Positions 1 through 64,000 of a DNA stretch of 64,000 nucleotides are shown here, one piece after another. The notes under the pieces are model-generated. The model was not told the origin of the DNA, searched no databases, and worked only from the letters and a program-made list of their open reading frames with translations. How positions within the stretch are numbered: position 1 is the first letter of the stretch; each line of letters begins with the position of its first letter. The translations under genes were made by a program, and so were the position numbers. The DNA comes from Prorocentrum cordatum (Eukaryota; Sar; Dinophyceae; Prorocentrales; Prorocentraceae), in NCBI GenBank assembly GCA_963575745.1, contig CAUYUJ010019886.1, forward strand, positions 38,501-102,500, read 5' to 3'.

Positions 1-478
1 TATCTTGAAGCTGCGGTGCCACGTGGACGATACGATACCGTAATTGTTTATGCGACATGTTGTTAGGAACGTTTGTCACGACACGTTACTTCTCTCACGG
101 CTCAGGCCCTGACTCTAAAGAGGCAGCACTGGCCATGCCGAAGATAGTGCCTAATCGCCATGGGCCATGTGTAGCAGCAGCGTTGTCTCCTGTGTCGTGT
201 CTTTCACCTTGTCAACCGTGTAGTTTGTGCTTGAATATCGTGACGGGAACAAGTGGTTAACACAGTGAGTGTTCTAGGCCCTGCGGCAGAAGCAAAAAGG
301 ACAAGGCGCATGAGGAGGAGGGGGAGGAGGACCACCACCACAACCGCCACGGCGACGACGCCGATGAGGAGGTGTGGAGACGAGGAGGTGGAGGAGCAGG
401 AGGCACACGTTGCGCGCACGGATGCGGGGAGGTGAACACTCGCAGGAGGAGGAGGAGGAGTCGGAGGAGAACAGGAGG
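1..478. other. no recognised gene
   Basis: I see no coding pattern, RNA gene or repeat family here. The stretch passes from mixed sequence into purine-rich, GAG- and GAC-biased DNA that leads into the next microsatellite. Confidence 0.5.
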
Positions 479-1039
479 AATATGATACTGATGATGATGA
501 TGCTGATGATGGTGATGATGGTGATGGTAATGGCGATGTGGACGGTGACGATGATGCTGCTGATGATGATGGCGACGATGACGATCATGACGATGATGAC
601 AATGATGATGACGATGATGATGACGATGGTGAAGCTGATGATGATGCTGGTGGTAATGATGACGATGATGATGATGATGATGATGATGCTGCTGATCATG
701 ATGCGTATGATGCTAATGTTGATGATGGTGGCGGCGATGATGCAGATGCTGCTGATGATGATGACGACGATGATGCTGATGATGCTAATGCTGATGCTGC
801 TGATGATGATGATGATGCTTATGATGATGACGACGGTGATGATGTTAATGAGCATAATCATGATGATGATGATGATGATGATGATGGTGATGAGGGTAAT
901 GCTGGTGCTTGTGCTGCTGCTACTGAGGATGATGCTGATTATGATGATGATGATGATGATGCTGATGCTGATGCTGCTGCTGATGATGATGATGAATGGT
1001 GATGATGGTGATGATGATTATGATGAATGGTGATGATGG

Positions 1040-1084
<45 letters not shown>

Positions 1085-1104
1085 CGACGACGACGACGAT
1101 GAGG

Positions 1105-1159
<55 letters not shown>

Positions 1160-1205
1160 CGATGGTGATGATGATGACGATGATGACGATGATGACGATG
1201 AGGAC
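479..1205 (+). repeat. (GAT)n / (ATG)n interrupted microsatellite
   Basis: About 725 bases of imperfect GAT/GAC triplets, with the purest block at about 1039-1160. Because the unit is a triplet, every frame stays open and spells poly-Asp, poly-Met or poly-Ile; these are not genes. A (GAG)n block follows at 1351-1425. Confidence 0.95.
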
Positions 1206-1350
1206 AGGCGCTCGAGGAGCGAGGACGGGCGCTCGAGGGATTTACGCCTGTGCATGCTCCTCAGCCTCCTCGTGGGAACCTTCCTGGAGGCCTTCCGGGG
1301 CCAGGGGGCTCTCCTGGCGGTGGCCGGCTGGGGCAAGAGGATGGGGCCCG

Positions 1351-1429
1351 AGAGGAGGAGGAGGAGGAGGAGGAGGAGGAGGAGGAGGAGGAGGAGGAGG
1401 AGGAGGAGGAGGAGGAGGAGGAGGAGGGG
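1351..1429 (+). repeat. (GAG)n microsatellite
   Basis: A near-perfect GAG/GGA tract of about 75 bases. It is the first of many purine tracts in the window. Confidence 0.95.
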
Positions 1430-1499
1430 GATGAGGCCGGCTGGGGGCCGGGCAGCCCGCGGCCAGCAGGCGGGGGGCTCGAGAGGCGGCAGGCAGGAG

Positions 1500-1800
1500 G
1501 GCGGAGCCCGAGCCCGAAAGCCGAGCCCGAAGCCCGGGGCCCGAGCCCGGCGAGGCCGGGCCCGAGCCCGAGCAGCTGCCCTCTGCAGGAGGAATGATTC
1601 CAAAGAGCCCCCAAGAAATGGTGTGGGGACGACTTTTTGGAGTATTTCTGAAAATTTGCTTCACTGGCTATTTGATGGTTCGTCCGAAATCCGCCTGCAG
1701 GAGGACACGCTCGACCTCAGCGCGAGCCCGAGCACGATCCCGGAGCCCGAGCCCGGGCCCGAAGCGGGGCCCGAGCCCGGCGCGGGGCTGGGTCCGCGGG
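1500..1800 (+). repeat. CCCGAGC minisatellite split by an F4 element
   Basis: Short GC-rich repeats built on CCCGAGC occupy about 1500-1570 and resume at about 1722-1800. The AT-richer F4 element lies between the two halves, so the element appears to have inserted into an existing minisatellite. Confidence 0.7.
1571..1720 (+). mobile_element. F4 MITE-like element, copy 1
   Basis: A diverged member of family F4. The right end carries CCGCCTGCAGGAGGACACG followed by CTCGACCTCA, matching the right ends at 30.6, 38.3, 40.5 and 61.7 kb. The left end is more worn but keeps CTCTGCAGGAGGA. The interior is AT-richer than its surroundings. No intact target duplication is visible because both flanks are the same minisatellite. 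Confidence 0.6.
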
Positions 1801-3640
1801 CCGCCGCTTGCGCGGGGCGCCCCGCGCTGCTCTCAGGTCCGCCGTACGACTGCTACAGCGGGGAGTACGCCTGGGACCGGGGCTGGTCGCCGGAGAGGCT
1901 GAAGTGGCGCCTCCTCCGCCCGCGCGGCCCGTCATCGCCCGCGGCGTCGTCGTCCTGCTGCTGCTGCCGCTGCTGCTCCCAGGCTGCGCTGCTTCCTGCT
2001 CCCCCTTCTGCCCCCTGCTTTTGCTCCCTCTCTTCTCCTGTTGCTCGTCGTTCTCGGTCTCGGTCTCGGCATTCTCGGTCTCGCCCTTCGCTCGTGTAGC
2101 CCTCCTTTTCTCAAGGGAAGCAGAGAGGAGCAACGGGGTTGCAAAGCACTCTGATGGTCTTGGCTGCCCCGTGTATAGCCACGAAGATGCCCTGGCGCGC
2201 TTCCCGAGTCGAGCAGCTTCCACTTCCTTGACGTTATTGCTTGTCTTATTCTCTCTCTCTCTCTCTCTTTCTCTTTCTTTAGTTCTCTCTGTCTCTCTCT
2301 CTTTCTCTTTTTCTCTTGGATTACTGCTTGGGTGTCCTCTGGCACCCAGATGCTGAAACGGCGACATGGTTCCGGACAGCACCGCCGCCCACGCCCTCAG
2401 GCGGTGCCTGTGTATGCGCCCGCACGAGTTGAGTAGCCTCCTCGGTTCTCTGGCCGCTGCACGTTCGTTTGGACTTACAGCTTCTCCTTCCGACTACCCA
2501 TGTTTGCACTCTTCTGTGTGCGACGCTTCGTACACTGCGCCTTCGACGATGCTCGATCGCAATCAGCACCTGCATTTGCTGTTCGCGCCTGAGGACCCTC
2601 TGCGCCGCTGACATAAGATAACATGTATGTGCCCGTTGAATGCCGCCAGCAGTGGGCGACCCCGTGCCCTCGGCCCCACCGTCCATCGAACAGAGCGCAG
2701 AGAATCTGGCACGACACTGGGGTGATGTTCGCAGCTGCCCTTATGATGTATCCGCTTGAGATCCTGGTGCTTCCCAGGCGCCCGCACACGGATACAGAAC
2801 AGGAGTGGATCTTGCTAGGGTGCCCGAGTTGGAGTTCATGGGATCTGTCATGCGCAGACTGTGCGGCGCCCGGTCGTTGACCATGCGCCGCTAATCTGCA
2901 GATGCAGGGCCTGCCGGAATCCCATTTAGTGGTTGTCACAACGGGGGGTCCCACGGTTTTGGTTGCTCTGTTTAAAACTTGCCGGGCTTTGCATGCCAAG
3001 CTTTGACCGCCACCCGTTTCCCGCCAACTGGCTGTATCAACGGTGCAGTGGTGTGCCCGTCGAAGGTCGAAGTTACTAATACTTGTCCAGGGCTCGTAGT
3101 AGCTGATGCTCAGCTGCTCAGCGGCGCTGGCAACACGCAGGTATGGTTCGCCGTGGCTGCGCTATTCCATGTCAAGGCCCAGTATCCAGTAGCTCTGTGT
3201 CAGGGCGGGAATGTTCTTTGTCGCAGACCAATAGACGACGTCGTATGCCTGGAGCCCTGGATCATGGAGTGAGCGTGCCACTCTATCCTCCCTCCCTCTC
3301 CTGTTCCTTCCTGTGTTTCTTCTCCGTCTTCCCATCACCCGCCTTGCTTCCTCCCTCTCTCTTCCTCCTTGTCCTCGTCGTCATCATCCTCCTTGCCCAG
3401 TCGTCGTCGCCGCCGTCGTCGTCATTACCATCCTGGTCGATGCCCTCTGCCTCGTCACCCTCTCCATCCTCCTCTTCACTGTGCTCCCCTTCGCCTCATA
3501 TCCGCCGTTGAGGAAGGGCGTGCGTGAGGGTTCTGCGCTGACACTTGTTGCCCCCCATTTCAGGTGCTGCGAGACGCTCGGCGAGGGCTGCGACATCAAG
3601 GAGCTGGCCGAGGAGGACTCCGTTTTTCGGCATCGGTGCC
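1801..3640. other. no recognised gene; CT-rich stretches
   Basis: This holds a few open frames of 80-100 codons (for example 2366-2611 and 2979-3272, plus strand). None shows a domain I recognise. There is a (CT)n run at about 2250-2325 and CTC-rich sequence at 3285-3480. I see no support for a gene. Confidence 0.4.
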
Positions 3641-3654
3641 TTCGGGAAGCGAGG

Positions 3655-3750
3655 AGCGGGAGGAGGACGAGGAGGAGAAGGAGGAGGAGGAGGAGGAGGA
3701 GGAAGAGCAGGAGGTTCAGGAGGAGCATGAGGATGAGGAGGACTGAGGAA
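3655..3750 (+). repeat. (GAG)n microsatellite
   Basis: Imperfect GAG/GGA triplets immediately before the 78-bp tandem array. Confidence 0.85.
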
Positions 3751-3764
3751 GAGCAGCTTCCGCG

Positions 3765-4205
3765 GGTAGAGACCGCGCCCCTTGCGAAACCTTTACGGCG
3801 TCGAGGAAATGCCATGCCTGCCGCGCCCTGCGAGCCTACAACGAATAGAGACCGCACCACCTTCGCACCCCCTCTGGCGTCGAGGAGATGCCACGCATGC
3901 CACGCCTTGGGAGCCTGACACGGCGAACGACCCCACCACTTGCGCACCCCCCTCGGGCGTCGAGAAAGTGTCACGCCTGCCACGCCCTGGTAGCCTGACG
4001 CGCATAGCGACTCCACCCCCTGCGTGCCCCTTTTGGCGTCGTCAAAATTGCCACGCCTGACACTCCCTGGGAGCCCAGCACGGATGGCCGGATGGCGACC
4101 GCACCCTTTGCACACCCCCTCTAGCGTCGAGAGAGTGCCACACTTGCCACGCCCTTGGAGCCTGACACGGGTAGCGACCGCACCCTTCGCGCACCCCTTT
4201 GCATT
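3765..4205 (+). repeat. ~78-bp tandem array, left part
   Basis: Five to six diverged units of about 78-80 bp. Each contains a GCGACCGCACC-like start, GGCGTCGAG in the middle and GCCACGCCTGCCACGCCCT near the end, with GAGCCTGACACGG as the junction. The array stops at about 4205 and the same unit resumes at about 4605. Confidence 0.85.
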
Positions 4206-4604
4206 ACCGTGGCCCATGCCAGCAGTGACTTGCTCTTGTTGCGTGCGCGGTCGGCAGGGGTGACGAAGGAACTTTCAGAGTTCGAGTGGCGGGCCGTGCA
4301 AACTTGCGAGGAGAATCCCCAAGTGGATTTCGGGAAAACGAGGCCGATGAGTTACAAGTGGCTTTCGCGCGGAAAGTACGTCTCGGTTAGAGGCAACATT
4401 GTCGAGCCAAAACGGTCGAACAAATCCACGAGCAATTCACCAGATATTCGCCATGAATTCACACTGAACTTCACTGGGGACTTGACATCGGAACCCGAAG
4501 GGTTTCGCGGAGAAATGTATGCATTCTTTGCCAAATGAGCAAAACTTGCGCCGCGAAATGTTCACTTGCACCCCGTGCGGCCTCGTCCTGAGTGACATCT
4601 GGTT
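4206..4604. other. 400-bp non-repeat segment inside the 78-bp array
   Basis: This stretch interrupts the tandem array and is not built of the 78-bp unit. It has lower GC and no recognisable protein. I could not find convincing terminal repeats, so it may be an insertion or an ancestral sequence flanked by repeats. Confidence 0.5.
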
Positions 4605-4757
4605 TCGAGGAAAGGCCACGCCTGCCACGCCCTCGGGGACTGAGACGGATAGTGACCCCACCACTTGCGCACCCCCATTTGGTGTCGAGAATATGCCACC
4701 CCTGCCGCGCCCTTGGAGTCTGACTCGGATAGCGACCCCCCCCCCTGGCCACCCGTT
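4605..4757 (+). repeat. ~78-bp tandem array, right part
   Basis: Two further units of the same repeat as 3765-4205, with the same GCCACGCCTGCCACGCCCT core and the ACTGAGACGG / TGACTCGG junction. Confidence 0.8.
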
Positions 4758-4984
4758 GTGTACTAGCGTTGTTATGTCAGCGTTTCGCGTTTTGCGTGTC
4801 CTCCTACTCCTACTTGTGCGTGGTGTGGATGCGTGCGGTGTGTATGTGTGTTGTGTGGTTGCACGGCTGCATGTGTGCGTGTGTCCATGCGCATGCGTGT
4901 GAGAAGAGAGGGAAGGGGGGGAGCCGTGTGTGAGTGTGTATGCAGCCCCGCGCGGCCCGCCAGCTATCCGAACGCGCCGCTGTC

Positions 4985-5012
4985 AACAATTGTGTGCGTG
5001 TGTTTGTGTGTG

Positions 5013-5044
<32 letters not shown>

Positions 5045-5060
5045 TGTGTGTGTGTGTATG
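4985..5060 (+). repeat. (GT)n / (GCGT)n microsatellite
   Basis: Alternating TGTG and TGCG tracts with a run of GCGT units. This is a potential Z-DNA-forming stretch. No gene is associated with it. Confidence 0.85.
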
Positions 5061-5249
5061 TTGGGAGAGGCGCGGGTGCGACGCGGGTTGGGAGAACACC
5101 AAAACCTAACTTAGCTTGTGGGGGACACCGACAACCCGCACCGCAGAACCGCACTACAGCCGGGCACCCAGGGATGGTGCAAGACCGCTCGGCCCCCTCA
5201 CTCTCATAACAGAGGACATGCTGAGGAGGCGGCGCGGAATGAGAGAATC

Positions 5250-5800
5250 TTGCCCCAGATCTTCGCTACCAGCGCGGCGCCCCTGCCAGCCAGGCTTCTA
5301 GACCCTCCCCCGCTCCCCCCTTCGAGCCCGACGCCCCTCCCCCCGCCCATTGTGTGCTCCCCACACCCCCTCCTGTGGATTTTGGTCGTCGTCCCCTCGG
5401 CGCCGCGCCGCGCGACGTCCCCCCCCTCCCCTTCCCCGACGCCGCCAGCCACCAGACCCTGCGGCCGCTGCTGCGGCAGCCCGCCCTGCCGCTGCTGCCG
5501 CTGAGCTCTGGCACGCCCCTCGCGCTGCGCCCGGGTGCCCCACGGGGGGGAGCCACGGCTGCCGCTCCGGTGGGCGCGCCCGGACCAGGCCCGAGCATGC
5601 CGTTCGGCAGCCGCCCCTCGCGCAGGCCGCTGCCCATGCAGAGCGCAGCCCGCGTGGGCGCAGCCCGCACGTGGCCCCGGCAGCCGCTTCTGTATGCCCC
5701 TCGCGCGTCGTGTGGCCCATCGTCGAGGAAGGGGAACAAAAAAACCCGACCACGAGTGGCGTTTGCTGGAGGGTCCTGGGCGTTGGCTAGACAGTCCTGC
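5250..5800 (+). other. GC-rich open stretch, possible proline/alanine-rich exon
   Basis: Several overlapping plus-strand frames stay open and are rich in Pro, Ala and Arg. The frame running through 5354-5790 looks the least repetitive. No domain is recognisable and composition alone could keep the frames open, so this is only a candidate. Confidence 0.2.
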
Positions 5801-6019
5801 CCAGTTCGATCCCTTCCCCAGGTACATTTCCTAGACGGCTTCGCCTGTCGGGGTACTGCTTGCAAGGGTGCTTTTTCTGCAGTCTACACAGGGGGCCCGG
5901 GCGACTTACCTAGGATGTTCTCGAATACAGTAGTAAGTTGTCACTTGGTATTTTTTTTGCCGCAATCATTTGCAACTCAGCAGGGGTTCAGAAAAGGCCT
6001 GGAAGGTCCCTTTGGAAAG

Positions 6020-6205
6020 CGAAGAGGCGGAGCATGAGGAGAAGGAGGAGGTGGAATAGGAGGAAGACGATGAAGAGCGATACGATGCGCAGGAGGAGGA
6101 GGCGAAGGCGGAGGAGCAGGGGGAGAAGGAGGCGAAGGCGGAGGAAGAGAAGGAGGGGGGGAAGGAGGCAAAGGAAGAGGAGGGGGCAGGAGGTGGAGGG
6201 GGACC
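6020..6205 (+). repeat. GGAGGA purine-rich microsatellite
   Basis: Imperfect GAG/GGC/GAA triplets, almost purely purine on the plus strand. Confidence 0.85.
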
Positions 6206-6239
6206 GGGAGGACGTGTGATGGAGGCCAGGGTACGGATG

Positions 6240-7000
6240 CAGTGAGCATAAGCCAGAAGCGCGCTCTTCCATCATTGCCGTGTCCTCTTGGATGCCCTCT
6301 TGGGCGCCTTCGGGCTCCTGCAGGGTCCTTTTGAGCGCTCACGTGGAGCCATCTTTGAGCCATCGTGGATGCCATCTTCGACAGAGTTGGGCCGATTTGG
6401 GTGATGCAAGTGATTATGTTTGGCCATGCGGGGTAGTATTGGAGCCATCTTGGGCCATTCGGGGAGCCGCCAGGGCCTGCAGAGCGATTCAGTGGCCTCT
6501 CAGCTCTGGGGCCTAGGAGGTGTGTTGAGGAGCTCGTGAAGGCACTGGCTCCCTCTTCTCCCCCTCGGCCTCCTGGGGCCCGCTGGGGCCCTTTGGTGTC
6601 TCCATGGGCCGTCTTTCCTGGGGCGTCCTGATGCTTCCCCGCTGCACGTCACTGGGCCCTCCGATCGCCTCCCCGGGGCACGTTTGTCTTTCCTGGGGCA
6701 TCCCGGGCCCTCCTGGGGCCGCTCGCCGCCGAGGTCGTCCCGGGTGCCCCCCCATTGCTGACCTTTGGGAGCCATGCTGGAACCCTGTGGGGCCACCCTC
6801 GTGCTTCAGGAGACAGGGTCGCAGGGCAGACAGAAGAGACTTCCGGCATTGGCAAGTGAGCAGCCCGGCAATGCGTCTCACAGTTCGGGATGCTTCTCGA
6901 TGCTGGTGGTATGCTACCGCTGGCCGCTCGTACACTGTCGCCCAGGTATATATTGACATTGGCCAAGTCGGTCTTGCAGCCTCTGGCTCAAGCTGGAGTT
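6240..7000. other. low-complexity GGGCC/TCCTGGGG-rich DNA
   Basis: Short irregular repeats such as TCCTGGGGC and GCCATCTTGGGC fill this stretch. I see no gene. The same flavour of low-complexity DNA recurs at 12.2 kb, 22.4-23.3 kb and 33.5-33.7 kb. Confidence 0.5.
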
Positions 7001-7264
7001 CCAAGTGTCACGTGTGGGGTGTTTGGGGACGTTGCCGTGTTACGGTCAGGAACGTTGGTTTAGCGTGTCGCTCCGCCGGTGCTGGCCCACCACGCTGCGG
7101 CGCGACAAGCTACCCACGCTTCAGTCCCCGAGCGACAATTTTTTCGAGCCTCTCCCAGCCTCCCGCCCCGCGGAGCAGAGCGACACGCTAGCCGCTCGCA
7201 GGGCATGGCGTGCCACCAGGGCCGCCGCCGCGACACGCTCGGCAAACAAGTTCCTGACCGTAGT

Positions 7265-7303
7265 CGCGTTTTTTTGTTGCAAGAGTCTTTCAGAGGTGCA
7301 GCC
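7265..7303 (+). promoter_or_regulatory. possible spliced-leader acceptor and 5' leader
   Basis: A T-run at 7269-7275 is followed by AAG (7281-7283) and CAG (7291-7293) just before the ATG at 7304. In dinoflagellates most nuclear mRNAs receive a 22-nt leader by trans-splicing at an AG downstream of a pyrimidine tract, so one of these is a plausible acceptor. The start context GCAGCCATGG is favourable. No experimental support is available here. Confidence 0.35.
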
Positions 7304-10300
7304 ATGGCCGAGGCCAGCACCACGAGCACTTCTAGACTCAGTGGGCTCACGGGCTCGCGCAAGAAGACCCAGCTGGAAGTGCTGCAGCACCTGGTGACCA
7401 AGCACATTACGGACCCGTCCCTCATAAACCTGGCGAATGCGAGCGACTTTGGGATCACGTCCACTGAGCGTGGCATCTCCCGCTACGAGAACACCCACCT
7501 GGTGGCAGCGTTGGACACGCTGTTAGCCTACCAGCGCGACCGGCGTGCCAAGGCGCTCGGCGGTCTCGCCATCATGAGGAGGTCGTACACACACGACCCC
7601 CGGACACGATTGATAGAGCTCCTGAAGCGGTGGTTGCGGGCCAGCGCACCGAACAAGGACGTTCTGGAAGAGGAAGTGCACAGAATGTGCATGCTTTGTC
7701 GTGACATCCTCAATCACCCAAACCTGTTCCCGTCTCGCAACACTAGAAGCTTCATGCAGACGCTCGCGGAGGTCTACCAGCACCTGCAGGTCCAGCTGCG
7801 GGAAGTGCTGGAGAGAGACCGCACGTGCGCGGAGCTGGCAGTGCGGTGCCTCTCCCTGAGCAGGAACCTCATCGCCGACGCCATCATCTTCCTGCTGGTG
7901 GCCACCACTGACCTGGGGAAGACGGACAAGCTGCCGTCGGTGGAGGTGGTCGCGCTGTGGCAGTCCCTGCCCAGCGAGACGAACCCGCTGCCGAGCCGCG
8001 CCGATGTGGCGCTGCAGAAGCTCATGAAGGAGGGCTGGCAGACCACGTGCGGTGCGGTGGTGGCCCGACTGCTGAGCATGCCGTCCACCTTTCGCGTCTT
8101 CGACTCCGCGGGGGCCGAGGCTGAGGCCCAGGCCTCGAGCGGCTTCACGGCCGCGGGCGGCGCCACGGGCTCGACCAGTCAGCCGGCGACGGCGGCGGAG
8201 ATCGGTGGCGAAATCCGAACCCTGCCCTCGCCCATCCATGATTCAGGCAACTCGATGGGCGGCGGGGGTATACGATTCGGAATTCGCCGAGCGTTTTGGC
8301 GAAACCCGAATCCTGCCCCCGGCTCCCATCGATTCTGGAGAATCGGTGGTTGGGGGGGGTAGGATTCGGATGTTGCCGCAGGAGACGGCGCTGGTGTCCG
8401 CAATCGCGGCGGACAGCGTGACCACTTTCTTCGCGGAGGTCCGGCAGGAGCTGGAAAGGGACGCGCTCAAGGCGAACTCCGGCTTCGCGGGGCCCTTCCG
8501 GGAGGCCCGGCTAAAGAAGTTCCGGCTGACGTTCGTGGACGCAGCGGAGACCGTGTTCCACCTGGTCTACCTTCTGGGCGAAGTGCTCGTGCACTTCCAG
8601 AGGATCAGCGACGGAATGGGCGATTACGGCATGATCCGGGTGGCTCCGTGGCTCCACCCGTTCTTGGACGCGATCGTGGATAAGGTTCAGGAGGGGGAAG
8701 AGCACAGAGACACAATGAATCGGCGATTCCGAGGACAATATGGGCAAACATTGGAAAGGGGGGGGGGAAGACGGAAACCCAGAACATGTGGGAAGAGGTT
8801 GGAAGTCCTAGGAGTTGTGTCTGTTCGTTTGCGTGTCCCTGGGCCTCTCCACAAAGGTCCTCGGGCTGAAGGGGCACCTCGCCACGCTCAACGCGGGCAT
8901 GGACACCGAGCTGGTGTTGGCGAAGGCGCGAGGCCAGAAGGTGAAGAAGCCCATCCCGACAGAGATCCAGCTCAGCCGAGCGCACGGTGCCATCGAGCGC
9001 GCCGTCACGGCACGGGAGAGCCACTCGGCGCTGCTGGCGAAGGCCATCGAGGACCTGCGCTCGCGCTCGGCGCCGGAGCGCCTGCCGCACATGGTCGAGG
9101 GGATACACGACGCCTGCATGCAGCTGGAGCACGTGTTCGCCTCCCCGCAGTTCCGCGAGTGCGTCGGCGACGCCTTCCCCGACCTGCCGGCCCTGACCGA
9201 GATGGCGGCGGCGCGGACGCAGCCCACGCTCTTCGACGCCGACGACGGCCTCGCGCTGGCGGGGGAGGCCTTCGAGGGCAGCGACGACGAGGAGGACAAG
9301 CAGAGGGAGCGGTCCTGGCTGTCCTCCTCCGCGAGCGGGCGCAGGCAGAGTACGGGCTCGGGCGAGGGCAGCAGCTGGCGCCACCGCGAGAGCTCGCTGC
9401 GGCGGCGCGCCTACGACACGGTCGTGCAGGGGCTGGGCTGCAGCGCCCCTGGAGCTAGCCAGAGCCAGGAGTCAGAGGAGGAACAGGTGCCCATACCTCT
9501 GCCCTCCGCCCGTGTTCCCCTCTTCGGGCCTCCTCGGAGGCCCTCGTCGCCACCGTTGGATTCGCCTCGAAAGTCTGGTCAGCACGCACCCCGGGAGTGG
9601 TCCAGGGAGTAGCGGTATCGGTACCTGCCTTGTGGTTTCCCCAAGGAGGTGACGCTAGCTGGCAGGTTCCCTCCAGAGGACACCGGCCTCCCACCTGACG
9701 GCTGGGTCTGCCGCCATGGCCCCGGAGGCCGTATCATGTGGCACCACACGTCGCTGGGCCCGGCGCCGTGGGAGTTGGAGCAGACCGAGGCCAGCGCCAC
9801 GCCTTCCGCCGTCAGCCCTCGCTCCGTGGCCTCCGGGCCCTCGCCCTTCAAGCCGCCACGTCCGCAGGCCGCGGCCTCGCCCTTTGCGCCCGCTTCGCGG
9901 GAGCGGCCGGCGCCGGTGCAGTGGCTGGACCTGGACGAGCGCGAGTCGCCCCGGTCGCAGAACACCGCGCCGCCACAGCCGCAGCTGGACAGGGAGGACA
10001 CGGACGCGCAGCAGTGGGTCCCAGCGCCTGCTGCGGCGCGCCCAGCGGCGGCGGCGGCCAGCGCCGCCTCCTCTCCCGCGCCGTCGCATTGCACCAGCCC
10101 GAGCCTGCCTCAGTCGGGTTGGTCGGGTGCGCCACCCTCGCCGCCGTGCCTCTCGTCACCGACCAGCCTCACTGCGGAAGTCTATAGGCTCGCCCGCGGG
10201 TCGGGGGGCATCTCGCAGCGCCACGACCGTCGAAGACTGATCCTGGAGGGCTGCAAGTTGCATGTCTGCGAGCCTGGCTCGGTGGACCAAGTGAAGTTTT

Positions 10301-10572
10301 CTCTGGACCTCGCCAGCGAGATGAGCGAGGTCGTGCTGCTCCCCCACGGAGTCCTGTCGCTGCAGCTGCGGCTCCAGCAGCGCAGGAGGTCCTCGTCCAG
10401 GGTGCGCTCGCTCGGGTATGCCCGGATGGGGGGGCCGGCCGCTGGGGCGCCGGAGGAGAAGACGTACTCCTTCGAGTTCGACCCGCCAGGCGACGCGGCC
10501 GCCTTCCGGGCGGAGATCCTCAAACGCAGGGCGGTTGTTTGCAGGTCGCCGCTCGCCCAGCCGACACTGTGA
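7304..10572 (+). CDS. four-exon gene: helical protein with WW-like motif and C-terminal PH-like region
   Basis: The best intact gene here. Proposed exons are 7304-8197, 8382-8684, 8857-9486 and 9646-10572, giving about 917 residues and ending in TGA. The frame is continuous only if three inserts are removed; the third contains an in-frame TAG. Residues 1 to about 610 are mostly helical and charged, and I do not recognise the fold. Exon 4 begins with a WW-like motif (LPPDGW, GRIMWHH, PWE), then a Pro/Ala/Ser-rich linker. The last 120 or so residues look like a PH-type domain: short strands (RRLILEGCKLHVCEPG, KTYSFEFD) and a final helix (AAAFRAEILKRR). Such an arrangement suggests a peripheral membrane or scaffold protein, which is inference. 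Start choice: first ATG with good context after a possible leader acceptor. The first intron's ends are ambiguous (see its entry). Confidence 0.75.
8198..8381 (+). mobile_element. intron 1 of the 7.3 kb gene: double fold-back, introner-like (F13)
   Basis: The reading frame shifts across this stretch, so it must be removed. It consists of two related fold-backs in tandem, 8207-8288 and 8299-8378. Each opens with GGCGAAA, CCGAA and CCTGCCC and closes with its inverted copy. Frame-consistent ends are GA...AG (8198-8381, with GGAGA at both junctions) or a G-slipped GT...GG (8205-8382). A plain GT-AG pair does not keep frame. GA and GC donors are known in dinoflagellates. The element fills essentially the whole intron. 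Confidence 0.65.
8685..8856 (+). mobile_element. intron 2 of the 7.3 kb gene: F9 introner-like element
   Basis: A phase-0 GT-AG intron between codons AAG and GTC; removing it restores the frame. Its entire length is similar to 31070-31240, including TCAGGAGGG near the start, CAATATGGG, GAAACCCAG and TGTCC(C)TGGG near the end. Lengths are 172 and 171 bp. The element and intron boundaries therefore agree. Flanks GATAAGGT and ACAAAGGT match at 6 of 8 bases and may be a worn target duplication used as splice sites. Confidence 0.75.
9487..9645 (+). mobile_element. intron 3 of the 7.3 kb gene: F10 introner-like element
   Basis: A phase-0 intron opening CAG|GTGCCC; it contains an in-frame TAG at 9610-9612. 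The acceptor is CCAAG| (ending 9645) or GGAG| (ending 9648); both keep frame. Its sequence is similar to 26253-26561 once an F8 insertion is subtracted there, sharing CCCATACCTCT, GGGCCTCCT, CCTCGTCGCCACC and TTCGCCTCGA. The centre has a hairpin, GGGCCTCCTCGGAGGCCC. Confidence 0.7.
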
Positions 10573-10648
10573 AACTTACCTGATGGGCAAACCTTACACC
10601 GCCACCACCACCACCAGATGTAGGACGGGGGAGAAGGGAGGATGAGGA

Positions 10649-10690
10649 AGGCCTCCTCCTCCTCCTCCTCCTCCTCCTCCTCCTCCTCTT
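10649..10690 (+). repeat. (TCC)n microsatellite
   Basis: A clean pyrimidine triplet tract 76 bases downstream of the stop codon of the 7.3 kb gene, probably in or just past its 3' untranslated region. Confidence 0.9.
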
Positions 10691-10777
10691 CCCTCTCCCA
10701 GCTATGGTAGTTGTGGTGGGAGATTGGCCCATCATTACCCCACCGGCGGCGGCTGGGCCCATGTCCCCTCAAAATCC

Positions 10778-10991
10778 AGGCCTCCCGAATGGGGTCCGCC
10801 AGAAGATGGGGTCGGAGCATCGCTCTGTATCGCCGATGCATCGCCGCTGTGGCGCGGTGTGGAGGCCGAGTCTCTCCACGTCGCCGTCGCCGAAGCACCG
10901 CTGACGTCGCCGATGCATCGGCGATTCGTCGGCGATCCAGCGCGATCCTCCGACCCCATCTTTTCGGACCCCATTTCTATCTGGGAGGCCT
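10778..10991 (+). mobile_element. F2 fold-back element, copy 1
   Basis: 214 bp bounded by AGGCCTCC at the left and GGAGGCCT at the right. Inside both ends are ATGGGGTC-type repeats in opposite orientation, then CATCGCCGATGCATCG-type inner palindromes. Two more copies lie at 36327-36533 and 62428-62624. No coding capacity; a MITE-like non-autonomous element is the likely nature. Confidence 0.75.
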
Positions 10992-11297
10992 CTACAGAAG
11001 CGAACGGTCCAGCACGTCTACGGTGGCAGCTCGCACGCCCGGAGTCGGGATGAGCTAAGCCTTTCCCCGTGCGGCGCGTGCGGGGCCGCCAGTGCGCTGG
11101 CCGCGCCGTGGCGACCTCTCCCCGCGCGGACGCCAGGCCAGCAGCCAGCACCTACCCCGGAGCCCGCCTCAACAAACAAGACGGGCGGTCCGCCCCGCCC
11201 CGGCAGATCGGTACTGGGTATGGAACGGATTGGGTACGAAGACCGACGGCAGTTTCGCAGGCCTCCACGTTGACACCGACACCAATATCGGCGGTGT

Positions 11298-11415
11298 GCC
11301 TCCACCGAGGGGCGAAGATCCCGATCTCGGTGATGGTGGTAATATTCTGGCTTCCAAGGTGACCGAAATATTACCACCAATGCCGAAATCCAGGATCATT
11401 TCCCCCCGTGGAGGC
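11298..11415 (+). mobile_element. F6 fold-back element
   Basis: Two arms of about 52 bp in inverted orientation separated by a short spacer. The inner arms pair exactly: GGTGGTAATATT at 11334-11345 with AATATTACCACC at 11370-11381. The outer arms pair as GCCTCCAC with GTGGAGGC. It is the only copy I see in the window. Confidence 0.65.
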
Positions 11416-11419
11416 AATT

Positions 11420-14150
11420 TCCAGGCCTTCAAAGCTCATGTCCACTTTGAGCCGAGCTCGCTGTCCGGTGTCGCCGCGGATGTGGTCAACTTGAGACAAC
11501 CCGTCGCCCACTGCCCCCAGCAGCGGCCGCTGCCGGTCTGGGACCAACTTTGCTGTCGGGCCCACCTCGTCCGCACCCCATTTACGGGCGCGCCAGGGAA
11601 ACGGCGAGCAAGTCGGACGTAATCTGGGGGATCTCCTGGCCCGGCGGCGGGGCCCTCGGTGCCCGGGCCCCTTTTGGTCGGGGCGGAGGGGGGGAGCGTC
11701 TGCGAGGGGGGGCGCCACGGGAGGCCTCGCAGGGGGCCCGCGAGGCACTTTGGGTGCTGGCTGCGGCTGCGAGCGCGTGCGTTCCGGGTGGGGTTTGGGG
11801 GGGGCAGGGCCTCACGCGCCCGTCTTGACATGACACGCAGCACGTGCCGTGTGCGAAACGTCCGCGTCGCGCTGCGCGTCGGCTCCACGTGCTGGCCCGC
11901 GCTTGGGCCGCCGCGCCGAGCGTGCGCCTGCGCTCTCCGCGTTGAGCTCCGAGCCAACACGCTGCGGGTTGCGCGTTGCGTTTCGGCGCGGCAGGCCTAC
12001 TCGTGACACGTTCGAATCCGCAGTTCAGAGTCAGCGGCATGATGTGCTCCATCGCCCTCGATCGCCGAGGGGCAGCCCGGCCGACGGGCAGGCAGGCATA
12101 GGCAGGCGGGCGCCGGCTCCTTCGGGGCCTCCTCTCGGGGATCTCTTTTTGAGGCCCGCCGTCGGTCTCGCGGGCAGTCTTGGGGAGCAGGGCCTGAAGT
12201 GTCGGCGCGGGTTCCCCCTCTTGGGGCCCTCTTCGGGCCGTCTGGGGTCTTGGGGGAGCCTCTTGGGCACTGCTGGGGGATTTGGGGCCGTTTTGGGACA
12301 CCACGTGGGGTCTATTGGGACGTCTTGGGCGCGACCGAAGAGACGAGTGTGCCAAAGCCATGCAGCAACATGTTTTTTTGTGGTGCATGTACATGATTAC
12401 ATTTGCATTGGCCTCTTTCCCCAAGAGACCTCCAGGACGGCCCCTGGGGTCAGCCGAAAACATGTGGGGAGGAGTGTGCACTCCCAGCCGCGCTCCATCC
12501 CGAGGCCTCCAGAAATGTCCTGTGAGCCGCCCGCGCCAGAGAGAGCCCGGAACTTGAGCTTCTGGACCCCCTCTGGCGTATTAACAAGAGTCAGTGTTAA
12601 GGATTTTCAGGGGCCTGAGGACACTCCTTCCCCAGCCTACGGTGGTGGATGTGTGTGTGTGTGTTGTTGGCAAGCTTGCCGACGCCGCGGGTTGGCCAGG
12701 ACTGTCGAGCCACGGTTGTGCGAATCGAGGCCCATGCATGAAGCAGGATGAGGAGGAAGGCAGCCGCAGAACCAGAATGAGGAGCGCGCTTGGAGAGGCT
12801 CGATCGCCATCGAGCCTAGTCGACGCAAGGACATGTAAACAGCCATGCGCACTTGATCGGCCTCGCTGTGCGAATCCAAGTATCCAGAAGTCGGGCACAT
12901 CAGCGCCTGTTCAAGTAAGTCAGTAAGGGCGAAGAGAGGGCACTCGAACATACGCGTGACGATAGTGGTGCGGTGTACACGCGTGCGTATGCATGTCCAT
13001 GTATATGTGCACTTGGGGTACAGTCGAAACCAGTCATGCCTATAAGTAAACACATGGTCACATGGTCACACGCTTAGTAGAGCCCATCGGCAACTGTTAG
13101 GTGCCGCTGTTTGTTGTGAATGGCTGTTTCCCGTTCTGGAAAGAAAAAATAGGGATACACCCCGAACGGATATCGCGACGCCGAGGTCCAGACACCCAAT
13201 ACATGTTTCAACGCGTTAGGTCGGAATGTCCAGTAATTTAATACGCAGTTAATTTCAACAATCGTGAGCAAATGTGTGATCTTGCGCTTGGTCTTCCCAT
13301 ATCGTTCGTTCGTTTGTGTGTGTGCCGCCCACCGCGCTCTGGCCCTGCTCGCTTGGCTGCTGCTGCCCCCCCCCCGGCTGCTCATCGTCAAACTCTTCGA
13401 CGTCAAAGCGTCCCTTCTATCTCTCGGCCGTTGCCCCCCCTCCTCCTCCTCCTCCTCCTCCTCCTCCTCCTCCTCCTCCTCCTCCTCCTCCTCCTCCTCC
13501 CTCCTCCTCCTCCTCTTTGCCAGCCGGCCGTTCCCCGCCCCCTCTTGGCCCCCCCCCCCCCGTTGCCCGCAACAAACGGCTCTGAATCCACCAACAACCG
13601 CGTCGGAGTTTTACTGGCATTTGAAGCAACAGAGGAATGGGACATCGAGGCCAGGTTTCGTTGAGCAGTGAGTGGCGTATTGCTGTAGATGTCACACACA
13701 CATTGCAATATTATGTGCCGTTTTCTCGTCTATCCCTATCTCTGCTCCATCCCCTGTTTCACCCTCCCTTGTTTCACCTTGTCATCCTTCCGTGGCGCCC
13801 CGGCGCCCCCCTGCAGCGCCCCCGCGGCGCCTCGACGCAGGCCGCACCCTCATCCGCATCCGCATCCAATTTGCTCGTTAGTGCCCCTTTCTAGCCTCTC
13901 GCTGGAGCGGAGTTCGCCGCATCGCCGCTGACGGGAAAGTGTGTGTGTGTGTGTGTGCGCGCATTTGCGTGTGTGTGACTCACATTCGCGTTCGTGTCTT
14001 AAGACGATGGGGCCCAACTTGTCGCATCTGCTCCAGCTGCTTCTTGCACTTCCGCTACGTGCCAGCGCAGCATTCTGGTTGGCAGCTATTCGGGAAGGCA
14101 TGGGGGCCGCGAGCAGATAGGAGCGAACAGTTTAAAACGTGATGTTTAAA
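11420..14150. other. no recognised gene; low-complexity DNA
   Basis: GC-rich irregular sequence with GGGGCC/CTTGGG-type low complexity around 12.1-12.5 kb, a (TCC)n tract at 13437-13520 and a (GT)n run at 13938-13960. Open frames exist, but none has a domain I recognise. Confidence 0.45.
13437..13520 (+). repeat. (TCC)n microsatellite
   Basis: About 80 bases of TCC triplets; the long open frames that cross it are by-products. Confidence 0.95.
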
Positions 14151-14790
14151 CTTTCACGTTTGACGGATACGTGTTGTTGATCCATTCTGCGGCGCACATG
14201 GCATCTTTCCATTTGAAGTGCCCCTCCCGTTTTCGCACCCTGCTTATTATCAGGGGAAGTCTTTAGGGTCAAACTGGCCCCCTAGCCCCCGAGCTTCAAC
14301 AACAACGGCTCCCGCCTGGTCCTGATCCTTCCTCACAATGTATGGCAACATCGCTCTCTCGCGCAGGACTTCCCTACAATTTGTTCCTCACACTTTTTCC
14401 AAACGCCGTCGCCCTCGACGCTCAGGAGTCGCGCTCTTGTTTTGGTTTTTCTTGCGGTTCGCTCGGGAATCGCGCTCTCGCTCGAGACTTCGCGATTCAT
14501 GCAGGACTCACGCTTCAGCAACCGTCCTGCTCGGCCTGGCCACCCCGGCTCGCCTTCCCGACCCGCCCGGTCTGCCCGTCTGGTTCTGCCATGGGTTTTC
14601 TGCGCAGGACCCCCTTCCTGCTACTGTCTCTCGTGCTCCATTTTTCTCCCCCCCCTCCGTCCGTCCTCTTCTCCCCCGCTTTGGGGGCTGCGCTAAATGC
14701 ACGTGGCAGGTAAGAAAGATTTGCCCAAAAGGGGGTACGATCGAAAACGAAGACGAAATAGGAACGAGCAGTGTTAAAACGATTGTTGTT
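14150..14790 (+). repeat. F5 dispersed repeat, unit 1
   Basis: F5 is the main repeat of the 14-35 kb region. A full unit runs: (TTG)n; a block ending CTCGCACCCTG; CAACAACAACGGCTCCCGCC; several loose subrepeats of GGAATCGCGCTCTCGC and GACTTCCTC; a pyrimidine-rich block; GGGGCTGCGC; then CGATCGAAGACGAAGAGG, and GAACAGT before the next (TTG)n. This unit lacks a strong TTG array but has the rest, with GGGGGCTGCGC at about 14683. It has no coding capacity and is not similar to any element class I can name. Confidence 0.75.
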
Positions 14791-15690
14791 GCTGTTGGTG
14801 TCGCATTCTGCTTCAAGGAATGCCTATGGTTTTCATCCCTCAGGTGACCGTTATATGTGTCAATTGAAGTGTTCCTCCCGGGGCTCGCATCCTGCTATTT
14901 ATCATGGGAAGTTCGTGGTCACCAAATGGCGCCCCGGGCACCTGGTTTACAACAACAGAAACGGCTCCCGCCTAATATTTTGTCAATGTATTTCAGATTC
15001 GTGCTCTCACGCGGCACTGCCTCATAAGTTGTCCAGGAATCGCAGTCTCCCGTGGTATTCTCTCACACTTTATTGCGGCGCCGTGCCCGCAAGACTCATG
15101 AAGCACGCTCTCGCTTTGGATTTCCGATCAATTTACTTGGGAATCACGCTATTGTTCGGAACTTCATTCGTGATGGGTTGACGCTTTAGCGACCCGCCCG
15201 CTCGACCTGGCCGTCCGGGCCCGCCTGGCTGAGTTGCCCGTCAGGGCCCGCCCGCCCGAGACGCGAGGCTGTTTCTGCCGCTTGTGCTGCTGCTCCTGAC
15301 CCTCCTCTTCTAAAGTTCTCCCGTGTTCCATCCTTATCCTTCCTTTTTGTGTCTTCGCTCCTCCCCCATTCCCCTGTTTTAGGGGCTGCGCCAACTACTC
15401 GCGGGAGGCAGGGCAGATATCCCCCCCTAAGATGGGGCACGATCGAAAACGAAGAGGGCGGGTACCCAGGGTTTGGGATATACGTGTGTAGTGGCACGCG
15501 AGCAGACAAGAACGAGCAGTGTTAAACTTGATGTTGCTGGTGTCGTCATTGCTGTTGTTGATGAATAGGGACGGGTCACGGCCCCTGGGCGCCCCCCCCC
15601 AGTAACAGCAGCAGCAGCAACAGCAGCAACAACATTGCCGACGGCTCCCGACCGAGCTTTCTTCGCAACGTACTCATTCCCCCTCAGGTA
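14790..15690 (+). repeat. F5 dispersed repeat, unit 2 and the head of a further unit
   Basis: Unit 2 occupies about 14790-15530, with the GGGGCTGCGCC core at 15382. A truncated head of the next unit (TTG-rich, then CAGCAGCAACAACA and GACGGCTCCCG) runs to about 15690. Confidence 0.7.
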
Positions 15691-15925
15691 CCACAGGGGG
15701 TATCCCGCAGGGGATTCGTGAAGGATCCTGGAGGTTTGCATACGGACTCCCAGATGATTTCTGAGGATTCTAAAAGTGGCTTCTGGGGATTCCCCGGGGA
15801 TTCCTCAGGGATTCCTGAGGGATTCCACCAGGGATTCCTTTGGGAATCGCATGGGTTCGTCAGGGATCCTTGCGGATGCCTGAAGGATTCCTGGGGATGC
15901 CGCTGCGATCCCCTAGAGATTCCTA
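15690..15925 (+). repeat. GGGATTCCT degenerate minisatellite
   Basis: Irregular 10-18 bp repeats centred on GGGATTCCT or GGATTCCTG. No gene. Confidence 0.7.
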
Positions 15926-15964
15926 ATTGAGTCCTGGAGCTTGTCGAGGCTTCCTGACGTTTTC

Positions 15965-16255
15965 ATGGCGAGGATGATGGCGGTGGTCGCGAGAATTATG
16001 ATGATAATGATGATGATGCTGATGATGTTGATGCTGATGCTGATGCTGATGGTGATGATGACAATGATGCTGATTATGGTGGTGATGATGATAATGATAG
16101 TGATAATTGTAACGATGGTGCGTATGCTGCTGCTGATGATGATGCTGATGGTGGTTGTAAAGATGACGTTAATGGTTAGATGTGTTGATGGTGAGGTGGT
16201 TGTGGTGTTGCTGATGTTGGCAATGATGGTTGTGATTATGATTGGGATGATGGTG
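15965..16255 (+). repeat. (ATG)n / (GAT)n interrupted microsatellite
   Basis: Imperfect ATG/GTG/CTG triplets resembling the 479-1205 tract. The poly-Met open frame across it is a by-product. Confidence 0.9.
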
Positions 16256-16439
16256 GTAGAGTAGATTCCAATCGGAATTCCATTCGAATAAGCTGGATCT
16301 GTAGCCTGCTCAATCCAAATTTAAAAGTAAGCAAATTCCATTAGGTGTCCAATGTGAGTTGGCTGGATCTGGGATCTACTCCATTTAATTTAGATGTTAC
16401 ATTGGTTTCAAGAGGAATCGCATTGGAAACTGCTAGGTC

Positions 16440-17680
16440 CCGCACAGTCCGTGCACGTTTTGTATTTGAAGCCATACAAGTCGTGTAAGCTCTGTATAGG
16501 ATCCCATACTACCGTGTAGGGTTTATATACGATCCCATACGTGCCGGGTATGGATCCCAATACAAACCGTGTGAGTTCTGCATAGGATCCCAGACACGTT
16601 TAGTATGCTTTGTATAGGACCCCGCGAGTGCCGTGAAAGCTCTGTGCAGGATTCCATGCAAACCGTGTAATCTCTGTACAGGATCCCATACAGGCCGTGC
16701 AGCTCTGTAGAGGATCCCACACAAGCCGCGTAGGCTCTGTGATGGATCCCGTGAAGCCGGTTAGGATGTGTATGGGATCCCATGCAAGTCGTGTAAGGTC
16801 TGTAGAGGATCCCGTAACAGCCGTGTGCGCTTTGTATAGGACCCCATACAAGCCGTGGAAACTCTGTACAGGATCCCGTACACGCCGTATTAGTTTCGTA
16901 TAGGATTCCCTACAAGCCGTGTAGGTTTTTATCGGATCCCAGACAAGCCGTGCAGGCTCTGTACAGGATCCCCCAGAAACCGTTTAAGGTGTGCAGCGGA
17001 TCCCACACAAGCCGTGCAAGCTCCGTATAGGATCCCACACAAGCCGTGTAAGCTCTGTATAGGATCCCATACTACCGTGTAGGTTTTATCTACGATCCCA
17101 TATTTGCCGGGTAAGCTTTGCATTGGATCACAGTACAACCTGTGTGAGTTCTGCATAGGATCCCAGACACGTTTAGTATGTTTTGTATAGGACCCCGTGA
17201 GTGCCGTGAAAGTTCTGTGCAGGATTCCATGCAAACCGTGTAATCTCTGTACAGGATCCCATACAGGCCGTGCAGCTCTGTAGAGGATCCCACACAAGCC
17301 GCGTAGGCTCTGTGATGGATCCCGTAAAGCCGGTTAGGATGCGTATGGGATCCCATGCAAGTCGTGTAAGGTCTGTAGAGGATCCCGTAACAGCCGTGTG
17401 CGCTTTGTATAGGACCCCATACAAGCCGTGGAAACTCTGTACAGGATCCCGTACACGCCGTGTTAGTTTCGTATAGGATTCCATACAAGCCGTGTAGGTT
17501 TTTATCGGATCCCAGACAAGCCGTGCAGGCTTTGTACAGGATCCCCCAGAAACCGTTTAAGGTGTGCAGAGGATCCCACACAAGCCGTGCAAGCTCCGTA
17601 TAGGATCTCACACAAGCCGTGTAGGCTCTGCTTCGGATCCCATATAAAGCGCGCGAGCTCTGCATAGGATCCTCGCCTCG
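16440..17680 (+). repeat. 36-bp satellite with a 573-bp higher-order repeat
   Basis: Units of about 36 bp share GGATCCCATACAAGCCGTGT and a CTCTGTATA segment. The block around CAGACACGTTTAGTATG at 16591 recurs at 17164, an offset of 573 bp (about 16 units), and order-specific variants repeat with it. The array is therefore two copies of a higher-order unit plus edges. BamHI-type GGATCC occurs in most units. Minus-strand open frames across it are by-products of the periodicity. Confidence 0.9.
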
Positions 17681-17749
17681 CTGGCCCTCACGCAGACGTC
17701 AGCAGAGCGAGTGCACTGCGAGTGGTAGTAGAGGGAGAAGAGTTGTTTT

Positions 17750-17764
17750 TCCTTTACTCGTGCG

Positions 17765-17811
<47 letters not shown>

Positions 17812-18660
17812 GGTTGTTGTTGCGGGGGGTCGTTGGTCGTTGGTGCCCCTGGTGGCCGTGGAGGAGCCTGGCCTCTTCCATGGAGGAGAGCTCCAGTCGG
17901 CCCCCGAGCCCCGGGTGCCAAGGAAGGTGCCTATCCTTGTTGTTGAATTTTGCACTATTGAAGAATTATTTCTGTTGGTCCGCCCCCCTCCGGTGACCAT
18001 TGTGTTTTTAATTGAAGTGTTTCCCCCAGGGCTCGCACCCTGGTTTTTAACAGGGAGAGTGAATGGGGTCAAACTGCGTTGCTGATCCCGAGCTACAACA
18101 GCAACAACGGCTTCCGGCTGATACTTCCTCGCATGTCATTCTCACATCGCGCTTGCGCGCGGGACCTCCTGACAATTTAATCAGGAATCGCGCTCTCGCG
18201 TGGGACTTCCTCAGACGCCTCGCCCTTGACATTCAGGAGTCACGTCCTCGCTGTGGATTTCCTCACGATTGATTTGGGAATCAAGTTGTCGTTCGAGACT
18301 TGCGACTCATGCAGAACGCGCGCTTGAGCAACTCCCTTGCTCGACCAGGCCGCCTGGGCTCTCCTTCCCGACCCGTCTGGTAGGGTCTACCCGCCCAATC
18401 TGCCCATCTGGTTCTGCCACGTGTTTTCTGCTCCTAGCCCGTGCTCCATCCTCCTCCCTCCCCATTGTCCTTCCTTCCATCCGTCCTCTCTTCCCCTGCC
18501 TCAGGGGCTGCGCGAAATACACGCTGCAGGTAAGAAAGAGATACCCCCTAACGGGGGTACGGTCGAGGACGAAGAGGGCGGGTATCGTGGGTTCGGGATA
18601 TTCGTGTTGAGTGGCCCCCGCGAGCAGATAAGAGCGGACAGTCTCAACCGGATGATTGTT
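17750..18660 (+). repeat. F5 dispersed repeat, unit 3
   Basis: A complete-looking unit. It has a (TTG)n head (17764-17815), the CTCGCACCCTG block at about 18030, GAATCGCGCTCTCGC subrepeats at 18100-18300, CAGGGGCTGCGCG at 18503 followed by GCAGGTAAGAAAG, and the CGAAGAGGGCGGGTAT tail. Confidence 0.8.
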
Positions 18661-19470
18661 TTTGAATATTCATTTCCAGAGAATAATTACGGTTGTCTCC
18701 AGCAACGGTTCCGCGCGCTCTCGCCTCGACGCTGGCTACATTTTCTCTGAAAGCGAGGTTTTTGTGCGAGCGTTAGCTTGAGTGTAAATGTGGGCCCTTG
18801 GAGGCCAAGCTGCGAGGACAACGGCTCCCGCTCGAGATGTCCTCACAACTTACCCCGAGACACCGTGGCCAGAGAGGCCCCCGGGACTCAGGAACGGCGC
18901 TCTCGCTCGAGACCTCTTGGCAAGTCAGCCAAGCTGGCGGAGGCCCAGCGACGACGACAAGGGCTTTTGCTCGATACTTCCTCACGAATTACTCCGAGAG
19001 CCCCTGGCCACTGGTTAGGAAGGCCCCCGAACTCAGAAACGGCGCTCTCGCTCGAGACCTTCTCGGAATTCAGTCAAATTGGTGGAGGCCCAACTACGAC
19101 GACAAGGGCTCTCGTTCGACACTTCCTCAAGATGTACTCGCAAGAGGCTCTTGCCAGAGAGGCCCCCGAACTCAAGAGCGGCGCTCTCGTTCGAGACTTC
19201 TACGTAATTCAGGCAAGTTGGTGGAGGCCCTGACACGGCGACAAGGGTTCAAGTTCGATATTTCTCCATATGTATTCCGAGAGCCCCATGGCCAGAGAGG
19301 TCTCCGAACTCAGGAACGGCGCTCCCGGCGCTCTCGCTCAAGAGTTCCTCGCACTTCAGTCGGTGGCAAGATATTCCCCCCCGCAAGGGGGTGCAATCGA
19401 AGACGAAGTCGGCGGGTATCGAGGGTTGGGGTTTACGTAATGCAGGACACGCGTGCCAGTAAGAACAGTC
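18660..19470 (+). repeat. F5 unit 4, containing a ~142-bp tandem repeat
   Basis: The subrepeat zone of this unit is expanded into about four tandem copies of about 142 bp (18826-19345). Each has ACGACGACAAGGGCT, CACTTCCTCA-like, GCCAGAGAGGCCCCCGAACT and AACGGCGCTCTCGCTCGAGA segments. The F5 tail (CCCCGCAAGGGGG, CGAAGACGAAG) resumes at about 19375. Confidence 0.75.
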
Positions 19471-19479
19471 GAAAAATGA

Positions 19480-20325
19480 TCGGTTTTGTTGTTGTTGTTG
19501 TCGTTGTTGTGGGTGTAGTTGTTGTTGTTGCTGCTGCTGCTGTTGTTGTTGTTGGTGGTGGTTTTGCGTTTGTTGTTGCTCATGTTGTTGCTGAAGTCTC
19601 ACTACTTGAGAATAAGTATTGTTGATTCCCTTTCTCCGGGCCCCATTTTGTTTTTCACTTCAAGTGTTCCTCTTGGGATTCGCACCGTGTTTTTTCGATG
19701 GAAAGCGCAGTGTCACCAAACTGGGCCGCTGGCTTTTAATTTACAACAACAACAACAACAACGGCTGCCGCTTGATAGTTCCTCACAGAGTATGTCCAAA
19801 TCGCGTTCTCGTGCGCGACGTCCTCACAGTTTTACACCGGAATCGCGATCTCGCGTGGGACTTCCTAGCAATTGATTCACACGCCGCGCCCTCGACACTC
19901 AGGAATCACGCTCTCGCTGTGAATCTCCTCGCCATGTATTTAGGACCCGCGCTGACAGGTGAGAATTCCTCGCGATTCATGCAGGACGCATGCTTCAGCA
20001 ACCCGCCTGCTCGACCTAGCCGCCTGGGCCCGCCTTCCCGACCCGCCCATTAGGGTCTACCCGGCCGATCTGCCTGCCTGGTTCTGCCACGTGTTTTCTG
20101 CTCTTTGTCCCCCTCCTGCTACTCTCTCTCGTGCTCCATCCTTATCCCTCCACATTCCATCCGTCCTCTCTTTCTCTGTTTTAGGGGCTGCGCCAACTAC
20201 ACGCGGCAGCTAGGGAATCTATACCCCCTAAGGTGGGTACGGTCGACAACGAATATGGCGGGTACCGAGGGTTTGGGATATACGTGTTGAGTGGCATGCG
20301 AGCAGGTAAGAGCGAGTAGTCTTCA
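19480..20325 (+). repeat. F5 dispersed repeat, unit 5
   Basis: TTG/TGCTGC head at 19486-19580, then the CACCGTG block, (CAA)n CGGCTGCCGC at about 19745, GGAATCGCG subrepeats, TTAGGGGCTGCGCC at 20182 and the usual tail ending near 20320. Confidence 0.8.
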
Positions 20326-20834
20326 GATGATTGTTGTTGTTGGTGCTGTTGTGGTGGTGGTGGTGATTGTTGAATTCTCATTTCTGAAGAACAATTACTG
20401 CTGATCCCCCCCACACCGGTGCATACTGTCTTTCTCAATCAGAGTGTGCCCCCCGATGCTCGCACCCTGTTTTCTACCAGGGAGAGTCTTGAGGCTCAAA
20501 CTGGGCCCCTGGCCCCCGGGTTACAACAACGACGGCTCCCGCCTGAGACGTCCTCACAATTTGGGCAGGACCCTCGCTCCCGCCCGAGATTTCCTCGCAT
20601 TTGGTTCAGACATCGCGCTCTCGCTTGGGACTTCCTGACGATTTATTCAGGAATCGCTCTCCTGGCGCTCTGGAGTCGCGCTCTGGCTGGAGACTTCCTT
20701 GCAATGTACTAAAGATTAGCGCCCTTGCTTTGGAATTTCCTGCAATTTACTCGAGCGCCGCGCTCCCGACACCCAGGCACCCAGGAGTCGCGCTCACGCT
20801 TAGGACTCCCTCACAGATTACCTAGGAAACGGGA

Positions 20835-21535
20835 TCTCGCTGCCCTTCGTGGCCCCGTTGCAGCCCCTCGTGGCCTCCTCGCTGCCCTTCGTGGCCCCGT
20901 TGCAGCCCTTCATGGCCCCCTCGCTTTGTTTCGTGGCCCCGTTGCAGCCCTTCGTGGCCCCCTCGCTGCCCTTCGTGGCCCCATCGCAGCCCTTCGTGGC
21001 CCCGTTGCAGCCCTTCGTGGTCCCCTTGCTGCCCTTCGTGGACCCGTTGCATCCCTTCGTGGCCCCCTCGCTGCCCTTCGTGGCCCCATATATGTATGCC
21101 CTTCGTGGACCCCGCTCGTTCGCGCCCGTGGTGGCCCCATATGCATGCCCTTCGTGGCCCCGCTGTCGCCCTTCGTGGCCCCCTCGCTGCCCTTCGTGGC
21201 CCCGTTGCTGCCCTCAGTGGCCCCGTCCTTGCCCTCCGCGGCCCAGTATACGTATGCCCTTCGTGGCCCCCGCTCGTTCGCGCCCGTTGTGGCCCCATGT
21301 GCATGCCCTTCGTGACCCCGCTGTCGCCGTTTGTGGCCCCCTCACTGTCCTACGTGGCCCAGTTGCTACCCTCAGTGGCCCCATCATTGCCTTCTGTGGC
21401 CCCGCATTATCTGCCCTTCGTGGCCCCCGCTCGTTCGCGCTCTTCGTGGCCCCATACGCATTCCCTTTGTGTCCCCGCTGTCGCCCTTCGTGGCCTACTT
21501 CGTGTCCTTGTGGCCCTGCTGTCGTTCTCTCTCGC
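20835..21535 (+). repeat. 21-bp minisatellite (CCCTTCGTGGCCCC core)
   Basis: About 30 units of 21 bp with the core CCCTTCGTGGCCCC followed by GTTGCAG or CTCGCTG. Longer variants (ATATGTATGCC, CGCTCGTTCGCGC) appear every 160-180 bp. A 21-bp period keeps all frames open, so the 374-codon frame here is not good evidence for a gene. Confidence 0.9.
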
Positions 21536-21539
21536 TTTC

Positions 21540-21541
21540 GC

Positions 21542-21574
<33 letters not shown>

Positions 21575-21575
21575 A

Positions 21576-21615
<40 letters not shown>

Positions 21616-21625
21616 GTCGTGGTCG
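21540..21625 (+). repeat. (CGT)n microsatellite
   Basis: Clean TCG/CGT triplets directly after the 21-bp minisatellite. Confidence 0.9.
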
Positions 21626-21864
21626 GTCCCTGTCCGTCCCTCTTGGGGTCGGGTCGACGGTCCGCGGCCGCCCCGCCGATCAGCGCTGCCGCTGGCCAGG
21701 CCGACGGTCCGCGGCCGCCCCACCGCTTGCCGGGGCCCGGCTTGCAGGGTTACCCCCCAAAAGGGGTTCGATCGAAGACGAAGAGTGCGGGTATTGAGGG
21801 TTTGTGAAATACGCGTTATTGGACACTCGAGCAGATACGGGCGTTATTGGACACTCGAGCAGAT

Positions 21865-22260
21865 ACTGATTATTGTTGTTGTTTTGTTGTTACTGTTTCG
21901 TTTTTGCGCTGTTTCGTTGTTGAGTTCGTCCCCGGTGCCCAATGTGTTTTTTCAACTCAAGTTCGCCTCCTAGGGCTCGAGCCTTGCTGTTCTTTCACTA
22001 GGGGGAGTCCTGCGCCTCAGATTGTGTCCGTGGCCTATGGCTTGCCACAACACTGGCTCCCGCCTGAGACTTCATCGCGCCCCGTTTGAAATCGCGCTCT
22101 CGCTCGGGACCCCCCCACATTGATATCCAGGAATCCCACTTGCGTGGTACCTTGTCGTAATTTCTTGCGGTACCGCACCGTCAGCACTCAGGAAATACGT
22201 TTTCACTCTGGATCTCCACACGCTTCTTACTTTTGATTCGCGCTGTCGCTCGCCTGGTTA
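21865..22260 (+). repeat. F5 partial unit 7 (head half)
   Basis: TTG-rich head, the GGGCTCGAGCCTTGC block, then CTGGCTCCCGCCTGAGACTT and two GAATC-type subrepeats, after which similarity ends. Confidence 0.65.
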
Positions 22261-22329
22261 TTGAATTGCTTCGCTCACTCCGCCGGTCCATATTGCATCG
22301 CCGCTGTCCTTTGTTGGGGTGTTGTTGTC

Positions 22330-23340
22330 AATGCGGTGCAAATCGTTCGGCGATTCGGAGCCCTCTTGGACCTTCTTGGGCGCCTCTCGGGGCCCTCTTG
22401 GATCGCTCTGGGGCGCCCGAAAGCCGCGCCCGGGAGGAACACCATCCCTGGCCCGACCCTGCCGGGGACCTGGCCGGGGTATTTTGCGTCTGGGGACCCC
22501 GCAGGGGCCGCCCCGCGCGCGCGAAGTCGAAACATTGTCAAGCAGTTACCGGAGATCTTAGCACGCCTCTGACCGTGCCTGGGTGGTGGGTCAGAGGCCT
22601 CATGGGTGTTGGCGGGGCTCTTACGGTTGGCCTCTCGGGGGCCTCTGGGAGGCAGTTCTGAAGCCACTTGAGGGCCGTGTTGGGGCCTGCTGGGGACCTC
22701 TTGGGACTTCTTGGGGGCCCCTTGGGGCCTCTTGAGGGCCTCTTGGGGCCTCCTGGGGGCCTCTTGGGGCTGAAGGCTGGCCTTTTCGGTTCCTGATCCC
22801 TTTCGTGGGCCCCTCTTGGGGTCGTTTTGGGGCCCTTTTGGGCCGTCTGGGGTGGGCTGTCTTCTGCTATCTTGGGCCGTCTTGGGGCGCTTCTTGGGCC
22901 GTCTTAGGACCCCCTTGGGCTCTCTTGGGCCCGTCTTGGGGGCGTGTCGGGCCGTCTGGGGACGATGTTTGAAGCCTCTGGGGCAGGTCTGGACGCTGTG
23001 AACCCCCAAACGTCGTACATGCAACAAATGCATTTTTTCCGAAAGCAATGAGGCGATTTTCGGTTGTTGGGGCCCTCTTGGAGCCTCTTGAGGCTCTCTT
23101 GGGGCTTCTTCGCGGCCTCTGGGGCCATCTGAGACCATCTGGGCCGTCTTGGAACGATCTTTCGGGGACTCGGGGCCTGCTGGGCCGTGTAGTGGGCGTC
23201 CCGGCGCCCTCTTGGCGCGCTCCTGGAGCGCCTTGGGGGAGTCAGCCGGGCATCGCCCGGGCATCAGCCGGGGTACTTCTCGTCCAGGTGTCCCTAGGGG
23301 CCGCTCTGCGCGCGCGCACTAGAAATACTATGAACCTGTG
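22330..23340. repeat. CTTGGGGCC-type low-complexity DNA
   Basis: Irregular repeats of CTCTTGGGGCC, GGCCGTCTTGGG and similar. A minus-strand frame of 329 codons is open across it, rich in Pro, Arg and Lys. I regard it as a by-product and see no gene. Confidence 0.6.
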
Positions 23341-23369
23341 ACCAGGGATCTTAGCACGCCTCTGGCCTG

Positions 23370-23890
23370 TTGGGCTGGCGAATCCCTGGTAGATTGACGC
23401 TTCAGAGGCCCGCCTGCTCGACCCGGCCGTCCGGGCCCGCCCACCACACCTGCCGGTTGGGGTCCGCCCGCCCGACGCGCCGGTCTGGTTCTGCCGCTTG
23501 CGGTATCGCTCGCCTCGCGATTCATGTTAGATTGGCGCTTCAGAGGCCCGCCTGCTCTGCTCGACCCGGCCGTCGGGGCCCGCCTGCTCGACCTGCCCGT
23601 TTGGATCCGCCCGCCCGGCCCGTCCGTCTGGTTTGGCCGCTTGCATTCCTGCTCCCGTGTCTGCAGAGCTCACATGTGTTCCAGCCTTCTCACTGCCCGT
23701 TGTCTCTTCCCTTCTTCCTGCCTTCTCCCGTGTCAAGGGCTGCGCCAACTATACGTGGCAGGTACGGAAGGTATACGCCCAGGGGGGGCCCGATCTAATA
23801 CGACGAGGTCGGGTGTCTAGGGTGCGGGGTATACGTTGAGTGACACACGAGCATATATAAACGAACAGCTTTGAAATTATTTCATTCACA
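23370..23890 (+). repeat. F5 partial unit 8 (tail half)
   Basis: Begins in the TTCAGAGGCCCGCCTGCTCG segment, which is duplicated at 23400 and 23538. It continues through AAGGGCTGCGCCAAC at 23735 and the GCAGGTACGGAAG core to about 23890. Confidence 0.7.
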
Positions 23891-24719
23891 CTGTTGAATA
23901 ATAGGTGTTGTTATTCTCCCTGGCCCAGTACACCTAGTGATTTTCTATTCCAGCGTTCGTCCCAGGGTCCGCATACTTTCTTTTATCAGGAACAGACTTG
24001 GTCCTCAAATTGTTCTCGCGTGGTACCTGCTGACAATGTATTGCGGCGCCTTGTCCACAAGACTCAGGAGTCACGCTCTCTCGTTGCATTTCCGCACGAT
24101 TTACTTTCGATTCGCGCTATTGCTCGAAACTTCCTCGTGACTCACGTTCGATTTACGCTTCAGCGACCAGCCCGCTCGTCCCGGCCGTCTGGGCCCGCCT
24201 TCCCGACACGCCCGTCAGGGTCTACCCGCCCGATCTGCCCATCTGGTTCTGCCACGTTCTTTCTGCTCCGAGCCCTTTCTCGCTGATCTCCCTCGTGCTC
24301 CATTCTCGGGCCGAACGAAAGGGGGGGATAGGGAAAGGGGGGGGGGGAACGACATCTGCTGCATGCAGCTGGTTTCGGCCTCGCCGCCGGGCCCATTCCT
24401 CGATACACGGGCGCCTCCCGGCGCCGGGAGGCGCTTGGAAAGTCAGCTACGTGAGTTGATTCTCTATCCTACCCTTTGCTATCCCCCTTTCGTTCCCCCC
24501 GGCATTCTTCTCTCTCCCCCTTCCATCCGTCGTCTCTTCCCCCGCTTTAGGGGCTGTACTAAATCCACGTGGCAGGGAAGAAAGATATACTCCCAAGGGG
24601 GACGATCGAAGACGAAGAGGGAGAGCACCGAGGATTTAGGATACGCGTGTTGAATTGCACGCGAGCAGGTAAGAGCGAACAGTCTTGAACTTAGTATTGT
24701 TGTGTGTTGTTGTTGTTGT

Positions 24720-24760
<41 letters not shown>

Positions 24761-24893
24761 TTGTTGTTGTTGTTGTTGTTGCTGTTGTTGTTGTTGTTGC
24801 TGTTGTTGATGCTGCTGCTGCTGCTGTTGTTGTTGTTGTTGTTGTTGTTGTTATTGTTATTGTTGTTGTTGTTGGTGTTTTTGTTGTTGTTGC

Positions 24894-24935
<42 letters not shown>

Positions 24936-24937
24936 CG
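23890..24937 (+). repeat. F5 unit 9 plus a long (TTG)n tract
   Basis: Unit 9 runs to about 24690 with its GGGGCTGTAC core at 24550. A 240-bp (TTG/TGC)n tract follows (24697-24937). Short CGCGACCCA repeats then run to about 25050. Confidence 0.75.
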
Positions 24938-25050
24938 CCCTCGCCCGCGACCCACTCCGCGACCCACCCCGCAACCAATCCCGAGACAAACCCCGCGACC
25001 TATCCGCAACCCATTCGCGACCCACCCCCCGCGACCCACCCACACTGCTT

Positions 25051-25600
25051 TGACGAATATCTTCGCCTGAGGTGGGCTCGGTGTGCAATGTGTTTAGAAA
25101 TCGGCGCCTGCGGCGGGCGTCTTCATAGCCTCGCAGACTGCCGCCGGCCCCGCCGACCCCTCACTCTTATCCACAACTGCGGGGGACTTTTTCGGGCGAA
25201 GGACCCAGTCACATGCAACTGCGTGTGAGTACCGCAAGGCAGGTGAGAACATCGGCAGCGACATCCAAGGCGACGACGGATGGGCGGGATGGAACAACCG
25301 TGGGATACTTCTATCGAGTACGCTTTCTGCCGAACCTGTCCGGTCGGAGTGTCAGGGCCACTGTGTGTGTCCGCCCACAGGGTCACACCCCGACTGACGC
25401 ACACAAAGCCCTTCGAGGCGAAGGACCGCAGCCACGACCGTGAAGCACGGTCATGTTCAAAAACGCCTCCGCCTCTTCCTCGTCGTTGTCCCCTCCTCCT
25501 CCTCCTCCTCCTCCTCCTCGTCCGCCTCGCTCCCTCTCCTCCTCCTGTCCCCTCCTGTTAGACATGATAGCTCAAATCTAGCTCACTCTAGACCCCCTAG
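25051..25600. other. no recognised gene
   Basis: Mixed GC-rich sequence with a short (CTC)n tract at 25490-25520. Open frames here show no recognisable domain. Confidence 0.4.
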
Positions 25601-25604
25601 GAGC

Positions 25605-25855
25605 CACTGGGGCCTTCGGTGGAGCTCCCGTATGGGGCCAGGACTCGTAGGAGGGGTTTGCCGACATGGGCGCGGACACGTATCCGAGCTTTGCCACCAG
25701 GGCTTTCGGTGGAGCTCCCCGTGGGGCCACGAATCGTGGGAGGGGTGTGCCGACATGGCCGCGGGCACGTCTCCGAACTCTGCCACCGGTGCCTTCGGTG
25801 GAGCTCCCCGTGGGGCCCCGAAACGTGCTAGGGGTGTTCCGAAATGGGCCTGGTG
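25605..25855 (+). repeat. ~90-bp tandem repeat, 2.7 units
   Basis: TTCGGTGGAGCTCCC recurs at 25616, 25709 and 25796, followed each time by TGGGGCC and, in two units, by GCCGACATGG. Unit lengths are near multiples of three, so the frames remain open. Confidence 0.85.
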
Positions 25856-25867
25856 AGGGCAGGTGCG

Positions 25868-26115
25868 AGGAGGAGGAGGAGGAGGAGGAGGAGGAGGAGG
25901 AGGAAGAGGAGGAGGACGAGGAGAAGGAGGAGGAGGAGGACGAGGAGGAGGACGAGGAGGGTGAGGACGAGGATGATGAGGGAGGAGGAGGAGGAGGAGG
26001 AGGAGGAGGAGGAGGAGGAGGAGGAGGAGGAGGAGGATGAGGAGGAGGACGAGGAGGAGGAGGAGGAGGAGGAGGACGAGGAGGAGGAGAAGGAGGAGGA
26101 GGAGGAGGAGCTGGG
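25868..26115 (+). repeat. (GAG)n purine tract
   Basis: About 245 bases of nearly pure GAG/GAC triplets on the plus strand. Confidence 0.95.
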
Positions 26116-26252
26116 GCAGCGGGAGGCGAGACGCGCCCCGCCAGCTGGCGGGGGCAGGCGGGAGGAGGTCGTGCGGACGCGGGGCGCTGCGGATTCAGAG
26201 CGAGGACCCATCGCCGCATGGTGCCTGGGAGCGGCGCATCCGAGAAGGCAAA

Positions 26253-26561
26253 GGTACCCATACCAGGGCTGGACCCAAACGGTGTTTTTGGTGACTTCGT
26301 GGGCCGTTTTCGCTTCGACTCCGTTTTGCGGTACAGGCGGCTTCGAGACAAAAGCGAGGGAGAAACCAAGACGAACACGAAGAACGCCGCTCAGGTTCAG
26401 CCCTGACCCGTACCTCTACCCTCCTCTCGTCTTCCCCTTCTTGGGCCTCCTGGGAGAGCCTCGTCGCCACCAATCGGCTTCGCCTCGACACGTCCTGGGC
26501 CTCCGGCAGAGGTCCGGGGAGCGCGGCACCGGTACTTTTTTTTTGCGTCTCCCCGGTGCAG
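26253..26561 (+). mobile_element. F10 element, copy 2, split by an F8 insertion
   Basis: Starts AAAG|GTACCCATACC and ends in a pyrimidine tract plus GGTGCAG at 26561, parallel to the donor and acceptor sides of intron 3 of the 7.3 kb gene. The body after 26407 (CCTCGTCGCCACC, TTCGCCTCGA) is similar to that intron. An F8 element sits after the first dozen bases. This may be an intron of a gene I could not reconstruct. Confidence 0.65.
26265..26406 (+). mobile_element. F8 TIR element, copy 1, nested in F10
   Basis: 142 bp with inverted ends AGGGCTGGACC and GGTTCAGCCCT. The flanks CCCATACC (26257-26264) and CCCGTACC (26407-26414) match at 7 of 8 bases, which is a convincing worn 8-bp target duplication. 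Copy 2 at 36840-36982 is 143 bp. Confidence 0.8.
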
Positions 26562-26892
26562 CGTCGCCGCCTTTTCCTCGCGGCATGGTCGTTGTGGCGT
26601 CGACGCTGCACGCGGCGTGGCAGGAGTGGGGCGGGGCGCGCATCCAGCGGTCGCCCTCGCCTTGGCGCCGCGCTCACTGCTCCTGAGGATGGGGCTCCCG
26701 CGCGGGCGCGGCGCGCAGTGTGTCTCTCGCCACTCCATCGACACGCGAGCGGACGAACGTGTCGCTCTCGCCCGCCTCGGCGCGGCGCGGCGCGCCTCTC
26801 GTCGCGCCTGCCGCTCGTGGCCCGAGCCACGTCGCAGCCCGCTCGCGCGACTCGCCTCGTCATCGAGCGGCCCCCCCGCTCGACTCTCGCGG

Positions 26893-29842
26893 ATGTTCGC
26901 CGCCGGAGACGACCACACGGTGCTGCTCAGGTCGAAGAAGGAACAAAAACACGAACATCATCTTGTGGCGCTCCGCGCAGATCTCTTGGATCCGCGCTGG
27001 GCCCCCCCTGGTGCGCTCCGCGCGCCAAAGAGGAGTGTCCAGCGCAGATCTAAGAAATCCGCGCGGAGAACCAAAGGTTTATGTTTATGTTTTTTCCCTT
27101 TTCCTAGTAGGAGCGATGGCACCGCGGTGGCCTGCGGCGAGAACCTTCGTGGTCAGTGCGACATTCCCGCGCTGGTCGCCGACTTGAGCTATCATCAAGT
27201 TGCCGCCGGAGGGGCACACACGGTGCTGGTCCAGAGCGACGGCACCGCGGTGGCCTGCGGCTGGAACGATTTTCTGCAGTGCGACCTTCCCGCGCTGGCC
27301 GCCGACCTGAGCTATTTGCAAGTTGCTGCCGGAGAAGCCTTCACGGTGCTGCTCAGGAGCGATGGCGCTGCGGTGGCTTGCGGCCGGAACTGTACGGGTC
27401 AGTGCGACCTCCCCCCGCTGGCCGCCGACCTGAGTTACACGCAAGTGGCTGCCGGGAAGGACCACACCGTTCTGCTCAGGAGTGATGGCATTGCGGTGGC
27501 CTGCGGCCAGAACGGTGACGGTCAGTGCGACCTCCCCGCGCTGGCTGCCGGCCTGAGCTACACGCAAGTTGCCGCCGCAAGGTGTCACACGGTCCTGCTC
27601 AGGAGCGATGGTGCCGCTGTGGCTTGCGGCCAGAGAGGTCAGAGACAGTGTGACATCCCCGCGCTGGTCCCCAACCTGAGCTATGATGGTGGCCTTCGGC
27701 GTGTGCCGCCGACCTGGGGCGCTCCCAGCGCAATCACACACGGGCCGAACGAGTCTTGTGGTGTTCTTGGCGCGTGGCCATTGTGTGGGTGTTTCGGGAC
27801 TCCCTGGAGTGTCGGTCAGCGTAGGCTCCAAGGAGATCAGAAGACTGAAATGAAGTGGACAAGGGTGGACTGAAGTAGGCTGGACTGGAGTAGACTGAAC
27901 TGGACTGGGTGGACTCTGCTCCGCTCTGCTCTCCTCTACTCTACTCTGGCCGGCTCTATTCTAACATCTACCCTACTCCACTCTACTCCCCCCACCCTAC
28001 TCTACTCTACTCTACTCTACCCTACTCTACTCTCCTCTCCTCTACTCTACTCTACTCTACTCTGGCCGGCTCTATTCTAACATCTACCCTACTCCACTCT
28101 ACTCCCCCCACCCTACTCTACTCTACTCTACTCTACTCTACTCTACTCTACTCTACTCTACTCTACTCTACTCTACTCTACTCTACTCTACTCTACTGCT
28201 CTGTTCTGCTCTGCCCTACTCTGCGCTGCTCTACTCTACCCACTAGTGGAGCAGGAGCTTCGCCTTGAGCCCCACTGATTCTTGTAGAACTCACACGTCG
28301 ATCAGCGGATTTGCAAGTAGCTGCAGGGGGAGACCACACGGTGCTGCTCAGGAGCGATGGCACCGCGGTGGCCTGCGGCCGGAGCAATTTTGGTCAGTGC
28401 CACCTCATCCCGGTGCTTCGTGCCGACCTGAGCTATACGCAGGTTGCTGCCGGAAGAGACCACACGGTGCTGCTCAGGAGCGATGGCACCGCGGTGGCGT
28501 GCGGTTTGCCTGATGATGGTCGGTGCGACCTCCCCGGGCTGGCCGCCGGCCTGACTTACACACCTCATTTGCTGCCGGCGCTCCGCCGCCGTACTCTGCC
28601 CACATCCACCGCCTCGGAGTCGTGCCCCGAGCTCTCGAGGAGCCCTCGGGACGCGGCCCCGCGGCAGTGGATGGATGGTCGCGGTCTGGCGGCGCAGGCG
28701 GTGTTCCTGCAGGCGCTGCTCGACGGCGACGCGGTGCGCTTCGTGACGCTCGGCGGGGCGGAGCTCGCCAGAATCAGGGCGGACCCGGCCGCGCGCCTCG
28801 CGGACCTCTCGGAGGAGGGCCAGTCGAGATTCGGGGAAGAAAAACGCCATAGACGTAAGCTTTTGGCGCTCCGCGCGGGTTCCGTGGATCCGCGCTGGGC
28901 CCCCTGGCGGCGCCTCTGGCGCCGTCCCTGGCGCGCTCCGCGCGCCAGGGGGTGGTGGTCCGGCACGGATCCAAGGGATCCGCGCGGAGCGCAAAACGTT
29001 TACGTTGATGCCGTTTTTCTCCTTCTGAAGATAGCAGCGGTTCTCCCGCCCAGCAGTCCAGGTCCGCTCGAAAGTGGTCCCCTGGCCCCTCCTGGGGTCC
29101 AACCCGCTTCGTGGTTCGACATGGACCCGTCCTGGGGCCCTCGTGCATTCTGTGCTCGACGTATGATGTTCCAATCGACTTTAGCCTTGACCACCAGAAA
29201 GAATTTCCGAGCGTCAGGAAAGCACCGAAACTGCAGTATGTCCACGTGTCGGGCCTTGGGAGCCGATATTCGTTCGACACTGCTTCGATACTTTTCTGGG
29301 TGCTCGAATTTTTTTTCTGGGATGTGGTCCGTAAGTACGATGGGAGCAACACAAGCATTGCTGTGAAAAAGGAAGCAAGAGATGCCTCCCCAAGAGGAGG
29401 AGGAGGAGGAGGAGGAGGAGGAGGAGGAGGAGGAGGAGGAGGAGGAGGAGGAGGAGGAGGGAGGAGGGAGGAGGGAGGAGGGAGGAGGGAGGAGGGAGGC
29501 GGAGGGAGGAGGAGGAGGAGGGGGAGGAGGGGAGGCGGGAGGAGGATGGGCGCAACACAGTGCTCGCCACGGATGTCCCGCCGGGGCGGCGGGAGGCGCC
29601 TCTCGCAGGGAGCCCGGCAGGCCCCCCCCGGAGCACGCCGAGGGCCGCCCGCGCGCCGCGCTGTCGCCTCGCCGGGCCCTCCTCCGAGCCTCTGCGGCCA
29701 GCTGGCGGCCGAGCACCGGGCCCGCAGGCTGGGCCTCGGGGCCTGGTGCGTGGACGCGGTCCTGCCGGGGGGGCGGCCGCTCAGCGGGGGGGAGCGAAGG
29801 ACTGCCAGACGTGTCACCACCCCGACCTTCCAGGAGGGCTAG
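26893..29842 (+). CDS. RCC1-repeat (regulator of chromosome condensation-like) protein, four-exon model
   Basis: Seven RCC1-type repeats of about 41 residues each share DHTVLLRSDGTAVACG and QCDLPALAADLSYTQVAAG. Seven is the classical number for one RCC1 propeller, though these units are shorter than in RCC1 itself. Proposed exons: 26893-26930, 27111-27679, 28306 to about 28829, and 29702-29842. The first junction is precise: removing 26931-27110 restores LLRSDG. The second is probably a GC-AG intron (27680-28305); GA is possible. Past the propeller come AAQAVFLQALLDGDAVRF and, after the third intron, LAAEHRARRLGL and VDAVLPGGRPLS, a helical and beta-strand tail. Role unknown; family members include guanine-exchange and scaffold proteins. 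The true start may be upstream, since the frame stays open from 26617. Confidence 0.7.
26931..27110 (+). mobile_element. F1 introner-like element, copy 1 = intron 1 of the RCC1-like gene
   Basis: A 180-bp GT-AG intron, CTCAG|GTCGAAG to CTAGTAG|GAGCG. It cuts the conserved LLRSDG motif within its Arg codon, and splicing restores it. Internally it is a fold-back: GCGCAGATCTCTTGGATCCGC pairs with its inverted copy AGATCTAAGAAATCCGCGC, around a CGCTCCGCGCG hairpin. A pyrimidine tract precedes the acceptor. Four further F1 copies are at 28.8, 30.1, 46.9 and 62.8 kb. Its length is a multiple of three and it has no in-frame stop, so failure to splice would still give a readable protein. Confidence 0.85.
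27920..28200 (+). repeat. (CTCTA)n pentanucleotide array inside RCC1-like intron 2
   Basis: CTCTA/TACTC pentamers with a longer 117-bp duplicated segment (CTGGCCGGCTCTATTCTAAC at about 27946 and 28063). It lies between RCC1 repeats 5 and 6, in the sequence that must be spliced out. Confidence 0.9.
28830..29028 (+). mobile_element. F1 element, copy 2 (within RCC1-like intron 3)
   Basis: Starts TTCGGGGAAGAAAAACG, parallel to GTCGAAGAAGGAACAAAAAC in copy 1, and ends TCTCCTTCTGAAG. The outer arms GGCGCTCCGCGCGG and CCGCGCGGAGCGC pair. Between them are two GC hairpins, GGCGCCTCTGGCGCC and CTGGCGCGCTCCGCGCGCCAG. It begins where the RCC1-like exon 3 ends. The intron seems to extend on to about 29701, so the element may have been followed by a second insertion. 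Confidence 0.75.
29395..29545 (+). repeat. (GAG)n / (GGAGGGA)n purine tract
   Basis: GAG triplets grading into GGAGGGA units. It lies in the third intron of the RCC1-like gene model. Confidence 0.9.
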
Positions 29843-29962
29843 AAAATAGCACGCGACTCACAAACCTATCCCAGGGCTATTCTACGTCTTGGTTTTGGGC
29901 AGTTTCGTTTCGTTTTTTAGGTTTTTAGGCCTCCCGTGCTAAAAAATAGCTCTCTGGAAGGT
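29823..29962 (+). mobile_element. F14 fold-back element
   Basis: The left arm GACCTTCCAG (29823) and following GCTAGAAAATAGC are mirrored by AAAATAGCTCTCTGGAAGGTC ending at 29962. About 140 bp overall; single copy here. The proposed stop of the RCC1-like gene lies inside its left arm, so the gene's last residues may be element-derived. Confidence 0.55.
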
Positions 29963-29966
29963 CAGG

Positions 29967-30131
29967 GCACCCACCAAAGCACCCCCACCAAACCCGAAGG
30001 CCTCACTTTGCCCTCCTTTTCCAGTGGGGGGGGGTCCCGGGAACATCGAAACAACACACATGGAGCCCATACCCCCCCCCAACCCGAAATTCGGGTCTTC
30101 GGGTTGGGTTGGGGTGGTCTGGTAGGTAGTC
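29967..30131 (+). mobile_element. F3 TIR element, copy 1
   Basis: The right end CTTCGGGTTGGGTTGGGG, then GGTCTGGTAGGTAGTC, matches the right end of 58811-58989. The interior CCCGAAGGCCTCACTTTGCC and the CCCGAAATTCGGG palindrome are also shared. The left end is worn. Confidence 0.75.
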
Positions 30132-30134
30132 ATC

Positions 30135-30265
30135 GACACAGAACCACTCGGAGGTCCGCGCGGACTTCTCGGATCGGCGCCGGGGGCCCCCTTGGCGGCG
30201 CCCCCGGCGCGCGGTCCTGGCGCCGATGCGAGAAGTCCGCGCGGACCTCCGAGTTGTTCGGTGTC
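30135..30265 (+). mobile_element. F1 element, copy 3
   Basis: Two arms of about 47 bp in near-perfect inversion (GACACAGAACCACTCGGAGG on the left, CCTCCGAGTTGTTCGGTGTC on the right). They share the GTCCGCGCGGACTTCTCGGA core of the family. It abuts the F3 copy directly. Confidence 0.75.
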
Positions 30266-30347
30266 TGGCTTGCTTCGTTCCCCCGACAGCAGGGCCTCGC
30301 CGGAGGAGACGGTCGCCAGCGCCTTCGGGCCTGCTTGCGGCCTGTAA

Positions 30348-30348
<1 letters not shown>

Positions 30349-30383
<35 letters not shown>
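30349..30383 (+). repeat. (GA)n microsatellite
   Basis: About 17 GA dinucleotides. Confidence 0.9.
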
Positions 30384-30484
30384 CGGGCCTCCCAAGCGCC
30401 GCCGCTCCTGCGCCTCCTCCCCCTGCCACGCTCTCTCGCCTTCACCCCCCTGGGATGCGGTTTCATTCAGCATCGGCGCTGGTA

Positions 30485-30646
30485 TCAAGTCGGGCACGTC
30501 CCTCTACAGGAGGAGTATTCGAAAACAGTAAGAAAATAGTCGCGGGAAGATTTGTTTCGATTCTTTTTGGATATGTTTCAACATGTTTGGACTATTTTTG
30601 CATTTTTCGACCAAAACCCGCCAGCAAGAGGACATGCCCGACCTAA
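30485..30646 (+). mobile_element. F4 MITE, copy 2, with exact 8-bp target duplication
   Basis: 162 bp, AT-rich inside, bounded by TCAAGTCGGGCACGTCC and GGACATGCCCGACCTAA in inverse orientation. The 8-mer CGCTGGTA occurs immediately on both sides (30477-30484 and 30647-30654). No coding capacity. An 8-bp duplication with short inverted ends is typical of hAT-like transposons, but the superfamily is inference. Confidence 0.9.
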
Positions 30647-30721
30647 CGCTGGTACATCCGTGGTCGAACACCAACCTGACCCGGCATCTTTGTTGACTGC
30701 ATACGTTGGGCGCTGCGTAAT

Positions 30722-30868
30722 GGGGGATCATAAATGGGGGGGTGGCGAGTGTGGCCCGAAAAGGTACCCAAACGGCACCTAAACGAGCCCCCTGGGGCTT
30801 TGGAGGGGCCCGAAAGGGGCACGAAAGGGGACCTTTTCTGACCCCCCCATTTGTGACCCCCCCCCCAT
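30722..30868 (+). mobile_element. F11 fold-back element, copy 1
   Basis: GGGGGATCATAAATGGGGGGG and AAAAGGTACC on the left are mirrored by GGACCTTTTC and CCCCCCCATTTGTGACCCCC on the right. A longer relative lies at about 36594-36829. Confidence 0.6.
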
Positions 30869-31069
30869 GAAGCCACGCCCAAATGCACTCCCGCTTGATC
30901 CGAGTGTGAAGCGCTCCCCGCCCATCCCGCCCGCCCCCCCCACGGCCAGCAAGCCCCCCCAAGCGAGGCCCCGGGGGCGCCCACGGAGCTCCCGAGAGTG
31001 AGCCTTCGACGACGGCCCCGCAGGCCCTCGAGACAGCTCCAGGGACTCGCAAGACGGCCGAACAGCAAC

Positions 31070-31240
31070 AATCAGGAGGGAAAGAAACACACAGACACAA
31101 TTCATCGTCGAGTCCCAGGAAAATATGGGAAAATATGGGAATTGGGCGGGAAGACAGAAACCCAGGAAATATGGCAAAATATGGGGAATCCTGTTATTTG
31201 TGTGTATTTATTTGTGTGTCCTGGGGCCCCTTCAAACAAG
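31070..31240 (+). mobile_element. F9 introner-like element, copy 2
   Basis: 171 bp, similar end to end to intron 2 of the 7.3 kb gene (8685-8856). It lies between GCCGAACAGCAAC and ACAGCCCCGAGGGAGGCCC. The paralogous segment at about 31850 has the same outer sequence with only about 19 bases between GAACAG and GGGAGGCCC. This looks like a filled site next to a related empty site. Confidence 0.7.
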
Positions 31241-31460
31241 ACAGCCCCGAGGGAGGCCCAACAGGGCCAACTCTGGAGCGCCCCATCCCGCCCCCCCTCC
31301 GACCAGCAAGCCCCCACGAAGACCCGCAGGGGCTCCTCAGACGGCCGCAGGGACACTCCCCGGAGGCTCCCAGGAAAGCCTACCGCAGCTTCTTGGAAAC
31401 GGCTCTGGCATGTTCCTAGAAGATCCCAGTTGGTTTGAGAAAGCGACGCTCCAGAAATAA

Positions 31461-31642
31461 TCTGATGATTAGACACCAAAAACCACACCCCGCACCTCTT
31501 GGGACACATCTCGTGCGGGAGGGGTTGCAAACACAAACTGTCCAATCTAGCCGCGGACACCCAGGAACACTGTTTCTGCGACCCCTCCCGCGCCGAGCGC
31601 GTCCCAAGAGATGTGGGGTCTGGTTTGGGTCCCATCATCTTG
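31461..31642 (+). mobile_element. F17 fold-back element
   Basis: Arms of about 70-75 bp in inverted orientation, both carrying the block CTCTTGGGAC...GCGGGAGGGG...CAAACACA with substitutions. Outer ends are TGATGATTAGACACC and GGGTCCCATCATC. Single copy here. Confidence 0.65.
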
Positions 31643-32159
31643 GCTCTCCTTCTCCTCTCGTCGTCGCTATCATCCGCCACATGAGATCCGAAAAATTGTT
31701 GTTATTCTCCAAACATGTTCTCCGTACTTCCTCTAACGATCACTTCATCCGCGAAATGACGCAGCCCCGAGAAGCCTCCCAAATCCTCCGGAGGGCGCCC
31801 AGGGAGTTCCCGCCCAGAGGCCTTCATGTCGGTTGCGGGGATTTCCACGACGGCCGAACAGGTCATCAAGAGGGCCTCAAGGGAGGCCCATTGGGGCCAA
31901 TCCTGCTGGAGCGCTCCCCGCCCATCCTGCCCCCCCCCCGGCCAGCAAGCCCCCAAGAAGCCCCCTCAGAGGCTCCCAGACGGCCTCCGGTACGCTCCCC
32001 GGCCCTGTTTGGTACGCAGTGCTGTGGACCTGCCGCGGTGTCGCCAGGTCCCGAGGTGTCACCCGCCGCCGCCGCCCGCTCGGCGTTGGTCCTGGCCGCG
32101 CCATGCCTGTTTCGCCCTATGCTTGCGCGGACGCCGCGCCAGCAGATGGCACCAGGCTG

Positions 32160-32890
32160 CTTTGTGTAGAAAGAAAAGTCTTGAGGCTCAGATTGGGCCC
32201 CTGGCCCTCACAGGTTATTTCAAAATCGCGGTCTCGTGCGGGACTTCCTCACAGTGCATGCAGGAATCGCGCTACCGTGGGGGACTCCCTCGCAATTTTT
32301 TCAGACGCAGCGCCCTCGACGCTCAGGAATCATGCTTTCCCTTTGGCCCCTCTCGCATTTTACTTGGGAATCGCGGTATCGCTCGAACCACTCTTCAGCA
32401 ACCCGCCTGCTCGACTTGGGCCAGCCTTCCCGACCCGCTGGCCCTCCCGATCTGCCCGTTTATTTCTGCCACGTGCTTCCATCTTGCTCATTCCTCTCGT
32501 GCTTCATCCTTCTCTTTCCCCCTTCCATCCGTCCTCTCCTCCCCCGTGCTCCGTCCCATCCGTCTTGCTCTACTCGCGAGTGACAGACAAGGAAGGTATG
32601 CCCCCATGGGGGGTGCGATCGACGACGAAGAGGGCGGGCACCGAGGGTTCGGGACACGTGGCGAACGGCACGTGAGCCGATAGGAGCGAACAATCTTAAA
32701 CGGAATGTTGCCGTTGTTGTTGTTGCTGTTGTTGTTGTTGTTGTTGCTGTTGGTGTTGTTGTTGTTGCTGTTGTTGTTGCTAGTGTTGATGTTGTTGTTG
32801 GTGTTGGTGTAGTTGTTGGTGTTGGTGTTGGTGTTGGTGTTGGTGTTGTTGTTGTTGGTGTTGTTGTTGAACATTATTCCTTCTAAAGAA
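32160..32890 (+). repeat. F5 partial unit 10
   Basis: Starts in the GTCTTGAGGCTCAGATTGGGC block, runs through GGAATCGCG subrepeats and CCCCCATGGGGGGTGCGATCG at about 32600, and ends in a (TTG)n tract at 32710-32870. Confidence 0.7.
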
Positions 32891-32999
32891 TTATTATTGT
32901 TGGGACCCCTGGTGCGCGACCTCTGCGCCGCGCCTAGGCCGCAGCTACATTTTCATCATTTTTTCGCGAAAGCTTCAGAAAAGTGGATGAGCTCCGGAT

Positions 33000-33540
33000 C
33001 CGGTTTTTTGTTGACGCTCGTTTTCCCTTGCAAAAAACAATAGAAAATGAAAATTCTTGTTTTTACTTGATCAAATTGCAAGAATCCCTTGCAAAAAATA
33101 AGGTAAAGTGGACATTCGTGCGCGCAAGACGAAATCCTTCCAAAACCTTAGGTTTCGTAACGATTTTAACATAAAAACATCAAAAACCCAATGGTTTTCT
33201 CAGAAAAAATTGTCAAAATGTCCTTCCGCGCGCTCTTGCGGATTCCTAGGAAACCCACCAGATTTTAAACATTTCTGTTAAAAGGGCCTTTGCGAGGAAC
33301 CTTTTCAGGTGCTTCGACCTTCTGCAACAACGGTTGCGAGCCTACGAGGGCCACCATCCCTTGCAAAAAATGACACGAAGTGCACATGCGCGCGGCCGCC
33401 GCGCGCGCGTGCCGAAATCCTGCCAAACATAATGTGATTTCAATAATTTCAAGATGCGATGTTCCGAAAACATATGCAAACGCAAGACTTTCTCATCCGA
33501 AAAATATCAAAATCCACCCGCGGGCTCTTCATGAATCTTT
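33000..33540. other. AT-rich island with diverged internal repeats
   Basis: Clearly AT-richer than the rest of the window. CCCTTGCAAAAAA recurs at about 33025, 33075 and 33357. The latter two continue with a shared pattern (GTGGACATTCG / GTGCACATGCG, GAAATCCTTCCAAA / GAAATCCTGCCAAA). No long open frame. Origin unknown; organelle-derived or transposon DNA are both possible. Confidence 0.5.
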
Positions 33541-33544
33541 AAAA

Positions 33545-33705
33545 CCCAAGATGGCCCCAAGAGGCGCTCAAGATGGCCCCAAGAGGCGCCCATGAGGCCG
33601 CAAGAGGCGCCCAAGATGGTCCCAAGAGGCCCCAAGAGGACTCCAAGAGGCCCCCAAGAGGTTCCAAAGAGGCTCCAAGTTGGCTCCAAGTTGGCTCCAA
33701 GTTGG
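33545..33705 (+). repeat. CCCAAGAGG minisatellite
   Basis: GATGGCCCCAAGAGGCGC-type repeats of 17-20 bp grading into TCCAAGTTGGC units. Confidence 0.8.
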
Positions 33706-34079
33706 CTTCTCAGGTTGCCTCACACATGTGACGAATCTCTTTCTATCTCTCTCTCCACTGGCTCTCTGTCTTGCTCTCTCTCTCTCTGTCTCTCTGTACT
33801 ATGTATGTCATACGCAACAAATGCACCATGCGGGGCACATGCGGGGCCCAAACAAGTGATCAACCTCTGCGGGTGTGTACTCCACGCCAGTGTAGTATCC
33901 ACGATCGTCCGCGCGCCACGAAGTGAAGTGTCCTGACGTCATAGGGCGGGAAGCTGGGTGTGGGTGGTTCCCGAGAGTCGTGTGGATGTTTGGTAGAGCT
34001 TGCATTGCCCCCCCACGAAGTGGGGGTATTGGCTGGCGTCGCATGAAAACCCTGGCACTGGGGAGAACACTGAGCGTTC

Positions 34080-35060
34080 GGGTAAAATGATTGTTGTTGT
34101 TGTTGTTGTTGTTGTTGCTATTGCTGCTGTTGCTGTTGGTGTTGTTGTTGGTGTTGTTGTTGCTGCTGTTGTTGTTGTTATTGTTGCTGCTGCTGTTAAT
34201 GGCGCTGGTGATCTAGTTGTTGTGGTGGTTGTTGTTGTTATTGTAGTTGTTGCGGCGGTGGTGGTTGTTGTCGTTGCTGCTGCTGCTGATGTTGCTGATG
34301 TTGCTGCTGCTGTTTCTGTTGCTGTTGCTGCTGTTGTTGATGTCTGATTTGTAAAAAATAATTGTTGTTGCCCCCCTCTGGTAACAGAAGTATTTTTCAC
34401 ATGAAATGCCCACCATCGGGGCTCGCGCCTTTTTTATCAGAGAACGCTTGGTGTCACCAAACTGCGTTGTTGGGCCGCGAAATACAATATCAACGGCTCC
34501 CGTCGGACCATTCCTCACGATCTATTTCCAAATCGCGTTTTTGCACGGGAGTTCCTCACAAGTTATGCAGGAATCGCGCTCTCGCGAGCGATTTCCGAGC
34601 AAATCATTCTGACGCCGCGCCCTCGACATTCAGGAATCGCGCTCTCGTTTTGGTTTCTCTGGCGATTTTCTCGGGAATCGCGCTTTCGTTCGAGCTCTCA
34701 TCGCGATTCGTGGTGCACTCACGCTTCAGCAACACGCATTCTCGACCTGGCCGCCTGGGCCCGCCCTCCCGACCCGCCCGTTAGGGTTTTCCCGCCCGAA
34801 GGGCCCGTCTGGTTCTGCCACGTGCGTTCTGCTCCCAGCCCACCCTTCCTGCCAATCCCGCGTTCCATCCTTATCCCTCCCCCTTCCATCCGTCCTTTCT
34901 CCCCCTGTTTCAGGGGCTGCACAAGTTACACGTGGCAGATAATGAAGATATACCCCCAGGGGGGATTCTATCGAAGACGACAGCGCGGTCACCGAGGGAT
35001 TGATATATACGTGTTGAATGGCACGCGAGCAGGTAAGAGCGAACAGGCTTACAATGTGTG
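34080..35060 (+). repeat. F5 dispersed repeat, unit 11
   Basis: (TTG)n head at 34087-34340, the GGGGCTCGCGCC block, ATCAACGGCTCCCG, GGAATCGCGCTCTCGC subrepeats and CAGGGGCTGCAC at 34911. The tail is CCCCAGGGGGG, CGAAGACGACAG, GCGAGCAGGTAAGAGCG. Confidence 0.8.
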
Positions 35061-35480
35061 TTGTCTTTGTTGATGTCGTCGTCGATGCCGTTGTCGTTGT
35101 CACTGTTGCCGCCGCCGCCGGTCGTCGACTTCCTCGTCATTGTCGTCGTGGCCAATGCCGGTTCTGGCACTACTGCTAGCAGCACCGTCCGTATTGTTGG
35201 TGCCGTGCCCGCGCTGGCCACGTTACTGCTGCTCCGCCACTGGCGCCCGACACGCCCTTCCTCTCCCCCCCGTCACCGACGTTATGGAGGGGACCCAACA
35301 ATGATTCCGAGGACGTTCGAGAACCAGCGAGAACTGAGGTACGGGGAGCCTCGCATCCGCTTGACGTTCTTGCGCTTCGTCCTCCCCTCTTGTCATTCTT
35401 CTCCGCATGGGGCATCAACTCTCGCATCCCAGCGGCGGGGGTGCAACAGCACGTGCGAGTACGGCGGCCAGGCCTGCGGA
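35061..35480. other. no recognised gene
   Basis: GTC-rich then mixed GC-rich sequence. A plus-strand frame of 187 codons crosses it, without a recognisable domain. Confidence 0.35.
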
Positions 35481-35489
35481 GCCACAGTG

Positions 35490-35940
35490 GGGGGAGGAGG
35501 AGGTTCGGGAAGGAGGAGGAGGAGGAGGAGGGGGGGGAAGCAGGAGCTGAAGGAGGAGGAGGAGGAGGCGCAGATTGATGATCGCAGTCAGGAAGAAGCG
35601 GGGCGTAGCGGGAGGGAATGAGGAGGAGGGGGAGGAGGCCGAGGAGGACGAGGAGGAGGAGGAGAGGCGGAGGACACTGGGGCGAGGAAGCACCAACCAA
35701 CAAACTCGGTTGCTGGCGCCCGCGCAGGCCACGGAGCGTTTGGCAGCCATCTGGCGATTCCACTAGTCGTTACCGTGTGACGACGTGGAGGGCGAGGAGG
35801 AAGCGGGAAAAAGGAACGAAGGAGGAATGAGAAGGAAGAAGGAAAGCGGAAGAGGACACAGGAGGAGGAGGAGGAGGAGGAGGAGGAGGAGGAGGAGGAC
35901 ACGGAGCCGAGGTGGAGGAGCAGGGCAGTAGGAGGAGGAG
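35490..35940 (+). repeat. (GAG)n purine-rich tracts
   Basis: Several GAG blocks (35500-35560, 35615-35670, 35860-35900) separated by purine-rich mixed sequence. Confidence 0.85.
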
Positions 35941-36326
35941 GTGGTGTAATCCCACTCGGGTCCGCATGTCTACAGCTCCCGCGCCAGGCGGAGGCGGAGG
36001 AGTCGGAGCTTGGGGGAGGAGCCGCGAGGCCGCCGCCAGCCACGAGTGGGGATGGTGGTGGTGGCGGTCATGACGAGGCCGCCCGGCAGGCCTACAGCTG
36101 CTTTGCCCGCGTGCAGTGGGCGGCGGGCAACACCTTCAGGCCCGGCGGGGGCGGCCCTCTTGGGCGTGGCGTGGTGCAGGGGCGCACGTTGCTGATACCT
36201 TTGCGTTCTGCCGTTTGCGTGGGCCCAGGGCCCAGGCCGGCGCGACTCAGTTCTGCGTGTGGTCCACGTGCTTGTGAGTGGCGTCCAGTAAGTAAGGACG
36301 CCACGTATCTCGAGGCCCACAGACCT

Positions 36327-36533
36327 AGGCCTCGTAGGTGGGGTCCGAGCAGATGAGGTCGGAGGATCGCGCCGTATCGTCGATGCATCGGCGATGCGGC
36401 TCGTTGTGGAGCCCGATGTTCTGCTCGCGTGCGTCGCCGATGCATCACCGATGCTTCGGCGATGTATCGCCGATGTATCGGCGATGCGGTGCGATCCTTC
36501 GACCCTTTGATTCCGACCCCATCTAGGAGGCCT
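36327..36533 (+). mobile_element. F2 fold-back element, copy 2
   Basis: 207 bp, AGGCCT at both ends, with GGTCGGAGGATCGCGCCG mirrored by the GCGATCC...GACCCCATC segment. The inner CGATGCATCGGCGATGCGG palindromes are as in copies 1 and 3. Confidence 0.75.
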
Positions 36534-36593
36534 GTAATAGAGGTAGGGGAGGACCCCCTCACAGGCGAGTGGGCGGGACGTTTCGTGCGTTGT

Positions 36594-36829
36594 GAAATGG
36601 GGGGCGATGGAAAAAGGTGTACCTTTTTTGTGCCTTCAGAGGCGTCCTGAGGGGCCTCCTTTCTGGGGCCCAACAGTAGCACGAGAGATGCACGCTTCTG
36701 TGGGCGGTGCGCAGTACGGGGGCGATAACTGGGGGGAAGGAAGGTGCACCTTTTCTGCCCCGAAGGTGCTCTGAGGGGGCCCCTTGTCCCCCCGATGTAT
36801 CGCCCTCCCATTTATTGCCCCCCCCCACA
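36594..36829 (+). mobile_element. F11 fold-back element, copy 2 (longer)
   Basis: The left arm GAAATGGGGGGCGAT with AAAAAGGTGTACC is mirrored by GGTGCACCTTTT and ATCGCCCTCCCATTTATT on the right. It is separated from the next element (F8 copy 2) by only a few bases. Confidence 0.5.
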
Positions 36830-36839
36830 AACACACACG

Positions 36840-36982
36840 AGGGCTGGACCTAAACGCTGTTTTGCTGGACTTCGGCTGTGCTTTGTTTTCCGTTTTGGCA
36901 AGGAGGTGCAGGAGAACAGGCAGAGCAAAACGAACAACAAAATGAAGACACACGAAAAACAACGTTTAGGTTCAGCTTTTGC
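36840..36982 (+). mobile_element. F8 TIR element, copy 2
   Basis: 143 bp. AGGGCTGGACCTAAACGCTG on the left pairs with CAACGTTTAGGTTCAGCTTT on the right. The flanks CACACACG and CACACACA match at 7 of 8 bases, but this is weak evidence because they are simple sequence. Confidence 0.75.
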
Positions 36983-36984
36983 CA

Positions 36985-37710
36985 CACACACATACACTAG
37001 AGGTGCACATCTCTCCCCCCCATGTGCCGCCCCCCACGAAGCAGCACCCAGCCGTTGCGCCAGGCTCGTGTCATCTCGCCGCGCTCAGCGGGGCGGCTCG
37101 GGCGTGCCGGGGCCCAGCATCGAAGAGGCGCAAACAGGGGCTAGTGCTCGCGGAGTAGGGCGGGTCCTGCTTGTTCGCAGAGTTGGCGCGCTCCGTCGCC
37201 AAATCGGGCGGCGCTGGCCCCATGCTCCGGGGGGGTACCTTACCCGACCTATGAATCCTGGCGCCAACGCGTCAGAGCCACCCCGCGCGTCAGGTCGCCG
37301 CGTTCGCTGGCGCAGCCTCGGTCGGGCAAATGCCGAGCGTCAGAGCCTCGAGTCATCGGGGCAGGGGGTGGTCAGGGATGGATCCTGATTCGGACCGCCA
37401 GCATTCGCGCCAGAGTTGCACTCAGCGTGAGTTTTCCGCGCTCGCACTCTGCCCCATGTAACTATGTAGGTACTGTCCAGTATTCTCCTGAAACGGGAAG
37501 TATGCCGGAACGCGCGGTTCCAGGGTTTCCCCGGATCATATTTTGGGAGCGCCAAGCTTTGTCGTATCCAGACCAGTTCTATCCTACTTAATTCGGGTGC
37601 CCAACGTTCGGGGAGGCCAGCTCGGACATGCTAAGGCCGAGCGCCATCTCGGGGGCTCACCTTCAGTCAGAGGAGGGCCAGCGGATCGAAGCAGATAACT
37701 TGCATAAGCA
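36985..37710. other. no recognised gene
   Basis: Mixed sequence, moderate GC, with no domain or repeat family seen. Confidence 0.4.
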
Positions 37711-37914
37711 TACATGTTCGGAGCTCCGCGTGGAGCTCCGACAGGTTATGTCTATATGCAGCTTTTAGGTCCTCCAGTTGAGACTACGGTAGTTGGCCTT
37801 CTGGGGGGCCACTTGACGCCACGGCTGGCCGCAGGTCGGAACAGTGGTGCGTGCGCGGACCCAAGCAGGGGTCCAGGGATGCACGGTTTCCCCAGGTGCC
37901 GTAGGCGACCCGAG

Positions 37915-38085
37915 GAGGAGGAGGAGGAGGAGGAGGAGGAGGAGGAGGAGGAGGAGAAGGAGGAGGAGGAGGAGGAGGGGGAGGAGGAGGAGGAGGAGGA
38001 GGAGGAGGAGGAGGAGAGGGAGGACGAGGAGGAGGAGGAGGAGGAGGAGGAGGACGAGGAGGACGAGGAGGACGAGGAGGACGGG
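37915..38085 (+). repeat. (GAG)n purine tract
   Basis: About 170 bases of GAG/GAC triplets. The CCC(C)AGGTGCCGTAGGCGACCC sequence just before it recurs before the tract at 55.7 kb (CCTGGGGCCGTAGGCGACCC), so the two tracts may share an origin. Confidence 0.9.
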
Positions 38086-38196
38086 TCGCCAAAGCCTTTC
38101 GGAGAAACCCTCCATCCAGGGACAGATTGTGAGCTAGGGGAAGCGCCGTAATCGTCTCGTTCCTTTGCCTCCGGCGGCCGCTTCCCTGACCAAGGG

Positions 38197-38360
38197 TTGA
38201 GTCGGGCCTGCCCCTCTACAGGAGGCAGATTTTAGACTAGCCAGAAACTAGTCTGGGAACGATCATTTGATCATGTGTTGATTAGTGTGGGGGTAGTTTC
38301 GTTTGACTAGTTTTGATCTTTCGTCCAAAGTCCGCCTGCAGGAGGACACGCCCAACCTGA
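38197..38360 (+). mobile_element. F4 MITE, copy 3
   Basis: 164 bp, from TTGAGTCGGGCCTGCCCC to GGACACGCCCAACCTGA. It has AT-rich palindromic interior sequence (TAGACTAGCC, AACTAGTCT) and the CCGCCTGCAGGAGG inner motif. CCAAGG is present on both sides, a probable worn 8-bp duplication. Confidence 0.8.
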
Positions 38361-38800
38361 CCCAAGGACAGTCAAACAACTCCTCAGGACGAACACTGGC
38401 CCCGGCGAAGTGGCCGAGCGGTCCGGCCGCCGACGGCTCAAAACAACAAGCCGCCGGAGTTCTGCCATCATGCTTTTGAAGCTGGATTCGACTTCCCAAG
38501 CATCCTCATTGTTTGAATTTATGTTAGGTCCGGCTTCAAAGAGCAGAAGTCTTTGAAGCCATATTGGCATTCAACCAGACATGGGCACCGTCTGCGCCGA
38601 TCCCCCTCGAGTAGACCGCCTCCTCTCACGAGGATCGGCGTCGAGGCCACCGCCGCCGCCACCGTCGTCAGCATCTTGCTCGTCGTCGTCTTGCGATTCG
38701 TCAATGGCGTCCCCGTTGCTCCCCAAGGAAGGAGGGGTGGCAAGGGCGAGAGAGGGGGAACAGGAGAGCGCGAGCGCGGACGGTGGAGGAATGAGCAGAG
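38361..38800. other. no recognised gene
   Basis: Mixed sequence. A tRNA-like A-box and B-box occur at about 38405-38490, but no cloverleaf forms (see rejected items). Confidence 0.4.
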
Positions 38801-38804
38801 AGGA

Positions 38805-38875
38805 GGATGGAGGGGGAGGAGGAGGGGGAGGAGGAGGAGGAGGAGGAGGAGGAGGAGGAGGAGAAGAAGAAGAAT
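38805..38875 (+). repeat. (GAG)n purine tract
   Basis: About 65 bases of GGA/GAG triplets. Confidence 0.9.
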
Positions 38876-39589
38876 GCAGGTGGACCAGCAGCAGGGGAGG
38901 TTAGGACTGGACGAGGAAACACGGGGAGGAACAGGGCGTCTGGATGATCCCTGGGGGTCGTAAGGTGCGGGTCGTGATGAACGAGGAGCCGAAGGAATTG
39001 CCATTCCGGGGTTGAGCGTCGGTTTGCGTGGCGCCCCCCGCCCGGCCATTGCACACACCAGTGAAGCCAACATCTCCTAGTGCACTGCATGGCGCTCATT
39101 CCAAGGCAACGCTGGCGGGCATTCATAGGGTTCTTGGACGGTCTAGGGGTTGTGTGGGGTGTAGGGCGATGAGGCAGAGCATGACGAATTGGAGGAGGAG
39201 GAGGAGGCGGAGGAGGAGGAGGAAGACTACGAGGACGAGTACGAAGTGGTAGAGCATCAGGAAGAAGCGAAGGAGGATCAGCATGGCAATTCAGGAGCAG
39301 CAGTAGGTGTAGTAGCGGTAGGGGAGCGGGCTGTACAGCGCCTGTCCCAAGTGGGTGCCAATGCCCGCGCAGGTTGGCCAAGCAAAACGAACATCCATGC
39401 CCAATGTGTTTGACCCCCTGTTCCTGCTGCCCTGCAGAAGGAGGCGGAGGAGGAGGAGGAAGAGTAGAGGAAGAACTACAAGCTGAAGGTACTCAGGGGA
39501 TGAGTTCCTAACGACAGCGCGGCTAGCTACGGCGAGAAGACATCTCAATACTCCTTCGAGTGATCTGGATGCTCCGACTCTCAAGGCTT

Positions 39590-40260
39590 GCCTGGGTGGA
39601 GGATGACGAGGAGGAGATGTAGGAGGAGATGTAGGAGGAGAAAGAGGAGGAGTTGGAGCAGGAGGAGGAGGAGGAGGAGGAGAAGGAGGAGGAGGAGGAT
39701 GGGGAGAAGAGGAGGGGGCGGAGTTGGAGGAGGAGATGGACGAGGAGGAGGAGGAGGAGGAGGAGGAGGAGGAGGAGCAGGAGGAGCAGGCGGCAGGAGG
39801 AGCAGGAGGAGCAAACGAGCAGGAGAGGAGGAGTGGAGGAGTTGGAGGAGGAGGAGGAGGAGGAGGAGGAGGAGGAGGAGCCGGAGGAGCAGGAGGAGCA
39901 TGAGGAGCAGGAGGACGAGGAGCAGGAGGAGCAAAAGAGCAGGAGCAGGAGGAGTTGGAGGAGGAGGGAGGAGGAAGGAGGAGCATTAGGAGCAGGAGGA
40001 GCAGGAGGAGCAGGAGGAGCAGGAGGAGAGGAGGAGGAGGAGGAGGAGGAGGAGGAGGGGAGGAGGAGGAGGGGGAGGAGGAGGGGAGGAGGAGGGGGGA
40101 GGAGGAGAGGAGAGAGGGGGGGGGACGAGGAGCAGGAGGAGCAAGAGAGCAGGAGCAGGAGGAGTTGGAGGAGGACTTGCAGGAGGAATTTGAAGAGGAG
40201 GAGGAGGCGGAGGAGGAGCTTGAGGAGGAGCAGGAGGAGGGGCTGGAGGATCAGAAGAGC
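39590..40260 (+). repeat. long (GAG)n / (GCAGGA)n purine tract
   Basis: The largest purine tract in the window: about 670 bases of GAG triplets with interspersed GCAGGAGGA units, nearly devoid of pyrimidines on the plus strand. The open frames across it (poly-Glu, poly-Arg, poly-Gly) are by-products. Confidence 0.9.
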
Positions 40261-40391
40261 AGGAGCAGGAGCAGTTGGTGGGTGGTCCGGTCGCCGCCGG
40301 GCAGGCACGAGCCGGACCCGCGCGCGGCTCGGCGCACGCGCGGTGGCCGCGGGCGGCGACCCGTCAAGGCCGCTGCGCGGCGCGGCAGGGC

Positions 40392-40514
40392 TTAAGTCGG
40401 GGCATGTCCCTTCACAAACATTGTCAAAAGATAGTCTGGGGATTTTTTTTTAGTTTTTGACCAGTTTTCATGTTTCGCCCAAAATCCGCCTGTAGGAGGA
40501 CATGCCCGACCTAA
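40392..40514 (+). mobile_element. F4 MITE, copy 4, with exact 8-bp target duplication
   Basis: The shortest F4 copy (123 bp). Left end TTAAGTCGGGGCATGTCCC and right end GGACATGCCCGACCTAA. GGCAGGGC flanks it exactly on both sides (40384-40391 and 40515-40522). It shows the target duplication and ends more clearly than any other copy. Confidence 0.9.
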
Positions 40515-40522
40515 GGCAGGGC

Positions 40523-41435
40523 CTGGGCGGGTCCGGGCGCCCCGCGCGCCCGGAGAGGGCGAGGTCGTCGCGAGTCGAAGAGGAAGCGGCATGAGCTGAT
40601 CGAATCCGCCATCCATGAAGCTTTGTTAGGGCCAACATCGCCATGCCAATACCGCCCCTCTCAACGATCCAGACCTCGGTCGCAGTCCCCCACGTCCATC
40701 GAAGCTCCCTCATTGACCGCCCAACTTCCGCCTGCCCCCCGCGCCAATACGCGAGCCCCCTCGTGGCCATCCAGACTCCTCCACCTCGAAATTCGCCAGA
40801 CACTCACATCGAAGCCGAGTCCCCTTGATGGACGGTGGATCTCATCAAGGCATGAGCATAAACTTCCCTGGGACGACGATTGGGGCAATACAGCTGACAC
40901 GAGGGTTAAGACGGCGTCCCTGACATGATTAATACCACGTGTGCGTCGCCCCCCCCCCCTTCGGGGCGGCGCGCGCACCGAGAAGTATTACACTGTATGC
41001 GTCGGGGCGGGCGCGTTCACACCGCTCTGGAAGCGATATACTACAATATAGCTATACTGTATACTATATGTTCGGGTCGGACGCGCGCTCCCGAGGAGGA
41101 CATATAGTATTAGTATGTCTCTGTGCGTCCCATTGGGCCCTCCACATTGGAATGGTTTTCGGCGACGGGCCCGCGTTCTTGATTCACGTTCCCGCGACCT
41201 CGTTCCGACTCTAGCCCAGGGGGGAGCAATCAATGTAGCAACGGCGCGCCCGAGCCTGAGCGATGCAGAGCTCCTCGCCCTTCTCTATGTCCCTGGTCGC
41301 CTCCAAGGCTCCAGGGCACCGCCGTCGTCGTTGTCGACGCCTCATCCTTCTCGCTGGCTCTGGAGCGGTTCGGGTGCTACCCCGCTACGTGCACGAGGCG
41401 ATGAGGGGTGACCTCGCTTTGACTGTGGCACGCTC

Positions 41436-41466
<31 letters not shown>

Positions 41467-41473
41467 CTCCTCC
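40523..41473. other. no recognised gene; small AT palindromes
   Basis: Mixed sequence upstream of the LINE. ATACTATATGT at 41061-41071 pairs exactly with ACATATAGTAT at 41100-41110. A CTC-rich microsatellite at about 41431-41474 is the apparent target of the LINE insertion. Confidence 0.45.
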
Positions 41474-41495
41474 TCCGTTGCCATTTTGGCTCAAG
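41474..41495 (+). other. dinoflagellate spliced-leader relic at the 5' end of the LINE
   Basis: The 22-nt leader added to dinoflagellate mRNAs ends CCATTTTGGCTCAAG, and these 15 bases are present exactly at 41481-41495. The first seven bases, TCCGTTG, differ from the leader by one base (A to T). This implies the element's RNA was trans-spliced before reverse transcription. Confidence 0.88.
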
Positions 41496-41628
41496 GCGGG
41501 TGTGGTGGGTACTGGGGAGTACTTACTTTCACGTCTCATTGAGTGGGCAGCTCTCTTCAGAGGGCAATTCGGGTGCGAGCCCGAGCGGACACAACCCCAT
41601 CTTTTCCCATCCCAGTCCAGTTTCTGCC

Positions 41629-42591
41629 ATGGCCGAGGAGATCGTGAGGCAAGTCCAGGCTGCCCTAGAGGTTTCCATGAAGGCGCAGATAGACTCCCTG
41701 GGCACCACGCTCACGCAGACCTTCGCCACGCAGTTCGCGCAACTGTCCCAGGGGCTGGAGAGGAAGATTGCCGAGCAGAACGCTGGCATGACGGCGCAGA
41801 CACATCACATAGTCCAGATACGGGAAACGCTACAGAAGCATAGTGCCGCCATTGCTCGTCTTCAGCATGAAGCATCGACCTCGGCCACAAGCTCTGCTGG
41901 AGGATCTGCAGATGGTAGTACGTGGGCCAGTCGGCTTACTGAGCCAGCCGCCAAAATCCAGCGCACGTCAGCATCGGAGAATGCATCACCCAATTGGCAC
42001 AATTCGCGATCTTATCAATATGACAAGTGTCGACGCTGGATCGGCACATTCCCTCGTGCGATTTTAGCAAGCATGAGACAAGCACATTTTGCATCGTGGA
42101 AGGACAACATCCTGACGCCGGTCATGATGAACAATGTTACGCCGCAGTACCATCGCATCAGCCAGAGCTACTCCCTCACCTTCTCCAGCGAAGCCATGGC
42201 GAAGGAGTTCACGGAGGTCTTCAACAACTCAGACAACCAGTGGATGGACCCGCGAGACGGATCGATGCACTACATGAAGGCCAGATCTGACCTGCCGAAG
42301 GACGTCAGGACCACACAGAGGGCGCTCAGCAAGGTATGGGACCCCATCATCGAGCTCTTCGGAGCCAGCCCACGGTACACTGCAGGCTCGAAGCCCATCA
42401 TCAACGGGTACAAGGGCACGATTCACTGGTCAGATGGAAATGATGTATGGCCGCTGGTCAGCTGCTCGGACGTCAACCATGCGTCGTTCACGTTCGACAT
42501 AGATCAAGACACTGTTTCTTTCTTCTCCCTGGACACCGACAAGCTGAACAGGATCATGGAGGATGTCCAGAACAAGGCCGCCTACATCTAG
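41629..42591 (+). CDS. LINE ORF1 protein
   Basis: 320 codons, start at the first ATG of the frame (TGCCATGG). The N-terminal 90 residues are a coiled coil rich in Gln and Ala (heptad-like spacing through LTQTFATQFAQLSQGLERKI), which fits the oligomerising part of LINE ORF1 proteins. The remainder is mixed alpha/beta with no zinc knuckle that I can see and may be the RNA-binding part. It ends at TAG 42589-42591, and the same frame then stays open into the endonuclease. Confidence 0.75.
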   Translation: MAEEIVRQVQAALEVSMKAQIDSLGTTLTQTFATQFAQLSQGLERKIAEQNAGMTAQTHHIVQIRETLQKHSAAIARLQHEASTSATSSAGGSADGSTWASRLTEPAAKIQRTSASENASPNWHNSRSYQYDKCRRWIGTFPRAILASMRQAHFASWKDNILTPVMMNNVTPQYHRISQSYSLTFSSEAMAKEFTEVFNNSDNQWMDPRDGSMHYMKARSDLPKDVRTTQRALSKVWDPIIELFGASPRYTAGSKPIINGYKGTIHWSDGNDVWPLVSCSDVNHASFTFDIDQDTVSFFSLDTDKLNRIMEDVQNKAAYI

Positions 42592-45500
42592 GATGAGCAG
42601 CTGGCATACTCGTCGAGCGTCGATGACAATCATGGCCAATCTCTTTGGGAGCATGAAAGCACTACCAGCGTAGTCGGAGACTCATGCGCTTCTCTTTCGG
42701 CCATTACCTGTCCCTCGGCCACCCCATCGACGCAAAGTTCCAGCTCAACATGGAGTACAGTAGATAGCGCAGATTCGCGTGGACCAGAAGCGCCCACAAA
42801 ACCATTCTTGCTTGCGCAGCCGCTTCGAGTATGCACCTGGAATGCCCAGACTCTTTTTCACTCCCTTTCTGCCTCCCACAAGCACGGTGCGTCTCAATTT
42901 AAAGCTCTGGCCAGCATTGCACGGAAGATGGATGTAATTGTTGCACAGGAGACCCATGGTCAGGAAGGGGACCTTGAGACTCTGACCCGCGACTTTCCGA
43001 GATTCCGAGCCTTCGGTTCCTTCATTCAGGAGGCCCACGCTGGAGGTACAGCGCTGCTGGTCAGGGAAGAGCTCGCCGAGCAGTTCACGATGATAGATTC
43101 GCACGCGCTCGCGGCAGGTCGCATTCTCACGATTACTCTTTAGGGTCCGAAAGGTGTATTGCAGGTTACGAGTGCCCATCTGGATCCTGAGTGGTCTGAA
43201 CGAGCAACACGCGGTATTCTCCATTCTCTTTCTCGTTCCTTGCTCCCGCAGTTCCAGGCTATGAGTATTCTGCTAGGGGGCTTTAATTTCCATGAACATG
43301 GAGAACGCAGGCACTATCTTGAACCACCTGTTCCTAAGACATCGCCATCACGTTTAGCTACCATATTTGACTATCTCTTTCCCCATTACTCCGAAGTCGA
43401 ACAACCAGCCTATACTCATCGTGCATTCATACGCAATAAGCTGACATACGCTCGTCTCGACCGCATATACTGCAACGCTGACACTGTCACGCTACTAGAT
43501 TATCGGCCTAATACTGGAGTCCTCTGGGAGGTTACAGACAGGGGCAAGCCCTCTGACCACGTTCCAGTCTTTCTTTGCCTGCATGCTCTGCGGCCTGCAG
43601 TTACAGGTCAAGGCTCGATACCCCCGTGGGTGGCCAAGCATCCGCAGTTCGGTGAGTTTGTCGAGGATCTTGTCGCTACCACTGGGCTTTCGCCGCATCC
43701 CCCCACTGCTGCGCAGGAAGTTCAAGGGATATTTCACATTGCCGCTGGCCACACTCGGAGGTATGTCGAGATCTCAGGCGCCCGCACGAGGCCAGAAAAG
43801 ACAGCCTGCTGTCTCAAGCTTGTCCGTGCGGCGCGGTCTGGCAGCTTCTACCATGCTCGGCGTGCTTGTCTGGGCTACAGGCACCTCTTCACGTTTTTTT
43901 AACCCAGAGACGATGACCTGGCTCGGTCAAGGGCGGTTCCACGAGCATCTCAGTTCCACGATGCGTGAGGAGTACCAGGGGGAGGAGAGGGATGTGCGTG
44001 AGAACAATGAGCTAGGTTCGGAAGCTGCTGAGCAGGCCATTCGTCGAGTCAAGCGTCTCTCTGCTGCATGGGCTGCACGGCGGCCTCGTATTAAGCTTGT
44101 TGGCGTTCGAGGACCTCAGGGAGAGGTCCATACTGACCCAGAAGAGGCTGCTAGGCTTCTGGCTGACTACTGGGGCAAAGTCTTTGACAATGAAGACGAA
44201 GGTTGTCTTGGGGCTGAGCATGTTCTATTTCACATCCTGGAGGTTGACGGCACGGGGCCTCGATATGTCACCAGTAGCCACCAGAGATTCGACTGGGTCC
44301 TGACCGAGGAGCATTTCAACGGCTTGATCGATTTCAAGCGTGACACAGCCACGGGCCCCGATGGCGTTCCCTATTCCGCCTGGCAAAGGACAGGTAAGAA
44401 GGCGCGTGCTGCGCTTTATGCCCTGCACTGCCACGCCATGTCTGGTGGCAGAGTCGCCCCCAGCATTAACACCACTGCAGGGCTGTGATTCTGCCTAAAG
44501 GAGATGTTGTCCAGGGAGGGGGGGGGGGGGGTTCGTGATCCGCATGTCGTTCGACCCCTATCGTTTTCGAATACTGATGACAAGCTCCTCAGGTCCGCCA
44601 TCGCCTCGGTATTAAATCATGTCGCTGCTGAAACCTGCCGCGTCGTCCAGCGGGGGTTCGTCAAGGGGAGGATGATGAATGACAATACCATCAATATGGA
44701 TGGTCTGCTCACGCTTTGGGGCACCGCCTATAGGCACACGGAGTGCGGCTTCACGCCCTTCGATTTTAAGAACGCCTTCCCGAGTGTTTTTTTGCAGCTG
44801 GATCAATTGCGTACTCATTCGTATGAAATTGCCACCCTATCTCATCAACGCAATAGAGGAACTACATGGCGATATATGGACTTCAATAGTGCGGGGTGGA
44901 GGGAGGCATGGCTTCTATTCCTTTCGAGGGATGAAACAGGGATGTCCGCTCAGTGGTGTGCTCTTTGCACTTGTGCTGGATCCAGTGCTCCGCTACGTAA
45001 TTCAGCTGCAGGAGCGTCTCGTATTTCAGACCGGCGCCTTCGCCGATGACATTTACTTAGTCGCACGCAACCTCTGCAAGACCCTGCCGCAGGTATTGGT
45101 AAGGCGTGTGCTGTCAGGTAAAGTAACTGGGCTCACGCTTAACTATAAGAAATGTGTCATTGTTGTCTTGAACATGGAGGAGAAAAAGGATGTCCTGGAG
45201 GCCTTCCGTGGTCGGGGGCTTGATGTTTCCCGTTATCAGATTCAGAGGTCTGGCAAACTCCTGGGAGTCCAGGTCGGTGAGCGTGGTTTTCTTGACGCCT
45301 GGCAGCCTGTTGCAGTGAAAATTAAGAGCAGGACAGAGGACGCGCGGTGCCTGGGGCTGAGTTTCATCCAGTCCGTGCAGGCTTTCAACACCTACGTCGT
45401 CCCTGTCACATCGCATGTTGGGCAATTCTACCTGCCGTCGAAGGAACTCGTTCGTGCAGAACGAGAGGCGCACCAAAAGCTTCCTCGAGCGCCGCGGCAT

Positions 45501-46370
45501 GCTTTTCCTCCCAAGGCCATGTTCCATCTCAAAGAATTGGGTATTCCTGCGCAGTGTCGCTCTATGGAAACCCTTTGTCGCGCGCCCATGCAACGCTGTG
45601 CCATCCGCTCGGAAGAGTTTCATGCCATGCGCTCCATGTATAATGCTGCCCAGGAAGACGACAACAGGACCCTAACGTATAAGTGGAACCCGCACTTCCT
45701 GAATTCTATCTTCTGGAACATGCTTACCGAGTATAGCCAGTACATCAGAATCCCCGATGCCCCGATCCACGAGCCCCCGAAAAAGCTGCAGGGTATGATC
45801 ACGAAGTTTATTGTTCGACGTCAGCCCCATCACTTCATCAATCATCTTGTCCTTGCTCGTCTTCGCTATTGGCTACCACGTGCTACGCGCCAAGATGCTC
45901 AACTGACGGTTCTGAGGCTTAATATTCTAGCGAGGAGGCTGCCCAGTTTTATTATTACATCCCTTCTAAAAACCGTGCTCAATGCTTGGCCAACTACGAA
46001 GCGTTTCAGACAGGCCGCTGGGCCTTGTGTTTTCGGGTGCTGCAATTTAGGGGCCGACAATATCTCTCACTACGTCTCCTGTCCTGTTGTGGTCCCCCTC
46101 CTGAGGGAGCTCCTCCCCTCGCTCCCACCGGAGTGGGTGCATGTTGCGCCTTTCAATTTTCTCCCCCATCTCTGGCCGTCTCTTGAGCACACCCCTAAAG
46201 CGAGTGAGTTCATGCATGCCTGTGCCGTCGCCATTGACATTGTATTTTCTGCCTTCAATCAGCGCCGCAGGCGGGGAGGGCAGGATAGGGCTTTCGCACT
46301 CCAAGCAGTTCGAGGCCGCGCCCGCTGTTGTGCGTTTCGTCATCATGGAGTGCACTCTCTGCTGCGCTAA
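42592..46370 (+). pseudogene. LINE ORF2: apurinic-type endonuclease, reverse transcriptase, Cys/His motif (disrupted)
   Basis: Endonuclease motifs: VCTWNAQTL, IVAQETHG, TSAHLDP, LLGGFNFHEH (the usual GDFN has Gly for Asp), LDRIYCN, KPSDHVPVF. Reverse transcriptase motifs: TATGPDGVPYSAW, QRGFVKGR, FDFKNAFPSV (A), GMKQGCPLSG (B), GAFADDIYLV (C), GLTLNYKKC (D), LLGVQVG (E). The final CVFGCC...HYVSCP is a CCHC-like motif seen in such elements. Damage: in-frame TAG at 43141-43143; frame changes near the T7 run at 43894-43900, near 44481, at the G14 run 44518-44531 and at the T7 run 44787-44793. The stop at 46368-46370 is TAA. No separate start is evident; the frame continues from ORF1 through one TAG. 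Confidence 0.88.
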
Positions 46371-46382
46371 CGGGTGTGGGGC

Positions 46383-46440
46383 TCCTCCTCCTCCTCCTCC
46401 TCCTCCTCCTCCTCCTCCTCCTCCTCATCATCATCATCAT
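46383..46440 (+). repeat. (TCC)n(ATC)n microsatellite at the LINE 3' end
   Basis: About 45 bases of TCC followed by five TCA/ATC triplets, 12 bases after the LINE stop codon. LINE tails in several lineages are microsatellites; it may equally be the insertion target. Confidence 0.85.
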
Positions 46441-46924
46441 GGCATCCCCCTCGAGAGTCGAGGGGGGTTTGCCACCTCTCCCTCGGCGGATGGCGGCGGA
46501 GGGCGGCAGAGGCAGAACGGGGGCGGCTCCGCTGGCGGAAGCCTCGGTCTTGCACCTTAGAGCATTCAAGCTTGGGGAGTGCGGCCCCTCGGCCCCGAGG
46601 GGGGTTGAGGGCCGCACTCGCAGTGCTGCCTCCGCAGAGGCGTGGGCGCGCGGGTGCGGGGTCGTGGCTACCCTCGCCTCCTCGCGAGTCGGTCGGTTTC
46701 AGTTCGGCCCCTCACGAAGCGTCCTCACGAGCGAGCTTGGGCGCAGCGCTGTGAAAGCGGAAGTAAGCGATGCCTCCCCGAGAGATGGCAACCTGTTTGG
46801 GATTCAGGGTCTACGGAAGTTGGCCGGTGCATCCAGGGGCGCCGACGGTCCGTGTGCTCTGCGAGGCTCTCCAGCGGATGGATGCCTGTGATGCCCGTCC
46901 CCCCCCCCCCCCCCAAGCCCAAGC

Positions 46925-47090
46925 TTAGGGAAGTCTGGGCGTCTCTCCCCCGGACGTGCGCTGCGCCCCCTCGGCGGCGCCTCCCGGCGCCGCTCCTGTC
47001 GCGCTCCGCACGCCGAGGACGGGGGCCCAGCGCCGATCTGAGAACTCCGCGCGGACCTCCGAAAGTTTCCGTTGATGCTGTTTCTGCTCG
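46925..47090 (+). mobile_element. F1 element, copy 4
   Basis: It keeps the family core (GGCGGCGCCTCCCGGCGCCG hairpin, CGCGCTCCGCACGCCG) and the right arm (CCAGCGCCGATCTGAGAA, CCGCGCGGACCTCCG, then AGTTTCCGTTGATGC). The left arm is diverged. Confidence 0.65.
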
Positions 47091-48465
47091 TCCTTGGTGC
47101 TTTTCTGTTCGTCCTCTGTTCGTCCTCAGTTTCCGTCGATGCTTTCATCAGCTGAGTATCGGGGTCTCAACGGGGTCTCGTCGTGCTGGAAGGGATCGAC
47201 GTCGGAGGACCCACGATTGCTCAGGCCCCTGACGCCCCGAGCAAACAAATGGAGGTTGTTTCGAGCGGCGTCTTGGGTTCATTTCGTGGCTCGGGGGGGG
47301 CCATCAAAACACGACGGCTCGGGAGGAGGAACCAGTTCTGTTGGACGTGGCCGGGAGTTCTGGTGCCTGCGCGCTGACAACACACGACGTCGGGGTACGA
47401 GGGGCGAAACTGTAGTGGGTCGTTTGCGCGGGTATTCGGTCGTCAGTTGCCCACGTCAGAGTGTGCCGCGTTGGCTGCTCGCGGCAGCAGTGGCTTAAGG
47501 ACGCTATGTCTCTTCGCGCTTTCGGCGAAGCTGGCGGACTGCTCGCGGAAGCCGGCGCAACGTCTCGTCCTCCTCCTGCGTTTCATCCCTCATGCCCCCT
47601 TTCCTTGTTTGCCTTGCTTCTTATTATTTTCCTTCTTCTTTTTCTTTTTCTCCTGCCTCGTCCTCATTCGTCATTGTCGTCCTCCTCGTTCCCCTCCTGC
47701 TCCTCCCGCATGCTCCTTTCTCATCCTCGCCCTCGTCCTCTACTATCATCGTCAGCCTCGTCGTTCTCGTCCCTCTGATCCTGCTCCACCAACTTATCAT
47801 GTTCCTCCTCCTCCTGTCTATACGTTACTATCAGATTCTTCGCTCCTCGTTCCTCGCTCATTGCCCATTGCACCTGCCGCTCCTGCTCCTACACTATTTC
47901 ACCTCCTCCTACTTTTCGCCCTCGTTCCCCGCATCATCCTTCCTCATGCTGCTCGCGATCCTCGTCCTCCGCCCGTATCCTCCTGCTCCTCTCTCCTACT
48001 CTTCCGCCTGTTCTTCCTCCTGGCCCCTCGGCTCTTGTTTATTCTTCCGATGCTTCCTCTTTCTCGCTCAACTTTTGATTTCCTCCATCACTCCGACTGG
48101 CAGTCTCTGGGCCTCTGGGCACCTCGGTCCCCCGATCCGATCCGATGCGGCCACCCATCCGCCGATCCGACGACCGATCGGGATCGAGGCGGTCGATCAG
48201 CGCCTCGACAAAAAATGGGGGAGGGGTGGGATCGGCGGCGGGCACCACGGGGTGGCGCGAGGGGGGTGGCCTTGAAGTGGGCGGGGGGCGCCTTCGAGGG
48301 CAGGAGCCCTCTCAGAAGCGCCTGGGCGCGTCCGGGAAGGCCTCTCAGAAGCAGGGGGGGGGGCTTCCAGGAAGCCATGCTGCTTCCCAGGAGCCCGCCC
48401 CCCTCTCAGAAGGCCATTCCTCTCGCGCCATCTCCTCGTGCACGCCGCCCAGGGGGGAGGGAGGG
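47091..48465. other. no recognised gene; CTC-rich DNA
   Basis: A 378-codon plus-strand frame crosses this region but is dominated by Ser, Leu, Pro and Arg from CTC-rich sequence. No domain is seen. Confidence 0.4.
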
Positions 48466-48555
48466 AGGGAGGAGGAGGAGGAGGAGAAGGAGGAGGAGGA
48501 GGAGGAGGAGGAGGAGGAGGAGGAGGAGGAGGGGGAGGGGGATAGGGGGAGGGGG
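48466..48555 (+). repeat. (GAG)n purine tract
   Basis: About 90 bases of GAG/GGA triplets. Confidence 0.9.
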
Positions 48556-48769
48556 AGGGCGTAGCCATCGGATCGCGGAGTGAAGGCACACAGCATGGCC
48601 CTCCTTAGCCACACCTCCTTTGTGCTGACCGCCACGTGGAGATGTGCTTGTCACAGACAGGCATATCTCCACTGATTCGTGCAGTTGGTGCTATCAAATT
48701 CTCCCGATAAGAGGAGGGAGAATCCTTGTTCTCTCTCCTGGCCACATTAGCTGACAGTCTGCGTGAGTG

Positions 48770-49255
48770 GCCAAGGCCGTCGTCGTCCAGGTCTCCGTCG
48801 TCGTCGTCAACGTCGGGGCATTCATCGTCATCGTCCAGGTCGTAGTCGCGGGGACCTTAATGGTCGTCGCTCTAGGTCGTCGTCGTTGTTGTCTGGGTCG
48901 TCACCGTCGTCGTCGTCGTCGTCGTCTGGGTCGTCGTCGTTTTCGAGGCCTGCATCGTCGCCTTCGTCGTCGTTGTCGTGCTCGGTGCCGTCGTCTTGGT
49001 CTGGGTCGTCGTCGTCTGGGTCCTCTGGGTCGTCGTCGTTTTCGAGGCTCGCATTCGCCTTCATCGTCGTCGCTGCCGTCCCCGTCAACATTGTCGTCGC
49101 TGTTGACGTCGTCGCCGTCGCCGTCGCCGTCATCGTCGCCGCCGCCGCCGTCGTCGCCAAGGTCGTCGAGGGGATCCTTGTCGTTGGTGTCGTCGTCGTC
49201 GTCGTCGTCGAGCTTGAGGTCGAGGTCAAGGTCGTTGTCGTCGACGTCGAAGTGA
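48770..49255 (+). repeat. (CGT)n interrupted microsatellite
   Basis: About 480 bases of CGT/GTC triplets with substitutions (AAGGTCGTCGAGG and similar). A small stem (GTGGAGATGTGC with GCATATCTCCAC) lies just upstream at 48634-48671. Confidence 0.9.
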
Positions 49256-50330
49256 GTGTGGCAGCCTGGGCAGTGAGAGTGGCTTCGAAAACCGATCCCC
49301 TTGTTGCCAGCCTGCGGCACCAGCTAGGTCACGGTGGGGGCGTTCGTTAAAGACTGCCCTGGAGGCTTCAGACCCTGGAGGATTCCTTATCTGACGAGGG
49401 AGGCGGTGGCATCCATGGCCAAGCCTCACTTGGCGTTCCACTGGCTTCCAGACTCTTTGTTCCTCAATAAGTGGCTCCCTGTCCAATGCCCTCACCGAAG
49501 AGTGAGGAGCATCGGCAGCCAGCAGGCCGCCCACCCGGTGATTCGGCAAAGCCGGGCCGATGTGTTTTGTTCCCAAATGCGTAGCGTTTCGGTACAGTCC
49601 ACGCGTATAGTAGGGGTGAGCGCCCTTCCCAAGTATACCCTTGCATCCTTCCCCTTCGGCCCATTCCTGGCCACTTTCGCTGGCGCGCCCCGCTCAAAGA
49701 GTGTCGACATGGCCTTCCAAGGCCCTGGCATCCTCATCGTGCATCCTGGTGATGCGGGTTGACTGTAGAGGGTTCTGGTCGCGTGTAAGTGGGGTTCACA
49801 GAAGAGCACAACAGAAGCCCCATAAGGGGGGAACCAGGGAGCCCTAGGTCGCCCGGTTCACCCGAGACTGCCTCTTTCTTTATGCAGGAACCTTGCTCTC
49901 GCCTCAATGCCTGCCACATTTCTGATCCAGACGGCCACCATCGTTGGCAAAAGACACGAATGTGCACATAGCCGTAATTACTCTCACCCCTATCCCCGAC
50001 TTGCCCCGTTGCCTCTGTTGCTATTGCGAAGGCCGTACGGCCCGTGCCGCCGACCCTGAAGGGGCACGACGACAACGGTGGTGGCGGCGACGACGACGAC
50101 GCTGACGTGGGTCAGAGTCCTCATTCTGTTGAAATTCGGTGCTTTCCTGGGGCATTTTTGTTCTCGAGGTGAAGCCCTGCCCTCCGCAGGTCCGCTCCGG
50201 GCCCTGGGCCTTGGGGCCGTCGAAAGGATTCCTGAGATGATCGCCATGAAGCAAACGGGTCCCGAGCAAACCGGGACAGGCAGAAAGCGACTCAGTGCGA
50301 AGAGTTCGGCTTGGGGAAGAGTCGACTACA
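49256..50330. other. no recognised gene
   Basis: Non-repetitive sequence of moderate GC, unlike the microsatellite-rich surroundings. Frames are short on both strands and no motif is recognisable. Decayed retroelement sequence is possible but unsupported. Confidence 0.35.
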
Positions 50331-50334
50331 CGTA

Positions 50335-50517
50335 CCCATCGGTCGTTGAAAGTAGGTATTGTTGGATTTCCAGTTCCCAATCTATTTTACCCGCCTTCCT
50401 ACTTCAAGAGTCGAGTGGTTTTCCCTCTTCCCTCCTCTTCGGGAGGCGGGCGGAACCCCAATCTACTTCCGACGCCTTCTTACTTCGTGGCTCTGCCTAC
50501 TTCTGCCGACCGATGAG
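50335..50517 (+). mobile_element. F7 TIR element, copy 1, with exact 8-bp target duplication
   Basis: 183 bp, left end CCCATCGGTCGTTGAAAG and right end CTTCTGCCGACCGATGAG, inverted. TACACGTA flanks it on both sides (50327-50334 and 50518-50525). The interior has CGCCTTCCTACTT and GGGAGGCGGGCGGAA, shared with copy 2 at 61173-61354. Confidence 0.88.
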
Positions 50518-50525
50518 TACACGTA

Positions 50526-52740
50526 AGAGTGACCCTTCGCCGGAGTGACCTTTGGTGCGGGCCCTCTGGGGTTCCCCGACCGTCGAGAGCGATGCGGCAG
50601 TGGCGTCTTGGGCGCTTGTGTTTGGCCCCCCCGTGGCCCCCAAAAAGCCGCGCACCAACGGCCACCCTTGCCCAGGGTCACTCCTGCGTGTACAGTCGGG
50701 GCCCTGAAGAAGGAACCCTTTTGGTTGGGGAGGGGCTCCGCGTTCCTTAAGTGTTTCACAGCTTGCCTCAGGTGTTCCTTATGTTTTCGAGAGGAAATCG
50801 AAGTTTAACTTATGGAGAAGAGGGGCCTCGTTCCTTATTTAGGGTTCCTTAGGTCAACGCCCCGACTGTAGTCGAAGGAGCCCCCGGGTCCAGGGCCCGG
50901 TGCCCTGCTTACCCTGTTTTCTTCCTGGCGTGGAGGCGTCCAGCGCCGCATGCTCCGGGGCGGGGATTTTTATCCATGACCACGGCCTGTGGGCTAGACC
51001 CACTCTGTGGTTAGACCCGCTATGGTCAGGCCCACGATGGCTCGAGCGACGCGCTGAGCTACGCGAGCGCGCCCGGGAGCGCCGGGCGGAGAAGCAGTTA
51101 GCCCACGGAAGCGCACGCGGAAGAGCGCACCGGTCCTTGATGATCCAGTCGGGGGTGGACAGAACCCCCAACAGTGACACGTCGATTAGTGAATTGTCCG
51201 TTTTCGGTTCTCGAGATGGCGCCGTGGCCGTTATTTTCTAGGCTTGCGCCCGCCAGGTTTGGGCCTCAGGTCGTTTTCACTAAACCACGTTTTACTAAAG
51301 GGGGGTCTGTCCATCCTCGGATGATCCAGATGTGAGTTCTCTTGGCGCTGCAGGGCCACCCCGCGATGCGCCCGCGCGGCGCGACTACAGCGGGCCACCA
51401 CCACCACCACAGCCTGGGGGATCGAGCCTCGGGGGCCTCGGCGGGCGGTGCATTTGGGTATATTATGGCCCAGGGAGGGCCAACCCTATCCATATCCACT
51501 GCCCGCCGCTGTCCCCGAAGCTCGATCCTTGGGGCGGTGGTTATGGATATCTCCCCGCCTCGCACATGCCACGGGAAAATCATGACGTTGGACGTCCCAG
51601 GCAGCGGGAGGAAGAGCGACCGCGAGGGAGGAGCGGCAGCTACAGGATAGGGAGCAGGGAGGCCGTCGGGTGTTCGAGCCCACGCCTAAGGTGCAATGCT
51701 GGCCACCGAGCGGTGCTCCAGCAGTGCCCGTCCGAGTGCGCGCACTGCCAGGCGCCGCCGCCGCGGGATGCCATTGGTGGTCTTTATCAAGGTGTGCCAG
51801 TTTTTGCCCACGGTATGCTCTCCAGTAGCTGCGCCTTGCCGAGGGCGTTCCAGGCATGCCGCATCATCCCAAACAGCCGCTGGAGACCCGGTGTACGACC
51901 CGAAGACCAACAGCCCCCCTCTCGCCGCGACACAGGACGCGCGGCGGGAGGTTGTTGGCCGTGTTCGGCCTCCTCGCCCAGCCGTGGTTCTGCCTGCGCT
52001 GTTCTCTACGGATAATGGCAGTATCATCCAGACGCCGACATGAGGACCGCTCTGGGCTCGGAAAGGGGTTCGCTGCTCCTCGGTTCCTTGCATGGTTGTT
52101 TATTTGGCGCCCCTCGTGCACCTGGTGCGCTTCTGGGCCCAGACGGTGGTCTGGTGCCTTATCTAGTTTCCCGCCTGGTCGTCTCTTGATCATAGTCATC
52201 TCCCGCGCCAGTACTACGAATGTCTCCGGTGGATCTGAAGGAACTGGTCCTCAACGGCGGGCTTTCTGGTCCCCGCCATTGGGTGTCGGCCAGTACCAGG
52301 CTCTTCCGATATCCAAGTTCAAACGTCTAGAAAAATTAAGACAGGTGCTTCACAGCGTTCGACGTGTAGAAGCCGCTTTCAGGTTACAGGGCAATCAACA
52401 AATGAGGCGGCTTGGAACAATGCCCCTGATAGGTTGTCGAGAGGTCCAGCGGAAACGTCTTGAAAAGACACGAGGTCGGAGGTCTGGGTAGGATCCCGCC
52501 CAACCACAGGGTATTGGCACGAACGCCAGGCTCTCCACTCGCCCGTAGGGTCCAGGCTGTGGAATCCATGGGGTCTTGTTTAGAATGTTGAATATTATGG
52601 TCGCCCAGAGGGCCTTGGACGTCGTGCTATGGTCTAGGTGCTGGGTGTTGCCTCGATCGTCGGTATTTCTGCTCGCCCATAAGGGCCCTGGCCATCAGGT
52701 CCTTGATATCGTGTGGGGTCTAAGCTATCAAGAGAGAGAG
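50526..52740. other. no recognised gene
   Basis: Mixed, mostly non-repetitive sequence. A frame ending near 52491 has a helical stretch (FKRLEKLRQVLHSVRRVEAA). I cannot assign it and do not call a gene. Confidence 0.35.
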
Positions 52741-52747
52741 AGAAGCA

Positions 52748-52769
52748 TCCGTAGCCATTTTGGCTCATG
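52748..52769 (+). other. second spliced-leader relic
   Basis: Bases 52748-52766 (TCCGTAGCCATTTTGGCTC) match the dinoflagellate leader exactly. The next base A matches, then T replaces A, then G, so 21 of 22 positions agree. No GT donor follows, so it is not a spliced-leader RNA gene. Confidence 0.88.
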
Positions 52770-53396
52770 CGGTTCGGAGTCAAGCCCGCGCCGTTTTCCG
52801 TCTGGCGCTTTCGCGGGCGTCCGTGGCCCGATGGCAAGCGAGTGGCGTTCGGTTCCGATCCGCAACACGTTCTTGCACATGCCCCCGTCCCCATCTCGAG
52901 CCCATCGTCTGTGTGCGTCGGCGTTCTCGCTCCGAGCCGCTGCCGCCGCGGCAGGCGCGGCAGCAGCCGCGGCAGCAGCAGCAGCAGCAGCGGCAGCAGC
53001 AGCAGCGGCAGCATGCAGGCCGCGGGCGGCCCGCGGCGGGAGCCCCGCGCTCCGCGCGAGGCGCCGGGCCCGCCACCGATCGCGGCAGCAGCAGCGGCAG
53101 CCTGGACGAAGCCGCAGACGAGGCGCCTCACGAGGCCGCAGACTCCGCACGCGGGCGCCGCACGACGCGGCGCAGGCAGCTGCGGAAGGCCGCCCAGAGG
53201 CCAGGGGACAGCGGCCAGCGCGGCGGGGGGGCAGGTCGCCGTGGGAGCCGGCCTGGAGGCGGTGGGCCCCCCCTTCGCCGCGGCCGGTTGCCGCGCGCGG
53301 CGGGCAGGCTCGTCGCCCGGGGCTGGTGGTCTGGCGCCCGCGGGGTCGCTGACGAGGCAGGTCGGCCGGTATTGGGATGACCGTGGGGGTTTCTAA
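52767..53396 (+). pseudogene. probable retroposed mRNA copy downstream of the leader relic
   Basis: An open frame of 209 codons starts at the relic itself (ATG created by the mutated leader) and holds an imperfect (CAG/GCAGCAG)n region at 52950-53010. A second ATG at 53012 (GGCAGCATGCAGG) could be the original start after a leader and 5' untranslated region. The product would be rich in Ala, Gly, Pro and Arg; I recognise no domain. The end of the frame runs into the F12 element at 53375, so the copy is probably truncated by it. Confidence 0.4.
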
Positions 53397-53658
53397 GTGG
53401 ATAGGGAGATTACACGTGGATGCCAAGGTGGCTTATATCTGGCCCAACCTGGCTCAGAAGTGGGTTACAAGCGCCCCGAATGGCTCAGGGAGAGGTAACT
53501 CCGCGAAATGGGCGGAGCCCACTTAGCCCGGATCGTTCACCCCCCAAAGCTACTTAAGGCACTTGTAACCCACTTATAAGCCAGGTTGGGCCAGATATAA
53601 CCCACCTTGGCATCCATTTGTACCCCCCCTATCCACTTAATAACCCCCACGGTCATCC
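53375..53658 (+). mobile_element. F12 element with ~100-bp terminal inverted repeats
   Basis: 284 bp. The left arm (GGATGACCGTGGGGG, AAGTGGATAGGG, TGGATGCCAAGGTGG, ATATCTGGCCCAACCTGG, AAGTGGGTTACAAG) is mirrored almost completely by 53560-53658. Between the arms are about 85 bp of other sequence. No coding capacity; no clear target duplication. Confidence 0.88.
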
Positions 53659-54530
53659 ACGTAGGGCCTAGGCCTGCCTCGCGGCCGTGGGCTCTCTGGC
53701 GATGCCTGCGCGCCAGGTGGCCTTCCCGCTGGTGGTGCGGAAGTGGGCGGCCTGCGAGGCTGCGTGCTGTGGGCTTCCTCGGCGCTCGGCGCCCAGGCGC
53801 TCCAGAGTCCCCGCAGGCGGGGGCTGATTCTCCAGGCTCGGCGTCGAAACCCGTAACAGACGAGCCCCAGCCCTGATCAGGTTCGACAGCGGCTGCCAGT
53901 GGTCGCGCTGCCTCATGGCGCAGCCGTGCCCGCTGAGCCGCTCTTCGAAAGTGTCCATGGCGGTCGCGTCCGGCCCCATCCGCGAGAGGTGCTGCGCGGC
54001 ATTTGACAGGCTTCAATTCGGGCATTGCCCTGGCGAGCCGCTCGACCTCGTGAAATCTTTTCCGTCGATGTCTTCGCCCACGTCGGCGCCGCTCGTCTAC
54101 GTCTTCTTCCTGCGTGTAGTACTGCTGGCAGGGTATGGGGCATGACGTGCCAGCTCAATAAATTCATAAGTTTCACTCTTGCACTGCATTTTACCGGAGA
54201 TGTGCTCACCACTATCAATTTCCGCGGCATTTTATTCTTGCACGCTGAGTGACACACGCACTTTCATTTCTGATTGTCTGGTTTTTGCAGGCTGCCGACG
54301 CGTGGAGGTTTTCCCGGCCTGGCGCCGTGCCTCCACCCGAGCCGCCTATTCCAGCCAGGCGTGCGGTCGCCTCCTTTTCCTCCTCGTCCTCTCCCTCCCG
54401 TGCTCCTGCCTCTCCGTGAGCGGCGCCCATGCGCGGCCGTGGGTGGGTAATCGGCGCCCGCGTCGGCTGCAGACCCGCGCTCCCGCGGAGCCCTATCTTC
54501 CTCGCCTCATGCCCCGCCTCCCGCCGTGCA
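53659..54530. other. no recognised gene
   Basis: Mixed GC-rich sequence becoming AT-richer at 54140-54290. Open frames without recognisable domains. Confidence 0.35.
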
Positions 54531-54534
54531 ACCA

Positions 54535-54885
54535 TTCCCGTCGCAGTGCCACAGTGCCGACTGCCAGCTCGATCCAGCCAGCAGTGCCGACAGTCAGACC
54601 GAGCAGTCTCAGTGGTGCAACTTGCCGTCAGCCAGCAGTGCCGACGGTCCGCTTGGGCCAACCGCTGTGCGCCACAAAGTCTTGCAGTGCCAGCAGTGCA
54701 GTGCCGACTGCCACTTCGATCCGGCCAGCAGTACCAGCTGCCAGTTCGATCCGGCCAGCAGTGCCGACAGTCAGCTCGAGGCAGTCTCGGTTGTGTGACG
54801 CGACGTCAGCCAGCAGTCCCGACACTCCGCTTGGCGGGGCAGTCTTTGCGTGCCACAAAGCGTCGCAGTGCCAGCAGCGCATTGA
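54535..54885 (+). repeat. CAGCAGTGCCGAC minisatellite with a longer duplication
   Basis: CCAGCAGTGCCGAC-type units recur about ten times. A longer block (GCAGTCTC, GTCAGCCAGCAGT, CCGCTTGG, GCCACAAAG, GCAGTGCCAGCAG) at 54600-54700 is repeated at 54780-54880. Frames stay open on both strands. Confidence 0.8.
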
Positions 54886-55400
54886 CTACGTTTCTTTGAC
54901 CGCCAGTTTATTATGGTCTCTTGTTGGGCCAGCCGTTGTGGTTCACGTTTTTTTTGCATTGTGCAAACAGTCAGCTCGGTACCCAGTGCCGACTACCGAT
55001 CATCATATTTGACCCGATCCTTCCTCCCGCAGTCTTTTTCTGCTGCCATCATATTTGAACCGAGCCAGAGATTCTCGGTGATTTTTGCGTCCCGTGCAGG
55101 GCCGAACTAAGTGATTCTGCCGAGCAGGCAGCGCGACCAGAGAGTCGGCGATTGTGTCGAGCTATGCCTGAGGTCGGATTGGCATGGCGAGTAGTTCCTG
55201 AATGGCGTTCCGCTTAGGTTCCTTATTGGGTTAAAGAAAGTTCCATTGTCCATCATTTCGGTATCAGCGTGCTTTGCTCGGGTAGCAGTTCGTCGGCGAA
55301 CATTTGCCGCTGAACGGGCTCGCCTATTACTTGGAGGGCGCTCTGTGCTTGGCGAATCGGTTCGCCTGGCACCTATCTTTGAACCCCCTCGCTACTTGGA
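54886..55400. other. no recognised gene
   Basis: Mixed, AT-richer sequence with CATCATATTTGA repeated at about 55000 and 55048. Nothing recognisable. Confidence 0.4.
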
Positions 55401-55659
55401 GGAGGAGTAGGCGGGGAAGGGGAGGAGGGGGAGGAGGAGGAGCAGGAGGAGGAGGAGGAGGACCTCATCTCCGGGTGCTGGCTGTCTCCTGCACCCGTAC
55501 ACGGGCCTCAGGCGCCCCAAAGCGTTGGCGGTGATTTGCCGCAGCCTGAGCCCAGCGCCGACGTCATGTTCGTCACACTGCCCTTCGGTTGGAGAGGGCA
55601 TCCTGTTCAGAATCCTGGCATCCTATGACCAGAACACGGAAGGGGACCACCGCGAGGAG

Positions 55660-55783
55660 GAGAAAGAGAGAGAGAGAGAGAGAGAGCTGGACGGTTTCCC
55701 CTGGGGCCGTAGGCGACCCGAGAAGGGGAGGGCGAGGAGGGGGAGGGGGAGGAGGAGGAGGAGGAGGAGGAGGGGGAGGGAAA

Positions 55784-55814
<31 letters not shown>

Positions 55815-55960
55815 GAGGAGGAGGAGGAGGAGGAGGAGGAGGAGGAGGACGAGGAGGAGGAGGAGGAGGAGGAGGAGGAGGAGGACGAGGAGGAGGAGGA
55901 GGAGGAGGGAAACACCGCGACGAGGAGAGAGAAAGAGAGAGAGAGAGAGAGACAAAAAAA
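55660..55960 (+). repeat. (GA)n and (GAG)n purine tracts
   Basis: (GA)n at about 55664-55688, long (GAG)n at 55735-55910, (GA)n again at 55920-55950. It is preceded by GGCCGTAGGCGACCC, as is the 37.9 kb tract. Confidence 0.9.
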
Positions 55961-57460
55961 ACGCAACGAGTCGGACGAAGAGTTCCTCCGCGAGCGGAGG
56001 GTACCAGCGCCTCTTGCCCGCACCTCCTTGGCGGGAGGGGCCGCATGCAGATGGCAGGCGTGGCGAGACAAGTCCCCCCCCGGCGTGGTCGAGCAGGGGA
56101 CCCCGACTGGGGCAAGTCTGCGGGTTGTGGTGGTGACCGTTTTTTTACAGAAAGTGTTTGGCCGATCGGCGCGGGCCCTCGCACCCACCCTCCCCCTCAT
56201 GGAGTGGATCTTGGCTGTTGTGGGGCGCCTGTTTCGAGCAGGTGGAGGCTCCCCCGCAGGACGCGCTGTTGCAAACAGTCGGATCAGGAAACGCTCGCGG
56301 GATCAGGGTGTTGGCGCCCCGCCTGCACTCTAGACGCTGAAAAGAGACTCCGGCTTCTAGCCCGCTTCGGCACGCGCGCCACGGAGCTTAGTGAAATGAA
56401 GGCACCGCCGTGGGCGCCCCCACCGGCAGCCCGGTGCAGGGACCACGGAGGTAGTTGCCAGGAGCTCACGCAGGGCACGAAGTATGAAAGGAAAGAGGTG
56501 GCTAGCACTGGTGCGCTACCGGTGAGCGGCAAGTCGCCGATGGAGGCGTTCTGGGAGTGGCCCCAAGGAGGGCGGGTGCGCTGAAGGCTTATTGGGGGTC
56601 GTTCCAGGCGGATTGTGCTTTTTGAGAACCTGTCGAGAAGGGGTCTGGACTGTTTCCGGATGTTACTCAGCGTAAGTGCGAAGCTGGAGGCACGTTGGTG
56701 AAATGCCGTGGTACTAGCGGTGATCGCGGCTTCACGATCCTGCGGGTGATGTATGTGGCCTGGCCGAAGCGAGGCGCTGCGTGAGGCCGCTTCTCGGGTC
56801 GGTTGGCTGCACTGGGGCTGAACGGGCGCTTAGCCGTCGGTCCCCGTTCCCTGGTGGGGCGGGGGATATGCCTGATGGCAGGGGGGGCGGGTGATTGCGT
56901 AGGGGGGGGGCGGGGGCGCCTCAGCACTGGCCAGCCCAGTGGGTTGGGGCGACGGCGTTGGCCCACCGGGCCCAGTCCGCGACCCCTCGCCTACCAAGCG
57001 CAGAGCCTCCCCCGTGTGGATAGCGCTGCTGGCGCCGACGTTGCCTGGGGTGTGGCTGTCTGCGTCGGGGGGGGGGACAGTGCCCGTACTGACTCCCGCG
57101 TGGTCGATGTCAGCGTTCTGCTGCGCAGGTCGCAGTGCATCGCGTGCGGTGGGGTCCTGGTGGACCTCCGCCTCCTGGGTCTTTGCCGTCACGTGCTTGG
57201 TTGGGCGCGGGGGCGGACCGTCGTCGTCCGCGTCGCGGCCATCGCTGTCGTGGCAGCCTGGCGCGCGGGGGGCGTCGCCATCGTCGTTTTCGAGGGCCCC
57301 GCCCTGTCCGAGCGGATCCTCATCTTCACCTTCAAAGGTTGTCTGGAGGGCTGTCCCATGGATCATCGCGCTCATCATGAATACCCTGGCCATGGCGGGC
57401 ACTGGGATTGGGGTGGGTCGCCGCTTGGGTCTGGTGGCTTGCCCCCGCCGCCCCCGCGTT
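55961..57460. other. no recognised gene
   Basis: GC-rich sequence with long frames on both strands produced by composition. It may include the far end of the decayed minus-strand LINE, but I could not identify motifs here. Confidence 0.35.
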
Positions 57461-57464
57461 GAGT

Positions 57465-57590
57465 CCTCCTCCTCCTCCTCCTCCTCCTCCTCCTCCTCCT
57501 CCTCCCCCTCCTCCTCCTCCTCCTCCTCCTCCTCCTCCTCCTCCTCCTCCCCCTTCTCATCCTCCTCCTCCCCCTCCTCCTCCTGGGCTT
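57465..57590 (+). repeat. (TCC)n microsatellite
   Basis: About 120 bases of TCC triplets. It could be the tail of the minus-strand LINE relic if read as (GGA)n on the minus strand. Confidence 0.95.
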
Positions 57591-57649
57591 CGCCCGATGG
57601 AGCTCTGACCTGGAGTATCTCGCTCGTCTGTCTGGGAGCGGGGGGGCGC

Positions 57650-60260
57650 GGTGGCGGCGCTCGTATTTGGCAGCCGCAACGCTGCGAAGGACGGCCGCGA
57701 ACTGATGTCTCCACCTGGCCGCGTCGATCACGTCCTGTGGCATGGAGTGTACGCGGGCTCCCGCTGTAGCCAGCTCGTCGGCGTCACGGTTGAAGGCTTC
57801 TGCGATTGGTACGACGCGTTTTTCGTTGACCCCTTGCTCCTCGAGCTTGCTTTCGTCTCTTTGAACCTTAAGAACATGCCGGGTTTGGCGCGGACCACTC
57901 GGTGGATTCGATGCCAGAGGTCGGCCTGCGAGCCTGTGGCTTGCGGGGAGGGGGGGTCCGTCGAGGTGAACCTCGAACGTGTCGACGACGGCTTGGTTGT
58001 CGACGACGTCGCGGATGCGTCTCTCAGCCGCGGCGGTGAAGTGCAGGAGCGCGGGGATTTCAGCGCGTTGTGCCTGTGCTGACTCTGCAAGGCCGTGGAC
58101 TCGGGCGGAGTGGCTCAGCCTGTGCCTCGTCCGCAATGCACGCCGGACCCGGCCTTCGGCAAGGAAGTGATGTGCGTGGTGCGAGCACGCGCCGTCGGCA
58201 GCTGTGCAGGCCCACCTGGCCCCCGTGGATGGGCCGGCGCGTTCTTCAAAGCGGTCCTCATCCTGGCCTTCGGGCGCCGGTCTGGGGATGGGCTGCGGGA
58301 GTTCGTCACGGGCGAGCGCCCTCGTCGCGGAGCCCACGACGCCGGGCCAGCCGCGGGAGGTCTCTCCACTGAGCTTCCGAGATCATGGTGGCCAGGGCCA
58401 TACTTTTCGTCAGCAGAGGGCGGGCGCCCCCCGGCGGCGTGCCCCCGCGCCCCCTCTCCTCGATTGTGCCACCGCCGCAGTGGGGGCGGTCGGCCGAGAC
58501 GCCAGCCCATGCTTGTCCTCGCAGCGCGCGGTCGCGCCCGCAGGGGTGGTTTCACGGGACACCGAGCTGCCACGCCGTGCCGTGCACTGGGCGATGCCGT
58601 TGGCTCTCTGGAGCAGGGCGTTGCGGAAGCAGTCAAGGCCATGCTCGACGGCCGCCACCGCGCCGAGGTCGCCTCCGGCGGCGGGGGCTCGGAGGAGGGC
58701 GCGCCTCTGCGATCTTGCGTGAACGCCCCGGTCCGAGGGCTCGGCCACGAGATGCGCGCGCCCCAGTCGCTGCGCCGCGCGCCGCAAGTTGGCCAGCCCC
58801 ACTCCAGTTGTCACCACCTACCAGACCCCCCCAACCCAACCCGAAGGCCTCAATTTGCCCTCCATTTCCAGTGGGGGTGGGGGTCGGGAAACGTTGAAAA
58901 AGCACATGGAACCCGTATCCCCCCCCCAACCCGAAATTCGGGTCAAATTCGGGTCTTCGGGTTGGGTTGAGGTGGTCTGGTAGGTAGTCAAGTTGGGCGC
59001 TGACGCGCGAGACTCTGCCTACGGGGCCGCGCCATGTGGGCAGCGTGCGCGCGGCCAAGGGCCGCTCCCGCGTCGGCGTGCAGACGAGTGCCCCGTGCGC
59101 GTCGGCCTGACCAGCCCGAGGAGGGCCTCGCGCTGCGCGATGGCCTCGGGTTCCAGGGCATGGCCCGGGGCGGCGAGGGCGCGCGCGGCCCGCCGAGATG
59201 TCCATGGTCGCCCTCGGCGGCGAAGGGCGGCGAACGGCGCCTGTTGCAGTGGCCCTTTTTGAAGTTTGGCGCCGGGCGCTCGGGTGCCAGCGCCAGCCGC
59301 GCGCGTGAGCGCCGCCGAGGGCTCGACGGAGCGGGCTCTCCCGCGGGCACCCGCGGTGGCCGGGGGGGGGGGTCCGGGCCCTCGGCCGCCGGCGCATCGG
59401 CGACGCAATTCCCAGCGAGCTCCACCCTGCGGCGAGCTTCGGGGGGTCGGCGGCCGAGGTCAAGGGCCTCCACCCGGTGGCGAATCTTTTCGTTGACTGC
59501 CAATCCCGCCGCTCTGCGCGGACATGAGGCGGTCGAGCAAGCTGGCGGCCTCCAGCAAGGCGTAAAGTTCACTTGCCGCGGGGCCGATGGAGTTGCCGTC
59601 GGCGACGAACGCGGCGCCGCTGGGGCGCGGCGCGCGCCTGCGCCGTCGTTCGGCCCATGCGCGCGCGATGGGTCCGATATCGTCCAGCGAGCAGGGGCCG
59701 CCCTGTCGGTGGCCGCTGGTGCGCGCCAGGGGCTTTGAGCAGGCTCCGCCCATGCGATGCATCGTCGGTGGTTGGCGTAGAACGTCCCCCTGACTTGGGC
59801 GATGCCAGGTGCCCCCCTCCCCCGCGTGGAGCGCGAGGTTGAGGCGCGCGCCCGTCGCGGGGTGGTCGAAACATGTGTGTCTGTCGGGCGACGCCCCCGC
59901 GAGCGGCTCGTTCAGGTGTCGGGCGTGCTTCGCCCGCGTGGCGAGCGTCGTGCCGACGCCGCTGATGGCAGCGCGCGGGGCTGCACCGAAGCTGCCCGGG
60001 CGGGCCCAGCGGGCTCGCTACGGCGTGAGGCTGCGGTGGGCTGGCGCCCCCCATTCGTGCATCCACATGGACATGGCGGAGCGGGGGCGTCAGTCCGTGG
60101 GCAGCTCTCTCCTGCCTCTGCGGAGGCGCGGTCCGGGGGCGCGAGGAGCGGTTCCCGCGCTCTCTCTGCGCGGCGCGTGGCTCTCAGCGCTTCGGCGAAC
60201 AAGCGCGCGGCCCCATCTGGGAGCGCCTGGGCCCCCTGCGTGGCCCAGCCATCCACGCCC
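57650..60260 (-). pseudogene. decayed LINE on the minus strand: reverse transcriptase and RNase H fragments
   Basis: Minus-strand pieces read in several frames. RNase H: DNQAVVDTFE (about 58001-57972), ADLWHRIHRVVRAKPG, then EEQGVNEK and FNRDADELATAGARVH (about 57794-57747). Reverse transcriptase: HRQGGPCSL (about 59711-59685), a worn form of RQGCPLSG, and FVADGNSIGP (about 59609-59580), a worn form of the FADD catalytic motif with one Asp lost, followed by a helical stretch as expected. Frames shift repeatedly and stops are common. The order agrees with a LINE read from about 60.3 kb toward 57.6 kb. An F3 element is nested at 58811-58989. Possible endonuclease remnants (GQEFDWDRGPL) near 61.75 kb are weaker. 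Confidence 0.5.
58811..58989 (+). mobile_element. F3 TIR element, copy 2, nested in the LINE relic
   Basis: 179 bp. TCACCACCTACCAGACC and CCAACCCAACCCGAAG on the left are mirrored by CTTCGGGTTGGGTTGAGG and GGTCTGGTAGGTAGTC on the right. Flanks CAGTTG and AAGTTG may be a worn target duplication. The interior CCCGAAATTCGGG palindrome is shared with copy 1. Confidence 0.82.
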
Positions 60261-61165
60261 CCCGCTCGGACAGCAGGGCGCAGGTGAAGTGGGTGATGGC
60301 TTGGTCGGCGGGGTCAGAGGGCCGGGGCAGGAGCAGGCTCGGGGAGGTCCTGGCGGTGCTGTGGTGCTCTGCCCCGAAGGCCCCTCGCGCGGGGGCGGCC
60401 TCGTCGGTCCTGGCCCCGACGTGATGGCGTCGCCCATGTAGTGGCCCCCAGGTGCCGTCGTGAGCTTGGGCGCGGCTGCACCGTCGGCGAGGAAGCTCTC
60501 CGGTCCGCGCTGGCGGATGCCGAGTCGGAGGGGGCGTCAGCGAGCGCATCTTCGCGGTTGATGGTGGGTCTGAGGGCCCAGCATTTTGTGTTGGTGTGCC
60601 TTGTGCGGGCAGGGTCTCGCCTTCGGGCCCTGCCTTTCTTCCCATGAGGGCTGGTCTGCTCGCCTGGTGACGCGCGGGGGGGGGCTCTGCGTGGCGCGCG
60701 TAGGTTTCAGGTGCTGGAGTTGTCGGCACCTGTGACCCGCTGGAGTTTGAGAATGCCACCATTCTCGGTGCGCATTCGGTTGCGCCACGCACCTGTATGG
60801 GCGACTCTTGTGCCCTGGCTGCGCCTTCGATGCTCAGCTTCGGTGGATGATGTGAGGTCACCCCGCTGAAGCTCGGTGGGCCCTGGTGCCACGCGCGTGG
60901 GAACTCTGGGAGGCAAGTCGGTCGACGCGGTTGGGCCAGCGTGTTGGCGGCCGTCCAGATGTGCTTGGCTTTGTCCCACGTTTTGCCATGGCTGGTGCCG
61001 TGCCTCGTCTGGCAGGCCTGGTGATTTACCGGAAGAGAAGAGCGTTGGCGGCGGCGCTCAGTTGACGTCAGAGCTTGTCACGTCCATCGTGAGCGTCGCT
61101 CGGTTCGCAGCCCCGCGGTGCGCGTCCATCATAGGGAGGGGCACTGCGTCTCGTTGGCACCGTGT
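60261..61165. other. no clearly recognised gene
   Basis: GC-rich sequence that may be the upstream part of the minus-strand LINE relic. I cannot identify motifs with confidence. Confidence 0.3.
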
Positions 61166-61172
61166 CTCGTTA

Positions 61173-61354
61173 CCCCTCGGTCGTTGAAAGTAACATGTGT
61201 GGACTCCCAGATCCCAAGCCAGTTTAGCCGCCTTCCTACTTCGAGGGTCGACTGGTTTCCTTCTTTCCTTCCTCCTCAGGAGGCGGGCGGAAGCCCAATC
61301 TGCTCCCAACGCCTTCCTACTTTATGCTTCTACCCACTTCTTCCGACCAACGGG
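61173..61354 (+). mobile_element. F7 TIR element, copy 2
   Basis: 182 bp, similar throughout to 50335-50517 (CTCGGTCGTTGAAAGTA, GCCGCCTTCCTACTTCG, GGAGGCGGGCGGAAGCCC, ACGCCTTCCTACTT, CTTCTTCCGACCAACGGG). Target duplication not evident. Confidence 0.8.
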
Positions 61355-61543
61355 TCGTGCTCTAATTATGTGGTTTGCCCTGATGGCCTCGGGGGGCAGC
61401 GCGCACGAGCTCGAGGCGGAAGTCGTGCGCTGCTCGGCTGGCGAGCTCGGACATCAGCTCAACGTCGTGGGCGCGGTCGGCCCTCAGCCTCCTTGCGTGC
61501 GCGTTCGGCCTCCAGCATGCGCGATCAGCCTTCAGCATTGGCG

Positions 61544-61695
61544 TTGAGTCGGGCGTGTCCCTTTGCAGGAGGAGTATTCAAACATAGTTTCAAAAAAATG
61601 GGGACGAATGTTCTACTATGTTTGATGATTGTTGAATATTGCTTGACTACATGTTTCTTTGAACAATCCGCCAGTAGGGGGACATGCCCGACCTC
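61544..61695 (+). mobile_element. F4 MITE, copy 5
   Basis: 152 bp, TTGAGTCGGGCGTGTCCC to GGGACATGCCCGACCTCA. AT-rich interior, GCAGGAGGAGTATTC at the left as in copy 2. No clear 8-bp duplication. Confidence 0.82.
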
Positions 61696-62420
61696 AGTCT
61701 AGCGTTGGTGTTGGCGAAGGCGTCGTCGATGAACGTCCTTTCTGTTCACAAGGGCCCGCGGTCCCAGTCGAACTCTTGCCCATACGTACAGGGGTGCTGG
61801 TTGGGGAAACCCGTGGCAGCGCTTGCCCATCCGGGCGTGAGGATGTGGGTGAGGAAGGCTTGGTGGCAAACTGCTTCCGTCCATCGACGGTGGGGTCGTC
61901 GGGTCGACGAGTGCCCACTGGGCGGCGATGCATGCGCCTCCGTGTTTGGCAGCGGTGGCTCGTGCTCCATGGTCAGTCCTTCCGCCGTGCCCTTTGCGGA
62001 GGACGTAGTCGTCCTTGGTGCATCGCCTCCAAGCGGGTCTCCAGGCTCCGTGGTCTGGTGAGCGGATGCAGCTGTCGAGCGCGTGGAATCTCGCCGCTGG
62101 GTGCCTGGTCTTTTAGAGAGCAAGCATGAGGGCGCTATCGTCTGCAGTGGTTCCGTAGTTTGGTGAGGGCGTCCCAGTTCGCATCGAGGCTGGTGACAGT
62201 GGCGCTGACCAGGTGGGCGGCCTGTGGCCCGCGCCCGTCGGTGGAGCTGGGGCCGCTCCTGGCATGGCGGCAGCGTCGGCAAGGGGTTGTCAGGGCGCGG
62301 GCCGAGGTCCAAGAGGGTTCCTTCGGACTGGGACAGAACATAAGCGAGTTGTCCAAAAAGGCGTCTGGGGGAGCTTAATCCATGAAGTAAAGCAGTCACG
62401 ACAGCGACTCCTGCCGTCCT
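61696..62420. other. no clearly recognised gene
   Basis: A minus-strand frame of 243 codons is open here. Its end (GQEFDWDRGPL) faintly resembles an endonuclease GDFN region, possibly the 5' part of the minus-strand LINE relic. Unsupported otherwise. Confidence 0.3.
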
Positions 62421-62427
62421 CTTCTCT

Positions 62428-62624
62428 AGGCCTCCTAGATGGGGTCGGAGTAGATGGGTCTGAGAATCGCTCCGCATCGCCGATGCATCGGGGATGCGGC
62501 TCGATGTGGGGCCCAGTTTTCTCCACGCCGACGGGCCCGATGTATCGCCGATGTCGCCAGTGCATCGCCGACGATGCGGCGAGCTCCGTCGACCCCATCT
62601 GCTCGGACCCCATCCAGGAGGCCT
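62428..62624 (+). mobile_element. F2 fold-back element, copy 3
   Basis: 197 bp with AGGCCTCCTAGATGGGGTC at the left and its inverted counterpart GACCCCATCCAGGAGGCCT at the right, plus inner CATCGCCGATGCATCG palindromes. Confidence 0.82.
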
Positions 62625-62790
62625 CTATCTTCTTCGTGAGGGAACGGGGGGGGGAGGGGGTGAACATTGCAACTGCGGCGGTGGCCTCGCTGGCGGCGGC
62701 GGCCGCCCCGCCCTCCCTCCCAGCAGCGGTGACGGCGGCGAGCGCGGTCATGCATTCTCGCTCGAGCGCAGCGCCGCTCGCGCGCTGCTC

Positions 62791-62994
62791 TCGAAGAAGA
62801 ACAACTGCATAAACACAAACTTTTGCCGGTCCGCGAGGATTTCTTGGATCTGCGTTGGTTCCCCCTGACGGCGCCTCCGGCGCCGCTCCTGGCGCGCTTC
62901 GCGCGCCAGGGAGGGGGCTCCAGCTCAGATCCAAGAAGTCCGTGCGGACCGGCAAAGGTTTACCGTTGTGCCGCTTGTTGTCCCTCGATGCTCA
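62791..62994 (+). mobile_element. F1 element, copy 5
   Basis: 204 bp starting TCGAAGAAGAACAAC and ending CTCGATGCTCAG. It has the full family architecture: outer arms TTTGCCGGTCCGCG and CGGACCGGCAAA; inner arms GGATTTCTTGGATCTGCG and CAGATCCAAGAAGTCCG; two hairpins CGGCGCCTCCGGCGCCG and CTGGCGCGCTTCGCGCGCCAG. Like copy 1 it ends in a CAG that could be a splice acceptor. The left edge CTGCTC|TCGAAG resembles the donor side of copy 1, without the G|GT. Confidence 0.82.
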
Positions 62995-63264
62995 GATCCT
63001 GCGGCCGTCGCAGCCGCGGCCTCCGTCTCTCAGCGCTTCGTGGGTCCTCGCCGTTGTCCAGCTTGACGTTGGGGTTGCTGGGGTGGCAGTGCTCGTCTGG
63101 GTCGAAGCCGGGGCGCTCTTCACCGCAGTTGGCTGCTGCCCTTGGCGTTGCGGATCTTGGTGAATCGCCCGCCGTTTGGAGGCCGCGCGGTGTGGTCCTT
63201 TCCGTCTTTCGGACGGGCAGGAGGGAGGTCTTGGTGGCCCCTCCATTGGCCATCTGGCCGGGGA

Positions 63265-63350
63265 GAGAGAGAGAGAGAGAGAGAGAAAAAAAAAAGAGAT
63301 AGAGAGAGAGAGAAGGGGAGGAGAAAACGAGAGGGAGAGAGAGAGAGAGA
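63265..63350 (+). repeat. (GA)n microsatellite, two blocks
   Basis: GA dinucleotide blocks at 63265-63283 and about 63303-63350, with an A-run between them. Confidence 0.9.
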
Positions 63351-63794
63351 CCGGCCGAGCCACAGACTGCCACTCTGGGTCGCCGCTCCCGGCTCGCTCC
63401 TGTGCCTGCTGTTCTCGACGCCTCCTTTTGTTCCTCCCGCCAGCCCTTCCATTCTCCTCCGGCCCCGCCGCGTCAGGAGGAGGAGGAGGAGGAGAAGGAG
63501 GACTGACGCTACGGGCCGTGGCGCCGAGCAGCCTGGTCAAGAAAAAGGAGAAGGAGGAGGAGAGGAAGGAGCAGCATGGATCCATGCAAACAGAGCGTTC
63601 ACACCTACGGGAGGGCTGGGAGAACCACTGACAACGCCAGAGTCCTCCCTCCTCAGAGGTGCCCCGGAAGCTGTTCCGGAGGCACGAAGAGCGGGTTCGT
63701 CGCGGGTGGTCCGTCTCTCCCGGCTCCTGTTCGGCCCATCTGTTTGCGTTTGCCCCCCTCTCCCTCTTTCAAGCAGTGGCGAAGCGTCCCGGCT

Positions 63795-63985
63795 TGCATA
63801 TAGGCCCACCAAGGAATGTTCTAAGAACCTTTTGTGGTCTGCACGACATGTTCTTAGAACATTTTTGGTTGCAACCGTCTTGTGTTTAACACATCGGGCT
63901 TATGTTCTAAGAACATTGTTTTTATTCTTAGAACATTCTGGGGTTCTAAGAACATGTCGTGGTAGGCCCACAGGAATGCCAGGAC
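63795..63985 (+). mobile_element. F15 palindrome cluster between direct repeats
   Basis: AT-rich sequence with five TTCTAAGAAC / TTCTTAGAAC palindromes. TAGGCCCACCAAGGAATG at its left and TAGGCCCACAGGAATG at its right are direct repeats, compatible with a long target duplication or a duplicated terminal motif. No coding capacity. Confidence 0.55.
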
Positions 63986-64000
63986 GGTCGGTCCCTGCTC

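Follow-up and report, generated by a model that had tools for sequence, protein, structure and literature searches.

A four-exon gene and its spliced product

The window analysed here, a stretch of 64,000 nucleotides from Prorocentrum cordatum, contains a gene at 7304-10572 on the plus strand that encodes 911 residues after correction of its third intron. In the gene model, exon 1 (7304-8197) begins at the start codon chosen at 7304, although 7205 is also possible, and exon 4 (9646-10572) includes the stop codon. Exon 2 (8382-8684) and exon 3 (8857-9468, with a corrected 3' end) are defined by the model together with a database protein, P0001. A protein database search returned 89 homologues, and all those with a legible organism name are from dinoflagellates. 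Pfam yielded zero matches for the gene product, which was scanned as a 917-residue draft.

The reading frame is kept only if 8198-8381 (184 nt) and 8685-8856 (172 nt) are removed, and intron 3 carries an in-frame stop codon. P0001, a protein of 659 residues derived from a 2205-nt JGI contig, covers all three junctions. The spliced gene product matches it at 659 of 659 residues, with a single six-residue gap at junction 3. Unspliced, the genomic stretch from the first P0001 codon (8060) to the stop codon measures 2513 nt. As the contig is shorter than this, it does not contain the introns, and it is either a cDNA or, less likely, an intronless copy (retrocopy) made from one. The three introns of the gene are real at the protein level. 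An initial annotation, made from the sequence alone, had set their borders at 8198-8381, 8685-8856 and 9487-9645. The first two agree with both the frame and P0001, while P0001 moves the start of the third to 9469. Intron 3 (9469-9645) is thereby 177 nt long, the six residues absent from P0001 are removed, and the corrected model contains all of P0001 gap-free.

A second copy of the gene is present on contig C14854, at about 257000-260400, and is identical over 3184 bases (locus L033), introns included. A run of 100 N (690-789 of locus L063) lies exactly where the similarity to the window stops. Because of this identity and the position of the gap, the copy is likely an assembly duplicate, and we rejected it as evidence on intron age. 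Four stretches (L092-L095) taken at the expected places gave no match there.

Junction repeats and the three element families

Every junction of the gene carries an exact 5-bp direct repeat across the splice site: GGAGA at 8197-8201 and 8381-8385, AAGGT at 8682-8686 and 8854-8858, and AGGAG at 9467-9471 and 9644-9648. One element lies between the repeats in each intron (8202-8380, 8687-8853 and 9472-9643), and all three start with TC and end with CA. The borders follow G(T/A)-AG|G. Intron 2 is a GT-AG intron, and introns 1 and 3 read as GA-AG, an assignment that depends on the choice among several sliding positions inside the repeat. The earlier idea that element ends serve as splice sites does not hold: in introns 2 and 3 the donor and the acceptor both lie in the duplicated target, and only the A of the intron 1 acceptor comes from an element.

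Short repeats at junctions are to be expected, since dinoflagellate acceptors favour AG|G. When junctions with an AG|G acceptor are drawn at random, a repeat of at least 5 bases arises in 2.4% of draws with any G donor, in 6.6% with G|G and in 24% with AG|G. Taken by themselves, the 5-bp repeats of the gene are evidence of moderate strength, suggestive but not decisive; the strong evidence for insertion comes from the genome copies.

We searched 4,128,499,153 bases in 21,875 contigs for copies of each element. The first look returned 2432, 3353 and 4759 candidates for the families of introns 1, 2 and 3 (i1, i2 and i3), and in each family 40 of 40 scored candidates match, the window copy and its identical duplicate included. 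Sequences similar to each intron are present at many loci, as in introners. The consensuses of i1, i2 and i3 share no significant similarity (best E 0.14), which bears out the initial proposal that three unrelated mobile families supply the introns of this gene. Among 86 copies, 80 start with TC where aligned to the queries, which themselves start with TC.

For the duplication test, the 5 bases on either side of one copy were compared with each other, and those of different copies served as control. The 30 loci per family were the best-matching ones, not a random sample. Loci L003, L033 and L063 (the duplicate gene copy) and L029 (flanks as in L028) were dropped before the counts, as were the window's own copies from the duplication and target counts.

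The duplication is clearest in i3, whose element in the gene (9472-9643) reads TCAGAGGA...CCCCA. Among copies other than the window's, 13 of 28 have an exact 5-bp duplication and 22 of 28 agree in at least 4 of 5 bases, against 0.9% in the cross-copy control. Flank matches per position are 0.66–0.90 inside the five positions, compared with 0.23–0.29 in the control, and fall near the control outside them. Of the other 38 scored copies, 24 align with positions 1-172 at 87–89% (the rest over shorter stretches), which fixes the element ends and places 9487 inside the element. We considered whether an alternative isoform or a strain indel accounts for the six-residue gap at junction 3, with 9487 (GT-AG) also in use. 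The frame is preserved in either form, and GTGCCC could act as a donor at 9487, but the border at 9469 falls at an exact 5-bp duplication and at a genome-wide element end, and P0001, the sole same-species spliced protein found, supports 9469. We regard use of the 9487 donor as improbable.

For i2, whose element in the gene (8687-8853) reads TCAGGAGG...CACA, the duplication peaks at a 3' end offset of -2 among nine offsets scanned. There it is exact in 4 of 27 other copies and agrees in at least 4 of 5 bases in 10 of 27 (cross-copy control 2.6%); the unshifted end, as deduced from the copy in the gene, gives 0 of 27 and the next best offset, -4, 5 of 27. The i1 element (8202-8380, TCGG...CGCA) gives a peak only at offset +2 of the nine, with 4 of 28 other copies exact and 8 of 28 agreeing in at least 4 of 5 bases (control 3.8%), compared with 0 of 28 at the latter level for the unshifted end. 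A fixed-length target duplication, as expected of MITE-like elements, is thus seen at 5 bp in i3 and, more weakly and after a 2-base shift, in i2 and i1. Terminal inverted repeats, a further such feature, show clearly in the consensus of i1, lie subterminally in that of i3 and are weak in that of i2.

All three introns had been described as fold-backs, and this is confirmed only for the first. Intron 1 consists of two tandem units that are 73.6% alike, and the whole element is self-complementary (fold z -6.35), in agreement with its description as a tandem double fold-back. Its acceptor AG is composed of the element's last A and the first G of the right duplication copy. No significant fold-back was found in intron 2 (z +0.92) or in intron 3 (z -0.56, or -0.89 as corrected). 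The consensuses of i2, built without its first bases, and of i3 fold only at z -1.32 and z -1.56. Searches of a viral collection returned nothing for the i3 and i1 patterns, and a match to an i2 motif was rejected, as the similarity ends after 19 exact bases.

Two places in the window had been noted as similar to these introns. Intron 2 was said to resemble 31070-31240 end to end, and indeed it matches 31072-31234 over nearly the full length (73%, E 7e-23). This plus-strand i2 copy, which is outside the two genes recognised in the window, is flanked by an AACAA duplication (31067-31071 and 31235-31239) and has no G(T/C/A)...AG|G borders. No significant fold-back was detected at 31067-31239 (z +0.65). 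An uninterrupted relative of its site is present at 31838-32002 (76% over 169 columns). The proposed likeness of intron 3 to 26253-26561 is limited to 26404-26558 on the plus strand (E 1.5e-11), an i3-family relative; 26253-26400, to which it is joined, is a different palindromic element with a relative of its own at 36828-37018 (E 1.1e-9). We rejected the composite as a single relative of intron 3, since it comprises two elements. A 6-bp duplication around it was also rejected, with 1 of 6 bases matching at the coordinates tried.

The homologues bear on the age of the intron 2 target. The target AAG-GT encodes K-V, and the K is found in 88 of 88 and the V in 76 of 88 covering homologues (P0001 included), none of which has an insertion at the junction. 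This conservation points to a target that predates the insert. The same test is empty for introns 1 and 3: their sites fall in variable regions, and the junctions are covered by only 20 and 12 of the 89 homologues.

Further candidates for element-derived introns come from two other places. Locus L065 contains an i3 copy with a duplicated GAGGA (1496-1500 and 1669-1673) and coding-like flanks. Joined, the flanks read as what we take to be a membrane-channel-like segment, and Pfam returned nothing for its 99 residues. We consider L065 a candidate second i3 intron, in a putative channel-like gene. In the window itself, an RCC1-repeat gene is interrupted at 26931-27110 on the plus strand by a fold-back of family B (26927-27108, z -6.51). 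Three sister repeats read CTGCTCAGGAGCGATGGC unbroken, and removal of the interruption restores the repeat. The ends of this GT-AG intron share only AGG (3 bases, read by eye), and its acceptor is AG|G. On the repeat comparison, it is a predicted fourth element-derived intron, in a second gene. A search with the RCC1 protein found none near-identical to the window among the best 120 of 200 hits. A probable further intron of the RCC1 gene, with a CTCTA pentamer array, lies at 27690-28310.

A probable route from insertion to intron

Our data establish intron borders at the protein level, high-copy families, common element ends and 5-bp duplications. We consider it very likely that short DNA transposons of three unrelated families inserted into this one gene with 5-bp target duplications and are now spliced as introns. 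The elements would be non-autonomous and MITE-like, about 165-180 bp long with TC at the 5' end, and would have entered coding sequence by transposase-driven insertion, each duplicating 5 bp of its target. Where the target was spliceable, the first duplication copy would then provide the donor (GT or a relaxed GA), and the AG|G acceptor would come from the second. In intron 2, the left and right AAGGT both give AAG|GT, so that donor and acceptor derive from the target; intron 3 follows the same scheme with AG|GA. The acceptor of intron 1 combines the last A of the element with the right duplication copy. A target that ends in AGG can also gain a GT donor by using the T at the start of the element. 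Splicing would remove the element together with one duplication copy and restore the original coding sequence, and the insertions may have been retained because splicing made them nearly harmless. The introns would thus have been gained by insertion.

It is possible that the families are dedicated introners, selected for intron making and preferring AGG sites in genes. As such families would predict, the three introns of the gene and one predicted intron of the second gene are elements, and the i3 copy at L065 has coding-like flanks beside its duplicated GAGGA. The copy survey argues against this. We counted a 5-bp target as spliceable if it yields a GT, GC or GA donor and an AG|G acceptor beside TC...CA ends. 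By this measure 11 of the 83 sampled duplications are spliceable, compared with 26,832 of 233,100 flank 5-mers (11.5%); a less strict definition, applied to the real 3' flanks, gives 12 of 86, window copies included. A coding score above 5 was obtained in 9 of 172 joined flank readings (86 copies, both strands), of which six are from the three window copies and L065 and three from L068 and L039. With spliceable targets hit at this rate, there is no sign that the i1, i2 and i3 families seek or carry splice sites, and a specialised role is unlikely. They behave as ordinary MITE-like elements, which become introns where they land well. According to the initial annotation, genome copies neither enriched at intron positions nor sharing ends with the introns would refute its reading; the ends are in fact shared, while spliceable targets are not enriched in the sampled copies.

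Alternatively, the introns could be old, with the elements inserted later as passengers. Mobile elements inside introns are common in general, and the sampled i1 and i2 copies have diverged (mean pairwise identity 0.865 and 0.798). Each intron, however, consists solely of one element and one 5-bp copy. No element end is more than 4 bases away from its splice site, and the junction falls inside the repeat, an arrangement that a passenger in an older intron would not produce. We judge this sequence of events very improbable. Spread of the intron sequences by reverse splicing or another RNA route, which PMC9860276 describes as proposed for fungal introners that have neither duplications nor inverted ends, is hardly credible here: the targets of the AACAA-duplicated copy and of 72 of 83 sampled copies offer no usable splice sites, and inverted ends are present in the consensuses of i1 and i3.

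Insertion of DNA transposons, the reading we favour, has close precedents. Introners have already been published for dinoflagellates, as have multiple families per genome and GA donors, and the gene is a well-resolved further case. The initial annotation held that activity of several families in one gene would be notable, but surveys already in print count as many as 43 introner families in a genome (Gozashti et al. 2022, PMC9860276) and, for Polarella, 12,253 introns made by introners, with 15 families that reach 100 introns or more (review, PMC11453091). The dinoflagellate introners of Roy et al. 2023 (Curr Biol), as summarised in that review, are likewise intron-creating DNA elements with many families per genome. 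Gozashti et al. (PMC9860276) describe target duplications, inverted ends, splice sites derived wholly or partly from the duplication, and GA donors (there up to 40% of a family), all of which resemble our case. In their Symbiodinium example the duplication is 4 bp long and the element itself bears the acceptor, whereas here the duplication is 5 bp and contains both sites in introns 2 and 3. Amoebophrya introners (PMC7789003) resemble ours in their inverted repeats, in direct repeats of 3-5 nt that overlap exon borders and in non-canonical borders; over 60% of introns there are non-canonical without a clear border signature, unlike the G(T/A)-AG|G seen here. For P. cordatum itself, the portions of PMC10666404 available give an assembly of strain CCMP1329 of 4.15 Gb in 22,724 scaffolds (GC 59.7%), with GA donors at 23.8% and AGG acceptors at 79.7%. 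Introners were called there by repeat pattern, with no family, duplication length or copy survey in those portions.

The origin of new introns is a long-standing question. In this gene every one of the three introns can be interpreted as an insertion whose target site and element family are known, and the spliced product is available as well. With GT, GC and GA donors all accepted by the host beside an AG|G acceptor, roughly 1 in 9 random 5-bp targets would be spliceable at once. A tentative extension, to which we give somewhat less than an even chance, is that one transposition machinery (5-bp duplication, TC start) moves many unrelated MITE families in this genome, none of which carries splice sites, so that MITE traffic would act as an intron generator without specialised introners. 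In the literature consulted, where Roy et al. 2023 figures only through the review, neither a 5-bp duplication common to unrelated families of a single dinoflagellate nor a chance rate of hits on spliceable targets is described. With 11.5% of targets spliceable, relaxed donors and 5-bp duplications would predict the rate of dinoflagellate intron gain from MITE traffic alone.

Other elements in the window

Several further plus-strand elements in the window have 5-bp duplications. The element at 24306-24502 (duplication CATTC) breaks up a repeat and is absent from six aligned relatives of that repeat; uninterrupted relatives of the insertion site are known for this element, for 31072-31234 and for the RCC1-gene intron. 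Elements that start with TC lie at 58811-58990 (AGTTG), 62425-62627 (family A, TCTTC) and 62791-62988 (family B, TGCTC). Two further family A copies, starting at 36324 and 10775, show duplications of 4 of 5 bases by eye, while computation at other offsets gave 1 of 5.

Scanned de novo for inverted ends with exact 5-bp repeats, the window gave 111 hits versus 75.75, and 12 versus 5.9 with a TC start. A stricter scan gave five hits with exactly 5 bp, three of them starting with TC, against a mean of 0.75 in four shuffles. As the excess is modest, we rejected the idea that the 5-bp duplication plus TC could be recognised de novo in the window as a signature.

No transposase was found among 21 proteins from the window scanned with Pfam. 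An open frame of 563 residues at 44679-46367 on the plus strand contains a reverse transcriptase domain (PF00078, E 4.4e-13) and perhaps belongs to a LINE-type element. An interspersed repeat of ~600 bp is present in a single orientation at 14233-15542, 17940-18664, 19763-20345, 24014-24692, 32206-32710 and 34370-35051, its pieces being roughly 64–83% alike. Finally, an element at 50327-50525 has an exact 8-bp duplication (TACACGTA), inverted ends (CCCATCGGTCG/CTCATCGGTCG) and a relative at 61172-61348 (80%), and is of a different class from the 5-bp elements.
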